In this document: one piece after another, positions 1-64,000 of the stretch
How positions within the stretch are numbered: the first letter of the stretch is position 1
How the letters are laid out: each line of letters opens with the position of its first letter
Assembly: GCF_019084045.1 (NCBI RefSeq)
Contig: NZ_JAHRED010000001.1
Span: forward strand, 62,001-126,000
DNA: 64,000 bases
Reading direction: 5' to 3'
Source of the DNA: Paeniglutamicibacter quisquiliarum
GTDB taxonomy: Bacteria > Actinomycetota > Actinomycetes > Actinomycetales > Micrococcaceae
The notes under the pieces: model-generated
Told to the model about the DNA's origin: nothing
What the model saw: only the letters and a program-made list of their open reading frames with translations
The model's database searches: none
Translations under genes and position numbers: made by a program

Positions 1-246
1 GCGGCGCACAACCCGATCCTGAAGGACCTGCTGGACCGCCTGTCGACCCACCAGATCCATGCGCCCTCCTCGACGCTGTCGGTCGGCGCCAGGTGGGCGG
101 ATTCCCTGGACGAGCATGCCGAAATGGTGCGGCTCATCCGGAACCGCGATGGCGCTGCGGCGCAGGAGGCCATGCGCCGGCACATGGGCGAGGCGCGCAG
201 GATCCGGCTCTCGCTCTTTGGGCAGATAGGTCTGCCCCAAGGCTGA
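1..246 (+). CDS. GntR/FadR-family regulator, C-terminal (FCD) part
   Basis: The 5' end is cut off by the window; 81 codons remain and end in TGA. The visible part fits the last helices of an FCD ligand-binding domain: an EHAEMVRLIRNRDGAAAQEA segment followed by a basic helix with MRRHM. That arrangement is typical of the C-terminal helix pair in FadR-subfamily GntR regulators, which usually sense carboxylates. The DNA-binding half is not in the window, so its target cannot be judged. It converges on bdhA and shares the following hairpin with it. Confidence 0.75.
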   Translation, partial: AAHNPILKDLLDRLSTHQIHAPSSTLSVGARWADSLDEHAEMVRLIRNRDGAAAQEAMRRHMGEARRIRLSLFGQIGLPQG

Positions 247-268
247 GCCCGCCGGGAAAGCCGAACGC

Positions 269-317
269 AAAACCGTCCCCGGGCGGGCGCTTGATGCGCC
301 CGCCCGGGGACGGTTTT
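269..317. terminator. Strong bidirectional terminator
   Basis: A perfect 22-bp inverted repeat (269-290 with 296-317) encloses a 5-base loop. It is flanked by A runs on the left and T runs on the right, so it can act as an intrinsic terminator in both directions. It lies between the convergent GntR and bdhA genes. Confidence 0.93.
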
Positions 318-340
318 GTTGCTGGAACGGAAGGCTGGAA

Positions 341-1141
341 CTAGCGGGCCGACCAGCCGCCGTCCATGGTGTAGCTGGCACCAGTCACCATCGAGGCCTC
401 GTCGCCGGCCAACCAGGCCACCAGCGAGGCTACTTCCTCCGGCTCGACCAGGCGCTTGATGGCGCTCTCGGTCAGCATGATCTTGGCCAGGACCTCGGCC
501 TCGGGGATGGAATGGACCCGGGCCTGGTCCGCCAGCTGCTTTTCCACCAGCGGGGTCCGCACGTAGCCGGGGTTGACGCAATTGCTGGTCACCCCGAACT
601 CCCCGCCCTCCAGCGCGGTGACCTTGGACAGCCCCTCGAGCCCGTGCTTGGCCGTCACGTAGGCGGACTTGAACGGGGAGGCGCGCAACCCGTGCACGGA
701 GGAGACGTTGATGATCCGCCCGAATCCCTGCGCGTACATCTTGGGCAGTGCCGCGCGGATCAGCAGGAACGGGACCTCCACCATGAGGGTCATGATCCGG
801 CGGAAGTCAGCCGGGTCGAAGTCCTGGATCGGGCTGACGTGCTGGATCCCGGCGTTGTTGACCAGGATGTCCACCCCGTCGAGCGCTGCATCCAGCGTGT
901 CGTCGGCGACGGAGGCCGGGTCGAGCAGGTCCACCGCCCAGGCGGTGCCGCCGACTTCCGCGGCCACCGCCCCGGCTCCCTCCGCGTCCCTGTCGGCGAC
1001 GACGACGTGGGCGCCGCGGGCGGCCAGCGCGCGCACCGCGGCCAAGCCGATCCCGCTGGCGCCGCCGGTGACCAGTGCCCGCCTTCCCGAGAGCGGCTGC
1101 AGTGCGGACTTGGCCGCCCGTTCGGTTTCCTGGTTCGTCAT
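341..1141 (-). CDS. bdhA: 3-hydroxybutyrate dehydrogenase (SDR family)
   Basis: A 266-residue short-chain dehydrogenase that would oxidise D-3-hydroxybutyrate to acetoacetate with NAD in the cytosol. Visible motifs are the TGGASGIG nucleotide-binding loop, NNAGIQHVSP (the stretch after NNAG is characteristic of 3-hydroxybutyrate dehydrogenases), the YVTAKHG catalytic Tyr/Lys and NPGYVRTPLVEKQ. The start is the ATG giving MTNQETERA, preceded by AAGGGA. An upstream in-frame extension was rejected because it runs through the transporter gene in another frame. It lies 47 bases downstream of an MHS transporter on the same strand, suggesting a joint uptake and oxidation operon. Confidence 0.9.
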   Translation of the reverse strand: MTNQETERAAKSALQPLSGRRALVTGGASGIGLAAVRALAARGAHVVVADRDAEGAGAVAAEVGGTAWAVDLLDPASVADDTLDAALDGVDILVNNAGIQHVSPIQDFDPADFRRIMTLMVEVPFLLIRAALPKMYAQGFGRIINVSSVHGLRASPFKSAYVTAKHGLEGLSKVTALEGGEFGVTSNCVNPGYVRTPLVEKQLADQARVHSIPEAEVLAKIMLTESAIKRLVEPEEVASLVAWLAGDEASMVTGASYTMDGGWSAR

Positions 1142-1188
1142 GTGTTTTCCCTTGGGTAGAACGTGTCGGATGCGGGGCGCGGGGACGC

Positions 1189-2562
1189 TCAGCCGTTGAC
1201 CCGGGCGGTGTTCAGCCCGTGCTTGCGGGCATCGGCGTCGTCGATGTCGTGGAGCGAGGCGCCCCGGGTTTCCTTCAGCGTAACCACCGCGACGGCGGTG
1301 ACGGCGCAGGCCGCGGCGACGTAGATGGCCACCGGCAGCCAGGAGCCGAAGTCCTTGAGCAGTGCCGTCGCGATGATCGGCGCCATCGAGCCCGCCACGA
1401 TCGAGGTGACCTGGTAGCCCAGGGAGACCCCGGAGTAGCGCATGCGGGTCGGGAACATCTCGGCCATGATGGCGGGCTGCCCGGCGTACATCAGCGCGTG
1501 GAAGCACAGGCCGATGGTGACGGCCAGGATGATGACGACCGGGTTGCGGGTGTCGAACATCGGGAAGGCGAAGAACGCCCAGCTTGCCCCGAGCACCGCT
1601 CCGGCCAGGTAGACCGGCTTGCGCCCGAAGGCGTCGGAGAGCCGTCCGACCTGCGGGATCACCAGGAAGTGGATGACGTGGGCGACCAGCAGGGCCAGCA
1701 GCAGCTGGCTCGTGTCGTAGGCGTGGACGGTCTTGAGGTAGACGATGGTGAAGGAGACGATGATGTAGTAGAGGATGTTCTCGGCAAAGCGCAGGCCCAT
1801 GGCGCCGAAGATGCCCTTGGGGTACTTGCGCACGACCTCCAGCACGCCGTAGCTCACGGCCTTGTCGGCCTCCACCTGGGCGCGGGCCTCCAGGAAGATC
1901 GGCGCCTCGGAGACGTGGGTGCGGATGTAGTAGCCGATGATGACGATGAAGGCCGAGACCCAGAAGGCCACGCGCCAGCCCCAGGACAGGAATTGGTCCG
2001 CCGGCAGGATCCAGCTCATGCCCAGCAGCACCAGCGTGGCCAGCAGGTTGCCCACCGGAACCGCGGCCTGCGGCCAGCTGGACCAGAAGCCGCGCGACTT
2101 GTCGGGGCTGTGCTCGGCCACCAGCAGCACGGCACCGCCCCACTCGCCGCCCACGGCGAAGCCCTGGACGAAACGCAGGATCACCAGCAGTGCCGGTGCC
2201 CAGTAGCCGATGGAGTTGAAGCCGGGCAGGCAGCCCATCAGGAACGTTGCCACGCCGACCATGATGATGGTGACCTGCAGCGTGTGCTTGCGCCCGAGCT
2301 TGTCGCCGATCTGCCCGAACACGATGCCGCCCAGCGGCCGGGCGATGAAGCCCACCGCGTAGGTCAGGAAGGCGGCGATGATGCCGTCCAGCTCGCTGTC
2401 GGCGTTGGGGAAGAAGAACTTGCCGAAGACCAGGGAGGCGGCGGTGGCGTAGAGGAAGAACTCGTACCACTCCACCACCGTGCCCACCATCGAGGCGGCG
2501 ACGATCTTTTTTAGCCCCGAGTCCTCTTTTGTGCCTACATCCGTCGGCTGGTTGACGCTCAT
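1189..2562 (-). CDS. MHS-family MFS transporter (probable 3-hydroxybutyrate or related acid uptake)
   Basis: A 457-residue, 12-helix proton symporter of the metabolite:H+ symporter (MHS) branch. It shows VVEWYEFFLY in helix 1, the loop motif GDKLGRKHTL, the GGEWGGAVLLVAEH segment and the second-half loop GRLSDAFGRKP. The start is the ATG of MSVNQPTDV, with AAAGGAGAG just upstream. The first gene of the unit, it is followed by bdhA, so a 3-hydroxy acid substrate is likely by context only. It is closely similar throughout to the transporter at 50686-52083, indicating paralogy. A divergent LysR gene and a shared operator-like element lie upstream. Confidence 0.85.
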   Translation of the reverse strand: MSVNQPTDVGTKEDSGLKKIVAASMVGTVVEWYEFFLYATAASLVFGKFFFPNADSELDGIIAAFLTYAVGFIARPLGGIVFGQIGDKLGRKHTLQVTIIMVGVATFLMGCLPGFNSIGYWAPALLVILRFVQGFAVGGEWGGAVLLVAEHSPDKSRGFWSSWPQAAVPVGNLLATLVLLGMSWILPADQFLSWGWRVAFWVSAFIVIIGYYIRTHVSEAPIFLEARAQVEADKAVSYGVLEVVRKYPKGIFGAMGLRFAENILYYIIVSFTIVYLKTVHAYDTSQLLLALLVAHVIHFLVIPQVGRLSDAFGRKPVYLAGAVLGASWAFFAFPMFDTRNPVVIILAVTIGLCFHALMYAGQPAIMAEMFPTRMRYSGVSLGYQVTSIVAGSMAPIIATALLKDFGSWLPVAIYVAAACAVTAVAVVTLKETRGASLHDIDDADARKHGLNTARVNG

Positions 2563-2670
2563 CGGCGCTCTCCTTTGTTCTGCCGGTGTCGGCGTCGACC
2601 TCGGCGTTGCGGGTGGTCCTGTGACCCATCGCACAGGAAGACTCCACCCAGTATGGACACGGACCCACGT

Positions 2671-2686
2671 GTGCATCAATGACCAC
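2671..2686. promoter_or_regulatory. Putative LysR operator, copy 1
   Basis: TGTGCATCAATGACCA lies in the divergent gap between the MHS transporter and LysR genes. It matches the perfect palindrome at the paralogous LysR promoter (53054-53069, read on the minus strand) at 14 of 16 positions. The regulatory role is inferred. Confidence 0.55.
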
Positions 2687-2717
2687 TTAGGCAGAGATCG
2701 GGTGCAGAATTGCAGAT

Positions 2718-3650
2718 ATGAAATCCCCGTCACCCGGCGGCACCGCCGCAAACCCCGATGACCTGCTGATCCTGCTCGCCGTAGCGCGTACCGGGCGCTT
2801 CACGACCGCGGCCGAAAGCCTGGGCCTGAACCACACCACCGTCTCGCGCCGGATCGCCGCCCTGGAAAAGGCCCTCGGCGGCCGGACGCTTGCCCGCACC
2901 GTGGGCGGGTGGGAGCTGACGGACCTGGGCCGAAGGGCAGTGCGCGCGGCGGAGGACGTGGAAACCGCGGTCGCCACCATCGTCGAGGGCGAGCAGGACG
3001 CGGACAAGATCGCCGGCGTCGTGCGCATTTCCGCCACCGACGGCTTCAGCGCGTTCATCATCGCCCCCGCCGTGGCCCAGCTGCGCCTCAAACACCCGAA
3101 CCTCAGCGTGGAAATTGTCAATGTCACCCGCCGGGCGCTGCAGCACCGCTCCGGACTGGACCTTGAGGTGGTGGTCGGCGAGCCCCAGGTGCATCGGGCG
3201 GAGGCGATCCGGCTCGGCGACTACACGCTGGGGATGTACGCCTCGCGCCGCTATCTGGAGGACTTCGGCACGCCCGCGGGCGTCGCCGAACTGGGCGCGC
3301 ACGGGCTGGTGTACTTCGTCGACTCGATGCTGCAGGTCGATGACCTGGATGCCCCGCGCCGGCTGGTTCCCGGGATGTCGGATGCGCTCAGCTCCACCAA
3401 CGTTTTCGTCCACGTCGAGGCCACGCGTGCCGGGGCCGGGATCGGCTTCCTGCCCTGCTACATGGCCGACCGGCACCCGGATCTGGTGCGGCTGCTGCCC
3501 GGGGACTTTGCCGAACGGCTTCCGTACTGGATGGTGCTGCGCCCCGACTCGCTGCGCCAGCCCGCCGTCGCCGCGGTGGCCCAAGCGCTGCGGAACCGCA
3601 CGGCAGCCGTCCAGGAGGCGCTGTTGGGCAGGGAGATGCTGGACTACTGA
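2718..3650 (+). CDS. LysR-family regulator of the bdhA/MHS unit
   Basis: A 310-residue regulator. The N-terminal winged helix-turn-helix spans about residues 13-75 (LAVARTGRFTTAAESLGLNH, then TTVSRRIAALEKALGGR), and a LysR effector-binding domain covers about 100-295. It is divergent from the MHS/bdhA unit, the classic arrangement for a LysR activator. Both domains align well with the LysR at 52167-53045, including the shared RSGLDLEVVVG/RSGVDLEVVVG segment, so the two are paralogs. Its ligand is probably the substrate or product of the neighbouring dehydrogenase, by inference. Confidence 0.88.
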   Translation: MKSPSPGGTAANPDDLLILLAVARTGRFTTAAESLGLNHTTVSRRIAALEKALGGRTLARTVGGWELTDLGRRAVRAAEDVETAVATIVEGEQDADKIAGVVRISATDGFSAFIIAPAVAQLRLKHPNLSVEIVNVTRRALQHRSGLDLEVVVGEPQVHRAEAIRLGDYTLGMYASRRYLEDFGTPAGVAELGAHGLVYFVDSMLQVDDLDAPRRLVPGMSDALSSTNVFVHVEATRAGAGIGFLPCYMADRHPDLVRLLPGDFAERLPYWMVLRPDSLRQPAVAAVAQALRNRTAAVQEALLGREMLDY

Positions 3651-3664
3651 GGCCCGTGCGGGCC
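3651..3664. terminator. Short hairpin between convergent genes
   Basis: GGCCCG and CGGGCC pair around a 2-base gap directly after the LysR stop codon and before the end of the convergent dehydrogenase gene. There is no T run and the loop is very small, so terminator function is only possible. Confidence 0.35.
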
Positions 3665-3675
3665 CCGCCGGCGGG

Positions 3676-4635
3676 TCAGGCCAGCAGGTTGACCGGAGTC
3701 CCCGCCGCCCAGGCGGCGATGTCTTCGACCGCCCCCGCGTAGAAAATCCGGAACTGGTCCTCGGTCACGTAGCCCAGGTGCGGGGTGGCGATCACCCCGG
3801 GGGTGTGGGCCAGGCGGTGGTTGGCGGGCAGCGGCTCGATGTCGAACACGTCGACGGCGGCCAGCCCCGGGGCGCCGGAGTCCAGCGCCGCCACCAGGGC
3901 GTCCTCGTCGAGAATCGCGCCGCGCGAGGTGTTGACCAGGATCGAGCCGTGCTTCATCAACGCCAGCTGTCGCGCGCCCACCGCGCCGGTCGAGCGTTCG
4001 GAGAGCTTGAGGTGGATGGAGAGCACGTCGCTTTGGGCAAAGAGCGCCTCCTCGCCGACCAGCTCGACCCCGACCTCCGCGGCGCGTTCGGCGGTGAGGT
4101 TCTGGCTGTGGGCGATGACCCGCATCCCGAAGGCCTGGCCGATGCGGGCGACTTGGCTTCCCAGCTTGCCCAGGCCATAGACCCCGAGGGTCTTGCCCGA
4201 CAGCTCGGTGCCCAGGCTTTGCTGCCACGGCTGGTCGGCGGCGCGTGGCCGTGCGGCCGAGAACAACTCGACGTCCAGGCGGCGGGCGGCCGCCATGACC
4301 AGGGCCCAGGTGTGCTCGGTCGCCGCCGCGGCGCTGCCGGCGGTGCCGCACACCGTGATGCCCAAATCGCGCGCCGCGTCCAGGTCGATGGACGCATTGC
4401 GCATGCCCGTGGTGACCAGGAGCCGCAACGAGGGGAGCCGGCGCAGCCGCTCCGCGGTGAAGGGGGTGCGTTCGCGCATGGCCACGATGACGTCGAAGTC
4501 CCGCAGCGCGGCGGCAACCGCGGAATCGTCGTGCCCCAGGAATGCGGTGAAAAAAACGACCTCGCCGGGCAGCGAATCCCAGTCGGCGAGGGAAGAGGCA
4601 AGGTCTTGGTAGTCATCGAGGACGGCTATGCGCAT
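3676..4635 (-). CDS. D-2-hydroxyacid dehydrogenase, NAD(P)-dependent
   Basis: A 319-residue protein of the D-isomer-specific 2-hydroxyacid dehydrogenase family. It has the Rossmann motif GVYGLGKLGSQVARIG, the catalytic Arg in NTSRGAILDEDAL, the Glu in AAVDVFDIEPLP and the His in TPHLGYVTEDQF. The acidic residue that normally ends the second Rossmann strand is replaced by a His-Ser pair, which may favour NADP. The start MRIAVLDDYQD is the only sensible one. It converges on the LysR gene and is divergent from the unknown gene at 4718. The substrate cannot be told; phosphoglycerate, glyoxylate or hydroxypyruvate type activities are all possible. Confidence 0.85.
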   Translation of the reverse strand: MRIAVLDDYQDLASSLADWDSLPGEVVFFTAFLGHDDSAVAAALRDFDVIVAMRERTPFTAERLRRLPSLRLLVTTGMRNASIDLDAARDLGITVCGTAGSAAAATEHTWALVMAAARRLDVELFSAARPRAADQPWQQSLGTELSGKTLGVYGLGKLGSQVARIGQAFGMRVIAHSQNLTAERAAEVGVELVGEEALFAQSDVLSIHLKLSERSTGAVGARQLALMKHGSILVNTSRGAILDEDALVAALDSGAPGLAAVDVFDIEPLPANHRLAHTPGVIATPHLGYVTEDQFRIFYAGAVEDIAAWAAGTPVNLLA

Positions 4636-4717
4636 GGCCCCAGTCTAGGAGCCGCGGGGCGGGTACCGTGGAGACACGGCCGCGGTTGGCCGGATGACCA
4701 CAGGCGGGGGAGCGGAC

Positions 4718-5851
4718 ATGGAATTGGCGGAGGCCTTGCTCGGCGGCCGGCGGGGACGGCGTGCGTTGCTGGAGTTTGCGCTGGAATCAGAGGCGGTCCT
4801 GCTGCAGGGACAAACCGAACACCCGCTGCATGGGGGACTCTTCGACGCCTCCTATCGTGTGGAAGCGGGGCGCGGGGACGCCGTGGTGCTCTTCGGGGCG
4901 GGTGCGGGGGAGGGCGGGAAAGACGTCCTCACGGATGAGGACATCGCCGACTTGCTGGCCGCCACCCAGCTGGTGCCGGTGACCTTCGAGAGGTTGCGCA
5001 AGGCACTGGTCCGGAGTGTTTCCACCGCCCGATACTGGCAGGAGCCCGACGGCCACGACGTGATAGCTGACGCGGCGCCGGTGCGGGCGGGCCTGGTTCG
5101 GGTCGCGGACCATATCGTCGCTTCCGGGCAGGCGGCGGGCTGGATGTCGCCGGCCGAGCCGTCCCGGCAGTGGCGCGTCGAGTGGGAGCAGAAAGATGCC
5201 CCGGGCCTCTGGACGCTGGGCGGCGAGCCCGCTGCCGCGGTGTTGGCGTCCTGGCGGGAGGCGATGGGGAACGCGGAGCGCCGCGCAGCCATCGATCGCC
5301 CGGCCGATCCGCGGGCAGCCTGGGGCGGGGAATGGTGGTCGATTCCGCCGGCGAGCCTGGTGCACTCCACCGGCGTGTTCGGGGACGGTTCCCCGGTGGG
5401 GCTGTGGTGCGTTGAGGACGGCTTCGGGTGGGATCGGGCCGAGACGCGGGCGGTGGCGGTGCCCGGATCGGCACGCATCTTCGAAGTCGCCGGCGCGTCG
5501 GACTGGGCGCGGTTGTGCCGCCGCTACCCGCTGGAGGTCACCGCGCAGAAACGCCACGACTGGTACCGCACCACCGGAAGGGCGGGGCGTTGGGTCATGC
5601 CGGATTTCTCGCTGGTGGCCCGTGAGTACGACGCCGTGCACCTGACAACCGCCGCGTACCTCGCGACGGCGGGCGAGATCATCGAGGTGGATTCCGAAGG
5701 TGCCAGTGTGGTTGCCGGGTGGAACCCGGATGAGACATATTGGTTCACCGACGGGGTGCGGCTCCGCAGCGATCCCGTTGCGTGGGCGTGCGCCGACGCG
5801 AACTCCGGAGACGCCGCTTGGTCACGCCGCCGAAAGGGCCCGGAGGACTGA
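4718..5851 (+). CDS. Unrecognised protein, about 377 residues
   Basis: I do not recognise this family. The start chosen is the ATG at 4718, seven bases after a CGGGGGAG ribosome site; an in-frame ATG at 4694 lacks one. The product is soluble and rich in Trp and acidic residues, with no signal peptide or membrane span. Distinct segments include WWSIPPASLVHSTGVFGDG, CVEDGFGWDRAE, KRHDWYRTTGRAGRWVMPDF and a C-terminal WNPDETYWFTDG. Codon use matches neighbouring genes and a strong hairpin follows, so it is a genuine, singly transcribed gene. No function is proposed. Confidence 0.7.
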   Translation: MELAEALLGGRRGRRALLEFALESEAVLLQGQTEHPLHGGLFDASYRVEAGRGDAVVLFGAGAGEGGKDVLTDEDIADLLAATQLVPVTFERLRKALVRSVSTARYWQEPDGHDVIADAAPVRAGLVRVADHIVASGQAAGWMSPAEPSRQWRVEWEQKDAPGLWTLGGEPAAAVLASWREAMGNAERRAAIDRPADPRAAWGGEWWSIPPASLVHSTGVFGDGSPVGLWCVEDGFGWDRAETRAVAVPGSARIFEVAGASDWARLCRRYPLEVTAQKRHDWYRTTGRAGRWVMPDFSLVAREYDAVHLTTAAYLATAGEIIEVDSEGASVVAGWNPDETYWFTDGVRLRSDPVAWACADANSGDAAWSRRRKGPED

Positions 5852-5861
5852 CCGGCGCATG

Positions 5862-5905
5862 AACGGCCGGCGGGGCATTCCTGGGAGGAAGCCCTGCCGG
5901 CCGTT
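5862..5905. terminator. Terminator after the unknown gene
   Basis: A stem of about 16 bp with one G-T pair: AACGGCCGGCGGGGC-type left arm (5862-5876) pairs with 5891-5905 around a 14-base loop, followed by TTT on the plus strand. It also lies beyond the stop of the convergent small gene. Confidence 0.8.
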
Positions 5906-5925
5906 TGGCCCGGGGTCAAGAGGTG

Positions 5926-6078
5926 TCAGTCGCCCATGAAGCGGCGATCCCAGCGACGTTTGCGCCCGAGGGCGCGATTGACGCGCCACGGGGATTTGCG
6001 GGCCTTGCCCTGGCCGCGCCACTGGTGCGGCTTGCACAGGGCGCATCCCCGATTGCGGCGGTGAGGTGAGTGTGCCAA
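5926..6078 (-). CDS. Small basic Cys-containing protein (50 residues)
   Basis: A short gene with a probable TTG start at 6078, preceded by GGAAGGAAACAAGAA. The 50-residue product is strongly basic (HRRNRGC at the start, GRKRRWDRRFMGD at the end) and carries CALCKPH, a CxxC-x2-H group that could bind zinc. Short actinobacterial proteins with a CxLCKPH motif and an Arg-rich tail resemble it from memory, but their function is unknown to me. An ATG further upstream in frame is possible but has no ribosome site. It ends beside the hairpin at 5862-5905. Confidence 0.55.
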   Translation of the reverse strand: MAHSPHRRNRGCALCKPHQWRGQGKARKSPWRVNRALGRKRRWDRRFMGD

Positions 6079-6212
6079 TTCTTGTTTCCTTCCCGGATCC
6101 TGCCCCGCCCGGGTGGGCGGGGTTTGCATCGGGAAGGCAACGGGGCTGGCATATTTGGAGCGTACGTGAGACGGGCGGACGTGTCGACTATTCGCTCGTC
6201 ACCCCTGCCGGA

Positions 6213-7091
6213 TCAGGCCTGTTGGGTGGCCAACTCGGCGGCGGCGGCATGAACCGCCTCGCCCAGCGTCGTGGCGGGGCGTCCGATCAGGGTGCTCAGG
6301 GCGTTGCCCTCCACCAACAGGTCGCCCCGGGCGATGCCGCGGTCGCTGTCTGCCAGGATCTTCGCGAAGAAGTCCGGCACCCCGGCGCCCACGAGCACGT
6401 GCGAGAAGTCCTCCTCCGGCAGGTCCTGGTAGGTCACCGTCTGGCCCGTGGCCGCGCTGACTTCGCGGGCCAGGTCGCCCAGGGTGAAGGATTCCTCGCC
6501 GCCCAGCTCGTACACCTGGCCGGCTTGGTCCTCGGCGAGGAGGACTGCTGCGGCGGCCTGGGCCAGGTCGGCCCGGGTGGCGCCGTTGAGCCTGCCCTCG
6601 CCGGCGCTGCCGAAGACCGAGCCGTGCTGCAGGTATCCCTCCAACTGTTCGGTGTAGTTCTCCAGGTACCAGCCGTTGCGCAACAGCACGTGCGGGATCC
6701 CGGAGTTGCGCAGCGCCCGCTCGGTTTCTTGGTGGTCGGAGGCCAGGGCCATGGTGGTCGTGTCGGCATTGGGGATGCTGGTGTAGGCCAGAAGCTGGAC
6801 ACCGGCATCCTTGGCGGTCTCGATGACGTCGAGGTGCTGGGCCACGCGCGGGCCCGGCTCGTTGCCGGAGACCAGCAGCACCTTCTCGATCCCGACGAAG
6901 GCCTCGCGCAGCGAGGCCGGGTCGGAGTAGTCCATGGTGCGGACCTGGACCCCGAGTTGCGCAAGGTCGGCGAGCCTTGCCGTGTTCCTGCCCCCAGCCA
7001 CAATCTGTTCTGCTGGAACGTTTCGCTCTAGGAGGGCTTCAACTACGAGGCGGCCGAGCTTGCCTGTGGCGCCGGTGACGAGGATGGTCAT
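6213..7091 (-). CDS. qorB: NmrA-like NAD(P)H:quinone oxidoreductase
   Basis: A 292-residue atypical SDR of the NmrA/QorB type. It starts with MTILVTGATGKLG, a complete GxxGxxG nucleotide-binding loop, and has the conserved YTSIPNADTTTMALASDH and LLRNGWYLENY stretches of QorB proteins. It lacks the SDR YxxxK pair, as expected for this branch. The ATG is preceded by GAAGGGAAAA. It probably reduces quinones or electrophiles in the cytosol. A DUF24/HxlR regulator is encoded divergently, the same arrangement as qor2-qorR in Corynebacterium, so thiol- or quinone-responsive control is likely. Confidence 0.82.
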   Translation of the reverse strand: MTILVTGATGKLGRLVVEALLERNVPAEQIVAGGRNTARLADLAQLGVQVRTMDYSDPASLREAFVGIEKVLLVSGNEPGPRVAQHLDVIETAKDAGVQLLAYTSIPNADTTTMALASDHQETERALRNSGIPHVLLRNGWYLENYTEQLEGYLQHGSVFGSAGEGRLNGATRADLAQAAAAVLLAEDQAGQVYELGGEESFTLGDLAREVSAATGQTVTYQDLPEEDFSHVLVGAGVPDFFAKILADSDRGIARGDLLVEGNALSTLIGRPATTLGEAVHAAAAELATQQA

Positions 7092-7164
7092 GGGGGTTTT
7101 CCCTTCGTGGAAGAACTGACTGTCCCCCATCACAACCGCGCGTCCGGAACAATACTTCCCAAAA

Positions 7165-7195
7165 GAGAGTACGCACTTTAAGGTAAGGTACTTTC
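7165..7195. promoter_or_regulatory. Putative HxlR operator between qorB and its regulator
   Basis: GAGAGTAC and GTACTTTC form an inverted repeat (7 of 8 pairs) separated by 15 bases. The right arm abuts the regulator's ATG. Position and symmetry suit an autoregulatory DUF24-family site that also controls qorB; this is inferred. Confidence 0.45.
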
Positions 7196-7567
7196 ATGTC
7201 GGCCCCCAGCAGTCTCCAGTCACCAGATGTTCCAGCAGCCGCCCTGGTCCTGCAATCCGGTTGCCCTAGCCGGACGGTGCTCGACCACGTGACCAGCAAG
7301 TGGGGCGTGCTCCTTCTCGTGGCATTGGCGCAGGGCCCGCAACGCTGGAGCGAACTGCGCCGCAGCGCGGAGGGCATCAGCGAAAAAATGCTTGCCCAAA
7401 CCCTGAAGACCCTTGAGCGGGACGGCCTGGTCCATCGCGATGCGCAGCCGGTGATCCCGCCGCGTGTCGACTACAGCCTCACCGGCCGCGGCGAGGAACT
7501 TGTGGCCCTGCTCCGGCCGTTGGTTGACTGGATCGGCGTACACGCCGAGGACATCGTCAACGGATAG
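7196..7567 (+). CDS. HxlR/DUF24-family regulator, probable redox sensor
   Basis: A 123-residue winged-helix protein. The family signature is clear: GCPSRTVLDHVTSKWGVLLL, then a recognition-helix region EGISEKMLAQTLKTLERDGL and a beta-wing IPPRVDYSLTGRG. There is one Cys (residue 23) just before the first helix, the position of the redox-active Cys in DUF24 sensors such as QorR and HypR. It is divergent from qorB and likely represses both genes until the Cys is oxidised or alkylated. Regulatory behaviour is inferred from family and context. Confidence 0.85.
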   Translation: MSAPSSLQSPDVPAAALVLQSGCPSRTVLDHVTSKWGVLLLVALAQGPQRWSELRRSAEGISEKMLAQTLKTLERDGLVHRDAQPVIPPRVDYSLTGRGEELVALLRPLVDWIGVHAEDIVNG

Positions 7568-7745
7568 CCGCCCGCGGGATCCCCGAGGGATACCTGCACG
7601 TTTCCCTCATGCCTGCGCCGGGCCTCTTCCTTCCGGCCGGCGGCACCCAGTCGCGATGCGGACCCGGCGGAGCGGACCCGGATCCAGCCCTAGGCCTCGA
7701 CGATCAGCAGGGCGTCCGCGCGTCCGCTTCCGGCAGCAGGGCGTA

Positions 7746-8168
7746 CTACTTGGCGGCCGGTACGAGGGACTCGATGAGGCCTTCGATCCGGGTCTTGATT
7801 TCGTCGCGGATCGGGCGGACCGCGACGACGCCCTGGCCGGCGGGGTCCTCGAGGACCCAGTCCTCGTAGCGCTTTCCGGGGAAGTAGGGGCACTCGTCTC
7901 CGCAACCCATGGTGATGACGACGTCGGATTCCTTGACGGCCTCGGTCGTGAGGACCTTGGGGATCTCGGCGGACATGTCGATGCCAAGTTCGGCCATGGC
8001 CTCGACGGCTGCCGGATTGACCGCCTCCGCGGGCTGCGAGCCCGCCGAGCGGACCTCGATGGCGCCCTGGGAGAGCGTGGTGAGGAATGCGGCGGCCATC
8101 TGGGAGCGGCCGGCGTTGTGCACGCAGACGAAAAGGACGGAGGGCTTCTTGGAAGATTCAGTGCTCAC
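7746..8168 (-). CDS. arsC: Arsenate reductase (low-molecular-weight phosphatase type)
   Basis: A 140-residue cytosolic enzyme of the LMW-PTPase fold. The P-loop CVHNAGRS holds the nucleophilic Cys15 and Arg21, followed by GCGDECPYFPGKRYEDWVLEDP. This GCGDECP/PGKRYEDW form is typical of the actinobacterial ArsC group that couples arsenate reduction to mycothiol/mycoredoxin. It is the second gene of a short operon behind an ArsR-ArsC fusion (54-base gap). The product arsenite would need an exit route, and the only candidate nearby is the divergent aquaglyceroporin. Confidence 0.88.
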   Translation of the reverse strand: MSTESSKKPSVLFVCVHNAGRSQMAAAFLTTLSQGAIEVRSAGSQPAEAVNPAAVEAMAELGIDMSAEIPKVLTTEAVKESDVVITMGCGDECPYFPGKRYEDWVLEDPAGQGVVAVRPIRDEIKTRIEGLIESLVPAAK

Positions 8169-8222
8169 GGGATTCTCCTGTGTGGGGTGTGTTGGAGTCG
8201 GATGGGGTTGGCGAATTCGGGG

Positions 8223-8897
8223 CTAGGCGGCGTGCAACCGGGATGCGAGGTCGTTGATGCGCCGGGCGAGGTCGAGATAGGCGTCTTCGAAGGCCGCGCC
8301 GGTGTCCAGACGCAGGGGATCCGGCACCGACCAATGGATGCCGTCCAGCTCGGTCAGTTCCTCGTGGGCGTTGTCGCACACCGTCACGATGAAGTCCCCG
8401 TCGCGGGCCACGTGCTCCAGGCTTCGGGGCGCAAGGCCCGCAAGCTCCAGGCCATGGCGAAGGGCAACCTCGGTGGCGCCTGGGGCGATGCTATCCGCCG
8501 GATGCGTCCCGGCCGACGCCGCGGGAACCTCGCTGACTTGCCGCCACAACGCTGTCGCAAGTTGTGAACGGGCGCTGTTCTTCGTGCAGACGAACAGGAC
8601 GCGGCGGGCGGCGTGCTCGCGCCCGGGCACCAGGTCATCCAGTGCGCCGGTTGCCAGCCGGAAATAGCTGCGGCGCTTGTCGGCCTCGGAGCGTTGGCGC
8701 ATGATGAGGCCGGCCCCTTCCAGCGAGCGCAGGTGGTGGGAGAGCAGGTTCGAGGGCATCCCGAGCTCGGCCCTCAGCTCCTTGGGGGAAAGGTCGCCCA
8801 GGGTCAGCATGTCCACGATGCGCAGTCTCGCAGGATCCGCGAGGGCGGCGTGCCTTGCGGCGCGCTCCCGAAGGGAATCCGTTAGCTCAATATTCAT
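8223..8897 (-). CDS. ArsR-ArsC fusion: ArsR-type regulator fused to a LMW-phosphatase domain
   Basis: A 224-residue two-domain protein. Residues 1-85 form an ArsR winged helix (LADPARLRIVDMLTLGDLSP, then LGMPSNLLSHHLRSLEGAGL). Residues about 98-224 form an ArsC/LMW-PTPase domain with the P-loop VCTKNSARS (Cys104, Arg110) and a DPLRLDTG segment. The ArsR part has no Cys pair of the classic arsenite-sensing kind, so the ligand may be sensed differently. It heads the operon with arsC and is divergent from the aquaporin gene. Such fusions are known in actinobacteria, but how they sense is not obvious from the sequence. Confidence 0.85.
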   Translation of the reverse strand: MNIELTDSLRERAARHAALADPARLRIVDMLTLGDLSPKELRAELGMPSNLLSHHLRSLEGAGLIMRQRSEADKRRSYFRLATGALDDLVPGREHAARRVLFVCTKNSARSQLATALWRQVSEVPAASAGTHPADSIAPGATEVALRHGLELAGLAPRSLEHVARDGDFIVTVCDNAHEELTELDGIHWSVPDPLRLDTGAAFEDAYLDLARRINDLASRLHAA

Positions 8898-8907
8898 TGG
8901 TTCAACT

Positions 8908-8933
8908 TTGACTGAGATAAATTATTCTGTCAA
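8908..8933. promoter_or_regulatory. Putative ArsR operator in the arsenic divergent promoter
   Basis: TTGAC and GTCAA form a perfect inverted repeat around 16 AT-rich bases, in the only 46 bases separating the divergent arsR-arsC fusion and aquaporin genes. The local AT-richness contrasts with the surroundings and fits a shared promoter. Binding by the fusion protein is inferred. Confidence 0.5.
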
Positions 8934-8943
8934 GCTGGTGTCC

Positions 8944-9684
8944 ATGAATTCAAACCAACCGCCATTGTGGCGCCGCGCCATCGCCGAATTGCTCGGAACC
9001 GGCCTGCTGGTGGCCATCGTCGTCGGGTCGGGAATCGCGGCGCAGCAGCTCTCCCCGAACGACATCGGCCTGCAGCTGCTTCAGAACAGCACCGCCACCG
9101 TGCTGGGCCTGACGGTGCTGATTCTCGTGTTCGGACCGGTCAGCGGTGCGCACTTCAACCCCGTGGTTTCCATGGTCGACTGGATCCTGGGCAGGCGCAG
9201 CGGCACCGGACTGGGCGTGCCCGAGCTTGGAACCTACGTGGTTGCGCAGACGGTGGGCGGAATCGGCGGCAGCGTCTTGGCGAACGCCATGTTCGAGGTG
9301 GGCACCTCGATTTCCACCAAGGACCGAGCCACCCCGGGGCATCTGCTGGCCGAGGTCGTTGCCACCGCCGGGCTCGTCCTGCTGATCTTCGCCCTGGCCG
9401 CCACCAACAGGGGCGTGCTGGCCGCGCCGGCCGTTGGCGCATACATCGGGGCGGCGTACTGGTTCACCTCCTCGACGTCGTTCGCGAACCCGGCCGTGAC
9501 GGTGGGACGTATCTTCAGCGACACGTTCGCCGGCATCGCCCCCGCATCGGCCCCCGGCTTCATCGTGGCGCAGCTGATTGGCGCGGCGGTGGGCCTGGGC
9601 CTGCTCCTCGTCCTGTTTCCGTCCGCGGGGCGCTCCGCGGATGACGTGGTGCTCCCGCACGGCGCCGAGAGCTCCAACCCCTAG
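8944..9684 (+). CDS. aqpS: Aquaglyceroporin of the arsenic unit (AqpS-like)
   Basis: A 246-residue MIP-family channel with six predicted helices and two half-helices. The first signature reads GAHFNPVVS (NPV instead of NPA) and the second FANPAVTVGR. The start ATG at 8944 has no good ribosome site. It is divergent from the ArsR-ArsC/ArsC genes, and no ArsB or Acr3 pump is visible. In Sinorhizobium, AqpS replaces ArsB and lets arsenite made by ArsC flow out down its gradient; the same role is inferred here. Glycerol or water transport is the alternative. Confidence 0.82.
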   Translation: MNSNQPPLWRRAIAELLGTGLLVAIVVGSGIAAQQLSPNDIGLQLLQNSTATVLGLTVLILVFGPVSGAHFNPVVSMVDWILGRRSGTGLGVPELGTYVVAQTVGGIGGSVLANAMFEVGTSISTKDRATPGHLLAEVVATAGLVLLIFALAATNRGVLAAPAVGAYIGAAYWFTSSTSFANPAVTVGRIFSDTFAGIAPASAPGFIVAQLIGAAVGLGLLLVLFPSAGRSADDVVLPHGAESSNP

Positions 9685-9726
9685 CAGTTGTCCCCGACGG
9701 CCTGCGGACGACCGGACAAGAACCAA

Positions 9727-9777
9727 AAAGCGACGGACCCCGACGATTCACCTGAATCGATCGGAGCCCGTCGCTTT
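9727..9777. terminator. Bidirectional terminator between aquaporin and pcaC
   Basis: AAAGCGACGG (9727-9736) pairs perfectly with CCGTCGCTTT (9768-9777). An inner hairpin GATTC/GAATC lies in the loop. A and T runs flank the outer stem, so it can stop transcription from both convergent genes. Confidence 0.85.
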
Positions 9778-9793
9778 GTATTTGGCCAGATGC

Positions 9794-10201
9794 CTACTTG
9801 GCGTCCTGTGCGGCGTATTCGGCCAGCACCTTCTTGCCGATCTTGAACGCGGTGTTGGCCGCGGGCACGGAGCAGTAGATGGCCGACTGCAGGAAGACTT
9901 CCTTGATTTCGTTTTCGGTCATGCCGTTGCGCAGGGCGGCATGCACGTGCATTTCCAGTTCTTCCCAGTAGCCGCCGGCGATCAGCGCGGTCAGCGTGAT
10001 GGCGCTGCGGGTGGTGCGCGGCAGTCCGTCGCGGGTCCAAATGGTGCCCCAGGCGTAGCGGGTGATCATTTCCTGGAACTCGTCGGTGAAGTCCGTGGAG
10101 TTCTCGGTCGCCCGTTCCACGTGTTCGGTGCCGAGGACCTGCTTGCGGACCGTCAGTCCGGCGTCGTAGGTGTCGCCGGGCAGGCGGGAATCGGCGGTCA
10201 T
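9794..10201 (-). CDS. pcaC: 4-carboxymuconolactone decarboxylase
   Basis: A 135-residue cytosolic enzyme that decarboxylates 4-carboxymuconolactone to beta-ketoadipate enol-lactone. The CMD fold is visible as WTRDGLPRTTRSAITLTALI, then a conserved Glu/His helix (YWEELEMHVHAALRNGMTEN) and EVFLQSAIYCSVPAAN. The start MTADSRLPGD overlaps the pcaD stop in an ATGA arrangement, showing translational coupling. It is separate from pcaD here, whereas in some actinobacteria the two are fused as pcaL. It is the last gene of pobA-pcaHGBDC. Confidence 0.93.
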   Translation of the reverse strand: MTADSRLPGDTYDAGLTVRKQVLGTEHVERATENSTDFTDEFQEMITRYAWGTIWTRDGLPRTTRSAITLTALIAGGYWEELEMHVHAALRNGMTENEIKEVFLQSAIYCSVPAANTAFKIGKKVLAEYAAQDAK

Positions 10202-11013
10202 GCAATTTTCTCCTGGGAGATCGAGGCGAAGAATTCGTTCAGCAGTGCGGCGGTCGCCTCCGGGTCCTCGGCCGGGGCCAGGTGTGCGACGGTGTCGATC
10301 GTCGCCGCCTGGGCGTTCTGTGCGTGTTCGGCGATGAACTGCGCGTCGGCGGGAGGGCAGACGGCGTCGTGGGCGCCGGCGATGGCAAGGATCGGGTCCG
10401 TCATGGACGGAAGCGCCTCGCGCAGGTCGAAGCCGGCCAGCGCGCCACAGACGTGGGCGTAGGCGAACCTGTCGGCGTCCTGCAGGTTGTGCAGCAGGTC
10501 GGTGGACACCACCGGGTTGGCCTCGATGAAGCCGGGGGCGAACCAGCGCTCGGCCGAGCCGGCGAGCACCACCGGCGTGCCGGCCTTGGCCACGAGCTCG
10601 GCGCGTTCCGTCCAGCCCTCGGGGGTGCCGATCTTTGCCGCGGAGCAGATGACCGACAGTCCGGCAAAGGCGCCGGGGAAGTCGTTGGCCAGCTGCAGGG
10701 CGATGGCCCCGCCCACGGAAACGCCCGCGTAGAACAGCGGGGCGGCGGGGGTGAGGACCTTGTCGGCCTCCAGCGCCTGGACCATCGAGATGACACCGGC
10801 GGCCAGCTCGGCCATGGAGAATTCCTCGGTGGAGGGAGCGGATTCGCCGTGGCCGGGCAAGTCCCAGGCCACGAGCTGGAAGTGCTCCTTGAGGAACGGC
10901 ACGGCCGGACCCCACAGGGCCAGCGAGCCGGTGCCCAGCGAGGGGCCCAGCACCAGGGTGGGGAGGTCGGCTGCCGAATGCAGCAGGGACGGGGTCAGGG
11001 TGGGGATGCTCAT
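10198..11013 (-). CDS. pcaD: 3-oxoadipate enol-lactonase
   Basis: A 271-residue alpha/beta hydrolase that opens beta-ketoadipate enol-lactone to beta-ketoadipate. The nucleophile elbow is GVSVGG with Ser99, the acid is the Asp in AGAHDAVCPP, and the catalytic His is in TVAHLAPAE near the C-terminus. The start chosen is the ATG of MSIPTLTP, with GGAAGGA upstream; an in-frame ATG four codons earlier lacks one. It overlaps pcaB upstream and pcaC downstream by 4 bases each, so the three are co-translated. Confidence 0.92.
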   Translation of the reverse strand: MSIPTLTPSLLHSAADLPTLVLGPSLGTGSLALWGPAVPFLKEHFQLVAWDLPGHGESAPSTEEFSMAELAAGVISMVQALEADKVLTPAAPLFYAGVSVGGAIALQLANDFPGAFAGLSVICSAAKIGTPEGWTERAELVAKAGTPVVLAGSAERWFAPGFIEANPVVSTDLLHNLQDADRFAYAHVCGALAGFDLREALPSMTDPILAIAGAHDAVCPPADAQFIAEHAQNAQAATIDTVAHLAPAEDPEATAALLNEFFASISQEKIA

Positions 11014-12419
11014 GAGTCCTTCCAATCTGTGAAGTCTTCGCGGATACGGGTGATGAAGTCGGTGGCCGAGCCCAGGTAGCCGGCCGGGTCCAGCAGGTCA
11101 TCGAGGAACAACTGGTTGTCCATGTCGGAGGGCAGTGCGCCCTGCAACAGGGTGCGCAACGGGGTGCCGGTGCGCAGGGATTCAAGGACCAGCTCCTGTA
11201 CAGCCGCCTTGCCGCCGGCAACCAGGGGTGCCACCACGGTGGAAATGCGTTCGGAGACCAAAAGCTCCCCGGACAAGGCCATGTTCCGGGCCATCGCCTC
11301 GGGGTGCACGCCCAGTCCCGCGGCCAGGGTTGCCGCGTGGTGTGCGGCACCGCCGGCCAGGCGGACCAGCTCGCGCACCGAAGCCCATTCGGCATGCCAG
11401 CCGCCGTCGGGCCGTTCGTCCACGGCGGTGCCGGCGGCGGTGTAGAGCGCGGCGACGTGGGCGGGGGCGGAGAGTGCCGCATTGCGCAGCAGTACCGAGT
11501 GCACGGGGTTCTGCTTTTGCGGCATGGCCGAGGACCCGCCCTTGCCGGCCTCGCGGGGTTCGGAGAGCTCGCCGATTTCCGGTCGCGACGCGGTGAGCAC
11601 GTCGGCGCCGAAGGTGCCGGCGGCGGCGATGACCGAGCCCAGCGCGGAGCCGAGCCCCAGCACGGGTTGGCGCACGGTGTGCCACGGGGCGATCGGTGCC
11701 GCCAGGCCGAGTTCGGCCGCCAGCGCCGCGGTGAGCTCGTGGGCGCGTTCGGCCAGGCGCTTTTCGGACTTGTAGGGCAGAGCGGAACCCAGGCGCTGGT
11801 GCAGCGAGGCCAGGGTGCCCACGGCCCCGCCCCACTGCAGCGGCAGGGAAGCGGCGACGGCATCGAGCTGGCGCCCGGCGGCGGTGAGGGATGCCAGCCA
11901 GTTGGCGGCGCGCAGCCCGAAGACTGTGGGCAGCGCGTGCTGGGTCAGCGAGCGCGCCACGCACAGGGTGGAGGCGTGGGCGGCACTGATCTCGGACAGG
12001 GCGCCGGCGGCGCCGAGCAGGTCCGTGCGGATGGCCGCGATGGAACGGGAGGCGATGAGCATCAGCGCGGAATCGATGATGTCCTGGCTGGTGGCCCCGC
12101 GGTGCAGGGCGGTGGCGGCGGTTGCCGGGGCGCCGGATTCGGCGAGCTGCTTGCGCATCATGCCCAGCAGCGGGATGAGCGCGTTGGCGCCGTCCGGGCC
12201 CGCGGCGGCCAGGGCGCCCAGGTCGTAGAGTTCGACCTGGGCGATCCGCTCCACGGCCTGCGCATCCGCGGAGCTGCACAGCCCGGCCTCGGCCTGGACC
12301 TTGACCCAGGCTGCCTCCACGTCGAGCATCCCCTGGGCGAAGGCGGCGTCCGAGGCGGTCTTCGCCACGGGCGTCGCCGCCCATGCCGGGGTCAACAATC
12401 CGTAATCGGCCGGGTACAT
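11010..12419 (-). CDS. pcaB: 3-carboxy-cis,cis-muconate cycloisomerase
   Basis: A 469-residue member of the fumarase/aspartase superfamily that lactonises 3-carboxy-cis,cis-muconate to 4-carboxymuconolactone. The superfamily signature SSAMPQKQNPVHSV lies near residue 295, and LHRGATSQDIIDSALML sits in the first conserved region. The start MYPADYGLLTPAW follows AGGAG at an 11-base spacing. Upstream there is a 171-base gap to pcaG that contains overlapping hairpins, so expression may be set separately from pcaHG. Confidence 0.93.
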   Translation of the reverse strand: MYPADYGLLTPAWAATPVAKTASDAAFAQGMLDVEAAWVKVQAEAGLCSSADAQAVERIAQVELYDLGALAAAGPDGANALIPLLGMMRKQLAESGAPATAATALHRGATSQDIIDSALMLIASRSIAAIRTDLLGAAGALSEISAAHASTLCVARSLTQHALPTVFGLRAANWLASLTAAGRQLDAVAASLPLQWGGAVGTLASLHQRLGSALPYKSEKRLAERAHELTAALAAELGLAAPIAPWHTVRQPVLGLGSALGSVIAAAGTFGADVLTASRPEIGELSEPREAGKGGSSAMPQKQNPVHSVLLRNAALSAPAHVAALYTAAGTAVDERPDGGWHAEWASVRELVRLAGGAAHHAATLAAGLGVHPEAMARNMALSGELLVSERISTVVAPLVAGGKAAVQELVLESLRTGTPLRTLLQGALPSDMDNQLFLDDLLDPAGYLGSATDFITRIREDFTDWKDS

Positions 12420-12486
12420 GGGCGGTGCTTCTCCTGTGGGTCTGTGGTTGCGGGGGTGGTGCTGGCGGTGGGGGCTTGAACCCCAC

Positions 12487-12512
12487 AAAACCCCCGCAGC
12501 GCGGGAACCCGC
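12487..12512 (-). promoter_or_regulatory. Overlapping hairpins in the pcaG-pcaB gap
   Basis: Read on the minus strand, CCCGC-GCT-GCGGG followed by GGTTTT resembles a short intrinsic terminator. Its first arm can instead pair with the preceding GCGGG (GCGGG-TT-CCCGC). The two structures exclude each other. An attenuator or partial terminator between pcaG and pcaB is possible; both stems are only 5 bp. Confidence 0.35.
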
Positions 12513-12590
12513 CTTTTCCATCATCCCGGTTTGGGAGGGGATCGGCGAGTTCCGTGGCGCACGGGGGTCACATGCGGGATGCGGCGTTGG

Positions 12591-13184
12591 CTAGCTCTCG
12601 CGCGGGTAGGAGAGGAACACGGTTTCGTCCTCGCCCTGCAGCGAAATATCGAAGCGCAGCGAGCCGTCGGCCTCGCGAGTGGCGATCAGCGTCTTGCGCT
12701 GTGCCTCGTCCAGCGAGGAAAGCAGCGGATCATTGGCCAGCGCCGCGGTGTCCTCCGGCAGGTAGATGCGGGTGAACAGGCGGTTGAGCAGGCCACGGGC
12801 GAAGACCGTGAGCATGATGAACGGCGCCTTGCCCTCCTCGGTGGCCCCGGGGTTCAGTGTGGTGAAGGTGTAGTGCCCGACGTTGTCCACCGCGGTGCGG
12901 CCCCAGCCGGTGAAGGTGTAGCCGTCGCGCACCAGCGAGCCGTCCTGGGAGACCACGTTGCCGTCCTGATCCGGCTGCCAGATTTCCAGCAGCGCGTCGG
13001 GGATGACGGTGCCGGCGCCGTCGGTGACAACCCCGTGCAGGCGCACCGCTCCGGGGCGGGCCTGGTTGACCAGCTCGTTGTCCTTCGTAAAGGGCAGGGC
13101 ATAGCCGTAGAACGGGCCGATGGTCTGTCCCGGCGTGGCGGCGAGCTTGAGCGCGGGGGCCTGGGTGTTGCGTGCCTGTGCCAT
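12591..13184 (-). CDS. pcaG: Protocatechuate 3,4-dioxygenase, alpha subunit
   Basis: A 197-residue intradiol dioxygenase subunit. It has TPGQTIGPFYGYALPF at the N-terminus, LLEIWQPDQDGNV and GWGRTAVDNVGHYTFTTLNPG in the beta-sandwich, and FARGLLNRLFTRIYLPED. It lacks the full Tyr2His2 iron set, as expected for the structural alpha chain that pairs with PcaH. The start MAQARNTQ lies one base after the pcaH stop, so the two subunits are made in coupled fashion. Confidence 0.93.
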   Translation of the reverse strand: MAQARNTQAPALKLAATPGQTIGPFYGYALPFTKDNELVNQARPGAVRLHGVVTDGAGTVIPDALLEIWQPDQDGNVVSQDGSLVRDGYTFTGWGRTAVDNVGHYTFTTLNPGATEEGKAPFIMLTVFARGLLNRLFTRIYLPEDTAALANDPLLSSLDEAQRKTLIATREADGSLRFDISLQGEDETVFLSYPRES

Positions 13185-13185
13185 G

Positions 13186-14019
13186 TTAGTGATCTCCCTC
13201 TTCGTCTTCCATCCAGGTCCGGTTGCTGCCGGTGAGTACGATGTCCCAGTTGTAGCCGGTGGCCCATTCGTGGGACGTGATCGAGTGGTCGTAGGTGGCG
13301 ACCAGGCGGTCGCGGGCGTCCTTGTCCGTGATGGCCTGGTAGATCGGGTCAAGGGAGAAGAGCGGATCGCCCGGGAAGTACATCTGGGTGATCATGCGCT
13401 GGGTGAAGTCGGTGCCGAAGAGCGAGAAGTGGATGTGCGCCGGGCGCCAGGCATTGTGGTGGTTCTTCCACGGGTACGGTGCCGGCTTGATGGTGGTGAA
13501 GGAGTATTCGCCGTTGGGGCCGGTGATCGCACGTCCCACGCCGGTGAAGTTCGGGTCGATCGGGGCCGGGTGCTGGTCGCGCTTGTGGATGTAGCGTCCG
13601 GCGGCGTTTGCCTGCCAGATTTCCACCAGCTGGCCTGCAACCGGGCGGCCGTCGCCGTCGAGCACGCGGCCCGCGACCACGATGCGCTCGCCGATGGGCT
13701 CGCCGTTGTGCTGGATGGTCAGATCCGATTCCAGGGCGTGCACGTCGCGCTCGCCGAAGGCGGGGGAGTGCAACTCGATGGTCTCGGGGTCCGCGTGGTG
13801 CAGGTTCTTGGTGGGGTGGCGCAGCAGCGAGGAGCGGTAGGGGGCGAAGTCGATGCGCGGCTGCGTCTCGGCCTTCATCCCGTCGACGACCGACTGGCGG
13901 TAGGCCGCGTGGATGTCGGCGATTTCCTGGCTGATGGATTCCTGCGAGACGGTCGTGGCGGCGGGGTCCAGGACGTGCGAATCGTTGAACGTCTCGTTCG
14001 CGGTGGTTTCGGTGCTCAC
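13186..14019 (-). CDS. pcaH: Protocatechuate 3,4-dioxygenase, beta subunit
   Basis: A 277-residue catalytic subunit that cleaves protocatechuate to 3-carboxy-cis,cis-muconate with O2. Iron ligands can be placed as Tyr143 (GRYIHKRDQHPAP), Tyr182 (APYPWKNHHN), His195 and His197 (RPAHIHFS). Their spacing (39, 13, 2) equals that of the Pseudomonas enzyme. Translation starts at GTG, with AAAGGAG nine bases before it. It follows pobA by 58 bases in the same operon direction. Confidence 0.95.
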   Translation of the reverse strand: MSTETTANETFNDSHVLDPAATTVSQESISQEIADIHAAYRQSVVDGMKAETQPRIDFAPYRSSLLRHPTKNLHHADPETIELHSPAFGERDVHALESDLTIQHNGEPIGERIVVAGRVLDGDGRPVAGQLVEIWQANAAGRYIHKRDQHPAPIDPNFTGVGRAITGPNGEYSFTTIKPAPYPWKNHHNAWRPAHIHFSLFGTDFTQRMITQMYFPGDPLFSLDPIYQAITDKDARDRLVATYDHSITSHEWATGYNWDIVLTGSNRTWMEDEEGDH

Positions 14020-14077
14020 TGCGTGCTCCTTTCGGTGGGGCGTGCGGGGGTGGTGAAGGGGATAAACGGGGGCGGGG

Positions 14078-15274
14078 CTAGGCGTGCGGCCAGCCGGTGT
14101 AGGACTCGGCCAGGTATTGCTGTCCGTAGCGCGAGGAGGTGACGGTGTCGAGCTCGCCCAAGGCGCGCTTGGCCATGAACGGGTCGGCGTTCACCGGGGT
14201 GTGCAGCATCGAGGTCATCCAGTAGGAGAAGTTCTGCGCCTTCCACACGCGCTTGAGCGCCTTGTCCGAGTATCCGTGCAGCAGCGCCTCGTTCCCGCTG
14301 GAGTAGAAGGAGTCGAGGGCCTCGAAGAGCACGTTGACGTCGGCGAAGGCGAGGTTCAGGCCCTTGGCGCCGGTGGGCGGGACGGTGTGCCCGGCATCCC
14401 CGATCAGGAAGAGTCGGCCGTGGGAGAGCGGCTCGCGCACGAAGGAACGGAACTTCAGCACGGTCTTGTCGAAGATGTTCCCGGTCTTCAGCGTGAAGCC
14501 GTCCGGTCCGTCGACGCGGCGCTGCAGCTCGTTCCAGATGCGGTCCTGCGACCAGTCCTCGACGTTCTCGTTCGGATCGCACTGGAAATACATGCGCTGG
14601 ACGGTCTCGGAGCGCTGGGAGATCAGCGCGAAGCCGTGCGGGGAGTTGGCATAGATGAGTTCGTGGGCGGACTTGGGTGCCTCGGTGAGGATCCCGAACC
14701 AGGCGAAGGGGTATTCGACCTTGAAGTCCCTGCGGTTGGTGTCGGGCATCTGCCGGCGGCAGAAGGAACGCGAGCCGTCCGCGCCGACCAGCACGTCGCA
14801 GTGCACCTCGAACTCGGCGCCCGAGGCATCGGTGAAGCGGAACTTCGGGGTGTCGGTCTGAAGATCCAGCAGCTCGGTGACCTCCGAGGAGTAGCGCACG
14901 TCCCCCGCGTCGCGCTTGCGCGCGGCGGCGAGGTCGACGAAGACCTCGTTCTGCGCGTAGAGGGTGACGGTGGCGTCGACCAGGTCGCGGAAATCCAGCG
15001 GGTGGGATTCGCCGTTGAAGCGCAGGTCGATTCCTGCATGCTCGTCCCCGTGGGTGAGCACGCGTCCGTCGACACCCGAGTCCACCAGCATCTTCACGGC
15101 CTGGGACTCGAGGATTCCGGCACGGTGGGTGTTGCGGATGGTCTCGTGGTCGCGTGACTCGACGACGATGTTCTCGATGCCGGTCTTGGAGAGAAGGTGC
15201 GAGAGCATCAGGCCGGCGGGGCCGCCGCCGACGATGCCGACCTGGGTCTTGACGATGGTGCGCGCTGTTGCCAT
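14078..15274 (-). CDS. pobA: 4-hydroxybenzoate 3-monooxygenase
   Basis: A 398-residue FAD monooxygenase that hydroxylates 4-hydroxybenzoate to protocatechuate. It carries the N-terminal GIVGGGPAGLMLSHLL FAD motif, the mid-protein DVLVGADGSRSFCRR (DG motif) and GDAGHTVPPTGAKGLNLAF (GD motif). Length matches the family. The start is MATARTIVKTQ. It lies directly upstream of pcaHG, so its product feeds the next enzymes. An inverted repeat about 140 bases upstream is a likely control site. Confidence 0.95.
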   Translation of the reverse strand: MATARTIVKTQVGIVGGGPAGLMLSHLLSKTGIENIVVESRDHETIRNTHRAGILESQAVKMLVDSGVDGRVLTHGDEHAGIDLRFNGESHPLDFRDLVDATVTLYAQNEVFVDLAAARKRDAGDVRYSSEVTELLDLQTDTPKFRFTDASGAEFEVHCDVLVGADGSRSFCRRQMPDTNRRDFKVEYPFAWFGILTEAPKSAHELIYANSPHGFALISQRSETVQRMYFQCDPNENVEDWSQDRIWNELQRRVDGPDGFTLKTGNIFDKTVLKFRSFVREPLSHGRLFLIGDAGHTVPPTGAKGLNLAFADVNVLFEALDSFYSSGNEALLHGYSDKALKRVWKAQNFSYWMTSMLHTPVNADPFMAKRALGELDTVTSSRYGQQYLAESYTGWPHA

Positions 15275-15411
15275 GGGGGGATCGCGTTCCTTGGGTGCGG
15301 GGGATCGGAGGGCGGCAGCGGCACGTCTTTGTGTGGTGTGCGCCCGGCAACGATCCCTGGGAGTGGGGTCTCTGCATCCAGTCTGTGGGCGCGGCCACCA
15401 AACAACCACGC

Positions 15412-15447
15412 CCATCCCATTGAATGAGAATTCCTCATTGGGGATGG
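15412..15447. promoter_or_regulatory. Nested inverted repeat upstream of pobA
   Basis: AATGAG (15423-15428) and CTCATT (15434-15439) are perfect arms around AATTC. They are flanked by CCATCCC (15412-15418) and GGGATGG (15441-15447), which are also complementary but offset by three bases. It lies in the 239-base gap upstream of pobA-pcaHGBDC and is the best candidate operator there. The binding protein is unknown. Confidence 0.45.
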
Positions 15448-15481
15448 CGACCCCGGGCCGATACCTCGGAGGAACCTGAAA

Positions 15482-15509
15482 CAGCCGGCCCCGGCAAGGG
15501 GTCCGGCTG
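15482..15509 (-). terminator. Terminator after the phn operon
   Basis: CAGCCGG (15482-15488) pairs with CCGGCTG (15503-15509), with further C-G pairs inside. On the minus strand it lies just past the TetR stop and is followed by TTTC. It probably ends the phnDCE-phosphatase-TetR operon and insulates the pobA promoter. Confidence 0.65.
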
Positions 15510-15513
15510 GTTC

Positions 15514-16149
15514 CTAGGTCGCGGCTAGGCCGCGGAATAGCATGCGGATGGCCTCACCGACCCGGGCCCGGCTTTCGTCACTCCCGCCATCGGGGCGAAC
15601 CACGGTCTGGTAGTAGGTGGCGCCGTTGATGAGATCCAAGGCGACCTCCAGATCGGCATCGGCCCGGATTTCCCCGGTTTCCCGCCCCCGTTCAAGGATG
15701 GCGAGTGACGCGGACCGGCGCCGGCGGACGTGCCGTTCCCAGTAGGCCCGCTGCAATGCCTTGTCCCGCAGGCCCAGTGCCAGTCGCTGGTTGATCAGCC
15801 GGTTGCCCTCCTCGGAGGCATCGATCTCCAGCAGGACCTGTTCGTAGGATGCGACCATGGTCTCCAGGACGGTGTCGCGTTCGACGTGCTCGATCGACCG
15901 ACGGTCGGCGTCGAGGGCCGCGACGACGACGGCCTGCCGGTTCTCCCAGCGCCGGTAGATCGCGGCGCGGCTGGCGCCGCTGCGCTCAACCAGTTCGGCG
16001 AGGGTGAAGTCCTCTCCCACAGGTTTCTCGCGCAGCAGGCCGACGGCGGCGCGCAGGACCCGTTCTGCGATTGCCGAGTCGCGTGGGCGTCCCACGGGCC
16101 GGGAATCGTTGACGGCTTGGTCCGATGCGTTCGCGGTATCAGTCTTCAA
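15514..16149 (-). CDS. TetR-family regulator of the phn-type operon
   Basis: A 211-residue regulator. The helix-turn-helix covers about residues 20-65 (VGRPRDSAIAERVLRAAVGL, FTLAELVERSGASRAAIYRRW), with a TetR C-terminal dimer domain after it. No ATG is available. A TTG at 16149 with GGGAG seven bases upstream is the best start and overlaps the end of the phosphatase gene by 11 bases. It is the last gene of the operon, so it probably represses it. The palindrome at 19605-19618 upstream of phnD is the candidate operator. Confidence 0.78.
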   Translation of the reverse strand: MKTDTANASDQAVNDSRPVGRPRDSAIAERVLRAAVGLLREKPVGEDFTLAELVERSGASRAAIYRRWENRQAVVVAALDADRRSIEHVERDTVLETMVASYEQVLLEIDASEEGNRLINQRLALGLRDKALQRAYWERHVRRRRSASLAILERGRETGEIRADADLEVALDLINGATYYQTVVRPDGGSDESRARVGEAIRMLFRGLAAT

Positions 16150-16891
16150 CGAGTCGCTCCCGCAGCCGATGGGTGGTGTCGGCATTGAGTCCGGCCCGCT
16201 GCAGGATGGCGGCGGGGCCGCCGTCGCGTTCCAGCTCGGCGAGCATGCCCGCCATGCTGCCGGCGTGCGCCCCGAGCATCGGGTGGCCGGCGGCCCGCTC
16301 CGGGTAACCGTCGAGGGCGACCGCACTGCGCATGGCCTCCAGGCGGGCCAACACCGCCGGGACATTGGCGTGGGTGGCGGCGTAGTCCCCGATGATTGTT
16401 TCCGGTTGTGCGCCGAGCACCGAGAGGATGGCAGCGGCCAGGACTCCGGTGCGGTCCTTGCCCGCGGCGCAGTGGAAGAGCACGCCCCCGGCGGCGTCGG
16501 CGATCAGGGTCAGCGCCTGAACCAGCTGCGGCGCGCGGCTGAGGAACAATCGTGCGTACCAGGAGCCGACATCCTCCGGGGTCTTGGTGGACGCGAACAA
16601 TGCTGCCAGTGCCTGCGGGTCGGCGGAATCGTCGGTGAGCGGCAGGTGGTGCCGGGCCAGCAGGGGTCCGTCCGCGGGGCCGCTGCCGCTGCCCTCCACT
16701 TCGCCGGCCGAACGCAGGTCCAGGATGGCGCCCAGCCCGGACGCGGCGAGTGAGGCGATTTGGTCGGCCGGGGCGGACGTGATGTCATCGGCGCGCCACA
16801 GCATCGCCGGGCGCACCCGGCCACCGGCCACGGGCAGGTGGCCGAGGTCGCGCAGGTTTGCCAGGGGGGAAACCAGGGGTGTGAGTGTCAT
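16139..16891 (-). CDS. Tyrosine-specific protein phosphatase-like enzyme in the phn operon
   Basis: A 250-residue phosphatase with the cysteine P-loop FHCAAGKDRTGVLAA (Cys-x5-Arg). Preceding elements LRDLGHLPVAGGRVRP and ILDLRSAGEVEG are typical of the MptpB/SIW14-like lipid- and protein-tyrosine phosphatase family. Its ATG shares a base with the phnE stop (TAATG), so it is translationally coupled to the importer. That suggests a role in handling an imported phosphate ester or phosphonate rather than signalling, although that is inference. No signal peptide is seen. Confidence 0.82.
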   Translation of the reverse strand: MTLTPLVSPLANLRDLGHLPVAGGRVRPAMLWRADDITSAPADQIASLAASGLGAILDLRSAGEVEGSGSGPADGPLLARHHLPLTDDSADPQALAALFASTKTPEDVGSWYARLFLSRAPQLVQALTLIADAAGGVLFHCAAGKDRTGVLAAAILSVLGAQPETIIGDYAATHANVPAVLARLEAMRSAVALDGYPERAAGHPMLGAHAGSMAGMLAELERDGGPAAILQRAGLNADTTHRLRERLVED

Positions 16892-17724
16892 TAGCTCAGC
16901 TTCTTTCTGACCATTGCGCTGGCGCGGTCGATGATGGTCACCAGGACCACGATGGAAATGATGATGGCGAACATGTGGCCGTAGTCGTACAGCCGCATGG
17001 CATTGGTCAGCTCCAGGCCGATGCCGCCGGCGCCGACCAGCCCGAGCACCGTGGCGCCGCGGACGTTGCCCTCGAAGAGCAGCAGGGTGTAACTGACCAG
17101 CAGCGGCGAGGCCTGCGGCAGCACGCCGTAGCGGATCACCTGTCCGCTGGTGGCCCCGGAGGCGCGCAGTGCATTCAAGGGTGCCTCGGGCACCGATTCC
17201 ATGGATTCGGCGTACATCTTCCCGATCGATCCGATCGAGCCGAGGATGATTGCCAGGATTCCGGCGAACGGGCCCAGGCCCACGGCCGAGACGAACATGA
17301 GCGCGAAGATCAGGTCGGGTATCGACCGCAGGACGTTCAGCACGCCGCGGGTGAGGGTGTAGAGCCAGGCGGGTGCGATATTCGAGGCCGCACCGAATGC
17401 CGCCAGCAGGGACAGCAGCGCGCCGATCAGGGTGCCGACGACTGCCATCTGCACCGTCTCGGCCAGCAGGTCCAGCACGATGTCCATCTTGTCGAAGGTC
17501 GGCGGCCACATCCGCACGAGGTAGTCGCCCATCTTGGGCAGCCCCTCGGCGAGGCGTTGCAGGCTGAATCCGGATCCGGCCATGGACCACCAGACGGCGC
17601 CCGCGGCCACGGCCAGGGAGATGATTCCCGAGGCGCCGGGGGCCTGGAAGGGGCGGGCGAGCCGCAGCCTGTCCCGCTCGTCAAGGTCCGGGAGCCGGGC
17701 GGGCTTGGTGTCAGTGCTCTTCAT
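16891..17724 (-). CDS. phnE: Phosphonate-type ABC transporter permease
   Basis: A permease of about 277 residues with roughly six membrane helices. The ABC EAA-type loop ALRASGATSGQVIRYGVLPQ precedes LVGAGGIGLEL. Family features include RSIPDLIFALMFVSAVGLGP. Two ATGs are possible; the one at 17724 was chosen because AGGAAAG precedes it, and the alternative at 17745 adds seven residues. Either overlaps the phnC end. With phnC and phnD it forms a single importer for phosphonate, phosphite or a related compound. Confidence 0.85.
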   Translation of the reverse strand: MKSTDTKPARLPDLDERDRLRLARPFQAPGASGIISLAVAAGAVWWSMAGSGFSLQRLAEGLPKMGDYLVRMWPPTFDKMDIVLDLLAETVQMAVVGTLIGALLSLLAAFGAASNIAPAWLYTLTRGVLNVLRSIPDLIFALMFVSAVGLGPFAGILAIILGSIGSIGKMYAESMESVPEAPLNALRASGATSGQVIRYGVLPQASPLLVSYTLLLFEGNVRGATVLGLVGAGGIGLELTNAMRLYDYGHMFAIIISIVVLVTIIDRASAMVRKKLS

Positions 17725-18559
17725 CGTCTTCGCTTTCCTGCCCATAGATGTCTGTGACCATGTCCGGTGTCAGCGCCTCGACCGACCCGGTGTGCCGTAC
17801 CTGCCCCGCCTCGAGGGCGATAAACCTGTCGGCGTAGCGGACTGCCAGATCCACGACGTGGAGGCTGACCACCACGGGAATGCCGTCCTCGCGCGCAATG
17901 CGGCGCATCAGCCGCAGCACGGATCCGGCCAGCCGCGGGTCCAGCGACGCCACGGGTTCGTCGGCCAGGATGATGCGTGGTTCCTGCATCAGTGCCCGGG
18001 CAATGGCCACGCGCTGCTGCTGTCCGCCGGAGAGGCTGTCCGCCCGTTGGCGGGCCTTGTCGGCCAGTCCAACCCGGTCCAACAACTCCAGGGCGCGTTC
18101 GCGCTGCCGCCGCGGGAAGAATCCCAGGGCGTTGGCCGGGCCGGCGTCGTGGAGCCCGCCGGTGAGCACGTTGGTCAGTGCGCTGAGCTGCGGGACCAGA
18201 TTGAAGTGCTGGAAGACGTAGCCGACCTTGGAGCGAAGCCGCCTCATATCGGCCCCGGATGCTCCAATCACGTCCTGCCCGTCGATGGTCAATTGCGTGG
18301 CTGAGGCCGGGGCCATGCCGGTGGCGGCCTTCATGAAGGTGGATTTGCCGGAGCCCGAATGTCCAAGCAGGGCCACGACCTCGCCGGGGCGCACGTCCAG
18401 GGTGAAGCTCTCAAGGGCGGTGAAGCCGTTGGGATAGGTGACGCGCAGATCCTTGGCGACCAGCACGGGCGCGGGCAGATGCATCCCGTTCCCTGCGCTG
18501 GAATCGAGGTCGGGGCGCTTTGCTGCCGGATGTTCCGCCGGGGGAAGGTCGAGGGTCAC
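17711..18559 (-). CDS. phnC: Phosphonate-type ABC transporter ATP-binding protein
   Basis: A 282-residue ATPase. Walker A GHSGSGKST lies near residues 66-74, the Q-loop in YVFQHFNLVPQLSALTNVL is PhnC-like, the signature is SLSGGQQQR, Walker B is IILADEPVASLD, and the switch region reads VVVSLHVVDLA with the His in place. Translation starts at GTG in a GTGA overlap with the phnD stop. The N-terminal 30 residues extend beyond the usual PhnC start, but the overlap supports this start. Confidence 0.87.
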   Translation of the reverse strand: MTLDLPPAEHPAAKRPDLDSSAGNGMHLPAPVLVAKDLRVTYPNGFTALESFTLDVRPGEVVALLGHSGSGKSTFMKAATGMAPASATQLTIDGQDVIGASGADMRRLRSKVGYVFQHFNLVPQLSALTNVLTGGLHDAGPANALGFFPRRQRERALELLDRVGLADKARQRADSLSGGQQQRVAIARALMQEPRIILADEPVASLDPRLAGSVLRLMRRIAREDGIPVVVSLHVVDLAVRYADRFIALEAGQVRHTGSVEALTPDMVTDIYGQESEDDEEH

Positions 18560-19455
18560 CGCATGTCCTTGAGGTCAACGCCGACGTTCTCTGCAACCTT
18601 CAGCAAAGGCTCATAGGGTGCGATGCCGGGGTTCTTGACGTACTCGGTGGCTCCGCCAAGCGTGAGGATCTCCGGGTTGTTGGTCATCTTTTCCGGCAGC
18701 GTATCCAGCAGCTGCTGGCGGGTTTCCTCGGGCAAGTCGGGGCTGACCACGATGCCGATGCCAACCGGGATGGGGGCGGTCTCGCCGATCAGCTGCAGGT
18801 CGCTCTTCTTCAGGGCGCCGGATTCGATGATCCGATCCGCGATGGAGGAACAAGCGACGTCAACGGAGCCGTTGACCATGGCCAACAGTGCGGAGTCGTG
18901 GCCGCCGGCGAAGGCTGATTCGTAGTCTTCGCCGTCAACCAGGCCGTTGTCGGCCAGCAGGGACTTGGGCATGAAGTAGCCGGTGGTGGATCCGGGGTCG
19001 ACGAAGGAGACGGTCTTTCCGGCGACGTCAGCGATCGATTCGATGCCGCTTCCCGGCTTGGCATAGCAATAGGATGCAGGCTTCGTTGCGTCCTTGTTCC
19101 AGACGATGAGCGGATCCACCGAGCCGTTCTTGACGGCCAGGGCGGTGGAGAACGGGCTCATGACCGCCACGTCGACGTGGCCCTGGCGCACGGCCTCGAC
19201 TACCCCCAGGTAGTCGGCTGGCATCTCGCGAGAAACTTCCTTTCCCGTGGCCTCTGCGATGAACCCCTGGATGACCTTGGCTTCGGAGAGGATGTCCGGG
19301 TCGTCGGTGCCCGGGGGCATGGCAAAGACCAAGGTGTTGTCGGCGGCGGCTGCATCGGCGGACGTGGCACTGCCGCAGGCGGAAAGGGCGAACGTGCCGG
19401 CAGCGAGTATGGCTGCGGCGCAGGCGAGGCGTTGGGCGCGTTTGGCGGAGGACAT
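18556..19455 (-). CDS. phnD: Phosphonate/phosphite-type ABC substrate-binding lipoprotein
   Basis: A 299-residue PhnD/PtxB-like binding protein. The signal peptide ends in a lipobox ALSAC with lipidated Cys27. The mature part has VFAMPPGTDDPD, EAVRQGHVDVAVMSPFSTAL and FVDPGSTTGYFMPKSLL, the last being a hallmark of the PhnD family. It is the first gene of the operon (GAAAGG upstream of the ATG). The exact ligand (aminoethylphosphonate, phosphite, phosphate ester) cannot be told. Confidence 0.87.
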   Translation of the reverse strand: MSSAKRAQRLACAAAILAAGTFALSACGSATSADAAAADNTLVFAMPPGTDDPDILSEAKVIQGFIAEATGKEVSREMPADYLGVVEAVRQGHVDVAVMSPFSTALAVKNGSVDPLIVWNKDATKPASYCYAKPGSGIESIADVAGKTVSFVDPGSTTGYFMPKSLLADNGLVDGEDYESAFAGGHDSALLAMVNGSVDVACSSIADRIIESGALKKSDLQLIGETAPIPVGIGIVVSPDLPEETRQQLLDTLPEKMTNNPEILTLGGATEYVKNPGIAPYEPLLKVAENVGVDLKDMR

Positions 19456-19604
19456 GAAAGGGCCTTTCTCGAGTGTGGGTGCTTCGGGCCGTGGCGATGC
19501 CTGGGCCCGAATCGCTGCCGGCGGGGAACGCTGCCGGCACTATCGAGAATGGCGGTCCGATATTGCCGAGAATTACGAGAACGGAAGACTCGAAATGACG
19601 TGGA

Positions 19605-19618
19605 GTTGAACGTTCAAC
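19605..19618. promoter_or_regulatory. Perfect palindrome upstream of phnD
   Basis: GTTGAACGTTCAAC is a 14-base perfect palindrome about 150 bases upstream of phnD, in the 265-base gap to modC. Size and symmetry fit a TetR-type operator for the operon's own TetR. The rest of the gap holds a repeated CGCTGCCGGC and a weak GC hairpin downstream of modC, with no other clear feature. Confidence 0.5.
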
Positions 19619-19720
19619 GACGCTGATCCAAGCGACGCTTTCGAAGTCCGTTTCTTGCCTGCTGCGGCGGTTCCCGCGGACCCATTTTCAGTCCCGGCGA
19701 AGCGGGAGGGCTCCGGAAAA

Positions 19721-20767
19721 TCAGGCGGCGTAAATGGTGACAGCGGTGGCCTTGAGCACGAAGTAGGCGCGGGTCCCGGGCACCAGTCCGAGGTCGGCGA
19801 GCGCGGCCGGGGTGATGTCGGCGGCCAGCTCCCCGGCACGCACCCGGATGGCGTCGCCGTGCGGCTCCAGGTCGGTGACGGTTGCCTCGAGCATGTTGCG
19901 CGGGCTGCCATGCGGTGGATCCAGGTATACCGAAACGGCGGAAGCGGGGAATGCCGCTGCCGCGGTCTCGCCGGGGACCAGCTCGGTTTCACGGGTGCCG
20001 AAGATCCGCCCGAAGGCCGTGTCGATTCCTTCCCCGTGGGCAGTGCCGGTGACCAGGTTCAGCCCGGCGAGCCCGGCGGCGAAGCGGGATCGCGGCCGGC
20101 CCAGCACGTGGCGGGTCGGGCCCGCTTCGGTGATGCGTCCGTTCTCCAGGATGACGATCTTGTCGGCCAGCATCAGCGCATCGAGGATGTCGTGGGTGAT
20201 GATGATGGCGCTGCGGTCGGCGAGGACATGTTTGAGCAGTCGGCGCATCAGGGGTGCGGCGTGGATGTCCAGGGCCGCCATGGGTTCGTCGAGCAGCAAC
20301 AGGTCGGGTCCCGCCGCCAGCGCCCGGGCGACCGCGACCCGCTGCGCCTGTCCGCCGGACAGTTCGCCGGGCTTCCGTGCGGCCAGGGTCTGGGTGTCAG
20401 TGGCTTCGAGCCACCGGCGGGCCGCCACCCTGGATTTGGCCGCGCCGGCGCCCTTGCTCCGCGGACCGAACGCGACGTTCTCGAGCACGCTCAGGTGCGG
20501 AAAGAGCAGGGGTTCCTGCGCAAGCAACGCGGTGCCCCGGGCGTGCGGCGCCACCCAGCAGGGACGAGCGGCGGACAGGTCAAAGAGCGTGCGCTCGCCG
20601 ATGAACGCCCGTCCGGAGTCCGGGCGCAACAACCCGGCCATGATGGAGAGCAATGTCGACTTGCCGGCCCCGTTCGGTCCCAAGACCGCGAGGGTCTCGC
20701 CCCGGGCAAGGTCCAGGGAGACGTCGAAATTCCGTTCGGTGAGTGTGGCCTCGAAGTGGATCGTCAC
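19721..20767 (-). CDS. modC: Molybdate ABC transporter ATP-binding protein
   Basis: A 348-residue ATPase. Walker [11 protein letters not shown] lies near residues 29-38, the signature is ELSGGQAQR, Walker B is [12 protein letters not shown] and the switch is IIITHD. A C-terminal extension of about 110 residues from GTAHGEG on is consistent with the molybdate-binding Mop/TOBE domain of ModC ([18 protein letters not shown]). Translation starts at GTG within a GTGA overlap with modB. It is the last gene of the molybdate operon. Tungstate transport is an alternative. Confidence 0.88.
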
Positions 20768-21615
20768 CCTGCCGCCCCCGGCCTGGCCTTCTTCGAGCGG
20801 GTGCTGCCATAGGACAGGGCCACCACGATGACGGCCACGGCAACCAGGACCAGGGACAGCGCCACCGCTGCATCGGCGTCGGTCTCGCGCTGCAGGTAGA
20901 TCTCCAGGGGCAAGGTCCGGGTAACACCCTGCAGGGATCCGGCGAAGGTCAGCGTGGCCCCGAACTCCCCGAGACTGCGCGCAAAGGAGAGGACCGCGCC
21001 CGAGGCCAGGCCAGGCAGCACCAGGGGAAGGCTCACCCGGCGCAGTACCGTGGTCGGCCGTGCACCCAGCGTTGCTGCAACGGCCTCGTATTTTCCCCCG
21101 GCGGTGCGCAGGGCACCCTCGAGGCTGACGACCAGGAAGGGCAGGGCAACGAAGGTCTGGGCCAGGATCACCGCGGTGGTGGAGAACGCGATCTGGATCC
21201 CCGCAATCTCAAGACTGCGGCCCAGCAGGCCCTGGCGCCCGAAGGTGTAAAGCAGTGCGATGCCGCCCACCACCGGCGGCAGCACCAGCGGCAGGAGCAC
21301 GAAGGCCCGCAGCACGCGCTGGCCCGGGAAGCTCCCGCGGGCCAGGACCAGTGCCAGCGGAACACCCAGGACGATGCACAGTGCGGTGCTGGCCGCCGAG
21401 GTGCGCAGGCTCAGGCCCAGTGCGCTCAGCGAGGATTCGGAGGTGACCAGCGGGATGAATTGGGACCACTTGACCTTGGCCACCATGGCGAGAAGCGGAA
21501 GCAGGACGAACAGGGCGCCCACGCACGCGAGGGCATAGATCCAGGGGGGAACCGCGCTGTATCCGGCCCCGCCGCGCCTGAACATCGGGCGGCTACGGAG
21601 TTCCAAAACCGGCAT
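20764..21615 (-). CDS. modB: Molybdate ABC transporter permease
   Basis: A 283-residue permease with five to six helices. The EAA loop [20 protein letters not shown] is followed by [20 protein letters not shown], a typical ModB segment. The start at 21615 follows AGGAAGG and overlaps modA by 23 bases; a later ATG (MFRRGG) is less well supported. Works with ModA and ModC. Confidence 0.9.
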
Positions 21616-22387
21616 CGGTGAGGACCTTCCTGCCTTCGGGGCCGGCTACGAACTCGGTGAATGCATTGGCCAGGTCCTTGCTGGGGCTGGTGGCGACAGT
21701 GGCGAGGGGGTAGGTATTGACAGCCGTCTTGGCTTCGGGGAACTTAATTCCCTTGACCTTGTCGCCGGCGGCCAAGATGTCTGTGACATAGACCAGCCCG
21801 GCATCCGCCTCGCCGCTTGTCACCTTGCCCATCACATCGGTGACCGAGGATTCCTCGCTGACTGGTGCCAGGGGGGTCTTCGTGGATTCTTCCACGGCCT
21901 TGGTGGCAGTTCCGCAGGGTACCTGGGGCGCGCAAATGACGACCTTCACCCCCTGGCCGGCAAGGTCGGCAAACGTGGATATCGAGGCAGGGTTGTCCGG
22001 CGGGACCGCGATGGCAAGGGTGTTGGTTGCGAACGTTCTCGGTGCGCCGTCGAGGAGTCCCGCCTCGGACAGCTTCTCCATGTTGCCCGGGTCGGCCGAG
22101 GCAAATACGTCCGCGGGGGCACCGGCGGTGATTTGCGTGGCCAGGTCCGAGGAACCGGCGAAGCTCAGGGCGATTTTGGTGCCGGGGTGTTGTGCCTCGA
22201 AGTCGCCGGCCAGCCGCGTGAAGGTGGTCTTCAGCGAAGCCGCGGCGAACACGGTGATCTCGCCGGAAAGCCCACCTGAGGAGCCTGAAGCGCCGGCATT
22301 GTTGGCAGTGCCCGAAGTGCAGCCGGCTAGCGCGGCAGCAAGGATCGCTGCTGCCAGAAGTGTGGGGCTCTTGCGCAAGGCGCTCAT
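21593..22387 (-). CDS. modA: Molybdate ABC transporter substrate-binding lipoprotein
   Basis: A 264-residue binding protein. The signal peptide ends in ALAGC with lipidated Cys23. The mature region begins [13 protein letters not shown], the classical ModA start, and continues with [25 protein letters not shown] and [11 protein letters not shown]. It overlaps the upstream HTH-TOBE gene in an ATGA junction, so uptake and regulator genes are co-translated. Confidence 0.92.
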
Positions 22388-22794
22388 GCAGCGCCCTTGC
22401 CTTGCGGGGATTCGATGATGACGGTGGTTGCCTTGACCACGGCCGTGGCGATCGATCCCAGCTCGAGCCCCAGTTCACGGGCGGCTTCACTGCTCATCAG
22501 GGACACGACGCGGAACGGGCCGCATTGCAGCTCGACCTGGGCCATGACGGTGTCCATGGTGATGCCGGTGACCAATCCGACGAACCTGTTGCGCGCCGAG
22601 GATCCCACGAGCGACTGGTCATCGGGGAGTTGGGCTTGGTTGCGTGCGAGCTGGGCAAGCTCGAGTCCGTCCACGGCCGCGCGGCCGGAGGCGTCCTTGT
22701 GCGGTGTGAGGTTCCCGTTCTCGGTCCAGCGGCGAATGGTGTCGTCGCTGACCCCGAGGAAGCGGGCTGCTTCGGACACTCGAATTTTCGACAT
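22384..22794 (-). CDS. Helix-turn-helix plus Mop/TOBE molybdate-responsive protein
   Basis: A 136-residue protein with two parts: an excisionase/MerR-like helix-turn-helix in residues 1-45 (IRVSEAARFLGVSDDTIRRW) and one Mop/TOBE molybdate-binding domain in about 65-130 (SARNRFVGLVTGITMDTVMA, then VSLMSSEAARELGLELGS). It replaces the larger ModE as a likely molybdate-sensing regulator of modABC. It is first in the operon, with AGGATTGAATC before the ATG. Regulation is inferred from domain content and position. Confidence 0.83.
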   Translation of the reverse strand: MSKIRVSEAARFLGVSDDTIRRWTENGNLTPHKDASGRAAVDGLELAQLARNQAQLPDDQSLVGSSARNRFVGLVTGITMDTVMAQVELQCGPFRVVSLMSSEAARELGLELGSIATAVVKATTVIIESPQGKGAA

Positions 22795-22952
22795 GATTCA
22801 ATCCTGCCTCATATGCGGGGATTTGGGGCAAGAATCGTCGCAAATTCGACACCAGGATCAGTGCAGGGGCCGGCGAACACTGCGGAGGGGTGGGGGATGG
22901 TCCCTAGTTGAACGGCGGGCCGGTGCTGCGCAGGGGTTGCTGGTGGCTTGGC

Positions 22953-23420
22953 TCAGTCGCGAAACGCAATGCGTGAGAGCAGGTCGCGCAAGGTCTCCTG
23001 CTCGGATTGGTTCAAGCTCGCCATGGCAACGGCCTCGCCCTCGGCGGTGGCCTTGCGGGCCTTCCTGTAGAGCTGTTCGCCGGCCTTGGTGCCGGTGATG
23101 ACCTTGGAACGGCGGTCGTTGGGATCGGCGGTGCGCTCCACTAGCCCGTCGCCCTCCAAGGCATCCACCAGCGGCACGATCTGGCTCGGGTCCAGCGAGA
23201 GAAATTCCGCCAGCTCGCGCTGGGTCGGCGCCATGCCGCTGCATGCCAGGGAAAGTACGGAGTAGGAGCGGACCTTCAATCCCAGGGGGGCCAGCAGCTT
23301 GTTGGCGCGGGCGGATCCGAGCGATCTTGTGCGGGCGGTGAGGAACTCGATTTCTCCGGCCAGTTCGCTGGTCAGGAATCGGTCAATGGTGTTCATGATG
23401 GTGCCCGGCTTGGTCGCCAT
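22953..23420 (-). CDS. phdR: MarR-family regulator (PhdR/CouR-like)
   Basis: A 155-residue MarR-type winged helix protein. The recognition region TQRELAEFLSLDPSQIVPLV is followed by the wing TADPNDRRSKVITGTKAG. It is divergent from a five-enzyme phenylpropanoid-type set. In Corynebacterium (PhdR) and Rhodococcus (CouR), a MarR repressor in this position is released by hydroxycinnamoyl-CoA. That parallel is the basis for the symbol. The start at 23420 follows GGGGTAG; an alternative ATG at 23396 is possible. A strong dyad lies in the promoter gap. Confidence 0.75.
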   Translation of the reverse strand: MATKPGTIMNTIDRFLTSELAGEIEFLTARTRSLGSARANKLLAPLGLKVRSYSVLSLACSGMAPTQRELAEFLSLDPSQIVPLVDALEGDGLVERTADPNDRRSKVITGTKAGEQLYRKARKATAEGEAVAMASLNQSEQETLRDLLSRIAFRD

Positions 23421-23446
23421 GGTGCTACCCCTAGGGATCGATAAGA

Positions 23447-23480
23447 AACTTAATCGTTGACTTTATCAAGAGTTTAAGTT
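23447..23480. promoter_or_regulatory. Nested dyad, putative MarR operator A
   Basis: An outer perfect repeat AACTTAA (23447-23453) / TTAAGTT (23474-23480) surrounds an inner TTGA-CTTTA-TCAA (23457-23469) with almost the same centre. It lies between the divergent MarR and SDR genes in an AT-rich promoter stretch. The inner TTGA-N5-TCAA recurs at 27223-27235. Confidence 0.65.
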
Positions 23481-23547
23481 GTTATGTATATATCAAGGTT
23501 CCCACGACCGGGTCGGCGGGGCAATAACTACCCTCGAAGGAGCAGAC

Positions 23548-24474
23548 ATGTCACTGGCTGGAAAAGTTGCAATCGTCACCGGCAGCGGCCGCGGACTCGG
23601 CCTGAGCTACGCCCAGGAGCTCGCCCGCCAGGGTGCCGCCGTGGTCATCAACGACGTCGACGCCGACGTGGCCGCCGAGGCAGTCGCCTCGATCACGGCC
23701 GCGGGCGGCAATGCCGTGTCCGTCGTGGCACCGGTCGGTTCCACCGACACCGCCAAGTCCCTGGTGACAGCGGCAGTGGAGAACTTCGGCCGCCTCGACA
23801 TCCTGGTCACCAATGCCGGGGTGCTGCGCGACAAATCGATTCTGAAGATGACCGACGAGGACTTCGACCTGGTCATCAACGTGCACCTGCGCGGCACCTT
23901 CACCTGCGTCCGCGAGGCCTATGGCTACTTCAAGGAAAACAACATCGCCGGTCGCATCATCACCATCGGTTCGCCTACCGGCCAGCGCGGGAACTTCGGC
24001 CAGACCAACTACGCCGCCGCCAAGGCCGGGATCGTGGGCATGGTGCGCACCTGGGCCATGGAAATGAAGCGTGCAGGAGTCACCGTCAACGCCGTCATCC
24101 CGGTGGCCGCCACCGCGATGACCAAGACCGTTCCGTTCTTCGCGAAGGCCGTCGAGGCCGACGAGAGCGGCGAGGTCATGCCGGACTTCTTCCGCAAGGA
24201 GCTGGGCTTCGGCACGGCCGACGACGTCGCCGGGCTCATCGCCTTCCTCGCCTCCGAGGAAGCGGGCAGCATCACCGGCCAGGCCATCGGCGCCGGCGGG
24301 GACCGCCTGCAGTTGTGGAGCCACCCCGAGGCCATCGCCTCGGAATTCAACGACGGCGGCTGGGACTATGCCACCTTGCGCGAACGCTTCCCGTTCGGCG
24401 GCAACCTGCAGTCCGTCGGCGAGACGTTCCCCGAACTCCCCGCCGAGCTGCAGCCCGAGCCGGCCGCCAAGTAG
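23548..24474 (+). CDS. phdB: SDR 3-hydroxyacyl-CoA dehydrogenase (PhdB-like)
   Basis: A 308-residue SDR resembling the dehydrogenase part of multifunctional beta-oxidation enzymes: TGSGRGLGLSYAQELARQGA, VTNAGVLRDKSILKMTDEDF, then NYAAAKAGIVG with the YxxxK pair and a C-terminal extension. It would oxidise a 3-hydroxy-3-arylpropionyl-CoA to the 3-oxo thioester. The ATG at 23548 has GAAGGAG upstream. First gene of the catabolic run and divergent from the MarR. Role follows the phd/cou cluster model; another acyl-CoA is possible. Confidence 0.78.
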   Translation: MSLAGKVAIVTGSGRGLGLSYAQELARQGAAVVINDVDADVAAEAVASITAAGGNAVSVVAPVGSTDTAKSLVTAAVENFGRLDILVTNAGVLRDKSILKMTDEDFDLVINVHLRGTFTCVREAYGYFKENNIAGRIITIGSPTGQRGNFGQTNYAAAKAGIVGMVRTWAMEMKRAGVTVNAVIPVAATAMTKTVPFFAKAVEADESGEVMPDFFRKELGFGTADDVAGLIAFLASEEAGSITGQAIGAGGDRLQLWSHPEAIASEFNDGGWDYATLRERFPFGGNLQSVGETFPELPAELQPEPAAK

Positions 24475-24491
24475 AAAGTACCGGCACCACG

Positions 24492-25382
24492 ATGAGCGTT
24501 CGCTACGAATCCAACATCGACCTCAACGCGGTCACCGCGATCGACATGCATGTTCACGTCGAGGTCGATGACTGCGGGCACAAGGCCATGCCGGAGGACC
24601 TCTTCGAGGCCTCGGCCGCCTACTTCAAGTCCGAGGACCGCACCCCCTCGGTGGACCGCATCGCACAGGTCTACCGCGAGGCGAAGATGGCCGCGGTGCT
24701 GTTCACCGTCGATGCCCGCACCGCGCTGGGCCACGAGCCGAACTCGATCGATGACCTGGTGGCCGGGGCCGCGCGCAACAACGACGTGCTGATCCCCTTC
24801 GGGTCGGTAGACCCGCGCACCGGTCCCGCCGCGATTGCCGAGGCGCGCCGCCAGGCGGACGAGCTCGGCGTGCGCGGTTTCAAGTTCCATCCCTCGCTGC
24901 AGGGCTTCGACCCGTCAAGTGAGGAGTTCTACCCGCTCTGGGCGGCGTTGGAGGAGATCGGCTTGCCGTGCATCTTCCACACCGGCCAGAACGGCATGGG
25001 CGCCGGGCTCCCCGGCGGACGCGGCATCAAGCTGCGCTACTCCAACCCGCTGCTGCTGGACGACGTGGCGGCGGACTTCCCGGGGCTGACGATCATCATG
25101 GCCCACCCCTCGGTGCCGTGGCAGGACGAGGCGAACTCGATCGCCACGCACAAGGCGAACGTGTTCATCGACCTCTCGGGCTGGAGCCCGAGGTACTTCC
25201 CGGCATCCCTGGTGAAGATGAGCAACAACGTGCTCTCCACCAAGGTGCTCTTCGGTACCGACTACCCGCTGATTACCCCTCAGAAGTGGCTCGGAGCCTT
25301 CGCCGAGCTGCCGCTGAAGGACGAGGTGCGCCCGCTGATCCTCAAGGACAACGCGGTGCGGGTGCTGGGACTGGGCAAATAA
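24492..25382 (+). CDS. phdC: TIM-barrel amidohydrolase (PhdC/CouO-like beta-keto thioester hydrolase)
   Basis: A 296-residue amidohydrolase-2 family enzyme. Metal-binding elements are visible: DMHVHVE near the N-terminus, GFKFHPS, CIFHTGQ, IMAHPS and FGTDYPL. In phenylpropanoid clusters of C. glutamicum and Rhodococcus, this family takes the place of a thiolase and hydrolyses the 3-oxo-arylpropionyl-CoA to a hydroxybenzoate and acetyl-CoA. Its position between the SDR and acyl-CoA dehydrogenase genes fits that. The stop overlaps the next start (TAATG). Decarboxylase activity is the main alternative. Confidence 0.78.
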   Translation: MSVRYESNIDLNAVTAIDMHVHVEVDDCGHKAMPEDLFEASAAYFKSEDRTPSVDRIAQVYREAKMAAVLFTVDARTALGHEPNSIDDLVAGAARNNDVLIPFGSVDPRTGPAAIAEARRQADELGVRGFKFHPSLQGFDPSSEEFYPLWAALEEIGLPCIFHTGQNGMGAGLPGGRGIKLRYSNPLLLDDVAADFPGLTIIMAHPSVPWQDEANSIATHKANVFIDLSGWSPRYFPASLVKMSNNVLSTKVLFGTDYPLITPQKWLGAFAELPLKDEVRPLILKDNAVRVLGLGK

Positions 25383-26569
25383 TGGCCGACTTCTACCCCA
25401 GTGACCAGTACGGGTTCGCCCGGCTGCTTTCCGACGCGGAGCGCGCGGCGCTGCTGCGCCTGCGCGCCGTGCTCGATGAGCATGTGCGTCCGGTGCTCAG
25501 CGACCATTGGGAGCGCGGGAAATTCCCCGAATCCATCATCGCCCCGCTCGTAAGCCTGGACATGATGCGGCCGGCCGAGGTGCTGGCCGCCGGCGAAACG
25601 GTCCGTGGCCTCTTCGGCGGCTTCCGGAACTTCGAGCTGGCCCGGGTGGACGCCTCGGTCGTCACCTTCTACAACGCCCAGTCCGGGCTGTTCCGCACCA
25701 CGGTGAACCTGGGCGGCAGCAAAGAGCAGGTCGCCGAGCTGGACCCGCGCATCGCCTCCTACGAGTACAAGGGCGTCTTCGCGCTCACCGAGCCGGAGCA
25801 CGGGTCGGACATTGCCGGGGGACTGGAAACCCGGGCCACGTTCACGGCCGACGGCCAGGGCGGGCACTGGGTGATCAACGGCGCCAAGCGCTGGATCGGG
25901 GGAGCGGCCCAGGCCGACGTCCTGGCGGTCTTCGCCCGCGACACCGCCGATTCCAAGGTCAAGTGCTTCCTCGTGCCGACGGATGCCCCGGGGGTGAAGC
26001 TGATCAAGATCGAGCGCAAGACCTCCCTGCGGATCATGCAGAACGCCGACATTGAGCTGAGCGACGTGTCGGTGCCCGACTCGGCGCGGCTGGCGAACAT
26101 CAACTCGTTCGCGGACGTCGCCGCCTGCCTGCGCAACATGCGCTCGGACGTCGCCTGGATCGCCGCCGGCGCGGCGGCGGGCGCCTACGAGGCGGCGTTG
26201 AAGTACGTCACGGAACGCCACCAGTTCGGCAAGCCGTTGGCGTCCTTCCAGCTGATCCAGGAGAAGCTCGCCACGATGCTCACCAACGTCACGGCATCCC
26301 TGGCCATGGTGGTCAGCCTGACCCAGGCGCAGGACGGGGGCATCTACAGGGACGAGAACTCGGCCATGGCCAAGATGTTCACCGCGCGCATGCTGCGCGA
26401 GACCGCCGCCCTCGCGCGGGAGGTCTGCGGGGGCAACGGCATAGTGCTGGACTACGACGTCGCCCGCTTCCACGCCGACGCCGAGGCCATCTATTCCTAC
26501 GAGGGCACCGACGAGATCAACGCGTTGATCCTCGGCCGGGCCATCACCGGCATCGGGGCCTTCCGATAG
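25382..26569 (+). CDS. phdD: Acyl-CoA dehydrogenase (PhdD-like)
   Basis: A 395-residue FAD enzyme with ALTEPEHGSDIAG, INGAKRWIGGA, RHQFGKPLASFQLIQEKLA and REVCGGNGIVLDYDVAR. The catalytic Glu lies in YSYEGTDEIN near the C-terminus. It is close to the glutaryl-/short-chain branch. In the phd scheme it would desaturate arylpropionyl-CoA so that saturated phenylpropionates enter the same route. It is co-translated with the preceding gene through a TAATG overlap. Confidence 0.82.
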   Translation: MADFYPSDQYGFARLLSDAERAALLRLRAVLDEHVRPVLSDHWERGKFPESIIAPLVSLDMMRPAEVLAAGETVRGLFGGFRNFELARVDASVVTFYNAQSGLFRTTVNLGGSKEQVAELDPRIASYEYKGVFALTEPEHGSDIAGGLETRATFTADGQGGHWVINGAKRWIGGAAQADVLAVFARDTADSKVKCFLVPTDAPGVKLIKIERKTSLRIMQNADIELSDVSVPDSARLANINSFADVAACLRNMRSDVAWIAAGAAAGAYEAALKYVTERHQFGKPLASFQLIQEKLATMLTNVTASLAMVVSLTQAQDGGIYRDENSAMAKMFTARMLRETAALAREVCGGNGIVLDYDVARFHADAEAIYSYEGTDEINALILGRAITGIGAFR

Positions 26570-26646
26570 ACCGCCTCCCCGGCGCCACCAGGTTTTTAGC
26601 CAAACACCTCAATACCAACCACTTACATCAATAAGGAGAACCCATC

Positions 26647-27102
26647 ATGGGCCAGACAGTACTTTCCTACGAGCAGCTTGCGACCGCCGCCGGCACCGAC
26701 CTGGGTTACAGCGATTTCCGCACCGTCTCCCAGGACCAGGTCAACACGTTCGCCGACGCGACCGACGACCACCAGTGGATCCACACCGACCCGGAAAAGG
26801 CCAAGGACGGCCCCTTCGGCGGGCCGATCGCGCACGGCTACCTGTCGTTGAGCCTGCAGATCGCCTTCTGGTCGGAGCTCTTCGACGTCACCGGCGTCTC
26901 CACCCGCGTGAACTACGGACTGGACAAGGTCCGCTTCCCCTCGCCGGTCCCGGTCGGCGCACAGATCCGCATGAAGGCGCAGATCGCCGAGGTCGAAGAG
27001 GTCAAGGGCGGCTACCAGATCGCCGTCGACCAGGTCGTCGAGGTCGAGGGCGCCCCGAAGCCGGCCGTGGTGTCGCGCGGCATCTACCGCTTCTACGCCT
27101 AG
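26647..27102 (+). CDS. phdE: MaoC-like enoyl-CoA hydratase (PhdE-like)
   Basis: A 151-residue hot-dog-fold hydratase. The R-hydratase catalytic motif FADATDDHQWIHTD is followed by GPFGGPIAHGYLSLSL. It would hydrate hydroxycinnamoyl-CoA to the 3-hydroxy thioester for the SDR. AAGGAGAACCCATC precedes the ATG. It is the last gene before a terminator-like hairpin, closing the enzyme run that starts at 23548. Confidence 0.85.
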   Translation: MGQTVLSYEQLATAAGTDLGYSDFRTVSQDQVNTFADATDDHQWIHTDPEKAKDGPFGGPIAHGYLSLSLQIAFWSELFDVTGVSTRVNYGLDKVRFPSPVPVGAQIRMKAQIAEVEEVKGGYQIAVDQVVEVEGAPKPAVVSRGIYRFYA

Positions 27103-27113
27103 CATCCAGCAAG

Positions 27114-27148
27114 AGGTCGGGAGCCCGCCGGGGGTGTTCCCGACCTTT
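27114..27148 (+). terminator. Terminator after the phdBCDE-like run
   Basis: AGGTCGGGA (27114-27122) pairs perfectly with TCCCGACCT (27138-27146) around a GC-rich loop and is followed by TT. It separates the enzyme genes from the downstream transporter operon, which has its own promoter region. Confidence 0.75.
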
Positions 27149-27221
27149 GCGGTTTCCGCGGATGGTTTCCGTGCGGAATATTTCGCCATATTCACGGAAA
27201 CCGGGCGGGAAAATGACAACT

Positions 27222-27236
27222 ATTGATTTTTTCAAT
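27222..27236. promoter_or_regulatory. Putative MarR operator B before the importer operon
   Basis: ATTGA-TTTTT-TCAAT is a 15-base dyad in a markedly AT-rich stretch about 95 bases upstream of the first binding-protein gene. Its core TTGA-N5-TCAA equals that of the dyad at the MarR/SDR promoter, suggesting the same regulator controls both. Confidence 0.6.
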
Positions 27237-27330
27237 GATTGTGATTAGATTGTTCCATGTGGCAGGGGTCACAAAAATCTCGCGGTTGGGGCGTAGATGC
27301 CTGGGCCATCATTTTCACCAAGGAGCATCC

Positions 27331-28329
27331 ATGAAGAAGCGTTTGTCCACCATCCTCGCCGGGGCATCGATTGCGGCGCTCGCGCTCACGGGGTGCGGCC
27401 AGGGATCGCCCTCGGGTTCCGCCGCCACGAATTCCGACTCCACCGCTGCCTCGGGTTCCGGCGGATTGACCAAGGTTGTTGTCGGCGTCTTGCCGATCGC
27501 CCCGTCCGTCGCCGTGAAGTACGGAATCGACAAGGGCATCTTTGAAAAGCACGGGCTGGACGTCGAACTCACCACCAGTTCCGCCGGTGCGGCAATGCTT
27601 CCCGCCGTCTCCACCGGCGACCTGAACTTCGCCGTCGGCAACCCGCTCTCGGTGCTGACCGCGGTCGACAAGGGCTTGGACATGAAGATCGTCTCGGGCT
27701 ACTCCGATTCCAAGGCCACGGGCGATGACATCAATGGCGTGGTGGTGCGGGCGGACTCGGGCATCAAGGACTTTGCCGGTCTCGCCGGCAAGACCACCTC
27801 GGTCAACGCGCTGAAGACCCAGGGAGACCTGACCATCATGGAATCCGCCGCGATCGACGGCGGGGACCCCGGCGCATTGAAGTTCTCAGAAATGCCGTTC
27901 CCCGACATGGAAGCCCAGCTCGAACGCAAGAACATGGACGCCGTTTGGCTCCCGGAGCCGTTCCTCTCCAAGGCGCTGGCCAACCCGGACAACGAACTGC
28001 TCGGCTACCCGAACCAGAAGGCCATCCCGGGCCTGCCGACCATGGTCAGTTTCACCAGCGGCAAGTTCGCCCAGGAGAAGCCCGAGGTTGTCGCGGATTT
28101 CAAGGCAGCCATGTCCGAAACCCTTGAGGCCGCCGAGGGTGACCAGGCAGGGGCAAAGGCACTGTTGCCGGAATTCATGAAGATGGACGCCAAGGTGGCG
28201 AAAAACCTGAAGATGGAAACCTGGGACGGAGTGGTGCCCGGCGAGCAGCTCGCCAAGCTGGCCGAACTTGCCGCCAAGCAGAAGTTCCTTTCCAAGGCCC
28301 CCGACGTCGCGGCCATGACCGTCAAGTAG
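27331..28329 (+). CDS. NMT1/SsuA-type ABC substrate-binding lipoprotein 1
   Basis: A 332-residue binding protein. The signal peptide ends ALTGC (lipidated Cys22), followed by a Ser/Thr-rich linker. The mature domain has the NMT1/SsuA pattern: VVVGVLPIAPSVAVKYGIDK, IFEKHGLDVELTTSSAGAAM, LPAVSTGDLNFAVGN. AAGGAG precedes the ATG. It opens the operon with a CoA ligase, a second binding protein, two permeases and an ATPase. Together with the neighbouring enzymes, a hydroxycinnamate or related aromatic acid is the likely ligand; this is inferred. Confidence 0.83.
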   Translation: MKKRLSTILAGASIAALALTGCGQGSPSGSAATNSDSTAASGSGGLTKVVVGVLPIAPSVAVKYGIDKGIFEKHGLDVELTTSSAGAAMLPAVSTGDLNFAVGNPLSVLTAVDKGLDMKIVSGYSDSKATGDDINGVVVRADSGIKDFAGLAGKTTSVNALKTQGDLTIMESAAIDGGDPGALKFSEMPFPDMEAQLERKNMDAVWLPEPFLSKALANPDNELLGYPNQKAIPGLPTMVSFTSGKFAQEKPEVVADFKAAMSETLEAAEGDQAGAKALLPEFMKMDAKVAKNLKMETWDGVVPGEQLAKLAELAAKQKFLSKAPDVAAMTVK

Positions 28330-28393
28330 CAACACCACAACGTACAAAGTAGATGGTGTGCCGGCCTCGGGGCCGGCACACGGGAAGGCACCC

Positions 28394-29938
28394 ATGCTCA
28401 ACCAAGGCCTCGGCGGCTGGATCCACAAGCGCCGCGTCAAGTCGCGGGACCACGCTGCCGTCATTGAAGGGGAAAAACTCCTCAGTTACGCGCAGCTGGC
28501 GACCCGTATCGACAGGCTGGCCAACGCGCTCCGCTCGTTGGGAGTGGAAAAGGGCGGCCGCGTGGCCTACCTGGGCAACAACCACTCCGCCTTCCTGGAG
28601 ACATTGTTTGCCTGCGGCGGCATCGGTGCCATCTTCGTTCCGCTCAATACCCGACTGACCCCGCGTGAACTGAACTACGCGCTAACCGACTCGGGCAGCA
28701 CCGTGCTTATCAACCCGGTCTCCCTGCAGGATCTGGCGCTGGCGGCCATCGCTGAAAGCCCCGTCGAGCACCACATGGTGCTCGACGACGAGCCCGGGGC
28801 CGACTCGGCCTATGAGCGCGCACTTTTGGCCGCGGACGCCGGATACCGGGACTTAGCCGTCGGCCACGAGGACCCGGCCATCATCCTGTACACCTCCGGA
28901 ACCACCGGACGGCCCAAGGGTGCGGTGCTGACCCACGGTAACATGACCTGGAATGCCCTCAACGTCCTGGTCGACTACGACGTGACCAGCGATGCGAAGG
29001 CGCTGATGATCGCCCCAATGTTCCACGTCGCCTCGCTGGGCATGGGCGCGCTGCCGACGCTGCTCAAGGGCGGAACCCTGGTGCTCCAGGACCGCTTCGA
29101 GCCCTCGGCAGTGTTGGCGGCAGTGGAGCGCCACTCGATCACCTCGCTCTCCGGGGTTCCGACCACCTACCAGATGCTGGCCGAGCACCCGGCCTGGGAA
29201 ACGACGGACATTTCCTCGCTGCGCATGCTCACCTGCGGCGGATCCGCCGTCCCGATGCGCGTGCTCGAGGCCTACCAAAAGCGGGGGCTGGGATTCTCCG
29301 GCGGCTACGGCATGACCGAAACCGCGCCGGGGGCCACCTCCCTGCAGGCCGAACGTTCCCGCTCCAAGGCAGGATCGGCCGGACTGGCGCATTTCTTCAC
29401 CGACGTCATGATTGTCGACCCCGCCGGTGCCGAGCTGCCGGCCGGCCAGGCCGGCGAGATCCTGATCTCGGGCCCGAATGTGATCAAGGAATACTGGCAA
29501 CTTCCCGAAGCCAGCGAGTCGGCCTTCATAGACGGCCACTGGTTCCGTTCCGGGGACATGGGGTACCTGGATGACGAGGGGTTCCTGTACATCTCCGACC
29601 GACTCAAGGACATGATCATCTCGGGCGGGGAGAACATCTACCCGGCCGAAGTTGAGCAGGCGATCATGGAGCTCGAGGGAGTGGCCTCGGTGGCCGTCAT
29701 CGGTGTCCCGGACGAGAAGTGGGGCGAGGTTCCCCGGGCAGTCGTCGTGCCGGCCGCCGGCGCCGACATCACCGAAACACAAATCCAGCAACACCTGGCC
29801 GGGCGCCTGGCCAAGTACAAGATCCCGCGCAGCGTGGTGCTCACGGACGATTTCCCACGCACCGCCAGCGGCAAGATCCGCAAAACCGACTTGCGCAAGA
29901 CCTTCGGCGGGACGACCCCGCCGGTTCACACCAGCTAA
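28394..29938 (+). CDS. phdA: Acyl/aryl-CoA synthetase (PhdA-like)
   Basis: A 514-residue AMP-forming ligase. The AMP-binding motif YTSGTTGRPKGAVLTHGN, the GGYGMTETAPG segment, SGGENIYPAEVE, the hinge region SDRLKDMI and the terminal catalytic Lys in TASGKIRKTDL are all present. It would convert hydroxycinnamates to CoA thioesters, the first step before PhdE, PhdB and PhdC. The ATG at 28394 follows GGGAAGG. Sitting between two binding-protein genes is unusual and suggests uptake tied to activation. Confidence 0.82.
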   Translation: MLNQGLGGWIHKRRVKSRDHAAVIEGEKLLSYAQLATRIDRLANALRSLGVEKGGRVAYLGNNHSAFLETLFACGGIGAIFVPLNTRLTPRELNYALTDSGSTVLINPVSLQDLALAAIAESPVEHHMVLDDEPGADSAYERALLAADAGYRDLAVGHEDPAIILYTSGTTGRPKGAVLTHGNMTWNALNVLVDYDVTSDAKALMIAPMFHVASLGMGALPTLLKGGTLVLQDRFEPSAVLAAVERHSITSLSGVPTTYQMLAEHPAWETTDISSLRMLTCGGSAVPMRVLEAYQKRGLGFSGGYGMTETAPGATSLQAERSRSKAGSAGLAHFFTDVMIVDPAGAELPAGQAGEILISGPNVIKEYWQLPEASESAFIDGHWFRSGDMGYLDDEGFLYISDRLKDMIISGGENIYPAEVEQAIMELEGVASVAVIGVPDEKWGEVPRAVVVPAAGADITETQIQQHLAGRLAKYKIPRSVVLTDDFPRTASGKIRKTDLRKTFGGTTPPVHTS

Positions 29939-29953
29939 GGACTATCGACGACC

Positions 29954-30934
29954 ATGAAGAACAAACTCACACTCGCAGTGGCCGCCTTGGGAATCCTCGC
30001 ATTGGGCGCCTGCGGTTCGGGCTCACCCAGCGGCACCGCCGCCGACAGCGCCGCAGCCTCCGGTCCGGGCGGGCTGGAAAAGATCACCGTGGGTGTCATC
30101 CCGATCGTGGACACCGCCCCGATCTTCCTCGGAGACTCCAAGGGCTTCTTCGAAGCCGAGGGGCTGGACCTGGACATCCAGACCGCCACCGGTGGATCGG
30201 CCATCGTCCCGGGAATCCAGTCCGGAAGCTACGACTTTGCCTTCTCCAACCTGGTCTCGCTCATGGTCGCCAACGACAAGGGCCTGAGCATGAAGGTGGT
30301 GGCCAACGGCGTGACCACCACCGGCAACGCGGACAAGGACTTCGGTGCCGTCGTGGTCCCGAAGGACTCGCCGATCAAGAGCCCCAAGGACCTTGCCGGC
30401 AAGAAGGTCTCGGTCAACAACCTCTCCAACATCGGCGACATCACCGTGTCCCAGATCGTCAAGGACGACGGTGGAGACCCGAACACGGTCGACTTCGTCG
30501 AGGTTCCGTTCCCCGAGGCACCGGCTGCACTGGAAAACGGCATTGTTGATGCCGCCTGGATCCTCGATCCCTTCCTGGCCACGTCGCTCGAAGACGGCTC
30601 CCGGGTCGTCAGCCACAACTTCGTGGACTTCGATCCGGAACTGGACATCGCCGGCTACTTCACCTCCGCCGAGAAGGTCGCCGCGGAGCCGGAGCTGACG
30701 GCCAAGTTCCAGCGCGCCATGAACAAGTCGCTCGAATATGCCCAGGAGAACCCGCAGGAAGTCCGCGACATCGTGGGCACCTACACCAAGATCGATGAGG
30801 AAACCCGAGGAAAGCTCGTGATGCCGCGCTACCGCGTGGACATCAACACCGAAGCAGCACAGAAGCTCGGCGACGCTGCCCAGGAATTCGGCGCCATCGA
30901 CAAGCCGGTTGACCTCCAGGTACTGCTGCCATGA
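29954..30934 (+). CDS. NMT1/SsuA-type ABC substrate-binding lipoprotein 2
   Basis: A 326-residue binding protein with a lipobox LGAC (Cys20) and the same fold as the first binding protein (ITVGVIPIVDTAPIFLGDSK, GFFEAEGLDLDIQTATGGSA). Similarity to protein 1 is evident but partial, so the two probably bind different ligands. Its stop overlaps the first permease start (ATGA). One permease pair and one ATPase follow, so two receptors apparently serve one channel. Confidence 0.83.
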   Translation: MKNKLTLAVAALGILALGACGSGSPSGTAADSAAASGPGGLEKITVGVIPIVDTAPIFLGDSKGFFEAEGLDLDIQTATGGSAIVPGIQSGSYDFAFSNLVSLMVANDKGLSMKVVANGVTTTGNADKDFGAVVVPKDSPIKSPKDLAGKKVSVNNLSNIGDITVSQIVKDDGGDPNTVDFVEVPFPEAPAALENGIVDAAWILDPFLATSLEDGSRVVSHNFVDFDPELDIAGYFTSAEKVAAEPELTAKFQRAMNKSLEYAQENPQEVRDIVGTYTKIDEETRGKLVMPRYRVDINTEAAQKLGDAAQEFGAIDKPVDLQVLLP

Positions 30935-31770
30935 CCCAGATGACTGAATCGTCCACACGTGCCGCGGTGCGGGCCAAGGCCTCCCGCGCGCCGTCCAAGG
31001 GCCTGCCGAAGTGGGTGCTGGGGCTGATCGGCATTGTGGCGTTCCTGGGTTTCTGGGAGTTGATGCCGGTGATCGGTGCGGTGCAGGCCAAGTACCTGCC
31101 ACCGGCCTCCGAGGTCCTTGCCGCACTTGTCACGGACCTGGGGCTGACGGCCTTCTGGGTGGCGGTGGGCGACACCATGCTGGCCTGGGCGATCGGCCTG
31201 GCGATGGCCGTGGCCGCGGCCCTGGTGCTGGGCCTGGTGATCGGGATGTCGCCGTTCCTGCGGCGTTTCACGAACTCGACCATCGAGTTCCTGCGCCCGA
31301 TCCCGTCGGTGGCGCTGATCCCGCTGGCGGTGCTGCTCTTTGGCATCAAGATCGAGTCCGCGCTGCTGCTGATCGTCTACGCCTGCTTCTGGCAGGTGCT
31401 GATCCAGGTGCTCTACGGGGTGGCGGACGTGGACAACGTGGCGATGCAGACCGCCAAGTCCTACGGGTTCTCCTACCTGCAGCGGGTGCGGGACGTCGTG
31501 TTCCCCACGATGCTGCCGTACCTGATGACGGGCATCCGGTTGGCCGCCTCGGTGGCGCTGATCCTGGCGATCACCGCGGAACTGCTGATCGGGTCGCCCG
31601 GCCTGGGCAAGGAGATTTCCCTGGCGCAGTCCGGCGGCGCCATCGCCGGGATGTATGCGCTGATCCTGGCCACCGGGTTCCTCGGGGTGGCGATCAACGG
31701 TGTGACGCGTGTGGTGGAGAAGCGGGTCCTGTCCTGGCACCCGTCGGTTCGCGGGGAGGCGACGGCATGA
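30931..31770 (+). CDS. ABC transporter permease 1 (SsuC/TauC-like)
   Basis: A 279-residue membrane protein with about six helices. The EAA loop reads TAKSYGFSYLQRVRDVVFPT and the segment TAELLIGSPGLGKEISLAQS follows. It starts in an ATGA overlap with the second binding protein and ends in another overlap with permease 2. It pairs with permease 2 in a probable heterodimer. Confidence 0.86.
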   Translation: MTQMTESSTRAAVRAKASRAPSKGLPKWVLGLIGIVAFLGFWELMPVIGAVQAKYLPPASEVLAALVTDLGLTAFWVAVGDTMLAWAIGLAMAVAAALVLGLVIGMSPFLRRFTNSTIEFLRPIPSVALIPLAVLLFGIKIESALLLIVYACFWQVLIQVLYGVADVDNVAMQTAKSYGFSYLQRVRDVVFPTMLPYLMTGIRLAASVALILAITAELLIGSPGLGKEISLAQSGGAIAGMYALILATGFLGVAINGVTRVVEKRVLSWHPSVRGEATA

Positions 31771-32540
31771 AAACCCTGAAATCCATTGGCTACCTGCTGG
31801 GGTTGCCCGTCATCCTGCTGGCCTGGTGGTGGCTGGCCACCTCCGGGGAGCCGAACTTCTTCGTGCCCACGCCCTCAAGGCTGGTCACGACCTTCGTCGA
31901 GACCTGGTTCGGGGAGCGGATGCTCACCGACGTGCTGCCGAGCATCATGCGCCTGGTGTTCGGGGTGCTCGCCGCCATCGTGCTGGGAATCGCCCTGGGG
32001 CTGGCCGTGGGCCTGAACCGCACGCTGCGCGCGGTGACCGAGCCGGTGTTTGAGTTCTTCCGGGCGCTGCCGCCGCCGGTCTTGGTTCCGGTATTGATGC
32101 TTTTGGTGGGCATCAACGACGGGATGAAGATCGCCGTGATCATCTCCGGCTGCATCTGGCCGGTGCTGCTGAACACCATCGAGGGCGTGCGCTCCATCGA
32201 CCCGGTGCAGAACGAGACATCGCGCTCCTACGGGATCACCGGGTTCGCCCGGATCCGCTACCAGATCCTGCCCTCGGCCACCCCCACCATCATGGCCGGG
32301 GTCCGCCAGGCCCTGTCGATCGGGTTGATCCTGATGGTCATCTCCGAAATGTTTGCCTCGTCCTCCGGCCTGGGGTTCACCATCGTGCAGTTCCAGCGGT
32401 CCTTCGCGGTTCCGGAGATGTGGTCAGGCATCGTGGTCCTGGGGCTGATCGGTGTGGCCTTGTCCTTTATCTTCCAATGGGTCCAACGGCGCGTGCTGCG
32501 CTGGTACCACGGCCTGAAAGAGGTTGAAAATGCTGTCTAA
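31767..32540 (+). CDS. ABC transporter permease 2 (SsuC/TauC-like)
   Basis: A 257-residue membrane protein. The EAA-type loop is ETSRSYGITGFARIRYQILP, followed by VISEMFASSSGLGFTIVQFQ. The ATG overlaps the permease 1 stop (ATGA). It is more similar to aromatic/sulfonate-type permeases than to peptide types, but this does not fix the substrate. Confidence 0.86.
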   Translation: MKTLKSIGYLLGLPVILLAWWWLATSGEPNFFVPTPSRLVTTFVETWFGERMLTDVLPSIMRLVFGVLAAIVLGIALGLAVGLNRTLRAVTEPVFEFFRALPPPVLVPVLMLLVGINDGMKIAVIISGCIWPVLLNTIEGVRSIDPVQNETSRSYGITGFARIRYQILPSATPTIMAGVRQALSIGLILMVISEMFASSSGLGFTIVQFQRSFAVPEMWSGIVVLGLIGVALSFIFQWVQRRVLRWYHGLKEVENAV

Positions 32541-33393
32541 CAATCCCACGTCCCACGCCGGAGGCCGTACCCTGCCCGAGGGGCAGGCACTGCTCTCGGT
32601 GCGGAACCTGAAGAAGGTCTATCACACCGACGCCGGGGACATCGAGGCGGTGCGGAACCTGACCTTCGACCTGGGCCGCGGCGAACTGGTCTGCCTGGTC
32701 GGGCCCTCGGGCTCGGGCAAGACCACGCTGCTCAAGTGCATCGCCGGCCTGCTGGGGAGCACCTCCGGGGAGGTGCTGCTTGACGGGCAAAAGGTCACCG
32801 GGCCGCCGAAGAAGATGGCGGTCGTCTTCCAGGAATACGGCCGCTCCCTGTTCCCGTGGCTGCGCGTGGCGGAGAACGTCGAGCTGCCGCTGAAGAACGC
32901 GGGGGTTCCCAAGGAGGAACGCAAGCGCCTGGTGGCCGAGGCGTTGGAGGCCGTGGGCCTGGCGCATGTGCCCAAGTCCTACCCGTGGCAGCTTTCCGGC
33001 GGCATGCAGCAGCGCGTGGCGATCGCCCGGGCGGTGGCGTACCAGCCGGAGGTGCTTTTGATGGACGAGCCCTTCGCGGCCGTCGATGCGCAGACCCGTG
33101 CGGACCTGGAGGACCTGATCCGCAGCGTCTGGAAAAAACTGGGCGTGACCGTCCTGTTCGTTACCCATGACATCGACGAGTCGATCTACCTGGGGGAGCG
33201 CGTCATCATCCTCTCCTCATCGCCGACCATCGTGCAGGAGGACATCGTCATCGACCTGCCGGCCGAACGCGACCAGCTGGAGACCCGGTCGCTGCCGCGC
33301 TTCACCGAACTGCGCCACCACGTCTACGCGGAAATCCAGAAGGCCAAGCAGGGGCACCGCCCCGAGGGAGCCATCACCATGGTCGCCAAGTAG
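32530..33393 (+). CDS. ABC transporter ATP-binding protein (SsuB/TauB-like)
   Basis: A 287-residue ATPase. Walker A GPSGSGKTT spans residues 58-66, the Q-loop is VVFQEYGRSLFPWL, the signature LSGGMQQR, Walker B VLLMDEPFAAVD and the switch LFVTHDIDE. The ATG at 32530 with AGAGG upstream was chosen; a TTG at 32524 is an alternative. It overlaps permease 2 by 11 bases. It closes the importer operon and is followed by a strong terminator. Confidence 0.88.
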   Translation: MLSNNPTSHAGGRTLPEGQALLSVRNLKKVYHTDAGDIEAVRNLTFDLGRGELVCLVGPSGSGKTTLLKCIAGLLGSTSGEVLLDGQKVTGPPKKMAVVFQEYGRSLFPWLRVAENVELPLKNAGVPKEERKRLVAEALEAVGLAHVPKSYPWQLSGGMQQRVAIARAVAYQPEVLLMDEPFAAVDAQTRADLEDLIRSVWKKLGVTVLFVTHDIDESIYLGERVIILSSSPTIVQEDIVIDLPAERDQLETRSLPRFTELRHHVYAEIQKAKQGHRPEGAITMVAK

Positions 33394-33408
33394 CCGGCAA
33401 CGCCGTTC

Positions 33409-33471
33409 CCCGGGACGCTGTCCGTCCGCATTTCCCTATCCGAGGGGATTGCGGGCCTACAGCGTCCCGGG
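33409..33471. terminator. Terminator between the importer operon and vanR
   Basis: A perfect 13-bp stem, CCCGGGACGCTGT (33409-33421) with ACAGCGTCCCGGG (33459-33471), continues into an inner CCGCA/TGCGG arm and is followed by GTTT. It sits between convergent genes. Confidence 0.85.
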
Positions 33472-33503
33472 CGTTTAACGTGCAGGACGTGGGCTGGTCT
33501 GGC

Positions 33504-34085
33504 TCAGGGGTTGAGCCGGTCGACGAGCTTCAGGCCACGCCGTGCCCAGGCGATTTCGGCTTCGGCCTGGGACATCAGCCCCTCGTAGGTAAAGAGCTTG
33601 TAGGCCCGGGTCTTTTCTTGGTCTGCATCCGGAGTGTGGGCCAAGCGGCGATTGAGCATGGTGCTGGTGCCGTCCTCGATTTCCCGCACGGTGTCCCGCC
33701 ACTGTTCAAGCAGTCCGGCGTGGTGTTCGATGTGTGCACGCAACTGCCGGCGGGCGGCGTCGGGTTCTGCCCATTCCAGGTAGGCGGCCTTGAGGTGGGC
33801 GGGGTCGCGGGTGCGCGCATATTCCAGCGGCGTGTTCATCCAGTTCCTGAACGCGGCCCGTCCGGCCGCGGTGACGTGGTACTGGCGCTTCTTGCCGCGC
33901 GGACCCCAAGGGATGTCCTCGCCTTCGAGCAACCCCTCGGCCTCCATGCGCTTGAGCGCGGGATAGATCTGCGAATCGGGGGCATGCCAGACGTGCCCGA
34001 CGGAGGACTCGAACTGTTTGTGCAGGTCGTACCCGGTCATGGGCTCGACGACGAGCAGGGCCAGCAATGCGTTGGGAAGACTCAT
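33504..34085 (-). CDS. vanR: PadR-family repressor of the vanillate operon
   Basis: A 193-residue PadR protein of the longer VanR type. The winged helix occupies about residues 5-85 (LALLVVEPMTGYDLHKQFES, SQIYPALKRMEAEGLLEGED, KRQYHVTAAGRAAFRNWM), and a C-terminal dimerisation helix follows. The start MSLPNALL follows GGAAAG; a longer start is unlikely. It is divergent from vanABK, as in Corynebacterium, where VanR is a vanillate-responsive PadR repressor. The gap carries a matching operator. Confidence 0.88.
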   Translation of the reverse strand: MSLPNALLALLVVEPMTGYDLHKQFESSVGHVWHAPDSQIYPALKRMEAEGLLEGEDIPWGPRGKKRQYHVTAAGRAAFRNWMNTPLEYARTRDPAHLKAAYLEWAEPDAARRQLRAHIEHHAGLLEQWRDTVREIEDGTSTMLNRRLAHTPDADQEKTRAYKLFTYEGLMSQAEAEIAWARRGLKLVDRLNP

Positions 34086-34121
34086 GGCAACTTTCCGGTA
34101 CCTAGGTGTTGCCAATCACTA

Positions 34122-34172
34122 TATCGGTAGTTAGTCTATGAGGAACGTCACTAACTATGTCGATAGGTAGTT
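34122..34172. promoter_or_regulatory. VanR-type operators between vanR and vanA
   Basis: CACTAACTAT-N4-ATAGGTAGTT (34149-34172) matches the published C. glutamicum VanR operator pattern as I remember it (AACTAACTAA-N4-TTAGGTATTT) at 8 of 10 bases in each half. A second element upstream (CGGTAGTTAGT, 34125-34135) forms a perfect TAGTTAGT/ACTAACTA inverted repeat with it. Outer TATCG/CGATA arms extend the dyad. Confidence 0.72.
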
Positions 34173-34197
34173 ATCTGCCGCATCGAAAGGAATCCCC

Positions 34198-35292
34198 ATG
34201 ACCGCCGTCGCCGCGACCAGCTCCACCACGAACAAGATCCTGCCCCACCCGCTCAATGCCTGGTACGTCGCTGCCTGGGACCACGAGGTCACCCGCAAGC
34301 CCATGTCCCGCCGCATTGCCAACCGCCCGGTGGCGCTCTATCGCACCGAGGACGGAAAGATCGTGGCACTGGCCGACGCTTGCTGGCACCGATTGGCCCC
34401 GCTCTCCATGGGAAAGACCGTGGGCAAGGACGGAATCCAGTGCCCGTACCACGGCATTGTCTACAACTCCGCCGGTCGCTGCGTCTCCATGCCCGCACAG
34501 GAAACCATCAACCCGTCCGCCACGGTCCCTTCCTTCCCGACCGTGGAGCGCTACCGCTACGTGTGGATCTGGATGGGTGACCCGACCCTGGCCGACCCGG
34601 ACCTGGTGCCCGACATGCACCAGATGACCAGCGATGAATGGGCCGGAGACGGGCTGACCATCCACGCTGCCTGCAATTACCAGCTGGTGCTGGACAACCT
34701 CATGGACCTGACCCACGAGGAGTTCGTCCACTCCTCCACGATCGGCCAGGAGGAACTGAGCGAATCCGATTTCGTCACCGTCCGCGAGGGCAACAAGGTC
34801 ACGGTCACCCGGTGGATGCACAACATCGACGCCCCGCCGTTTTGGCTAAAGAACATGCGCGACAAGTTCCCCGGCTTCGAAGGCAAGGTCGACCGCTGGC
34901 AGATCATCAACTTCGAGGCGCCCTCGACCATCAGCATCGACGTGGGCGTTGCCAAGGCCGGCACCGGCGCCCCGGAGGGCGACCGCAGCCAGGGCGTCAA
35001 TGGCTTCGTGATGAACACCATCACCCCGGAGACCGACCGTTCCTCCCATTACTTCTGGGCCTTCATGCGCAATTACTGCCTGGACAGCCAGCTGATCACC
35101 ACGCAGCTGCGCGACGGCGTGCACGGGGTCTTTGGCGAGGACGAGGAAATGCTTCAGGCGCAGCAGGCGGCCATTGACGCCAACCCCGATTACGAGTTCT
35201 ACAACCTGAACATCGATGCCGGCGGCATGTGGGTGAGGCGCATCCTCGAGTCCATGTTGGCCGCCGAGGGCCGTCTAGTCGCCTCCGCCTAA
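34198..35292 (+). CDS. vanA: Vanillate O-demethylase, Rieske oxygenase subunit
   Basis: A 364-residue Rieske non-haem iron oxygenase that converts vanillate to protocatechuate and formaldehyde. The Rieske cluster ligands are Cys62/His64 (CWHRLAPL) and Cys82/His85 (CPYHGIVYN). The mononuclear iron region is DNLMDLTHEEFVH. The ATG follows AAAGGAATCCCC. vanB lies 41 bases downstream, and VanR-like operators lie in the promoter. The 35-kb neighbourhood contains all downstream protocatechuate genes. Confidence 0.94.
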   Translation: MTAVAATSSTTNKILPHPLNAWYVAAWDHEVTRKPMSRRIANRPVALYRTEDGKIVALADACWHRLAPLSMGKTVGKDGIQCPYHGIVYNSAGRCVSMPAQETINPSATVPSFPTVERYRYVWIWMGDPTLADPDLVPDMHQMTSDEWAGDGLTIHAACNYQLVLDNLMDLTHEEFVHSSTIGQEELSESDFVTVREGNKVTVTRWMHNIDAPPFWLKNMRDKFPGFEGKVDRWQIINFEAPSTISIDVGVAKAGTGAPEGDRSQGVNGFVMNTITPETDRSSHYFWAFMRNYCLDSQLITTQLRDGVHGVFGEDEEMLQAQQAAIDANPDYEFYNLNIDAGGMWVRRILESMLAAEGRLVASA

Positions 35293-35332
35293 CGGCGGCG
35301 CAACGGGAAACCCCAGAAAACGGACAAGGACC

Positions 35333-36337
35333 ATGGCAGCAACAAACATTGAAACCTGGCAATCGGCCACCGTCATCGAGACAACCCCGGTGGCCGACGG
35401 CATCGCACGCATCGTGCTGGAGCCCTCCCTGCCGCTTAAGGCGGAACCGGGATCGCACATCGATCTCATGGTCGAGATCGACGGGGAGCCGGCGAAGCGC
35501 TCCTACTCGGTGGTCGAATCCAGCGACGACGGGACGCGGTTGGTGATCAGCGTGATGAGGGCACCGCTCTCGCGGGGCGGCTCGATCTTCATGCACGGGC
35601 TCGCGGTTGGCCAGCGGCTGGAAATCACCCAACCGCTGCAGAACTTCCCGTTGCGCGTCGGCGCGCAACGGTACATCCTGCTCGCCGGCGGCATCGGCAT
35701 CACCGCCATCGCCAACATGGCAGCGGTGCTCAAGCGGCTCAAGGCCGACTACACGCTGGTGTACGTGGGTCGCAGCCGCGGCGCCATGGCATATCTGGGC
35801 GAGCTGGCAGAACTGCACGGGGAAAGGCTGCAGGTCCACGTCGATGACGAGGGCTCCTCGCTGAAGGTCCCCGAACTGGTGGGGCGCGCGGATGCCGGCA
35901 CCGAGCTGTACATGTGCGGACCGATCCGCCTGATGGATGCGGTGCGCCGCAGCTGGGTCGAACGCGAACTCGATGCCCCGAACCTGCGCTACGAGACGTT
36001 CGGCAATAGCGGCTGGTACGACCCCGAGGAATTCATCGTCAGGGTTCCCAAGCTCGACCTCGAGGTCAAGGTCCCGCAGGGACGTTCCATGCTCGAAGCC
36101 CTCGAGGACGCCGGGGCGGAGATGATGTTCGACTGCCGCAAGGGCGAATGCGGGCTCTGCGAGGTCCGCATCCTGGAACTCACCGGTGCCATCGACCACC
36201 GCGACGTGTTCTATTCAGAGCGCCAGCAACGGCTCTCCACCAAGATGAACTGCTGCGTCTCGCGCGCGGTCACCTCCGCCACCGGTTCCCGGGCCGATGC
36301 AGTTGGTCCCGCCGTCATCACCATCGAACCAAACTAG
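35333..36337 (+). CDS. vanB: Vanillate O-demethylase reductase
   Basis: A 334-residue class IA reductase with an FMN-binding domain (RSYSVVESSDDG), an NAD domain (LLAGGIGITAIANM, ELYMCGPIRLMD) and a C-terminal 2Fe-2S ferredoxin domain with CRKGECGLCEV and a later Cys in MNCCV. It passes electrons from NADH to VanA. Spacing and order (vanA-vanB-vanK) match other actinobacteria. Confidence 0.94.
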   Translation: MAATNIETWQSATVIETTPVADGIARIVLEPSLPLKAEPGSHIDLMVEIDGEPAKRSYSVVESSDDGTRLVISVMRAPLSRGGSIFMHGLAVGQRLEITQPLQNFPLRVGAQRYILLAGGIGITAIANMAAVLKRLKADYTLVYVGRSRGAMAYLGELAELHGERLQVHVDDEGSSLKVPELVGRADAGTELYMCGPIRLMDAVRRSWVERELDAPNLRYETFGNSGWYDPEEFIVRVPKLDLEVKVPQGRSMLEALEDAGAEMMFDCRKGECGLCEVRILELTGAIDHRDVFYSERQQRLSTKMNCCVSRAVTSATGSRADAVGPAVITIEPN

Positions 36338-36356
36338 ACCCCGCCCGATCGACACG

Positions 36357-36394
36357 TCACCCCCAAGGACCCCAACAGGATCCTTGGCGGGTGA
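36357..36394 (+). terminator. Hairpin between vanB and vanK
   Basis: TCACCC-type left arm (from 36357) and GGGTGA (36389-36394) plus inner AAGGA/TCCTT form a hairpin followed by TTT. It is placed to reduce read-through into the transporter gene, so vanK may be expressed at a lower level than vanAB. Confidence 0.6.
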
Positions 36395-36428
36395 TTTGTC
36401 GAGCCCAAAAAACCGGAAGAAAAACACC

Positions 36429-37793
36429 ATGAACATCAGAGAACGCATAGACACCTCGCCCATGTCGCCCTTCCAGTGGGTCGTCGTCGGCGTTTGTACC
36501 TTCCTCAACGCCCTGGACGGATTCGACGTCTTGGCCATGGCCTTCACCGCCAACCGCGTCTCCACCGAATTCGGACTCAGTGGCTCCCAACTCGGCGTCC
36601 TGCTCAGCGCCGGACTGCTCGGCATGGCCGCGGGCTCACTGTTCCTCGCACCCTTTGCCGATGTCTTCGGCCGCCGTCCAATGCTGCTGTTCACCACGGG
36701 ACTGGCAGCCGTCGGCATGTTCCTTTCCTCCACGGCGCACTCGGTGACCGACCTGGGCCTGTGGCGCGTGGTCACAGGGCTGGGCGTGGGCGGCATCCTG
36801 GCCTGCACCAACGTCATCACCAGCGAATACTCCAACAAGCGCTGGCGCGGCATGGCCGTGAGCATCTACACCGCCGGCTACGGCGTGGGTGCCACGCTCG
36901 GCGGCATGGCGGCGGTGTCGCTGCAGGCCAGCTATGGCTGGCGTGCGGTCTTCGTTTTTGGCGGCATTGCGACCACCGTTGCCTTCCTCCTGCTGCTGGC
37001 GGTCGTGCCCGAGTCCGTGGACTTCTTGGTCACCAAGCGGCCGCAGCGTGCCGAGCAGCGGCTGGTGGCGCTGGCAACCAAGCTCCGTCTTGGCCCGGAT
37101 ACCGTCCTGCTTCCCGAGCTCGCCGGCCGTCCCGCGGGTCGGGGAGTGAAGGGCCAGCAGCTGACGGCGCTGTTCTCGCCGGCCAACCGACGTGCCACCG
37201 GCCTGATCTGGGTGGCCTTCTTTGCCACAATGTTCGGTTTCTACTTCGTGAACAGCTGGACACCGAAACTGCTGGTGACCGCCGGCATGACCGAAAGCCA
37301 GGGCGTTGTCGGAGGCCTCATGCTCACTCTCGGAGGAACCTTTGGTTCCTTGCTCTTCGGCGCACTGACGACCAAGTGGCAACCCCGAAAGGTATTGCTT
37401 TCCTTTACCGTGCTCTCCTCGATCACCATGGTGGTGTTCATTTCGGCGGTGGGCATCCTGGCCGTTGCGTTTGCCATGGGCATCGTCGTGGGCATGCTCA
37501 TCAATGGCTGCATCGCGGGCCTGTACACCTTGGCTCCCGCCTCCTACGCCCCGCAGACCCGAGGAACCGGCGTGGGCTGGGCCATCGGCATTGGGCGCTT
37601 TGGTGCAATCCTTGCGCCGCTGGCGGCCGGTGCACTGCTGGATGCCGCCTGGACCGCGGGCCAGCTGTACCTGGGTGTGGGCGTCGTGGTGCTGGTGGCT
37701 GCTGTCGCCATCGCGTTCATGCGCTCGCCGAAACTGGCTGATTCGACTGCCATCGTGGCCACCGACGTATTTGACTCGGCGGAAGGACGGTAG
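36429..37793 (+). CDS. vanK: AAHS-type aromatic acid:proton symporter (VanK-like)
   Basis: A 454-residue 12-helix MFS protein. Helix 1 has FLNALDGFDVLAMAF, where the Asp pair typical of aromatic acid symporters (PcaK/VanK) lies, followed by the loop ADVFGRRPML and the second-half ALTTKWQPRKVLL. The ATG at 36429 is poorly marked. Third gene of the van operon, it would import vanillate and possibly protocatechuate. Confidence 0.88.
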   Translation: MNIRERIDTSPMSPFQWVVVGVCTFLNALDGFDVLAMAFTANRVSTEFGLSGSQLGVLLSAGLLGMAAGSLFLAPFADVFGRRPMLLFTTGLAAVGMFLSSTAHSVTDLGLWRVVTGLGVGGILACTNVITSEYSNKRWRGMAVSIYTAGYGVGATLGGMAAVSLQASYGWRAVFVFGGIATTVAFLLLLAVVPESVDFLVTKRPQRAEQRLVALATKLRLGPDTVLLPELAGRPAGRGVKGQQLTALFSPANRRATGLIWVAFFATMFGFYFVNSWTPKLLVTAGMTESQGVVGGLMLTLGGTFGSLLFGALTTKWQPRKVLLSFTVLSSITMVVFISAVGILAVAFAMGIVVGMLINGCIAGLYTLAPASYAPQTRGTGVGWAIGIGRFGAILAPLAAGALLDAAWTAGQLYLGVGVVVLVAAVAIAFMRSPKLADSTAIVATDVFDSAEGR

Positions 37794-37823
37794 CGGTAGC
37801 ACCATTGCTCCCGCGGCCGTATC

Positions 37824-37909
37824 CAGACGGGAATCCGGTGTCGTCCGGACTAATCGTCTGAAGCATCGATGTCCGGTGCAGACCACGTCGTCCGTACCGG
37901 ACATCGATG
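37824..37909. terminator. Two tandem inverted repeats between convergent genes
   Basis: The first is CAGACG (37824-37829) / CGTCTG (37855-37860) with inner TCCGG/CCGGA. The second is a perfect 14-bp repeat, CATCGATGTCCGGT (37864-37877) with ACCGGACATCGATG (37896-37909). They fill the 128-base gap between vanK and the convergent MHS gene. T runs are absent, so terminator function is likely but not certain. Confidence 0.6.
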
Positions 37910-37921
37910 TCCTATGGGAGC

Positions 37922-39343
37922 TCAGCGTTGAAGTGCCACACTGCCGTCACGGTGCAAGGGCTCGGAAACCGGGGCTGGGCCATCCTCACCCATGTCCGCA
38001 TCCAGGTTCTGGATGTCGGAGCCGGATCGGTCCTTGGAACACAGCAGGGCAACCAGGGACATGGCCGAGAAGGACATCCACAGCAGGGCGACCAGCCAGA
38101 GGTCCCCGCCACCGGCAATGACCAGGGCGGTGGCGATCATGGGGGTGAACCCGGCACCGAGGGTGGAGGCCATTTGGTAGCCGATGGAGGTCCCCGAGTA
38201 GCGCACCGCCGTCGGGAAGAGCTCGCCGGCGAAGGCCCCGTAGGGGCCGGAGGTGAAGCCCTGGACCAGGCTCAGGCCCAGCACGATGGCCAGCATGAAC
38301 GCCATGGTGCTGCCCATGTCGAGCAACGCCATGACGGGGAAGGCAAGGACGATGGCTCCGACGTTGCCCCAGATGAGGATCTTTCGCCGCCCCAGCCGGT
38401 CACTGAGCTTCGAGGCGGTGATGATGGCCAGCACGGTGAAGACGCCGCCGATGGCCTTGATGTTCAGGACCTCGGTTTGGGCCAGGACGGCCTGCTGCAC
38501 GGCAAAGGAGATCGCCCAAGCGCCCATGAGGCCCTGTGCCATTTGGCCGGAGAGTCCCGAAACCATGGCGATCAGCAGCGGCTTGCGGTGGTCCCGGAAG
38601 AGATCCGCAACCGGGATGCGCCTCTTGGACTTCTGCGAGGCCGCGGAAACCTCGGTGAAGATCTTGGATTCGGACACCCGCATGCGGATGAAGATGGCCA
38701 GCATCATGAGCACGGCGGAGAACACGAACGGGACTCGCCAGCCCCAGGCCAAAAACTGGGCCTTGGGCAGGGTGGACATGGCGGAGAGGATCAACGTGCC
38801 CAGAATGGTTCCCGCGGGTGCGCCCATGTAGGCAAAGGCCGATGCGAAGCCACGGGAACTCTTCTTGGAGTTCTCGAAGGCCAGGAGCATCGCCCCGCCC
38901 CATTCCCCGCCCACGGCCAGGCCCTGGAAGATGCGCAGCGAAACCAGCAGGATGGGAGCCCAGACGCCGATCTGTGCCGTTGTCGGCAGCAGTCCGATCA
39001 GGGTGGAAGCGATGCCCATGGCCAGGACCGTGGTGATCAGGATGGCCTTGCGGCCGATCTTGTCGCCCAGGTTGCCGAACAGGAACGCCCCCAGCGGCCT
39101 GGCAATGTAGCCCACGGCCAGGGTCCCGAAGGACACGAACAGCGCCGCATTTGGGTCCAGGCCGGCAAAGAACACCTGGTTGAAAACGATTCCCGCGGCC
39201 GTGGCGTAAAGAATGAAATCGTAATACTCGACGGCTGTGCCCAGGAAGCTCGAGAACAAGATCCTGCGCATCTCCTTGGGGCTGGCATGGTAAACCTTGC
39301 CTTCGGATGCCGGGGCTCCGGCGGCGTGTCCGTGGTGACTCAT
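37922..39343 (-). CDS. MHS-family MFS transporter (aromatic or carboxylic acid)
   Basis: A 473-residue 12-helix symporter: FLGTAVEYYDFILYATAAGI in helix 1, GDKIGRKAIL in loop 2-3, GGEWGGAMLLAFEN and SDRLGRRKIL. It belongs to a different MHS branch from the transporters at 1189 and 50686. AAAGGA precedes the ATG. It is followed upstream, on the same strand, by a metallo-beta-lactamase-fold gene 31 bases away, and a LysR is divergent. Substrate unknown. Confidence 0.82.
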   Translation of the reverse strand: MSHHGHAAGAPASEGKVYHASPKEMRRILFSSFLGTAVEYYDFILYATAAGIVFNQVFFAGLDPNAALFVSFGTLAVGYIARPLGAFLFGNLGDKIGRKAILITTVLAMGIASTLIGLLPTTAQIGVWAPILLVSLRIFQGLAVGGEWGGAMLLAFENSKKSSRGFASAFAYMGAPAGTILGTLILSAMSTLPKAQFLAWGWRVPFVFSAVLMMLAIFIRMRVSESKIFTEVSAASQKSKRRIPVADLFRDHRKPLLIAMVSGLSGQMAQGLMGAWAISFAVQQAVLAQTEVLNIKAIGGVFTVLAIITASKLSDRLGRRKILIWGNVGAIVLAFPVMALLDMGSTMAFMLAIVLGLSLVQGFTSGPYGAFAGELFPTAVRYSGTSIGYQMASTLGAGFTPMIATALVIAGGGDLWLVALLWMSFSAMSLVALLCSKDRSGSDIQNLDADMGEDGPAPVSEPLHRDGSVALQR

Positions 39344-39374
39344 GGCGACGTCCTTTCTGTGTTGGGGATGGATG

Positions 39375-40445
39375 TTAGCGATTGTTCGTGCCGGATGCGG
39401 CCAGGTTCCCCGTGACGCGGGAGGCCGTCCCGAAAGGGATGATCTCGAGGTCGTCGGGGATCGAAAGGGCACCGCCAAAAGTCGTTCGCGCCTCGGTCCA
39501 GGCCTCCGGTGGGGAGTAGCTGGGCACCAGGTGGTGCAGCGCCAGATGGGCGACACCTGCGTCGGCGGCAATTTGTCCCGCCTCCGCCGCCGTGGTGTGG
39601 GCGCGGCGGTGGTGGTCCATGGTTGCCTGCAGCATCTGTGCGTCGGAGTACTGCGCTGCGAGGATGTCGAGGTTGATGGCCTCGTGGAGCAGCAGGTCGG
39701 TGCCGCGGGCGAGGGTGACCATGTTGGCGCACGGTGCGGTGTCCCCGGAGATCGTCACCGATCCGTGGGGGGTGTCGAAGCGGAACGCATAGGCCGGTGC
39801 GGTGGGGTGGTGAGAGACGAGGATCGCGGTCACGGTGACGTTGCCGTCGCGGAAAACTTCGATTGGTTCCATGTCCGGCGCCACGTTGCTGTCGGGATCG
39901 AAACCTAATCCCTCGGGCAGCTTGATCTCCCTCGGGTCGAACTGTGCCGCGGGGGAAATTGCCAGGGAATCGAAGATCCGGTCGTTGCAGTCGGTGGCGT
40001 AGGCGGCCAGGATTCCCGAGACCAGGCCTTCGATGCCGGGGGTCGGACGATCGGGGGCGATGGGTTCGGGCATCGAGGTGGCTCGCGGCGACAAGGGAGG
40101 AAGCTTGCCCCGGTCGCCCGGCCCCACCACCGGAATCGGCCCGCGGGGGCTGTTCTTGAGTTCAAACGCGCCAAAGAGCAAGAGCGAGGGCAAATCCACG
40201 GTGTGGTCCGAATGCATGTGGGTGATGAAGATTCCGCCCAGATTCGACATCGACAGGCCCGCCGCGTTCGCCTGCCGCCCGGCACCTTGGCCGCAATCGA
40301 CCAGGTACCAGGTTTCACCGACGACCACGGCCGTGGCAATGCCAAAGCGCGGGGTTCCGTCGTGGTCCTTCCACCAGCGCGGGCCGCCGGCGGTGCCCAG
40401 GGTGACAACGTAGGGAATCGGTTCGGAGTGTTCGGCGTCGGTCAT
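39375..40445 (-). CDS. MBL-fold metallohydrolase
   Basis: A 356-residue metallo-beta-lactamase-fold enzyme with HMHSDHTVDL as the zinc motif, DCGQGAGRQ and SGDTAPC, the later metal Asp region, and a C-terminal His in ALHHLVPSYSP. The layout is of the RNase Z/arylsulfatase-like branch, not a beta-lactamase. It is first in a unit with the MHS transporter and is divergent from a LysR. A secreted form is unlikely since there is no signal peptide. It probably hydrolyses an ester, lactone or sulfate ester imported by the transporter; this is inferred. Confidence 0.75.
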   Translation of the reverse strand: MTDAEHSEPIPYVVTLGTAGGPRWWKDHDGTPRFGIATAVVVGETWYLVDCGQGAGRQANAAGLSMSNLGGIFITHMHSDHTVDLPSLLLFGAFELKNSPRGPIPVVGPGDRGKLPPLSPRATSMPEPIAPDRPTPGIEGLVSGILAAYATDCNDRIFDSLAISPAAQFDPREIKLPEGLGFDPDSNVAPDMEPIEVFRDGNVTVTAILVSHHPTAPAYAFRFDTPHGSVTISGDTAPCANMVTLARGTDLLLHEAINLDILAAQYSDAQMLQATMDHHRRAHTTAAEAGQIAADAGVAHLALHHLVPSYSPPEAWTEARTTFGGALSIPDDLEIIPFGTASRVTGNLAASGTNNR

Positions 40446-40602
40446 GGTGGAGGTTCTCGCTTTCCGGCGGATGGGATGGGGAGTCGGCTTGGCAGGAATT
40501 CTGGCCGGAACGTTGCGGGCCGATGCTTGCTCCACTCCATCTTGGTGTCGGCGATCACATTTGCCTAGCTAGAATTACTGCATACGGTCATAAGGAGAAC
40601 TA

Positions 40603-41493
40603 ATGAGTGAACTAACGCTGCGCCAACTCGAGTACTTCGCGGCGGTCGCGGAAACCCAGTCGGTCACCCATGCAGCGCGCCTCTGCCATGTCAGCCAAGG
40701 TGCGGTGAGCCTGGCTCTCGGGCAACTGGAACATGCCCTGGGTGTCACGCTCGCCATGCGCCAGCGCGGCCGCGGCATTGCGCTCACACCCGAGGGGCAG
40801 GAGGTGGCCACGCGCGCACGATTCATCACCGAGCAGGTGGAGCGCCTGCGCGACGCCGTTTCCCAGGTGCATGCCGGGCTCTCCGGCCGGTTGAGCATCG
40901 GGGTCTTCACCACGGTGGCCGTCCACGTCGTCCCGCACCTCATTGACTGGTTCTGCACGCGCCATCCCGAGATGCAGCTCTCATTCGTCGAGGGCAGCGG
41001 CCCCGAAATCCAGGAAGCGCTGTTCGCCGGACGTACGCAGCTGTCCATCGGCTACGAGACCCAATTCGGGCAGGACTGCACGGTGGAAGTGCTTCAGGAA
41101 TTCCACCGCAAGGTGGTGGTAAGCCCAGGGCATCCGCTGGCGGAATTCGAGGAAATCAGTTTAGCGCAGCTGACACAGTACCCGGCGGCCTTCCTGAACC
41201 TGGAGCCGGCGCTGCAGCACACGCTGGCGGAATTCCAGCGCCATGGCGTCACGGCCAACGTCGGCTGGCTTCTGGCCAATGTGCCGTCCATCCACTCGAT
41301 CGTGGGCCGGGGCCTGGCGTACTCGCTGCTGATGCAGCCGACCGAGAGCAGCATGGAAAACCGCCCGCTGGTGTTCCGTCCGCTATCGGACGAAACCCAG
41401 ACCAATTCCTTGGTGGCTGCCATGCCGAAGGGGGTCAGTCGCAGCGCCATGGTCACGGAGGCGTTGGCCGCGCTGCATGGGCAATGGAGCTAG
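40603..41493 (+). CDS. LysR-family regulator
   Basis: A 296-residue LysR protein. The helix-turn-helix (FAAVAETQSVTHAARLCHVS, then QGAVSLALGQLEHALGVTLA) lies in residues 10-65 and the effector domain follows. The ATG follows AAGGAG. It is divergent from the MBL-hydrolase/MHS unit, which it probably activates. The 157-base gap holds a CTAGCTAG palindrome at 40565-40572 but no clear LysR box. It is not closely similar to the paralogous pair at 2718 and 52167. Confidence 0.86.
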   Translation: MSELTLRQLEYFAAVAETQSVTHAARLCHVSQGAVSLALGQLEHALGVTLAMRQRGRGIALTPEGQEVATRARFITEQVERLRDAVSQVHAGLSGRLSIGVFTTVAVHVVPHLIDWFCTRHPEMQLSFVEGSGPEIQEALFAGRTQLSIGYETQFGQDCTVEVLQEFHRKVVVSPGHPLAEFEEISLAQLTQYPAAFLNLEPALQHTLAEFQRHGVTANVGWLLANVPSIHSIVGRGLAYSLLMQPTESSMENRPLVFRPLSDETQTNSLVAAMPKGVSRSAMVTEALAALHGQWS

Positions 41494-41556
41494 GCCGGAT
41501 TTGGCTCGGCTCAACTGGTAGTTATCGCCCATCGCCCCCGCCTGATAGGGCCGCTC

Positions 41557-42306
41557 CTAGGCTTCCTGTACGGGAACCAGTGCGCGCGAAATGCCGCGTG
41601 CCGCGGTCTGCAACGCCATGACCGCCGCCGGCAGCAGGTCCGACCCGAGGGGGACCACCACGGCCAGGACCGCGAGCGCGTGGCCCCGGTCGTCGAGGAT
41701 CGGAACCGCCGCGCCGGTGGTGTCGGTGTCGATGAACCCGTCGAAGGTCGCGTATCCGGTGCGCCGGATTTCGGCCAGTTCATGCCGCAGCCTGGGGTGC
41801 TGGCCATGCATGGTGTCCCCGTGGCGTTCCAAATACCCTTCCAGCACATTGGCGGGGGAGTACGCGAGCAGTGCCATGCCCATGGAGGTCAGGTGCACCG
41901 GCATGCGTCCGGCCACGTTGGCCTGGTTGACCACCGAACCGGGGCGGGAGAGCCGCTCGATGACCAGCACGTCGTCCTCGTGCAGCACGGCGAGCTGGGT
42001 GTTTTGCCCCACCAGCTGGTTGATGTCTTCCATGAAGGGCAGCGCGGCCTGGCGCAGGTTCAGCGTGGAGGCGCTTCGGTTGGCCAGTTCCCACAACCGC
42101 AGCCCGAGACGTACCTGTCCGTCGGAATCGCGTGCCAGCAGGCCGTGGGACACAAGGTTCTCCAGCAAGCGGTAGGTGGTTGCCCGGGGCACGTCGGCCC
42201 GGCGGGCCAGTGCATTGACGGTCAACGTGGGATTTTGCGCGTCAAAGGCATCAAGGATCCGCACGAGGCGGTCCAGCATCGAGTCCCCGCTCGGCGAATT
42301 GGCCAT
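41557..42306 (-). CDS. IclR-family regulator
   Basis: A 249-residue IclR protein. The winged helix (LDRLVRILDAFDAQNPTLTV, ADVPRATTYRLLENLVSHGL) covers residues 9-70 and the IclR effector domain follows (MPVHLTSMGMALLAYSP). It is divergent from the BetT-type transporter, with a 250-base gap between. Target genes could be the transporter or a distant aromatic operon such as pobA; nothing in the sequence decides. No strong ribosome site precedes the ATG. Confidence 0.82.
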   Translation of the reverse strand: MANSPSGDSMLDRLVRILDAFDAQNPTLTVNALARRADVPRATTYRLLENLVSHGLLARDSDGQVRLGLRLWELANRSASTLNLRQAALPFMEDINQLVGQNTQLAVLHEDDVLVIERLSRPGSVVNQANVAGRMPVHLTSMGMALLAYSPANVLEGYLERHGDTMHGQHPRLRHELAEIRRTGYATFDGFIDTDTTGAAVPILDDRGHALAVLAVVVPLGSDLLPAAVMALQTAARGISRALVPVQEA

Positions 42307-42556
42307 GAAACCACTGTAGAACAGTTGGAATGGACCGTTGGCCGCACAAAAAGCGGACCCGTGGCGGTACCGCGTGGAGATTAAGATAACCGCGGCCAAT
42401 GTTCCGGATTCCGGCAGACAATGCCTACGATGAGCACAGCAGGCAATCAGGTGCAACAGGTCCATCCGGTCCCGCTTCCTACCGTTTGACTAGCGGTTCC
42501 TCAATTCGTGGGCGGACATGTGGCGACACCTGGTCCACAGATCAAAGGAGAACCAC

Positions 42557-44812
42557 GTGGCTGAGCCAGAAGACGGACCGAGGCAGTTGCCCGAACGTCC
42601 CGAGTCCATGCCGGAGCGGAGCCGTTTCGGCGTCAGCGAACGGCGCAAGGATCCGGTGGCCGAGGAATTCCGTGCCCCGATGACCAGCACCGAGCTGAGC
42701 AAGGGGCCCTCCGAGCTCGTCGAGCATCCCGGCCCGAAGGTCAACTGGCGCGTCTTCCTCATCTCCGCCGGCGTCATTCTTGCCTTCTCCATCTGGGCCA
42801 TCGTCGTCCCGGACAACGCCGCGGCCACCATGCGTTCGATGGTCTCCTGGATCTCCATCAACCTGGGCTGGTTCTACGTCGTCACCGTCACCCTGGTGGT
42901 CCTCTTCGTGCTTTGGGTGGCCTTCTCCAAGGAGGGCAGCGTCCGGCTGGGCCCGGACCACTCGAGGCCGCAATACAACCTCTTCACCTGGGTCGCGATG
43001 CTCTTCGCCGCGGGCGTGGGCATCGACATGCTCTTCTACTCGGTGACCGGGCCCATCACCCAGTTCATCACCCCGCCCTCGGTCGACCCCGAGTCCGCCG
43101 CCGCGGCGCAGGACGCGGTGGTGTGGACGATGTTCCACTACGGCATCGCCGGCTGGTCCATGTATGCGCTGCTGGGCATGGCGATGGGCTACTTCGCCTA
43201 CCGCTGGGGCATGCCGCTGTCGATCCGCGCGGCCCTCTACCCGCTGCTGGGCAAGCGCGTGCGCGGGGTGACAGGCGACGTCATCGACATCTTCGCGCTG
43301 GTCGGCACCGTGTTCGGCGTGGCAACCTCGATGGGCATCGGCGTGGTGCTGCTGAACGTCGGCTTCTCCTGGCTCTTCGGCCTGCCCGAGGGCCTGGCCC
43401 TGCAGATCGCCCTGGTGCTGGTGGCGGTCATCATGACCATCGCCGCCTGCACCTCCGGGGTGGACAAGGGCATCCGGCTGGTCTCCGAGCTGAACCTCTG
43501 GTCGGCCGCGGCCATGATGCTCTACATCCTGGTCACCGGCAAGACCTCCTTCCTGCTCACCGCCCTGGTGGAAAACATCGGGCGCTTCATCTTCACCCTG
43601 CCCGAACGCACCCTGCAGACCTTCGCCTACGAGGACGGCGGGGCCGAGTGGATGGGCAGCTGGACCCTCTTCTTCTGGGCCTTCTGGCTGGCCTGGGGCC
43701 CGTTCGTCGGGCTCTTCCTGGCCCGCATTTCGCGCGGCCGCACGCTGCGGGAGTTCGTCATTGCCGCGATCACCGCCCCGGTGCTCTGCGACTTCTTCAT
43801 CGTCTCGATCTTCGGCAACAGCGCCATGAACGAGGTCCTGGGCGGCAACCGGGAATTCGCCGAGCAGGCGATCTCCAGTCCCGAACACGGCTGGTACGCG
43901 TTGCTGGAGATGTTCCCCGGCGCCCCGTTCCTGATCGGCCTGGCCACGCTCTCGGGCCTGCTCTTCTACCTGACCAGCGCCAACTCCGGCGCGATGGTCA
44001 TGTCCAACTTCTCTTCCTCCATCCCGGACCCCTCGCAGGACGGGGCCAAGTGGCTGCGCATCTTCTGGGCCCTGGTCACCGCGGTGCTGACCGTGGCGAT
44101 GCTGATTGCCGGCGGGGTGACGACCATGGAGCACGCGACGCTGATCTTCGCGCTGCCGGTGACGATCATCGCCTACCTGGTCATGGCGTCCTTCTCCAAG
44201 GTCCTGCGGATGGAGCGGGCCGAGCGCGAGGGCCACGTGATGCGCCGCCGCGCGACGGCGGCGCACGGTGGCGCCGCGCCGGAGAAATCGTGGCGCCAAC
44301 GTCTGGGACAATTGCGCGCCTATCCGTCCAACAAGGCGGTGGCCCAGTTTGTGGAAAGGACCATCCATCCGGCCCTGGTGGACGTGAAGGACGAGTTCAG
44401 GGAGCTGGGCTACGACGCCGTGCTGAGCAGCACGCCCAATGCCAAGACGCACATCGACGAGCACACCCTGGTGGTCCACATGCACGACCACCGCAATTTC
44501 CACTACCAGGTGGCAGCGGTCGAGGCCCCGGTGCCCGCGTTCGGTGCCCGCACCATGTCCCGCGAGGTCGACGTGTATTACCGCCTCGAGGTCTTCACCC
44601 AGACCGGCACCGAGGGCTACGACCTGATGGGCCTGAGCAAGGAGCAGGTCATCAACGACGTGCTGGACCGCTACGAGGCGCACCTGTCGTTCCTGCAGTA
44701 CTCCTCCGAGCACGACTATGCCTCGATGCTCACGCCCCCGCGCCCGGCCACCGGCATGATCCCGCAGGTGGACGCGGCTGTCGACGAGGATGAAGGCAAG
44801 GGACGGGAGTAG
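42557..44812 (+). CDS. betT: BCCT-family choline/betaine transporter (BetT-like)
   Basis: A 751-residue BCCT transporter with about 12 helices and a hydrophilic C-terminal domain of about 190 residues. It contains FFWAFWLAWGPFVGLFLARI followed by SRGRTLREF, and GMAMGYFAYRWGMPLSIRAA, typical of BetT. The GTG start at 42557 has AAAGGAG seven bases upstream. The long C-terminal tail is a feature of BetT proteins with osmotic control. Downstream betaine-type oxidation is represented in the window by the flavoprotein at 49278. The substrate is inferred from family features. Confidence 0.85.
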   Translation: MAEPEDGPRQLPERPESMPERSRFGVSERRKDPVAEEFRAPMTSTELSKGPSELVEHPGPKVNWRVFLISAGVILAFSIWAIVVPDNAAATMRSMVSWISINLGWFYVVTVTLVVLFVLWVAFSKEGSVRLGPDHSRPQYNLFTWVAMLFAAGVGIDMLFYSVTGPITQFITPPSVDPESAAAAQDAVVWTMFHYGIAGWSMYALLGMAMGYFAYRWGMPLSIRAALYPLLGKRVRGVTGDVIDIFALVGTVFGVATSMGIGVVLLNVGFSWLFGLPEGLALQIALVLVAVIMTIAACTSGVDKGIRLVSELNLWSAAAMMLYILVTGKTSFLLTALVENIGRFIFTLPERTLQTFAYEDGGAEWMGSWTLFFWAFWLAWGPFVGLFLARISRGRTLREFVIAAITAPVLCDFFIVSIFGNSAMNEVLGGNREFAEQAISSPEHGWYALLEMFPGAPFLIGLATLSGLLFYLTSANSGAMVMSNFSSSIPDPSQDGAKWLRIFWALVTAVLTVAMLIAGGVTTMEHATLIFALPVTIIAYLVMASFSKVLRMERAEREGHVMRRRATAAHGGAAPEKSWRQRLGQLRAYPSNKAVAQFVERTIHPALVDVKDEFRELGYDAVLSSTPNAKTHIDEHTLVVHMHDHRNFHYQVAAVEAPVPAFGARTMSREVDVYYRLEVFTQTGTEGYDLMGLSKEQVINDVLDRYEAHLSFLQYSSEHDYASMLTPPRPATGMIPQVDAAVDEDEGKGRE

Positions 44813-44832
44813 CGGGGCGCCGCGGGGGGGAC

Positions 44833-45393
44833 TCAGTCGTTCCGGGCCGCCGCGGCACCCGACCCGGCGCGGGCCCGGTGCCGGCGCACGGCAGCCCGGT
44901 TGGCGCAGCGCACCGAGCAGTAGCGCTGGCGGCCGTTGCGGGTGACGTCGATGACCACCCGGGTGCACGGATCCCCGGGATCCTCCCCGGCGGCGCAGCG
45001 CCCCATGCGGTGCATGCCGCGGGTCGACAGGTGCAGTGCCGTGCCGACGCCGATGACAGCCCGCAGCACACGGGGAAGGACCTGGTTCGGATCGCGGTAG
45101 TGCAGGTGCCAGCCCTCGTTGTTGTGGTCCACCAGTCGGGGGTAGGCGGCCGCGGCCGCCATCTGCTCGTTGAGCAGGGTCGCCCGCCGGCCGGGGTCGG
45201 CGGCATCCACCACGCGCAGCCAGTCCTCGACGACGTCGCGGGTGAGTTCGTAGTCATCGGGTGCCGGGGTGAAGTCCATGGTCATGCCGAACTTGCGCGC
45301 CCGGTCGATGATGCCGTCCCGGTTGACTGGCGGGTCGTTGGCCAGCGAGGCCGCGAGCAGGACCGCATATTCGCCGTAAGGGTTGAGATGCAT
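44833..45393 (-). CDS. CGNR zinc-finger protein (ABATE domain)
   Basis: A 186-residue protein. An N-terminal ABATE-type domain is followed by a C-terminal CGNR zinc finger: RCAAGEDPGDPC and then GRQRYCSVRCANRAAVRRHR, giving four zinc Cys residues. Such proteins are putative stress or ligand-responsive regulators in actinobacteria. It is divergent from a small gene with only 14 bases between the two start codons. Partners unknown. Confidence 0.78.
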   Translation of the reverse strand: MHLNPYGEYAVLLAASLANDPPVNRDGIIDRARKFGMTMDFTPAPDDYELTRDVVEDWLRVVDAADPGRRATLLNEQMAAAAAYPRLVDHNNEGWHLHYRDPNQVLPRVLRAVIGVGTALHLSTRGMHRMGRCAAGEDPGDPCTRVVIDVTRNGRQRYCSVRCANRAAVRRHRARAGSGAAAARND

Positions 45394-45407
45394 AATGCCA
45401 TTACAGC

Positions 45408-45629
45408 ATGCTGGACAGCATGATGCCTATGGATGCCGCCCAAACCCTTGAAACCACCCGCCAGGTCCCTGCCCACGAACATGCATGGCTGGTCGATTCC
45501 GCACATGACACCTCCGACGGGCGGGTGCTGTATGTGCGTTGCGGCGCCGGCTGCGGTGCCCGGCGCATCGACCTCCAGGGCCCGTCCACGCTCCCGCCGA
45601 GCGCGGTGAGCAGGGAGTTTGGCAGGTAG
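45408..45629 (+). CDS. Small conserved-type protein (73 residues)
   Basis: A short protein with a CGAGCGARR Cys segment and HAWLVDSAHDTSDGRVLYVR. The Cys-x3-Cys group and length suggest a zinc-ribbon-like fold. It is divergent from the CGNR regulator with almost no intergenic space, so both may be leaderless. Alternative in-frame ATGs occur at 45420, 45423 and 45429. A real gene is likely from codon pattern and context, but no function is known to me. Confidence 0.45.
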   Translation: MLDSMMPMDAAQTLETTRQVPAHEHAWLVDSAHDTSDGRVLYVRCGAGCGARRIDLQGPSTLPPSAVSREFGR

Positions 45630-45706
45630 CGGGAAGTCCCCGGCCATGTGGGGCGGCGCAGGCAATGTGGCTCGATCCCTTGATGGCCGACCCTCTCGGT
45701 GATAAA

Positions 45707-45740
45707 GTTCATTTAGTGAACAAGCGTTCGCGATGCGAAC
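45707..45740. promoter_or_regulatory. Tandem PcaR-type palindromes upstream of pcaF
   Basis: Two perfect 15-base dyads, GTTCATTTAGTGAAC (45707-45721) and GTTCGCGATGCGAAC (45726-45740), lie 19 bases centre to centre. They resemble the GTTCG-N5-CGNAC type boxes of IclR regulators PcaR/PcaU/PobR. A possible promoter, TTGATG (45680-45685) and TAAAGT (45703-45708), overlaps the first. They are 30 bases before pcaF, and the pcaR gene ends the operon. Confidence 0.8.
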
Positions 45741-45769
45741 AAATTGACCAGGAAGCCAGGACCCACACC

Positions 45770-46981
45770 ATGAAGCAGGCGTACCTCTACGACGCGATCC
45801 GCACCCCCTTCGGCAAGATCGGCGGAAGCCTTTCCTCCCACCGCCCCGACGACCTGGCCGCGCACGTGGTCCGCGAACTCGTCGCCCGGGCACCGCAGCT
45901 GGATCCGGCTTCCATCGACGAATCGATTTTCGGCAACGCCAACGGCGCCGGCGAGGAAAACCGCAACGTGGCCCGCATGGCCACCCTGCTCGCGGGCCTG
46001 CCAACCTCGCTGCCCGGCACCACCATGAACCGCCTCTGCGGCTCCTCGCTGGACGCCGCCATCGCCGCCTCCCGCCAGGTCAACACGGACGACGCGGACC
46101 TGGTTCTGGTCGGCGGCGTCGAGTCCATGAGCCGCGCCCCGTGGGTGCTGCCCAAGACCGAGCGCCCCTTCCCGATGGCCAACCTCGAACTTGCAAACAC
46201 CACCCTGGGCTGGCGCCTGGTCAACCCGGCCATGCCCAAGGAATGGATAGTGTCCCTGGGCGAGGCCACCGAGCAGCTGCGTGAAAAGTACCAGGTCACC
46301 CGCGAAGACCAGGACGAATTCGCCGCACTTTCGCACAAGCTGGCGGCCGAGGCCTGGGCCAACGGCAAGTACGAGAACCTCGTGGTCTCCGTGCCGCCGG
46401 CCAACAAGCGCGGCACCGAGGTGACCATGGATGAAACCATCCGCCCCGGCACCACCGCCGAGACCCTCGCCGGCCTGCGCACCGTCTTCCGCGACGCCGC
46501 CACCGGAACCGTCACCGCGGGCAACGCCTCGCCGATGAACGACGGCGCCTCCGCCGCCTTCATCGGCTCCGAGCGCGGCGGCGAGCTGCTGGGAGCGGCG
46601 CCGCTGGCCCGCATCGCCGGCCGCGCGTCCTCCGCCCTTGACCCGCAGTACTTCGGCTTCGCCCCGGTCGAGGCCGCCAACAAGGCGCTGGCCAAGGCAG
46701 GCATCTCCTGGTCGGACGTCGCCGCCGTCGAGCTGAACGAGGCCTTCGCCGCCCAGTCGCTGGCCTGCGTCCGCGCCTGGGACATCGACGCGTCAATCGT
46801 CAACGCCTGGGGCGGCGCGCTGTCCATCGGCCACCCGCTGGGTGCCTCCGGCCTGCGCATCCTGGGCACCCTGGCGCGCCGCCTGCAGGAGAACAACCAG
46901 CGCTGGGGCGTTGCCGCGATCTGCATCGGCGTCGGCCAGGGCCTGGCAGTCGTGCTGGAAAACCCGAACGCCACCGCCTAA
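45770..46981 (+). CDS. pcaF: 3-oxoadipyl-CoA thiolase
   Basis: A 403-residue thiolase that splits beta-ketoadipyl-CoA into acetyl-CoA and succinyl-CoA. The nucleophile is Cys90 (NRLCGSSLDA). ELNEAFAAQ, IGHPLGASG (His) and AICIGVGQG (second Cys) complete the active site. The start MKQAYLYDAIRTPFG is typical of PcaF. It is first in pcaFIJ-pcaR, under the tandem palindromes. Confidence 0.94.
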   Translation: MKQAYLYDAIRTPFGKIGGSLSSHRPDDLAAHVVRELVARAPQLDPASIDESIFGNANGAGEENRNVARMATLLAGLPTSLPGTTMNRLCGSSLDAAIAASRQVNTDDADLVLVGGVESMSRAPWVLPKTERPFPMANLELANTTLGWRLVNPAMPKEWIVSLGEATEQLREKYQVTREDQDEFAALSHKLAAEAWANGKYENLVVSVPPANKRGTEVTMDETIRPGTTAETLAGLRTVFRDAATGTVTAGNASPMNDGASAAFIGSERGGELLGAAPLARIAGRASSALDPQYFGFAPVEAANKALAKAGISWSDVAAVELNEAFAAQSLACVRAWDIDASIVNAWGGALSIGHPLGASGLRILGTLARRLQENNQRWGVAAICIGVGQGLAVVLENPNATA

Positions 46982-47042
46982 GCACCCTCGGGGGAATCGA
47001 GCCCCCATCCCCTGACCGAACAGATTTAGGAGAGAACAACCT

Positions 47043-47714
47043 ATGGCACCACGTATTGCCACCTCCGCCGCGGACGCCGTTTCCGGCATCCAGACCGGCG
47101 CCACCGTGCTCATCGGAGGGTTCGGCAACGCCGGCCAGCCGATGGAACTCATCGACGCCCTGATGGACTGCGGCGCCACGGACCTGACCGTCGTGAACAA
47201 CAACGCCGGGCAGGCCGACGCCGGCCTGGCCCTGCTCATCAAGGAACGCCGCGTCAAGAAGGTCATCTGCTCCTTCCCGCGGCAGTCCGACTCCTGGCAC
47301 TTCGATGAGGCCTACCGTGCCGGGGAAATCGAGCTCGAGCTCGTCCCGCAGGGCAACCTCGCCGAGCGCATCCGCGCCGCCGGCGCCGGCATCGGCGGCT
47401 TCTTCACGCCCACCGGCTACGGCACCATGCTCGCCGAGGGCAAGGAAACCCGCGTGATCGATGGGCGCGGCTACGTGCTCGAGACTCCGATCAGCGCGGA
47501 CTTCGCCATCATCAAGGCGTTGCGCGCCGACACCCTGGGCAACCTGGTCTACCGCAAGACCGCCCGCAACTTCGGACCCATCATGGCCACCGCCGCGAAG
47601 AAGTCCATCGTGCAGGTTTCCGAGATCGTTTCCGCCGGTGCGCTGGATCCGGAAAACGTCGTCACCCCCGGCATCTTCGTCGACACCCTCGTCACCATTG
47701 GAGGCACCAAGTAA
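47043..47714 (+). CDS. pcaI: 3-oxoadipate CoA-transferase, subunit A
   Basis: A 223-residue subunit with GATVLIGGFGNAGQP and the FTPTGYGT segment of the CoA-transferase alpha chain. It transfers CoA from succinyl-CoA to beta-ketoadipate with PcaJ. The ATG follows AGGAGAG. Its stop shares a base with the pcaJ start (TAATG). Confidence 0.94.
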   Translation: MAPRIATSAADAVSGIQTGATVLIGGFGNAGQPMELIDALMDCGATDLTVVNNNAGQADAGLALLIKERRVKKVICSFPRQSDSWHFDEAYRAGEIELELVPQGNLAERIRAAGAGIGGFFTPTGYGTMLAEGKETRVIDGRGYVLETPISADFAIIKALRADTLGNLVYRKTARNFGPIMATAAKKSIVQVSEIVSAGALDPENVVTPGIFVDTLVTIGGTK

Positions 47715-48370
47715 TGAGCGAATACACCTCCACCGACGCCGCGCTGACCCGCGACGAGATGGCCAAGCTGGTCGCCGCCGACATCCCGGCCGGCGCCTTC
47801 GTGAACCTGGGCATCGGCCAGCCGACCAACGTGTCCAACTTCCTCACCTCGGAGCAGGGCGTCACCCTGCACACCGAGAACGGCATGCTGGGCATGGGCC
47901 CTGTCGCCACCGGCGATGACATCGACGAGGACCTGATCAACGCCGGCAAGATCCCCGTCACCGAGCTGCCCGGCGCCAGCTACTTCCACCACGCCGACTC
48001 GTTCGCGATGATGCGCGGCGGCCACCTGGACGTCTGCGTCCTGGGTGCCTTCCAGGTCTCCGGCGGCGGCGACCTGGCCAACTGGCACACCGGTGCACCG
48101 GGCGCGATCCCGGCCGTCGGCGGTGCCATGGACCTGGCCATCGGCGCGAAGCAGACCTGGGTCATGATGGGCCTGTTCACCAAGACCGGCGAGTCCAAGC
48201 TGGTCGAGGCGCTCACCTACCCGGTCACCGGACTGGGCTGCGTCTCGCGCATCTACACCGAGTCCGCGATCTTCGTCATCGACGCCTCCGGGGTGACGGT
48301 TCGTTCGACCCACGGCATCACCTTCGAGGAACTCGACGCCAAGATCCCGGTGGACCTGATCAAGGCATAG
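47714..48370 (+). CDS. pcaJ: 3-oxoadipate CoA-transferase, subunit B
   Basis: A 218-residue subunit with the catalytic Glu55 in HTENGMLGMG and VNLGIGQPTNV upstream of it. The sequence QVSGGGDLANW and later MGAK-equivalent segment match the beta chain. It is translationally coupled to pcaI. A strong hairpin follows before pcaR. Confidence 0.94.
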   Translation: MSEYTSTDAALTRDEMAKLVAADIPAGAFVNLGIGQPTNVSNFLTSEQGVTLHTENGMLGMGPVATGDDIDEDLINAGKIPVTELPGASYFHHADSFAMMRGGHLDVCVLGAFQVSGGGDLANWHTGAPGAIPAVGGAMDLAIGAKQTWVMMGLFTKTGESKLVEALTYPVTGLGCVSRIYTESAIFVIDASGVTVRSTHGITFEELDAKIPVDLIKA

Positions 48371-48381
48371 CCGGCAAGTCT

Positions 48382-48421
48382 GAAAGAATGGGGGCCGTCG
48401 AAGGATTGCCCCCATTCTTTC
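48382..48421 (+). terminator. Terminator after pcaJ
   Basis: GAAAGAATGGGGG (48382-48394) and CCCCCATTCTTTC (48409-48421) form a perfect 13-bp stem with a T-rich right arm. It probably ends or attenuates pcaFIJ before pcaR. Confidence 0.85.
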
Positions 48422-48483
48422 GCTTTCCCCGTCCATGAGTTTTTGGGCGTCCACATCCGATGAACACACAGGAGCCCCACGCC

Positions 48484-49281
48484 ATGAGCCAGGATGCAGG
48501 AACCGCCGCAGCGGGCGGCTCCACCTCGGTCCAGTCACTGGCCCGCGGCCTGGACGTCATCTGCGCCTTCGACGCCGAGCACCCCTCGATGACCCTGAGC
48601 GACGTTGCCAAGCGCACCAACCTCTCCCGGGCCACGGCCCGCCGCTTCCTGCTCACCCTGCAGGAACTGGGCTACGTGCGCGGGGACGGGAAGTTCTTCG
48701 AGCTCACCTCCAAGGTCCTGCAGCTGGGCTACTCCTACCTCTCCAGCGCCACGCTGCCGCAGCTGATGGAACCCGTCCTCGAGGAGCTTTCCTCGACGGT
48801 CCATGAATCGGCCTCCGCCTCGGTGCTCGAGGGCAGCGACATCCTCTACATCGCCCGGGTGCACACCCGCTCCATCATGCGCGTGGGCATCAGCGTCGGT
48901 ACGCGTTTCCCCGCGGCCAACACCTCGATGGGCCGGGTGCTGCTGGCCTACCAGGCACCCGGGGTGCGGGAGCAATTGCTGGCCGCGGGCGTCAGCGCAC
49001 CGACCGGCCACGGCATCGGCACCGTCGCAGAGCTGCGGACGGAACTGGACCGGGTGCGGGCCCAGGGCTACGCGATCGTCGACCAGGAACTGGAGATCGG
49101 GCTGCGCTCGGTCGCCGTCCCGGTGTTCGCGGCCGACGGCAGCGTCGTTGCCGCCATGAACGTGTCCATGGGCGTGGGTCCGCAATCACACGTCAGCGCC
49201 CGGGACGCCGCCGCGGAGGTGCTCCCCGCGTTGCAGCGGGCCGCGCGCCAGGTCCAGGAAGCACTGGCCGCCAGCCGTTAG
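48484..49281 (+). CDS. pcaR: IclR-family regulator of the beta-ketoadipate genes
   Basis: A 265-residue IclR protein: helix-turn-helix with LARGLDVICAFDAEHPSMTL then SRATARRFLLTLQELGYVRG, followed by an effector domain with RVGISVGTRFPAANTSMG. The start at 48484 follows AGGAG; an ATG at 48460 lacks a ribosome site. Length and position directly behind pcaFIJ match PcaR of other actinobacteria. The tandem palindromes before pcaF are its probable sites. Beta-ketoadipate or protocatechuate would be the effector. Confidence 0.87.
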   Translation: MSQDAGTAAAGGSTSVQSLARGLDVICAFDAEHPSMTLSDVAKRTNLSRATARRFLLTLQELGYVRGDGKFFELTSKVLQLGYSYLSSATLPQLMEPVLEELSSTVHESASASVLEGSDILYIARVHTRSIMRVGISVGTRFPAANTSMGRVLLAYQAPGVREQLLAAGVSAPTGHGIGTVAELRTELDRVRAQGYAIVDQELEIGLRSVAVPVFAADGSVVAAMNVSMGVGPQSHVSARDAAAEVLPALQRAARQVQEALAASR

Positions 49282-50456
49282 GCGGAATCCCCGGGCATTG
49301 CGACGCCGGAGCCCCGCGCCGGCACGGCAAGGGTGCGCCGCGCGGCAAACTTCGCCGGTGCAGGTCCACTGCCATCTGCCAGGTCGGCCAGGATCCTCCC
49401 GATGACCGGGGTGAACTTGAACCCGTGGCCGGAGAACCCGGCGCCGATCACCAGCGGTCCGATGCGGTCGAGCACAAAATCCTCGTCCGGTGTGGTGGTG
49501 TAGGTGCAGCTCACCTCGGTGAACGAATCCGGGTCGACGCCCGGGAGCCACTGCCGGGCATATTCCTGCAGGGCGCGGAGCTGGAGCGGCTCGGCGGCGA
49601 AGCTCCGCCGGTCGGGATGGGTCAATGCGCCGGTTCCGTGCCAGCCCGCCTTGATCCCTTCGCCGGGCGTCAGCATTCCATAGACCGGGGAATAGGCATT
49701 TTCAAAGCCCCGGGAGCCCGGAACCAGGGTGTGGTTGAAGCCGGGCCAAACATCCTCCTGACGGCGCCGGGCAAAGTGCACCGGTTGTTCCTGCGTGACG
49801 CGCAGGGCCGGAAGGCGGACCGATCCGGGGAGCAGGTGGCCGGTCCAGGCGCCCGCAGTGACTACGACGCTGCGGGCCTCCACGGATTCACGGCCTTCCG
49901 CGGTTTCCAGGGTCAGGAGGGCTTGTTGGTCTCCGACGATCTTCATCTCGATGACCCGCACCCCGTGGCGGATGCGGGCGCCATGCTGCGTTGCCACCCG
50001 CTGGAAGCCCGGCAGGGCCACGTCGGGGTTGAGCTGCCCGCCGTCGGGCATGTGCAGCGCCGGACCCGTGAACCGAAGGCCGTTCCAGCGCTCACCGGCC
50101 TCCGCGGCCGAAAGCTCCTCCGCCGCGATGCCCGCAGCCGTCAGGGACGCCAGCACCCTGGCCTGTTCCCGCGGGGCGCCATGGTTGACGATTCCCGTCC
50201 GCGTCACCTGTGCCTGGCCGCTTTGTTCGCCGAGCAGTTCCCAGAGCTTGAGTGATTCGGCGAGCATGGACACGTAGACCGGATCCGCATACCCGAGGTT
50301 CAGGTTCCGGGTGCTCCCGTGCGACGCGCCAAGGGTGTGGCCGGGGGCGAACTGCTCCAGCAGTGTGACCTCGCGGTCGCGTGTCGCCAGCGCCCACGCG
50401 GTGGCCGAGCCCATGGCCCCGCCGCCAACAACAACCGTATCCAAGCGCGCAACCAT
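49278..50456 (-). CDS. solA: Monomeric sarcosine oxidase / N-methyl amino acid oxidase
   Basis: A 392-residue FAD amine oxidase. The dinucleotide motif is VVVGGGAMGSATAWAL near the N-terminus. Cys317 in EVSCTYTTTPDEDFVLD corresponds in place to the covalent FAD Cys (315) of monomeric sarcosine oxidase, and GFSGHGFKFTPVIG closes the protein. It would oxidise sarcosine or another N-methyl amino acid with O2. Its stop overlaps that of pcaR (convergent). A BetT-type transporter in the same window fits betaine-derived substrates. Confidence 0.84.
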   Translation of the reverse strand: MVARLDTVVVGGGAMGSATAWALATRDREVTLLEQFAPGHTLGASHGSTRNLNLGYADPVYVSMLAESLKLWELLGEQSGQAQVTRTGIVNHGAPREQARVLASLTAAGIAAEELSAAEAGERWNGLRFTGPALHMPDGGQLNPDVALPGFQRVATQHGARIRHGVRVIEMKIVGDQQALLTLETAEGRESVEARSVVVTAGAWTGHLLPGSVRLPALRVTQEQPVHFARRRQEDVWPGFNHTLVPGSRGFENAYSPVYGMLTPGEGIKAGWHGTGALTHPDRRSFAAEPLQLRALQEYARQWLPGVDPDSFTEVSCTYTTTPDEDFVLDRIGPLVIGAGFSGHGFKFTPVIGRILADLADGSGPAPAKFAARRTLAVPARGSGVAMPGDSA

Positions 50457-50532
50457 GTCGCGTGTTCCTTCCGTCAGACCGTCGACCAGTCTATGCAAGG
50501 GAAGGTGCTGCCGTTCGCCGCGGCGCACGCCC

Positions 50533-50548
50533 TGTGCATTGCCGCACG
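50533..50548. promoter_or_regulatory. Putative LysR operator, copy 3
   Basis: TGTGCATTGCCGCACG matches the palindrome at the LysR promoter (53054-53069) at 13 of 16 positions. It lies in the 229-base gap between solA and the MHS transporter, about 140 bases before the transporter start. Inferred site. Confidence 0.5.
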
Positions 50549-50685
50549 GCACATGTGCCCAAACGGGCCACGTCATGCCGGGTGCAACCGCTTCCAACTT
50601 CACTGTGATCTGGGCCATACTCGGAGGCGTGATCGGCAAGCGGCAATTGCCCATGTGCCATCCGTGGAACCTTCGGAGGTTGGAA

Positions 50686-52083
50686 GTGGCTTCATCTCGC
50701 CCCAGCAGTGCCAGTATCCAGGAGCGCAAGGGACTTAAGCGCGTGGTCGTCGCCTCGATGGCCGGGACGGTCGTGGAATGGTACGAATTCTTCCTGTACG
50801 CAACGGCTGCAACGCTGGTCTTCAACAAGATCTTCTTCCCCGAGGCCGCCAATGAGCTGGACAACATCATCAAGGCGTTCCTGACCTACGCCGTGGGCTT
50901 CATTGCCCGTCCGATCGGCGGCATCGTCTTTGGCCACTTCGGCGACAAGTACGGCCGCAAGCACCTGCTGCAGGTTGCCATCATCCTGGTGGGCGTCACC
51001 ACCTTCCTGATGGGCTGCCTGCCGACCTTCGACGCCATTGGCTATGCGGCGCCGATCCTGCTGGTGGTCCTGCGCTTCTTCCAGGGCTTCGCGGTCGGCG
51101 GCGAATGGGGCGGGGCGGTGCTGCTGGTCGCCGAGCACGCGCCGGACAAGGAACGCGGGTTCTGGGCATCGTGGCCGCAGGCCGCGGTGCCGGCAGGCAA
51201 CCTGCTCGCCACCGTCGTGCTGCTCGTGCTCTCCTCAACCCTTTCCGAGGAGGCGTTCCTGGCCTGGGGCTGGCGCATCGGCTTCTGGCTCTCGGTGGTC
51301 ATCGTGGCCGTGGGCTACTACGTCCGCACCCGGATTTCCGACGCGCCGATCTTCCAGGAGGCCAAGGCCGAGCTGGAGCAGAACGCGGAGGCCGGCTACG
51401 GCGTGGCCGAGGTCTTCCGCCGCTACCCGCGCGGCGTGTTCACCGCCATGGGGCTGCGGCTGGGCGAGAACATCCTCTACTACATGGTGGTGACGTTCTC
51501 GATCACCTACCTGAAGACGCAATTGAAGATGGACACCTCGACCATCCTGATGCTGATGCTGGTGGCGCACGCGATCCACTTTGCCGTGGTTCCGGTGATC
51601 GGACGCTACACGGACAAGCTGGGCCGCCGGCCGGTGTACGCGCTGGGCGCCTCGCTCATGCTGGTGTGGGGATTCGTTGCCTTCCCGCTGTTCAACACGC
51701 AAAACGACTTCGTGATCCTGCTGGTGGTCGTGGCCGGCCTGCTGGTCCACGGCCTGATGTACGCCGGGCAGCCGGCCATCATGGCGGAGATGTTCCCGAC
51801 CCGCATGCGCTACTCCGGGGTCTCGCTGGGCTACCAGGTGACCTCGATCGTGGCCGGTTCCATGGCCCCGATCATCGCCACCTTCCTGCTGAGCATCTAC
51901 GGGTCGTGGGTGCCGGTGGCCATCTACATCGGCATCGCCGCGATCATCACCCTGGCCGTCGTGTACTCCATGCGTGAAACCAACGGCATCTCGCTGCACG
52001 ACATCGACGAGGCCGACCGGGCCAGGACGGTCGTGATCAACACCGAGGCTTCCGAGGCCGCCGCACGCGACAGCGTGAAGTAG
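50686..52083 (+). CDS. MHS-family MFS transporter (probable 3-hydroxyisobutyrate or related acid)
   Basis: A 465-residue 12-helix symporter, strongly similar along its length to the transporter at 1189-2562 (for example VVEWYEFFLY, GGEWGGAVLLVAEH, GYQVTSIVAGSMAPIIAT). A GTG start at 50686 is preceded by GGAGG at 6 bases, which gives an N-terminus of the same length as the paralog. It converges with LysR copy 2 across a hairpin. The neighbouring mmsB and mmsA suggest 3-hydroxyisobutyrate or a related branched acid as substrate. Confidence 0.86.
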   Translation: MASSRPSSASIQERKGLKRVVVASMAGTVVEWYEFFLYATAATLVFNKIFFPEAANELDNIIKAFLTYAVGFIARPIGGIVFGHFGDKYGRKHLLQVAIILVGVTTFLMGCLPTFDAIGYAAPILLVVLRFFQGFAVGGEWGGAVLLVAEHAPDKERGFWASWPQAAVPAGNLLATVVLLVLSSTLSEEAFLAWGWRIGFWLSVVIVAVGYYVRTRISDAPIFQEAKAELEQNAEAGYGVAEVFRRYPRGVFTAMGLRLGENILYYMVVTFSITYLKTQLKMDTSTILMLMLVAHAIHFAVVPVIGRYTDKLGRRPVYALGASLMLVWGFVAFPLFNTQNDFVILLVVVAGLLVHGLMYAGQPAIMAEMFPTRMRYSGVSLGYQVTSIVAGSMAPIIATFLLSIYGSWVPVAIYIGIAAIITLAVVYSMRETNGISLHDIDEADRARTVVINTEASEAAARDSVK

Positions 52084-52114
52084 CCGCACCGGCGAAGGGG
52101 CCGCGATGCAACCA

Positions 52115-52150
52115 TGCCCGGGGGAGCGGCGATCGCCGCCTCCCCGGGCA
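52115..52150. terminator. Long hairpin between convergent genes
   Basis: A nearly continuous 18-bp inverted repeat with two mismatches (TGCCCGGGGGAG at the left, CTCCCCGGGCA at the right) is centred on the palindrome GGCGATCGCC. It lies between the MHS and LysR stops. No T runs follow. Confidence 0.65.
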
Positions 52151-52166
52151 GGTGCGTGCCCGGGCC

Positions 52167-53045
52167 CTAGGCCGCGGCCTGCGCCATCGCGGCAACCGCC
52201 GCCAGGACCGCGGGATTGCGCAGCGCCTCCTCGCGTCCCACCACCCAATATGTGGCGGCATGCGCGTAGTCGCCGGGCAACAGGCGGACCAAATCGTCCT
52301 CGAGGTCGGCGAGGAAGTCGGGCAGGATCCCGATCCCGGCCGCGGCCTTGGTCGCCGCGATGTGCGAGAACACGCTGGTGGAGGTGATGCCCCGGGGCAT
52401 CGGCGGCAGCGCTTCGGTCGCGCTGTCCAGCTCGTCGATGGTCAGCGCGGATTCCACGTAGTAGTTCAGCCGGTGCGAAACGAGCTCGGCGATGGCCTGC
52501 GGCTCCCCGTGCAGGGCAAGGTACTCGCGGGAGGCGTAGAGCCCCAGGTGGTAGGTGAGCAGCTCGGTCGCCACGGCCTTGTGCACGTGGGGCTTGCCCA
52601 CGACGACTTCCAGGTCGACGCCCGAGCGGGTCTGCCGGGCGCGCTGGGTGGCGCTCATGAGTTCGACTGCAAGCCGCGGGTGCTGGCGTTGCAGCGCGGC
52701 CATGGCCGGGGTGGCAAAGTGCGCGGCAAAGGCGTCGGGCACCCCGATGCGCACCGTGCCGGCGAGTTCGCCTCCGGTCCGTGTCTCGGTGAGGCCCGCG
52801 ACCGCCCGTTCGATCTCCTCGGCCGCGCCCAGGGCGCGCCTCCCCAGGTCGGTGACCTCCCAGCCGGCCGGGGTGCGCGTGAGCACGCGGCCGCCCATGG
52901 CCTTCTCCAGCGCCGCGATGCGGCGGGACACCGTGGAGTGGTTCACCCCCAGCACGTCGGCGGCCGCCGTGTAGCGGCCCAGGCGCGCCACCGAGAGAAA
53001 GGTGATCAGGGATTCGAGGTGGTGGTGGTCGATGCTGCGTTCCAT
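52167..53045 (-). CDS. LysR-family regulator of the MHS/mmsBA unit
   Basis: A 292-residue LysR. Helix-turn-helix residues about 8-65 (LSVARLGRYTAAADVLGVNH, STVSRRIAALEKAMGGRVLT) are followed by the effector domain. It is a paralog of the LysR at 2718-3650. The start MERSIDHHH is one of several in-frame ATGs (others at about 53060 and 53081) and lacks a clear ribosome site. It is divergent from mmsBA and convergent with its MHS transporter. A perfect palindrome lies just before the start. Confidence 0.84.
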   Translation of the reverse strand: MERSIDHHHLESLITFLSVARLGRYTAAADVLGVNHSTVSRRIAALEKAMGGRVLTRTPAGWEVTDLGRRALGAAEEIERAVAGLTETRTGGELAGTVRIGVPDAFAAHFATPAMAALQRQHPRLAVELMSATQRARQTRSGVDLEVVVGKPHVHKAVATELLTYHLGLYASREYLALHGEPQAIAELVSHRLNYYVESALTIDELDSATEALPPMPRGITSTSVFSHIAATKAAAGIGILPDFLADLEDDLVRLLPGDYAHAATYWVVGREEALRNPAVLAAVAAMAQAAA

Positions 53046-53053
53046 GCACTCAT

Positions 53054-53069
53054 TGTGCATTGATGCACA
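53054..53069. promoter_or_regulatory. Putative LysR operator, copy 2 (perfect palindrome)
   Basis: TGTGCATTGATGCACA has perfect 7-base arms around TG. It lies between the divergent LysR and mmsB genes, close to the LysR start. Related elements occur at 2671-2686 and 50533-50548. Confidence 0.65.
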
Positions 53070-53177
53070 TGAGTGGTGCAAACCTGGGCCCGCGATGTGC
53101 GTTGAACGCGAGGATATTCGCCCCTAGTGTGGTGCCTATCACGGCCCGAGCGGGCAGGGAACGGCACAGGAGGAATC

Positions 53178-54098
53178 ATGGCAGTTTACGGCTGGATCGG
53201 ACTCGGAAACATGGGAGGCCCGATGACCGCGAATCTCGTGGCGGCCGGGCACCAGGTCAAGGGCTACGACCTGAACCCGGATGCCTGCATCGCGGCCAAG
53301 GAACGCGGCGTCGAGATCGCGGGCAGCATCGCCGAGGCGGTGCAGGGATCCGACGCGGTCTTCACCATGCTGCCCAAGGGCGAACACGTGCGCGCCGTGT
53401 ACGAGGGCGAGAACGGGATCTGGGCCCACGCCGGTGCCGACACCCTGCTGCTGGACAGCTCGACGGTCGACATCGAGACCTCGCGCTTCTGCCACGAGGG
53501 CTCCAGCGCCCGCGGGCTGAAGTTCGTCGACGCCCCGGTCTCCGGCGGGATCTCCGGAGCCGCCGCGGCGACCCTGGCCTTCATGGTCGGGGGACTGGAG
53601 GAGCACACCGCCGAGGCCGTCGGGCACATCGAGCCGATGGCGGGCAAGACCATCGTCGCGGGCGCCGCGACGGCGGGCATCGCCGCGAAGATCTGCAACA
53701 ACATGATGCTCTTCATCGACCTGATGGCCTCGGCCGAGGGTTCCCAGCTGGCCGAAAAGCTTGGGCTGGATCCGAAGGTCTTCTGGGAGATCGCCTCGGT
53801 CTCCTCCGGACGCTCGTGGGCGCAGCAGACCTGGTACCCGGTGCCGGGGGTCATCGACAGCGCTGCGGCCAACAACAACTTTGACGCCACCTTCCGGGTG
53901 GACCTGGCCCGCAAGGACGTGGGCCTGGCCCTGGACGCCGGGGAGATGACCGGGGTCAAGCTCCCCGCCGCGACCCTGGCGCGCGAGCACTTTGATGCAC
54001 TGATTGCCGAGGGGCTCGGGGGGAAGGACTGCTCGCTGATCGTCAAGAACGTTTCACCCGACGGCACCGTTGCCGGCTACACCCAGGAGAAGAAGTAA
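53178..54098 (+). CDS. mmsB: 3-hydroxyisobutyrate dehydrogenase
   Basis: A 306-residue beta-hydroxyacid dehydrogenase that oxidises 3-hydroxyisobutyrate to methylmalonate semialdehyde. It has the Rossmann motif IGLGNMGGPMTANL, DAPVSGGISGAAAATLAFMV for substrate binding and Lys171 in AAKICNNMM as the catalytic Lys. The ATG follows CAGGAGGAATC. It is followed by mmsA after 2 bases, so one operon is clear. Its start follows the LysR divergent promoter. Confidence 0.9.
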   Translation: MAVYGWIGLGNMGGPMTANLVAAGHQVKGYDLNPDACIAAKERGVEIAGSIAEAVQGSDAVFTMLPKGEHVRAVYEGENGIWAHAGADTLLLDSSTVDIETSRFCHEGSSARGLKFVDAPVSGGISGAAAATLAFMVGGLEEHTAEAVGHIEPMAGKTIVAGAATAGIAAKICNNMMLFIDLMASAEGSQLAEKLGLDPKVFWEIASVSSGRSWAQQTWYPVPGVIDSAAANNNFDATFRVDLARKDVGLALDAGEMTGVKLPAATLAREHFDALIAEGLGGKDCSLIVKNVSPDGTVAGYTQEKK

Positions 54099-54100
54099 CC

Positions 54101-55609
54101 ATGTCGCAGACCCTTGAACAGCTGGCCGTGACCACCATCGGCCACCGCATCGGCGGCACGTCCGTCACCGACTCCGAACGCTTCGGCCCTGTCTACAACC
54201 CCGCAACCGGCGAGCAAACCGGCCAGGTCGCCCTGGCCAGCGCGCAGACCGTGCGCGACGCGGTGACCACGGCCGCGGCAGCCCAGCGCGACTGGCGCCG
54301 GCTCGGCCTGGCCAAGCGCAGCCAGATCCTCTTCAAGGTGCGCCAGCTCATCGACGAGCGCCGCGCCGAACTCGGCGCCATCATCACCGCCGAGCATGGC
54401 AAGGTGCTCTCCGACGCCGACGGCGAGATCGTCCGCGGCCTGGAAAACGTGGACTTCTGCACCGGGCTGATGCACCACCTCAAGGGCGAATACGCCGAAC
54501 AGGTCGCCACCGGCGTGGACGTGCACCAGACCCGCCAGCCCCTGGGCGTGGTCGCCTGCATCACCCCGTTCAACTTCCCCGCGATGGTTCCGCTGTGGAT
54601 GATCACCACCGCGATCGCCGCCGGCAACGCCGTGATCCTCAAGCCCAGCGAGCGCAACCCCTCGGCCGCGAACTGGATCGCCGCGATCTTCGAGGAGGCG
54701 GGCCTGCCGGCGGGCATCCTCAACGTGGTGCACGGGGATAAGGAAGCCGTTGACGAGATCCTGGAAAACCCCGGGATCACCGGCGTCTCCTTCGTGGGCT
54801 CCACGCCGATCGCCAAGTACGTGTATTCCACCGCCGCTGCCAACGGCAAACGGGTCCAGGCACTGGGGGGTGCCAAGAACCACATGGTCGTCATGCCCGA
54901 CGCGGACCTTGACGCCGCCGCGGATGCGGCGATCTCCGGTGCCTATGGCTCGGCCGGGGAACGCTGCATGGCCGTTTCGGTCGTCGTGGCCGTCGGCTCG
55001 ATCGCCGACGAGCTCGTCGCCAAGATCTCCGCGCGCATCCCCGGCCTGAAGGTCGGCGACGGCACGGACCCGGAGTCAGAGATGGGCCCGCTGATCACCG
55101 CCGCCGCACGTGAGAGGGTGGCGGGATTCATCGCCTCTGCCCAGGAAGAAGGTGCCGACGTGTTGGTCGATGGCCGAGACCAGCACTTCGATTCGAACGG
55201 CTTCTTCATCGGGGTCTCGCTCATTGACCACGTCAAGCCCGGCATGCGGGTCTACGACGAGGAGATCTTCGGACCCGTTCTTGCCGTGGTGCGCGTGGAC
55301 GACTACGCCGCGGCCGTGGAGCTGATCAACTCGAACCGGTTCGCCAACGGCACCGCGGTCTTCACCCGCGACGGCAAGACCGCCAGGGAATACGAGTTCG
55401 ACATCGAGGTCGGGATGGTGGGCATCAACGTGCCGATCCCGGTGCCCATCGGGGCCTTCAGCTTCGGCGGGTGGAAGGACTCGCTCTTCGGCGACACCCA
55501 CATGTACGGGCCAGAATCCTTCAACTTCTACACCCGGCGCAAGGTCGTCACCAGCCGCTGGCCCGATCCGAGCGAATCCCAGATCGAATTGGGATTCCCC
55601 ACGCACTGA
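54101..55609 (+). CDS. mmsA: Methylmalonate-semialdehyde dehydrogenase (CoA-acylating)
   Basis: A 502-residue aldehyde dehydrogenase superfamily member with the catalytic Cys289 in SAGERCMAVS. The features CITPFNFPAMVPLWMI, FVGSTPIAKYVYSTA and PIPVPIGAFSFGGWKDS are those of CoA-acylating methylmalonate-semialdehyde dehydrogenases; the usual general-base Glu of other aldehyde dehydrogenases is not apparent. It makes propionyl-CoA from methylmalonate semialdehyde. It is the last gene of the operon before a strong terminator. Confidence 0.92.
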   Translation: MSQTLEQLAVTTIGHRIGGTSVTDSERFGPVYNPATGEQTGQVALASAQTVRDAVTTAAAAQRDWRRLGLAKRSQILFKVRQLIDERRAELGAIITAEHGKVLSDADGEIVRGLENVDFCTGLMHHLKGEYAEQVATGVDVHQTRQPLGVVACITPFNFPAMVPLWMITTAIAAGNAVILKPSERNPSAANWIAAIFEEAGLPAGILNVVHGDKEAVDEILENPGITGVSFVGSTPIAKYVYSTAAANGKRVQALGGAKNHMVVMPDADLDAAADAAISGAYGSAGERCMAVSVVVAVGSIADELVAKISARIPGLKVGDGTDPESEMGPLITAAARERVAGFIASAQEEGADVLVDGRDQHFDSNGFFIGVSLIDHVKPGMRVYDEEIFGPVLAVVRVDDYAAAVELINSNRFANGTAVFTRDGKTAREYEFDIEVGMVGINVPIPVPIGAFSFGGWKDSLFGDTHMYGPESFNFYTRRKVVTSRWPDPSESQIELGFPTH

Positions 55610-55623
55610 CCACGTCTCCGCTG

Positions 55624-55666
55624 CAGGATGGGTCGGGACCCCCTCAGGGGCTCCCGACCCATCCTG
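55624..55666 (+). terminator. Terminator after mmsA
   Basis: CAGGATGGGTCGGGA (55624-55638) pairs perfectly with TCCCGACCCATCCTG (55652-55666). The stem is 15 bp with a short loop. No T run follows. Confidence 0.8.
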
Positions 55667-55727
55667 CCGCGGGGATCGCCGAACACAGCCAGAGAATTAG
55701 TTTTGACCCAGGACAGGATGACGCGAC

Positions 55728-56729
55728 ATGACCGAGACCATGAACTCCGTGGTGGTTGCCGAATACGGAGGCCCCGAAAGCCTTGAAATCCGGCAGGTCG
55801 GACGCCCTGCCCCCGGCGCTGGCCAGGTCCTGGTGCGGTTGTCCGTCGCCGGGGTGAACTACCTTGACGTCGCACAACGCAAGGGGGCGACGCCACTGCA
55901 GGCCCCGTTCCCTGCAGGGGTCGAGGGCGTTGGAGTCGTCGAGGCACTGGGCGGGGAGGTCACCGGGCTTGTCTCCGGACAGCGCGTGGGATGGCTGGCC
56001 GGAGGCCAGGGGAGCTTCTCCGAGTTCGCGGTGGTCGATGCCTCCAAGGTGGTGTCGATCCCCGACAGCATCGACGACGCCGTGGCCGTGGCCGCGCTGA
56101 TGCAGGGCATCACTGCCCACTACCTGGTGCACGACACCTATGCCGTCGGCCCAGGCGACGCCGTGCTTATCCATGCGGCAGCCGGGGGAGTGGGCCAATG
56201 GCTGACACAAATCGCAAAGCTCAAGGGTGCACGGGTCATTGGGACGGTTTCCACCAAGGCCAAACAGAACGTGGCGCTGGCCAACGGGGCGGATGAGGTC
56301 ATCGGCTACGACGGGTTTGCCGACAAGGTCCGCGAGCTCACCGGAGGGGAAGGCGCATCGGTCGTCTACGACGGGGTCGGGAAGGAGACCTTCGACGAAA
56401 GCCTGCGGGCCCTGCGGATACGCGGCGTGCTGGTCGCGATCGGCGGCGCCAGCGGGCCGATTCCAACCTTGGATGTGAACTCGCTGGCCGGCCTTGGTTC
56501 CCTGTTCGTCACGCGGCCGACCGTGGTCCACCACGTGCGCACGGCGGAGGAAATTGCCGGGCGCGCCTCGGACATCTTCGACTGGATCGCTTCGGGGGCC
56601 ATCAAGGTTCCCCAGGTGACGCAGTACGGCATCGTCGATGTTGCCGAGGCGTTCAGGGCGCTGGAATCCCGCAGCACCACGGGCAAGTTGGTCCTCAAGC
56701 ACTCGACAAACAGCCGCCGCATGGAGTAA
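55728..56729 (+). CDS. NADPH:quinone oxidoreductase, zinc-independent MDR family
   Basis: A 333-residue quinone oxidoreductase of the QorA type. It starts MTETMNSVVVAEYGGPESLE and has AGVNYLDVAQRKG, the nucleotide-binding HAAAGGVGQWLTQIAKL and the late TGKLVLK. There are no structural zinc Cys residues. It is monocistronic. A role in NADPH-dependent reduction of quinones from aromatic degradation is possible but inferred. Confidence 0.87.
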   Translation: MTETMNSVVVAEYGGPESLEIRQVGRPAPGAGQVLVRLSVAGVNYLDVAQRKGATPLQAPFPAGVEGVGVVEALGGEVTGLVSGQRVGWLAGGQGSFSEFAVVDASKVVSIPDSIDDAVAVAALMQGITAHYLVHDTYAVGPGDAVLIHAAAGGVGQWLTQIAKLKGARVIGTVSTKAKQNVALANGADEVIGYDGFADKVRELTGGEGASVVYDGVGKETFDESLRALRIRGVLVAIGGASGPIPTLDVNSLAGLGSLFVTRPTVVHHVRTAEEIAGRASDIFDWIASGAIKVPQVTQYGIVDVAEAFRALESRSTTGKLVLKHSTNSRRME

Positions 56730-56903
56730 CCGTCGTGCCCGGACGGATGGGTCCGTATCCGGCCGGCTCCCGGGGCAGTCAATCTTGTCCGACGGCGTCG
56801 TACGCGGGATCTTAATGCGCGGTTCACCTCCTCGTGGCCGCAGCGTTGTCCGGGGAGGGCAGCGTGGTGGGTGTCCGTCCCCGACACCGAAGGAACCCCC
56901 ACC

Positions 56904-58112
56904 ATGAAGTTTCGCACCCTCACGCTTGGCACCCTGGCCGCCTGCATGCTCGCCGGTCTGGCAAGCCCCGCCGTTGCCGCCCCGGCCGCCGAGCAGGAAA
57001 CCGCATCGCCCATCCTGATTGGCCACCGCGGTGCCGCTGGTGTCGCACCGGAGAACACCCTGGCCGCTGTCAAGGCCGGCAGCCAGTCGGGTGCCGACTT
57101 CGTCGAGATCGACATCCAGCTCTCCAGCGACGGCGTCCCGTTCATCTTCCACGACGAGACCGCGGCCCGCACGACCAACGTCGCCGACGTCTTCCCGGAC
57201 CGCGTCAACGACCCGATCACGTCCTTCACCTGGAACGAGCTGCAGCAGCTCGACGCCGGATCCTACTTCTCGGCCGACTTCGCCGGCGAGAAGATCCCGC
57301 ACTTCGATGCGGTGGCCGACGTGCTCACCGGCGAAACCGGCGTCTTCATCGAGATCAAGTCCCCGGCCAAGTCCCCGGGCGTCGAGCAGGTCGTCGCCGA
57401 TGCGCTGGCCACCGACGCCGAGTGGAGCGCACTGGAGAAGGCCGGCAAGATCGAGGTCCTGGGCTTCGATGCCACCTCCAACAAGGCCTTCGCCGAGCTG
57501 GCCCCGGAGGTCCCGCTGCAGCAGCTGACCGGCACCGTCCCGAGCGCGGAAATCCTGGCCGACTACGCCACCTACGCCGATGCCTTCGGCACCAGCTACC
57601 GGACCCTTGACGCCGCCGGTGCCGCACGGGTCAAGGACGCCGGGTTGGGGCTCGGCGTCTACACGGTGAACTCCACGCAGGCCGCGGATGCCGCCCTGGA
57701 ACTGGGCGTCGAGCGCATCACCGGCGACTTCCCGCAGCAGGTCGACCGCCACCTGGACGGCAAGAAGGTGTTCCCGTCCAACAACGGCATCGTCGTCGCC
57801 GGTGCTGTCAACGACGTCCCGGGCAACGACCTGCAGCCGGAAACCGGCGAGCACGTCATCCTCGCCAACGAGGGCAACCGCACCATCGACGTCAGCGGCT
57901 ACGTGCTGCGCGACGCAGCCAACAACATCCTGCGCGTCGGCGAGGGCTTCAAGCTCACGCCGGGTGCCGAGCTGCGGGTGTTCTCGGGACCGGGAACCAA
58001 CAGCGCCGAGGCGTTCTACCTGGGCGGCGATACCGCGGTCCTGAACAACGGCGGCGACTCGATCGGCCTCTGGGATTCCAAGGGCCGGTTGCTGGACACC
58101 TTCGCCAACTAG
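56904..58112 (+). CDS. Secreted glycerophosphodiester phosphodiesterase with C-terminal lamin-tail domain
   Basis: A 402-residue secreted protein. A Sec signal peptide ends near residue 26 (ASPAVA/APAAEQ). A GDPD domain (about 36-280) has GHRGAAGVAPENT with catalytic His41, EIDIQLSSDG and IFHDE. A lamin-tail domain (about 300-402: NEGNRTIDVSGYVLRDAA, GEGFKLTPGAELRVFSG) follows. The start at 56904 follows GAAGGAACCC. It probably hydrolyses glycerophosphodiesters or teichoic-acid-type polymers outside the cell. No RNA or operator signal was recognised in the 174-base upstream gap. Confidence 0.85.
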   Translation: MKFRTLTLGTLAACMLAGLASPAVAAPAAEQETASPILIGHRGAAGVAPENTLAAVKAGSQSGADFVEIDIQLSSDGVPFIFHDETAARTTNVADVFPDRVNDPITSFTWNELQQLDAGSYFSADFAGEKIPHFDAVADVLTGETGVFIEIKSPAKSPGVEQVVADALATDAEWSALEKAGKIEVLGFDATSNKAFAELAPEVPLQQLTGTVPSAEILADYATYADAFGTSYRTLDAAGAARVKDAGLGLGVYTVNSTQAADAALELGVERITGDFPQQVDRHLDGKKVFPSNNGIVVAGAVNDVPGNDLQPETGEHVILANEGNRTIDVSGYVLRDAANNILRVGEGFKLTPGAELRVFSGPGTNSAEAFYLGGDTAVLNNGGDSIGLWDSKGRLLDTFAN

Positions 58113-58142
58113 TACCGGCTTCCCCGCAAGCCGCCCCCGGAC

Positions 58143-58182
58143 GGCAGTGCCCACCCCAATCGCTCTACGGGTGGGCACTGCC
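58143..58182. terminator. Terminator after the phosphodiesterase
   Basis: A perfect 14-bp stem, GGCAGTGCCCACCC (58143-58156) with GGGTGGGCACTGCC (58169-58182), followed by TT. It is between convergent genes and marks the sharp boundary to the lower-G+C McrBC region. Confidence 0.88.
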
Positions 58183-58233
58183 TTGTGCGTTTCCTACATC
58201 CACGGACCTTTCGTTGGACACAGCACGTTCCAG

Positions 58234-59409
58234 CTATCCAGAACCTGCAATCGTAGAAGCCAGCTTTGACATCTGCCGAAGTAAGGCGGATGGTGGCAAC
58301 GCCAGGTCCACAGCATGGCAATGGATGGTGGTCTGGTGACCAATGATGTCATGTACGCGCGTGTATTCCTGGCCTTGGGCGTATACGAGGTGCCCGCCAT
58401 CAAGTCCGAAGCGGACGCAGTAAGCCAGCATCTGGTAGATGTCGCCATTAGGGTATTTCATGGACTCAGGAGCCTTGTACTTGGCATCGATGATGGCCAG
58501 TTGTTGGTCGGCACCGTGCCAAACGAGGTCCGGCCGGAGTGCCAGCGTTGCTCCTTTATCGAGAAACGCTCCGGTCTCCTGCCGTGTTGCTTTACCGCTA
58601 ATGTCGGCAAGGTTGTTGGCCAAGGTGACAGTGACGAAGTCTTCGAAGATCTTCCACATGTCGAAAAGAAACGCACTGGCTGTCAGCTGGCCCTTGACGT
58701 GTTCCACCGAGGAGTTTCGGAGAATCATTTCCGAGAGGAACAACGCCGGACGGTATCTGGAATTGAGCCTGGTGTAGTGGATAGTTGGTAGCTCCTGACC
58801 TGGAACTAGCAGCGTGACGCCTTCAAATGACTGCGTCAGTTTGCGCAGGCCGGACCGGGTTGCCGAATCCAGCATTGGAAGTTTCAGCAGCCGGTGCAGA
58901 GCAGAAAAGAGCAGTCTGTTTTCTGGTACATCGATCGTGAATTCGTCGTAGACCACCTGGGCTGGCAGTGCCAGCCCTCCGCGGCGACTGATTTGCGCCG
59001 CGATGTCGAGTCGGCCGCGAACCATCGGCCGCGCCTCTTCGAAAGTTTCGTATCCTTGGACGAATCCCTGCCGCCGGACATTCGAAATTTGCTGAAGGAA
59101 AGCCACAGCCATGGCGCTCAGCAGGTTCTTGTCGCTGCCTAGTTGGATCTCGTCGGACAGCCAGAACTTCGGACATATCGCGTACTGCATCATAAAGAAC
59201 AGACGAGAGATGGGAACCTTGGGACGGATCAAGATCTGCTGGCCATCAATGCGAACAACGCCGACTTTGCGGACGTTGGCAACGGTCCATTCGCCCCCAC
59301 CCTCCGGAGTTACCGTCGCGATACGTAATCGGTTGAGCATCGAAGCAGCATCATTGGACAAGATATGGCGCTCCGGGCGGCTGCTTTCCTGTAGCTCGAG
59401 CTGCCGCAT
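58234..59409 (-). CDS. mcrC: McrC-type nuclease subunit of a type IV restriction system
   Basis: A 391-residue McrC protein. The PD-(D/E)xK core is visible as RPDLVW (Asp294) and AIIDAKYK (Asp308, Lys310). The N-terminal McrC segment FEEARPMVRGRLDIAAQISR and the DEFTIDVPENRLLFSALHRL region match the family. It starts 4 bases after the mcrB stop, so the two are coupled. It would be the endonuclease partner of the McrB-like ATPase and cut modified foreign DNA. Confidence 0.88.
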   Translation of the reverse strand: MRQLELQESSRPERHILSNDAASMLNRLRIATVTPEGGGEWTVANVRKVGVVRIDGQQILIRPKVPISRLFFMMQYAICPKFWLSDEIQLGSDKNLLSAMAVAFLQQISNVRRQGFVQGYETFEEARPMVRGRLDIAAQISRRGGLALPAQVVYDEFTIDVPENRLLFSALHRLLKLPMLDSATRSGLRKLTQSFEGVTLLVPGQELPTIHYTRLNSRYRPALFLSEMILRNSSVEHVKGQLTASAFLFDMWKIFEDFVTVTLANNLADISGKATRQETGAFLDKGATLALRPDLVWHGADQQLAIIDAKYKAPESMKYPNGDIYQMLAYCVRFGLDGGHLVYAQGQEYTRVHDIIGHQTTIHCHAVDLALPPSALLRQMSKLASTIAGSG

Positions 59410-59413
59410 GTCC

Positions 59414-61582
59414 TTAACTGTCCACGGTATTCAGGTGATCGGATCGATCAGTGGATTCGTTGTTCAAGTGCGCACGGAGGCTCTTTAGCCCGTACCTCTC
59501 CTCGATGTCGACTTCTTCGCCGAAATGATGTTCGCTGAGCAATGGGAGGATGTCATATTCCCATATCTCATCCAGCTGGCCATCCAGGAACGTAGCATTC
59601 TTGGGCATGAGATAGCTTGGCCCAAGCTGAAAATCGGGGTTGTTGATCCTGAGATTAACCTCGTTTAAGAGCGCCGCAGGCTCGGGTCCCATCTGGTGGT
59701 GCTTCAACCACTGGGGGAGAACTGACTTGACTGGTTGCTTCTCTGGGTGAAGTTCGACGAACGAGAAGCGCCGGCGCATGGCTGCGTCGAGCAATGCAAT
59801 GGATCGATCGCTGGTGTTCATTGTGCCGATGAGGAAGAGATTTCTCGGCAGAATGAAGGCGTCTTCGTCGTCCTTGCTGTACTGCAACTTGATCGGCTTG
59901 TCGCGGTACTCCAGCAAGAAATAGAGCTCCCCAAAAATCTTGGCAAGATTTCCGCGATTTATTTCGTCGATGACCAAGACGTAATTGTATTCGGGATTCT
60001 TTACTGCTTGGTCCACGATTCGACGCAACGGCCCGTCAGTGAGCTCATATGTCAACGTGCCTGAGGTCGAAGTGATGGGGCGGTAACCCTGGAAGAAATC
60101 TTCGTAAGAGTAGCTTGGATGGAACTGCACGATTTCCGTGTATCTGTCATCTCCAGCTATATGAGCAGCCAGCGTCAAAGCTACGAACGTCTTGCCCGTG
60201 CCCGGAGGACCGAAAAGGATGATCTGCCGACGACGCTCGATGAGGTCCAGTTGCTTCTGGAGCCACGCGGACTCCATAAAAAGGCGCTGGGCAAGTGCAG
60301 GCGTCGCGTGGGGGAATGGACGTGCTTCGCTCAAGGCACCTTCGACGTTACTTGCCGGGCCGGTCTCGTCTGTTTCTTGGTCGGATTCTTTGTCAGCTGC
60401 AGGTACCTTATCGGGGACCGTCTTCCATTCATCGATATAGGGTTGTTCGCTGAAATCGACGGCTTCACCCGACTTAGTCTGCAGTTGAAGCACAATCGCG
60501 AACAGATCTTGGTCGATGTCCCCTGTGCTTTCTCCGAGCTCTCCGATGAAGGCCGAACGAATGGCTTCCTTATAACGGGGGGAAACGATGGAAGTCAGCT
60601 TGTGCGGATGGACCAGGTAAGCCAACGAATGCCGTTGGGTGGGGAAGCTATCCCCTGGGAGGCCTTGGACAAAGTCGCGCCAGGCCCAAGGATCTACGAG
60701 GAGTGTCTGTTTTTCGTCCTCCGACTTGTCACACCAGTCGTGCAGCAAACGGATGATGAGAACCATGGCATCATATATTTTTTGGTTCATCGCGGGGCCG
60801 GGGTTGAAGCTGCCTGATTTGAAAGCCTTGGAAACTTCCACAGGTACCTGCACGGGGTGGTCCATATACCCCAGGAGCGTATGCACTCGTTCCATTTTCT
60901 TGCGCTCACCTATGGTTTCCGGGTTCACCGGAAGGAGCTGCCAGCAGACGAGCTCGGACATCAACAGCCGTGCTTCGTCCGAAACACGGGCCATCTGGCC
61001 CTTGAGTTTGTTAACGAAGTCTCCCGATCCGAGATCCGGTGCATCAACGAAGACCGAACGCAGCTCATCGACCGGGCCCCGCGACCAAACCTCGCGGCCC
61101 GGGGCGAAGACAGAGTCGCTGCTTTGAAGTCCCCGCTCCACGAAGAGCCGGGCGGCGCTGCGAATGGCCTCTTCGTCCTTGCTCTTGGCAACAATGATTG
61201 AGCGAAGTTGCTCATGTCGTTCCTCGGACTTCAGCGCACTCCATGCCTTGTAGCGGTGGCGTGCTTCTGCCACCAGATCCATCGCGCTTTCATGTTCCTC
61301 GAGGGCTTGCCGGCCCGAGTCGGTGATGCTCCACATTCCGGTGCCGTCCTTCTCGAGCCAACCGGCCTTCACCAGGTCGACGGAAGACCACATGAGATCG
61401 ATTTCGGCGCGGGTCTTTCCATCGGATTTTTTCTCGGCTTCGGCCCCATATGCCGGTATCCGGTCGAAGACCTCGGACGAGAGTGAATTTGGCCCGTTTG
61501 CTTTGGCGCGCCCATCGGGGCTGGTGGAGAGTCGCTCAAGGACGAATCGGACCCGTTTCGAATTGTTGTCAGAGGTAGGCAT
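59414..61582 (-). CDS. mcrB: McrB-type AAA+ GTPase with an Mrr-N-like N-terminus
   Basis: A 722-residue protein. The N-terminal part (about 1-100) resembles an Mrr-N winged helix (WSITDSGRQALEEHE). A middle region of about 300 residues is not recognised. The AAA+ domain has Walker A FGPPGTGKT (about 456-463), Walker B VLVIDEINRGN (about 535) and NTSDRSIALLD (about 588), the NTxD-type motif that gives McrB its GTP preference. AAGGAG precedes the ATG. G+C is near 55% in sampled stretches against about 65% around it. The substrate-reading domain is unlike the EcoK McrB one. Confidence 0.85.
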   Translation of the reverse strand: MPTSDNNSKRVRFVLERLSTSPDGRAKANGPNSLSSEVFDRIPAYGAEAEKKSDGKTRAEIDLMWSSVDLVKAGWLEKDGTGMWSITDSGRQALEEHESAMDLVAEARHRYKAWSALKSEERHEQLRSIIVAKSKDEEAIRSAARLFVERGLQSSDSVFAPGREVWSRGPVDELRSVFVDAPDLGSGDFVNKLKGQMARVSDEARLLMSELVCWQLLPVNPETIGERKKMERVHTLLGYMDHPVQVPVEVSKAFKSGSFNPGPAMNQKIYDAMVLIIRLLHDWCDKSEDEKQTLLVDPWAWRDFVQGLPGDSFPTQRHSLAYLVHPHKLTSIVSPRYKEAIRSAFIGELGESTGDIDQDLFAIVLQLQTKSGEAVDFSEQPYIDEWKTVPDKVPAADKESDQETDETGPASNVEGALSEARPFPHATPALAQRLFMESAWLQKQLDLIERRRQIILFGPPGTGKTFVALTLAAHIAGDDRYTEIVQFHPSYSYEDFFQGYRPITSTSGTLTYELTDGPLRRIVDQAVKNPEYNYVLVIDEINRGNLAKIFGELYFLLEYRDKPIKLQYSKDDEDAFILPRNLFLIGTMNTSDRSIALLDAAMRRRFSFVELHPEKQPVKSVLPQWLKHHQMGPEPAALLNEVNLRINNPDFQLGPSYLMPKNATFLDGQLDEIWEYDILPLLSEHHFGEEVDIEERYGLKSLRAHLNNESTDRSDHLNTVDS

Positions 61583-61624
61583 GGTGAGCTCCTTAATCTT
61601 CTAATTAGCAGGTTACGCCTACAC

Positions 61625-61642
61625 GCCCACTGAACGGTGGGC
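61625..61642 (-). terminator. Hairpin between the VOC gene and mcrB
   Basis: GCCCAC (61625-61630) and GTGGGC (61637-61642) pair perfectly. It lies just past the VOC stop on the minus strand and before the mcrB promoter region. No T run follows, so it is a weak terminator candidate. Confidence 0.4.
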
Positions 61643-61666
61643 CGATCCCTAAGGCGCGGGCGTTGC

Positions 61667-62059
61667 TTAGGGTTCGCGGATGTCACGCCGGATCGGGTGG
61701 TCCGCCGGGACCTGCACCAGCACGATCCTGGTGCCGTCGGGGTCGCGGATCCACCCCTCGATCAGTCCCCACGGCTCGGTCCGCGCCTCCCGGTCGATCC
61801 CGACGCCGAGGTCCGCCAGCCGCCCCAACTCCGCGACCACGTCGCGGACCTGTAGCCACAGCACCAGGGTGGAGGCGGTGTCCGCCCCGCGGCTGCCCGA
61901 GACCTCAAGCAGGCCGTTGCCCAAAAAGAACACCACCCCGCGGTGTCCGGCGGGCCCGAACTCGCGGGCCACCGCCAGGCCCAGCACCTCGCGGTAGAAG
62001 CCCTGGGTCGCGGGCAGGTCCACGGGCCGCAGCAGCACCCGGCTTGAGAGGATCTCCAT
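61667..62059 (-). CDS. VOC-superfamily (glyoxalase-like) protein
   Basis: A 130-residue protein with paired beta-alpha-beta-beta units of the VOC fold: RPVDLPATQGFYREVLGLAV at the start and WIRDPDGTRIVLVQVP at the end. Such proteins are glyoxalase-like, dioxygenase-like or antibiotic-binding proteins; the sequence does not decide. The ATG start is preferred over a TTG three codons upstream. It lies downstream of dsdA on the same strand, 29 bases apart, so a joint transcript is possible. Confidence 0.7.
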   Translation of the reverse strand: MEILSSRVLLRPVDLPATQGFYREVLGLAVAREFGPAGHRGVVFFLGNGLLEVSGSRGADTASTLVLWLQVRDVVAELGRLADLGVGIDREARTEPWGLIEGWIRDPDGTRIVLVQVPADHPIRRDIREP

Positions 62060-62088
62060 GGACCCCAATCTACCTGCGGCAGGGGTCC

Positions 62089-63462
62089 CTAGCGCCAGGG
62101 AACCTCGTAGATGAGTGCCTGCCCCTCGGCCACGTAGCCGGCCATCTCGGCCGGCGGCACCATGGACCCGCCGGTCGACCAGATGACGTGCGTGGCGTTG
62201 GCCAGCGCCGCGTCGTCAAGGCCAAAGGCCCCTAGGTATGCGGGGTCCTGAAGCATCCGCCAGGGGCCGGCGAACCCGGCCGCTGCGGAGGGCTCCACGT
62301 CGATGCCCTCGGTGTCGTGCAGCAGGCCGACGAACGCCTTCATGCGCTCGTCGGTCACCGTCACGTAGCCGTCGATCAGCTGCTGCAGGTGCTCGCCGAC
62401 CAGGCGGGAGGGGCGGCCCACGGCCAGTCCGTCCGCGGCGGTGAGCCCGTCCAACCCGATGTCCGCCACGGAAATGGCATCGTGCAGCCCGGTGCGCACA
62501 CCCAGGGACATGCAGGGGGCGTGGGTCGGTTCGGCAAAGACGCAGTGCACCGCGTCGCCGAAGGCCTCCTTGAGCCCGAACGTCACGCCGCCCGGTCCGC
62601 CGCCCACCCCGCAGGGCAGGTGGACTATCAGCGGGTGCTGCGCATCGACGGTGACCTGCAGGGCGGCCAACTGCCCGGCCAGCCGGGCGCCGGCCACCGA
62701 GTAGCCGGCGAAGAGGCTCAGCGAGGCCTCGTCGTCCACGAACCACACGCTCGGGTCCTCTTCGGCGGTGCGGCGCCCGGCAGCCACGGCGTCGGAGAAG
62801 TTGCCCGCGTGCTCCACGACGGTGACCCCGCGCGAGCGCAGCAGCTCCTTTTTCCAGGTCCGGGCGTCCATGGACATGTGCACGGTGGTGTTGAACCCGA
62901 GCTCGGAGGCGACAATGCCGATGGACAGGCCCAGGTTGCCGGTGGATCCCACGGCGATGCCGTGGGCCGAGAGCACCTCCCGCACCTCGGGGGCATCCAG
63001 CACCCGGGCGTCGTCCGTAGGGGACATCAGCCCCGCCTTGATCGCGATGCGCTCGGCGACCTCGAGAACCTCGTGGATGCCGCCGCGCGCCTTGATCGAC
63101 CCGCTGACCGGCAGGGAATCGTCGCGCTTGAGCCACAGCTTGCCCGGCAGCTCGCGGCCGAGGCGGCTGCCCAGTTCCGCCTGCATGGCGGGGATGCCGA
63201 CCAGCGGGGATTCGAGGATGCCGTGCGTGGCGCGGGTGTCGGGGAAATGCTCGGCGAACCAGGGCGCGAAGCGGCCGAAGCGTGCCCGGGCGTCCTCGAT
63301 GATCGCCGGGTCGATGCCCGAGGCCTCGATCCCCGCAACGGTGGCGGTCGGCGTGGCTGCGAACCAGGCGGTTTCCTCGGCCCGGGCCAGTGCCGCGACG
63401 ACGGGGTCGGTGAGGAGTTGCTCGAGGTCGTGGTTCTGGCTCATCGGGGCGGTGTTCTCCAT
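62089..63462 (-). CDS. dsdA: D-serine dehydratase
   Basis: A 457-residue PLP-dependent lyase of the DsdA type that converts D-serine to pyruvate and ammonia. The PLP Lys124 lies in PVSGSIKARGGIHEV. GSTGNLGLSIGI binds the cofactor phosphate, and LPCGVGGGPGGVTFGLK is a conserved glycine loop. Start MENTAPMSQNHD has no clear ribosome site; MSQNHD is an alternative. It is followed by the VOC gene and preceded, on the same strand, by an M81 peptidase gene. Confidence 0.9.
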   Translation of the reverse strand: MENTAPMSQNHDLEQLLTDPVVAALARAEETAWFAATPTATVAGIEASGIDPAIIEDARARFGRFAPWFAEHFPDTRATHGILESPLVGIPAMQAELGSRLGRELPGKLWLKRDDSLPVSGSIKARGGIHEVLEVAERIAIKAGLMSPTDDARVLDAPEVREVLSAHGIAVGSTGNLGLSIGIVASELGFNTTVHMSMDARTWKKELLRSRGVTVVEHAGNFSDAVAAGRRTAEEDPSVWFVDDEASLSLFAGYSVAGARLAGQLAALQVTVDAQHPLIVHLPCGVGGGPGGVTFGLKEAFGDAVHCVFAEPTHAPCMSLGVRTGLHDAISVADIGLDGLTAADGLAVGRPSRLVGEHLQQLIDGYVTVTDERMKAFVGLLHDTEGIDVEPSAAAGFAGPWRMLQDPAYLGAFGLDDAALANATHVIWSTGGSMVPPAEMAGYVAEGQALIYEVPWR

Positions 63463-63486
63463 GGTTGCAGGGTTGCTAGGTACCCA

Positions 63487-63529
63487 ATGTAGGGCACCGC
63501 CCTCTTACCGGCGAGTTGGTGCCCTACAT
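63487..63529. terminator. Hairpin between the M81 gene and dsdA
   Basis: ATGTAGGGCACC (63487-63498) pairs perfectly with GGTGCCCTACAT (63518-63529) around a 19-base loop. No T run follows on the minus strand. It may act as a terminator or RNA-processing site between the two genes. Confidence 0.55.
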
Positions 63530-63533
63530 GGAT

Positions 63534-64000
63534 TTAGTGCGATGCGGTCGGTTCGAAGGCCGGCCCCAGGGCACCAAGCCTCACGCCCCGGCGCAGGTTT
63601 CGCCAGGGCAAGGCAGCGGGATCTGCGGGGAACGGGCCGGGGGCAAGCGCAACGAGTATGCGACCTGCCATCTCCGTGTAGTCACCACGGAAATGCACGG
63701 AGCTCTTGACCACCAGGATGTTCTGCTCCTCGGGGTGGATGCCCGCCGCCCGGAATTGGTTGCGGTCCATGACCTGAGCCTTGTGGTTGTTGACCACGAC
63801 GCTCACGTTTCCCTTGCGTAGCAGCGCAGACGGACCGACAGCCAGATCGTTTCCATTCATCATGGGGCCGTCGAAATGCACCTTGCCGTCGGTGATTTCT
63901 GCGACCTCGAAGGTTTCGGTGAGCGGCCCGTCCCCGGGCGATGCAGAACCGGGGAATGTCACCGTGACGCAATTCCCCCGTCCGGCCGCAATTGCTGCAC
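63534..64000 (-). CDS. M81-family (MlrC-like) metallopeptidase, C-terminal part
   Basis: The N-terminal part lies beyond the window; about 155 codons remain and end in TGA. The fragment contains GSASPGDGPLTETFEV, VVVNNHKAQVMDRNQFRAAG and VVKSSVHFRGDYTEMAGRIL, the last matching the KSSxHFR motif of MlrC/M81 C-termini. Family members open cyclic peptides such as microcystin or act on small amide substrates. It sits immediately upstream of dsdA on the same strand, which suggests handling of D-amino-acid-containing or other peptides. That link is inferred. Confidence 0.78.
   Translation of the reverse strand, partial: AAIAAGRGNCVTVTFPGSASPGDGPLTETFEVAEITDGKVHFDGPMMNGNDLAVGPSALLRKGNVSVVVNNHKAQVMDRNQFRAAGIHPEEQNILVVKSSVHFRGDYTEMAGRILVALAPGPFPADPAALPWRNLRRGVRLGALGPAFEPTASH

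Follow-up and report, generated by a model that had tools for sequence, protein, structure and literature searches.

What does an ABC importer with two receptors carry when its genes enclose a CoA ligase gene and stand beside genes for hydroxycinnamate breakdown? This question is raised by a cluster of eleven genes in Paeniglutamicibacter quisquiliarum, found in a stretch of 64,000 nucleotides (the window, whose coordinates are used throughout). We find a probable answer in the operon at 27331-33393, which we read as a NitT/TauT-type ABC importer of hydroxycinnamate-type aromatic acids serving the adjacent cou/phd pathway; from the sequence evidence set out below we give this reading a probability of about 0.78.

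Organization of the cluster

The gene order is MarR, divergent from SDR-amidohydrolase-ACAD-MaoC, followed by receptor 1-CoA ligase-receptor 2-permease-permease-ATPase. All eleven genes are full open frames with start codons at the following places (identities are to the cou locus of R. opacus, L092, unless stated otherwise):

22953-23420, minus strand: MarR-family regulator, CouR-like (PhdR/CouR); best solved relatives 5cyv and 3fm5
23548-24474, plus strand: SDR dehydrogenase, CouN/PhdB-like; 65%
24492-25382, plus strand: amidohydrolase, CouO/PhdC-like; PF04909, 178 bits; 63%
25382-26569, plus strand: acyl-CoA dehydrogenase (ACAD), PhdD-like by place; Pfam match; 28% to the ACAD of that locus
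26647-27102, plus strand: MaoC-type hydratase, CouM/PhdE-like; Pfam match; 53%
27331-28329, plus strand: receptor 1 (SBP1), NMT1/NitT-TauT lipoprotein, candidate hydroxycinnamate receptor; PF09084 and trees
28394-29938, plus strand: CoA ligase, CouL/PhdA-like; PF00501, 310 bits; 44%
29954-30934, plus strand: receptor 2 (SBP2), NMT1/NitT-TauT lipoprotein; PF09084; 37% to SBP1
30931-31770, plus strand: ABC permease 1; PF00528
31767-32540, plus strand: ABC permease 2; resembles SaoP/TauC/SsuC/NtrB models, below cut-offs
32530-33393, plus strand: ABC ATPase; PF00005

These coordinates confirm the placement of the CoA ligase gene between the two receptor genes given in the initial annotation. All 10 cluster proteins covered by a Pfam scan, permease 2 being taken apart, scored above a family cut-off; permease 2 matches permease models at scores below their cut-offs. 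Downstream lies a set of putative vanillate genes:

33504-34115, minus strand: PadR-family regulator, perhaps of the van genes; weak family matches
34198-35292, plus strand: vanillate O-demethylase oxygenase, VanA-like; PF19112 VanA_C, 170.5 bits
35333-36337, plus strand: VanB-like reductase, named by place
36429-37793, plus strand: aromatic acid:H+ symporter-like MFS protein, VanK-like by place; TIGR00895, 353.8 bits, under the cut-off of 418.55

Enzymes and regulator

The assignment of the enzymes and the regulator to the phd/cou type, made initially from the sequence of the window, is borne out. The SDR, amidohydrolase, MaoC and CoA ligase proteins match their Rhodococcus cou counterparts at the identities given above and together represent the homologous set of a cou/phd hydroxycinnamate cluster; the ACAD has no close counterpart in the R. 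opacus locus. A paralogous amidohydrolase of the same genome (G000:C1:441082, 54%) stands in another gene set (L031) and was set aside. The MarR protein is nearest to CouR of Rhodococcus jostii RHA1: its best solved relatives by sequence, 5cyv and 3fm5 (88.4 bits), are both RHA1 CouR, to which the regulator of the R. opacus locus is 99% identical. An alignment with CouR showed Lys/Arg at the positions of Arg36/Arg38 and identical Asp65, Ser67 and Gln68; by this alignment the MarR protein keeps the operator-reading residues of CouR and is a predicted CouR-like regulator. According to PMC4737184, Arthrobacter sp. FB24 and C. glutamicum likewise have Lys at position 36.

The importer and its two receptors

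The importer has the parts of the NitT/TauT class, namely NMT1-type receptors, two BPD-type permeases (the second recognized through sub-cut-off models) and one ATPase, so that its description as a TauABC/SsuABC-type system holds at the level of the broad family. The receptors match PF09084 and its kin, with no LivK-type family among the matches listed. Both have a lipobox-like Cys (LTGC and LGAC, which we take to be lipobox motifs). They are, as initially noted, two divergent proteins beside one permease pair, 37% identical and falling in separate clades (for the trees, SBP candidates with an incomplete frame or outside 251-419 aa were dropped; of the 59 rows in the first tree the later one left out 11, which were near-duplicates apart from two long branches, and it included 4 further receptors, from plasmids). 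Structure models of receptor 1 (pLDDT 88.1) and receptor 2 (pLDDT 88.6) match not only binders of thiamine precursors, sulfonates and taurine but also PqqT, which binds PQQ; with such a variety of matches, the fold fails to narrow the ligand.

The names of the top families (SsuA/TauA/NMT1) and the presence of HMP- and sulfonate-binding proteins among the top fold matches would suit an importer of sulfonates, taurine or thiamine precursors whose genes are in the operon by accident. We reject this as the main reading, and regard it as highly improbable, because the specific models fall short and the context is aromatic: 1) none of the listed models for SsuA, TauA, TauC, SsuC and the taurine/sulfonate ATPase reaches its curated cut-off (the SsuA family, for example, gives 93.7 and 112.7 bits where 163.5 are required); 2) no sulfonate or thiamine enzyme is among the operon's Pfam matches; 3) a CouR box precedes the importer; and 4) a link between SBP1 and cou genes is seen in Micrococcaceae, Microbacteriaceae and Geodermatophilaceae.

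CouR boxes and the predicted importer promoter

The CouR box and the mechanism of CouR are described in PMC4737184. The following sites, none assigned to a strand, were located in the window:

23457-23469: core of a CouR box, TTGA-N5-TCAA, in the intergenic region of the divergent marR-SDR pair
27222-27236: perfect CouR box ATTGATTTTTTCAAT (ATTGA-N5-TCAAT), ahead of the importer operon and over the -35
27223-27228 and 27246-27251: predicted importer promoter upstream of receptor 1, -35 TTGATT and -10 TAGATT
27258-27273: palindrome TGTGGCAGGGGTCACA, just 3' of the -10

The divergent promoter has the core only, at a placement that relatives share, and the importer promoter has the full box. The latter is new here, being absent from the initial annotation, and it now backs the aromatic-acid role which that account proposed. 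The 4.44-Mb genome holds two copies of the full box, one of them at the importer, and 0.02 copies are expected by chance in the window. The second copy (C9:29309) sits inside an open frame, whose start we take to be PnuC-like, and is regarded as a chance occurrence. The 13-base core by itself is not rare, with 91 sites in the genome, and was rejected as proof of regulation when standing alone; the argument is built instead on the full box, the spacer of 5 and the conservation of position. When the spacer was varied from 0 to 11 in upstream regions (identical ones merged, those under 200 bases skipped, and LIG, SDR and ATP homologues below 40, 55 and 50% identity left out), the core with spacer 5 was found before SBP1 in 16 of 34 distinct regions, as against 0-1 for any other spacer. 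The corresponding figures were 62 of 103 (other spacers 0-4) for SDR and 14 of 99 (0-1) for LIG, and 11 permuted half-sites gave 0.

The core with spacer 5 also precedes receptor 1 in Microbacterium, two members of which have the box ahead of SBP1-P1-P2-ATP, and in genome G021 the separately placed permease operon has a box in front of it too. Eighteen of the 35 listed SBP1 homologues have no core box, among them A. mobilis L155, Cryobacterium L169 and eight Geodermatophilaceae-type loci. The palindrome TGTGGCAGGGGTCACA, which we take to be Crp/GlxR-like, has equivalents in 14 of the 17 box-bearing SBP1 loci read. A promoter scan with a threshold of 9 consensus bases left the importer promoter unflagged; by hand it has 8 of 12. 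Given the box at its promoter, the rarity of that box in the genome and the conserved spacer of 5, the importer is very probably part of the hydroxycinnamoyl-CoA regulon, and the position of the box suggests that the importer and the genes for phenolic-acid digestion are switched on jointly.

Distribution among relatives

A search for the same gene order in other genomes, proposed at the outset, recovered it. The genus sample comprised 15 genomes including that of the window, of which 14 were counted (in G005 a contig end interrupts the locus): ten have both receptors with the permease/ATPase core; two (G002 and G011) combine receptor 1 with that core but have no close SBP2, G002 having a remote one (32%) nearby; and two (G006 and G007) keep the cou enzymes with no such importer within the stretch read. 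The arrangement is conserved and not due to chance. Between relatives the number of receptors per locus ranges from 0 to 4, with SBP2 and SBP3 types gained and lost independently, which suggests that a single permease core is served by one to four receptors. At some SBP1 loci (L041, L046 and L169) no permease was present within the stretch read. A survey of the class gave an amidohydrolase match in 75 of 394 genomes, and gene order was read for part of those 75. Outside the cou locus, R. jostii encodes a 41% relative of permease 2. This relative, the SBP1 loci lacking a core box or a permease, and the two genomes with cou enzymes but no such importer count against our reading.

The importer might instead carry another aromatic acid (benzoates, vanillate or phthalate-like diacids) or by-products of the pathway, and be merely co-regulated with the hydroxycinnamate genes. 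Its nearest plasmid relatives, on two Arthrobacter-group plasmids, adjoin a ring-hydroxylating dioxygenase (terephthalate-1,2-dioxygenase-like in the one tested), SBP2 clusters loosely (84/76) with the receptors of those plasmids, a more distant relative adjoins gentisate-type genes, and vanAB adjoins the importer operon itself. Against this, SBP1 is the sole receptor with the core, behind a box and beside cou genes, in the two Microbacterium; the CoA ligase gene lies inside the importer operon; and the van genes are accompanied by a separate MFS symporter-like gene. We consider this alternative unlikely; the aromatic-pathway genes beside these relatives, and the VanA-like gene beside the operon, also speak for our main reading. 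Receptor 1 is the better hydroxycinnamate candidate of the two, and receptor 2 may be a receptor for another aromatic acid; a dual specificity of the importer, as first proposed, is something that we only infer.

Proposed function

For hydroxycinnamate import we envisage that p-coumarate, ferulate, caffeate and their kin would be bound outside the membrane by receptor 1 or 2, which would then dock on a presumably shared permease pair, with import powered by the ATPase. The CoA ligase would form the hydroxycinnamoyl-CoA, and MaoC, SDR and amidohydrolase would, by analogy with the known pathway, cut the side chain down to the hydroxybenzoate; the ACAD perhaps lets in saturated phenylpropionates, and vanAB next door would demethylate ferulate-derived vanillate. 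The CouR-like repressor is predicted to sit on both boxes (23457 and 27222) and to come off in response to hydroxycinnamoyl-CoA; enzymes and importer would in this way be co-induced.

A variant of this reading, with odds that for this reason overlap with its own, is that both receptors bind the same hydroxycinnamates, redundantly or with different affinity. The well-separated receptor clades at 37% identity, the independent appearance and disappearance of SBP2 and SBP3 types, and changes confined to particular lineages in the loops that form the binding pocket of the NMT1-type fold, along its cleft, speak for different ligands. There is, on the other side, the precedent of Rhodopseudomonas palustris CouP and TarP, unrelated binding proteins with near-identical ligands and Kd (PMC3610893). 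We think a common ligand unlikely, though with a substantial share of the odds.

Going beyond hydroxycinnamate import, one may tentatively picture, at somewhat under even odds, an "aromatic-acid hub" in which one NitT/TauT permease-ATPase core takes plug-in receptors in varying combinations of one to four. Each receptor would be specialized for its own plant-derived aromatic acid (hydroxycinnamates for receptor 1, benzoate/vanillate-type acids for receptor 2 and the receptor-3 clade), and control would be shared between the repressor that responds to hydroxycinnamoyl-CoA and a catabolite site of Crp/GlxR-like type. If true, an ABC importer that is regulated by CouR and has exchangeable receptors would account for scavenging at low concentration and supply specific sensors and uptake components for converting lignin. 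It would also be a clear example of a pathway that stays fixed while its transporter is exchanged (MFS, ABC or none). The CouR box is a directly testable tie between the transport genes and the pathway.

Comparison with known systems

To our knowledge, hydroxycinnamate uptake in characterized actinobacterial clusters is credited to MFS carriers, and no actinobacterial ABC importer of these acids was found among the matches listed from the open-licence literature. The phd cluster of Corynebacterium glutamicum, whose gene functions are known, has the MFS carrier PhdT, unlike the ABC importer here; by description its order, regulator divergent from SDR-hydrolase-ACAD-MaoC, is the order seen here. 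Its phdBCDE genes are cg0344-47 (PMC5948850). With the cou genes of R. jostii RHA1 the present cluster shares the divergent MarR gene, SDR, amidohydrolase, MaoC, CoA ligase and the CouR box. The initial statement that such clusters have an MFS importer stands for the five Rhodococcus loci most similar to that of RHA1 (L092-L096): they have MFS genes, and neither the two receptors nor the two permeases described here have a match in them. It does not hold as a generality, an ABC importer of hydroxycinnamates, CouPSTU, being already known from Rhodopseudomonas palustris, where its genes accompany those for coumarate and are said to be regulated by CouR as well (PMC3610893). By the same source its receptor CouP is of the LivK family, whereas here two NMT1/NitT-TauT receptors are found, in an actinobacterium. 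TauABC and SsuABC are alike in fold and in the broad families of their parts, but the importer here lies below their specific cut-offs and in an aromatic context. PatDABC, the phthalate importer of R. jostii RHA1 (PMC10973024), is likewise an ABC importer of an aromatic acid. The sole NMT1-type receptor found on pRHL1, with adjoining ABC genes and a terephthalate-type dioxygenase nearby, is by its place probably PatD. It falls in one superfamily with the receptors here but is 24% identical to SBP2 and 19% to SBP1, with permeases at 23-26%; this presumed PatDABC has one receptor and no cou genes among the neighbours scanned, whereas the importer described here combines two receptors with cou genes.

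Gene organization and predicted regulatory sites

Open frames and family matches bear out the gene set and order at 22953-33393 in the initial annotation, which had claimed a phd/cou-like cluster where a TauABC/SsuABC-type importer with two receptors replaces the MFS importer. The first block comprises a divergent MarR regulator followed by SDR, amidohydrolase (Amidohydro_2), acyl-CoA dehydrogenase and MaoC hydratase genes, and the second comprises receptor 1 (SBP1), CoA ligase, receptor 2 (SBP2), two permeases and an ATPase. As the gaps in the second block are only 64 and 15 bases, with gene overlaps thereafter, SBP1 to ATPase reads as one operon, set apart from MaoC by 228 bases that include a likely promoter.

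Features of the region
17711-22387 (-), directly upstream of the cluster: genes resembling molybdate-type and phosphonate-type ABC transporters, judged by translation only
22953-33393: the two gene blocks
23457: 13-base core box TTGA-N5-TCAA in the marR-SDR interval
27116-27201, between MaoC and the importer promoter: two inverted repeats spotted by eye, GGTCGGGA...TCCCGACC and GGTTTCCGTG...CACGGAAACC
27222-27236, 5' of SBP1: full box ATTGA-N5-TCAAT
27258-27273, beside and just downstream of the importer -10: palindrome TGTGGCAGGGGTCACA

The CouR box has been described as cATTGA-N5-TCAATg overlying the -35 element (PMC4737184). The site at 27222-27236 is the only exact full box in the window, where shuffling expects 0.02, and it overlies a TTGATT that, with TAGATT 17 bases further on, forms the likely promoter; a generic promoter scan did not flag the importer promoter at this box. 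The whole 4.44-Mb genome contains two full-box sites, the second inside a coding frame. Core boxes number three in the window against 0.21 expected, a count reached in 0 of 100 shuffles; by itself the core is frequent in the genome (91 sites versus 22 for the reversed control). Based on these predicted CouR boxes, the importer very probably shares the regulon of the cou-type enzymes. The palindrome at 27258-27273 has the form of Crp/GlxR sites, which would fit catabolite control. Of 17 SBP1 loci examined that carry the box, 14 have a TGTG-N8-CACA counterpart, or 13 of 16 distinct loci given that L048 and L158 are identical in sequence.

Conservation of the box

Of 61 core sites in 61 loci (1.152 Mb), 48 fall outside matched genes and at most 350 bases upstream of one. 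We then compared spacers in distinct 300-base upstream regions, with this set widened by the window and the named loci: 1) the spacer-5 core precedes marR in 60/107 regions, SDR in 62/103 and SBP1 in 16/34; 2) it is rarer upstream of the ligase (14/99), acyl-CoA dehydrogenase (8/49), permease 1 (1/25) and amidohydrolase (1/124); 3) none was found upstream of SBP2 (0/22), VanA (0/25), padR (0/13), ATPase (0/24) or MaoC (0/101); 4) any other spacer from 0 to 11 yields 0-4 regions per gene for marR, SDR, SBP1, ligase, permease 1 and acyl-CoA dehydrogenase; and 5) eleven permuted half-sites yield none upstream of SBP1, SDR and ligase. The core site lies 98-104 bases upstream of SBP1 in Micrococcaceae-type loci, and 83 and 70 bases in two Microbacterium. 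In one relative (G021) a separate permease-ATPase operon has its own box, the receptor and ligase operons being boxed too, and in another (G015) an additional box precedes an MFS-like gene. Counting against the shared regulon, the core is missing upstream of 18 of the 35 SBP1 homologues listed, including the whole set of eight Geodermatophilaceae-type loci, L155 of A. mobilis, L169 of Cryobacterium, and L041, L044, L046, L085, L053, L060 and L170. L084 matches the half-sites at 9 of 10 bases.

Regulator and pathway enzymes

The top solved relatives of the MarR protein are 5cyv and 3fm5 (88.4 bits each), both CouR of R. jostii RHA1, which represses the cou genes and is released by p-coumaroyl-CoA (PMC4737184). 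Arg36 and Arg38 are required for DNA binding by CouR, Asp65, Ser67 and Gln68 are its likely DNA-reading residues, and position 36 is Lys in Arthrobacter sp. FB24 and C. glutamicum (PMC4737184). In the alignment the window protein carries Lys and Arg at positions 36 and 38 and shares the Asp, Ser and Gln. As the cou cluster has been described as conserved across a number of Actinomycetales (PMC4737184), finding it in Arthrobacter is nothing new. A named-genome scan, queried with an alignment headed by the CouR chain and using the best 80 of 322 confirmed relatives, recovered Rhodococcus opacus and R. jostii loci with regulators 99 and 96% identical to RHA1 CouR, in which MaoC-amidohydrolase-SDR run divergent from the regulator. 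The window enzymes are 53% (MaoC), 63% (amidohydrolase), 65% (SDR) and 44% (ligase) identical to those of R. opacus; the best partner of the acyl-CoA dehydrogenase in that locus reaches only 28%. By gene place, this dehydrogenase presumably corresponds to PhdD of the C. glutamicum cluster. The phdBCDE genes there are cg0344-47 (PMC5948850).

Further amidohydrolases were observed elsewhere. One in the window's own genome (L031, G000:C1:441082-441942), 54% identical, sits in a different group of genes, MFS genes included, that may form a sister aromatic pathway. Another (L036, G003:C1:2637458), 92-93% identical, lies about 200 kb from the G003 cou cluster without other cou enzymes alongside. Arthrobacter sp. 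StoSoilB13 carries a cou-type one, 78% identical, on a plasmid of 1.35 Mb (L175, NZ_AP024648.1; record unannotated).

Two receptors and their varying complement

Both receptors are NMT1 (PF09084) proteins, 37% identical to each other; permease 2 is nearest to SaoP/TauC/SsuC/NtrB models and the ATPase to SaoA/taurine models, all below cut-offs. In a fold search, structures predicted for the receptors from alignments with 19 members (SBP1, pLDDT 88.1) and 15 members (SBP2, pLDDT 88.6) match proteins that bind HMP, thiamine, sulfonates, taurine and PQQ; the predicted structures confirm the fold, and the matches single out no ligand. A 59-protein tree places SBP1 in a clade (100/99) with Micrococcaceae, Microbacteriaceae, Geodermatophilaceae and others, and recovers a separate SBP2 clade and a third clade, both restricted, within the sequences included, to the window's family. 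Within the genome SBP2 is the sole other strong relative of SBP1 (38%; next 27.6 bits), and a search for a second close permease 2 found, apart from permease 1, at best 31%. Hence the two receptors most likely share one permease-ATPase core.

Among genomes of the genus and family, receptor number and type vary while the cou enzymes stay fixed. SBP1, SBP2 and core occur together in 10 of 14 readable genomes of the genus and SBP1 plus core only in two, and no importer of this type was found in the stretch read of the other two. A receptor of the third clade lies close by in G003, G012 and G014, all among these ten, and G003 has an additional SBP2-type receptor as well. In other genera of the family, G015 and G021 have three receptors each; G031 has SBP2 and core adjoining the ligase, with SBP1 about 18 kb away; G017 and G018 have SBP1, with permeases absent from the stretch read; in G025 and G032 an MFS gene is present and nothing matches the ABC genes; G019 gave no importer match; and the G029 and G035 loci are truncated by contig ends. 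Microbacterium marinilacus and Microbacterium sp. Marseille-Q6965 have the single receptor SBP1 with the core. Third-clade receptors lie mostly close to padR-vanA, with a folate-type demethylase-domain gene (GCV_T) at L083 and a thiamine-diphosphate enzyme at L080. An Arthrobacter-like cou-importer block, most genes 75-92% identical, appears in a MAG labelled Acidobacteria bacterium G2_11 (L165), probably a mis-binned contig.

Comparison with known systems

The closest plasmid relatives (72,556 records), on Paenarthrobacter aurescens TC1 pTC1 and A. crystallopoietes pLDW-10, are 75 and 74% identical for permease 2 and 54 and 53% for SBP2. Their importer block also holds a ring-hydroxylating dioxygenase, a PdxA-like dehydrogenase, an amidase and an IclR-type regulator, and for the pTC1 dioxygenase the alpha subunit gives 608.8 bits with terephthalate 1,2-dioxygenase 7q04. 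A second tree groups the receptors encoded on plasmids with SBP2 types at weak support (84/76). pTC1 and pLDW-10 (L172, L173) are Arthrobacter-group plasmids typed conjugative, and the NitT/TauT importer in their dioxygenase block is a candidate ABC terephthalate importer. Rhodococcus antarcticus has a 45% permease relative beside genes resembling a gentisate pathway, and R. jostii NBRC 16295 a 41% permease-2 relative outside its cou locus. RHA1 pRHL1 encodes one NMT1 receptor with ABC genes near a dioxygenase (629.5 bits against 7q04), judged by place probably the phthalate importer PatDABC of RHA1 (PMC10973024), from which the window importer is distant (19-26% identity). The superfamily thus contains aromatic-acid members.

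ABC import of hydroxycinnamates as such is already known from CouPSTU of R. palustris, whose CouP binds coumarate, ferulate and caffeate with nanomolar Kd and whose genes are clustered with coumarate genes under common CouR regulation (PMC3610893). For such compounds, passages of a 2026 review mention CouP and systems of the MFS and TRAP types and none of the NitT/TauT type (PMC13406360), and the matches listed in open-licence literature include no paper describing an ABC importer for hydroxycinnamates in actinobacteria. CouP belongs to the LivK family, whereas the window receptors are NMT1 proteins. The new points are the predicted CouR-box link to the importer and the apparently exchangeable set of candidate aromatic-acid receptors.
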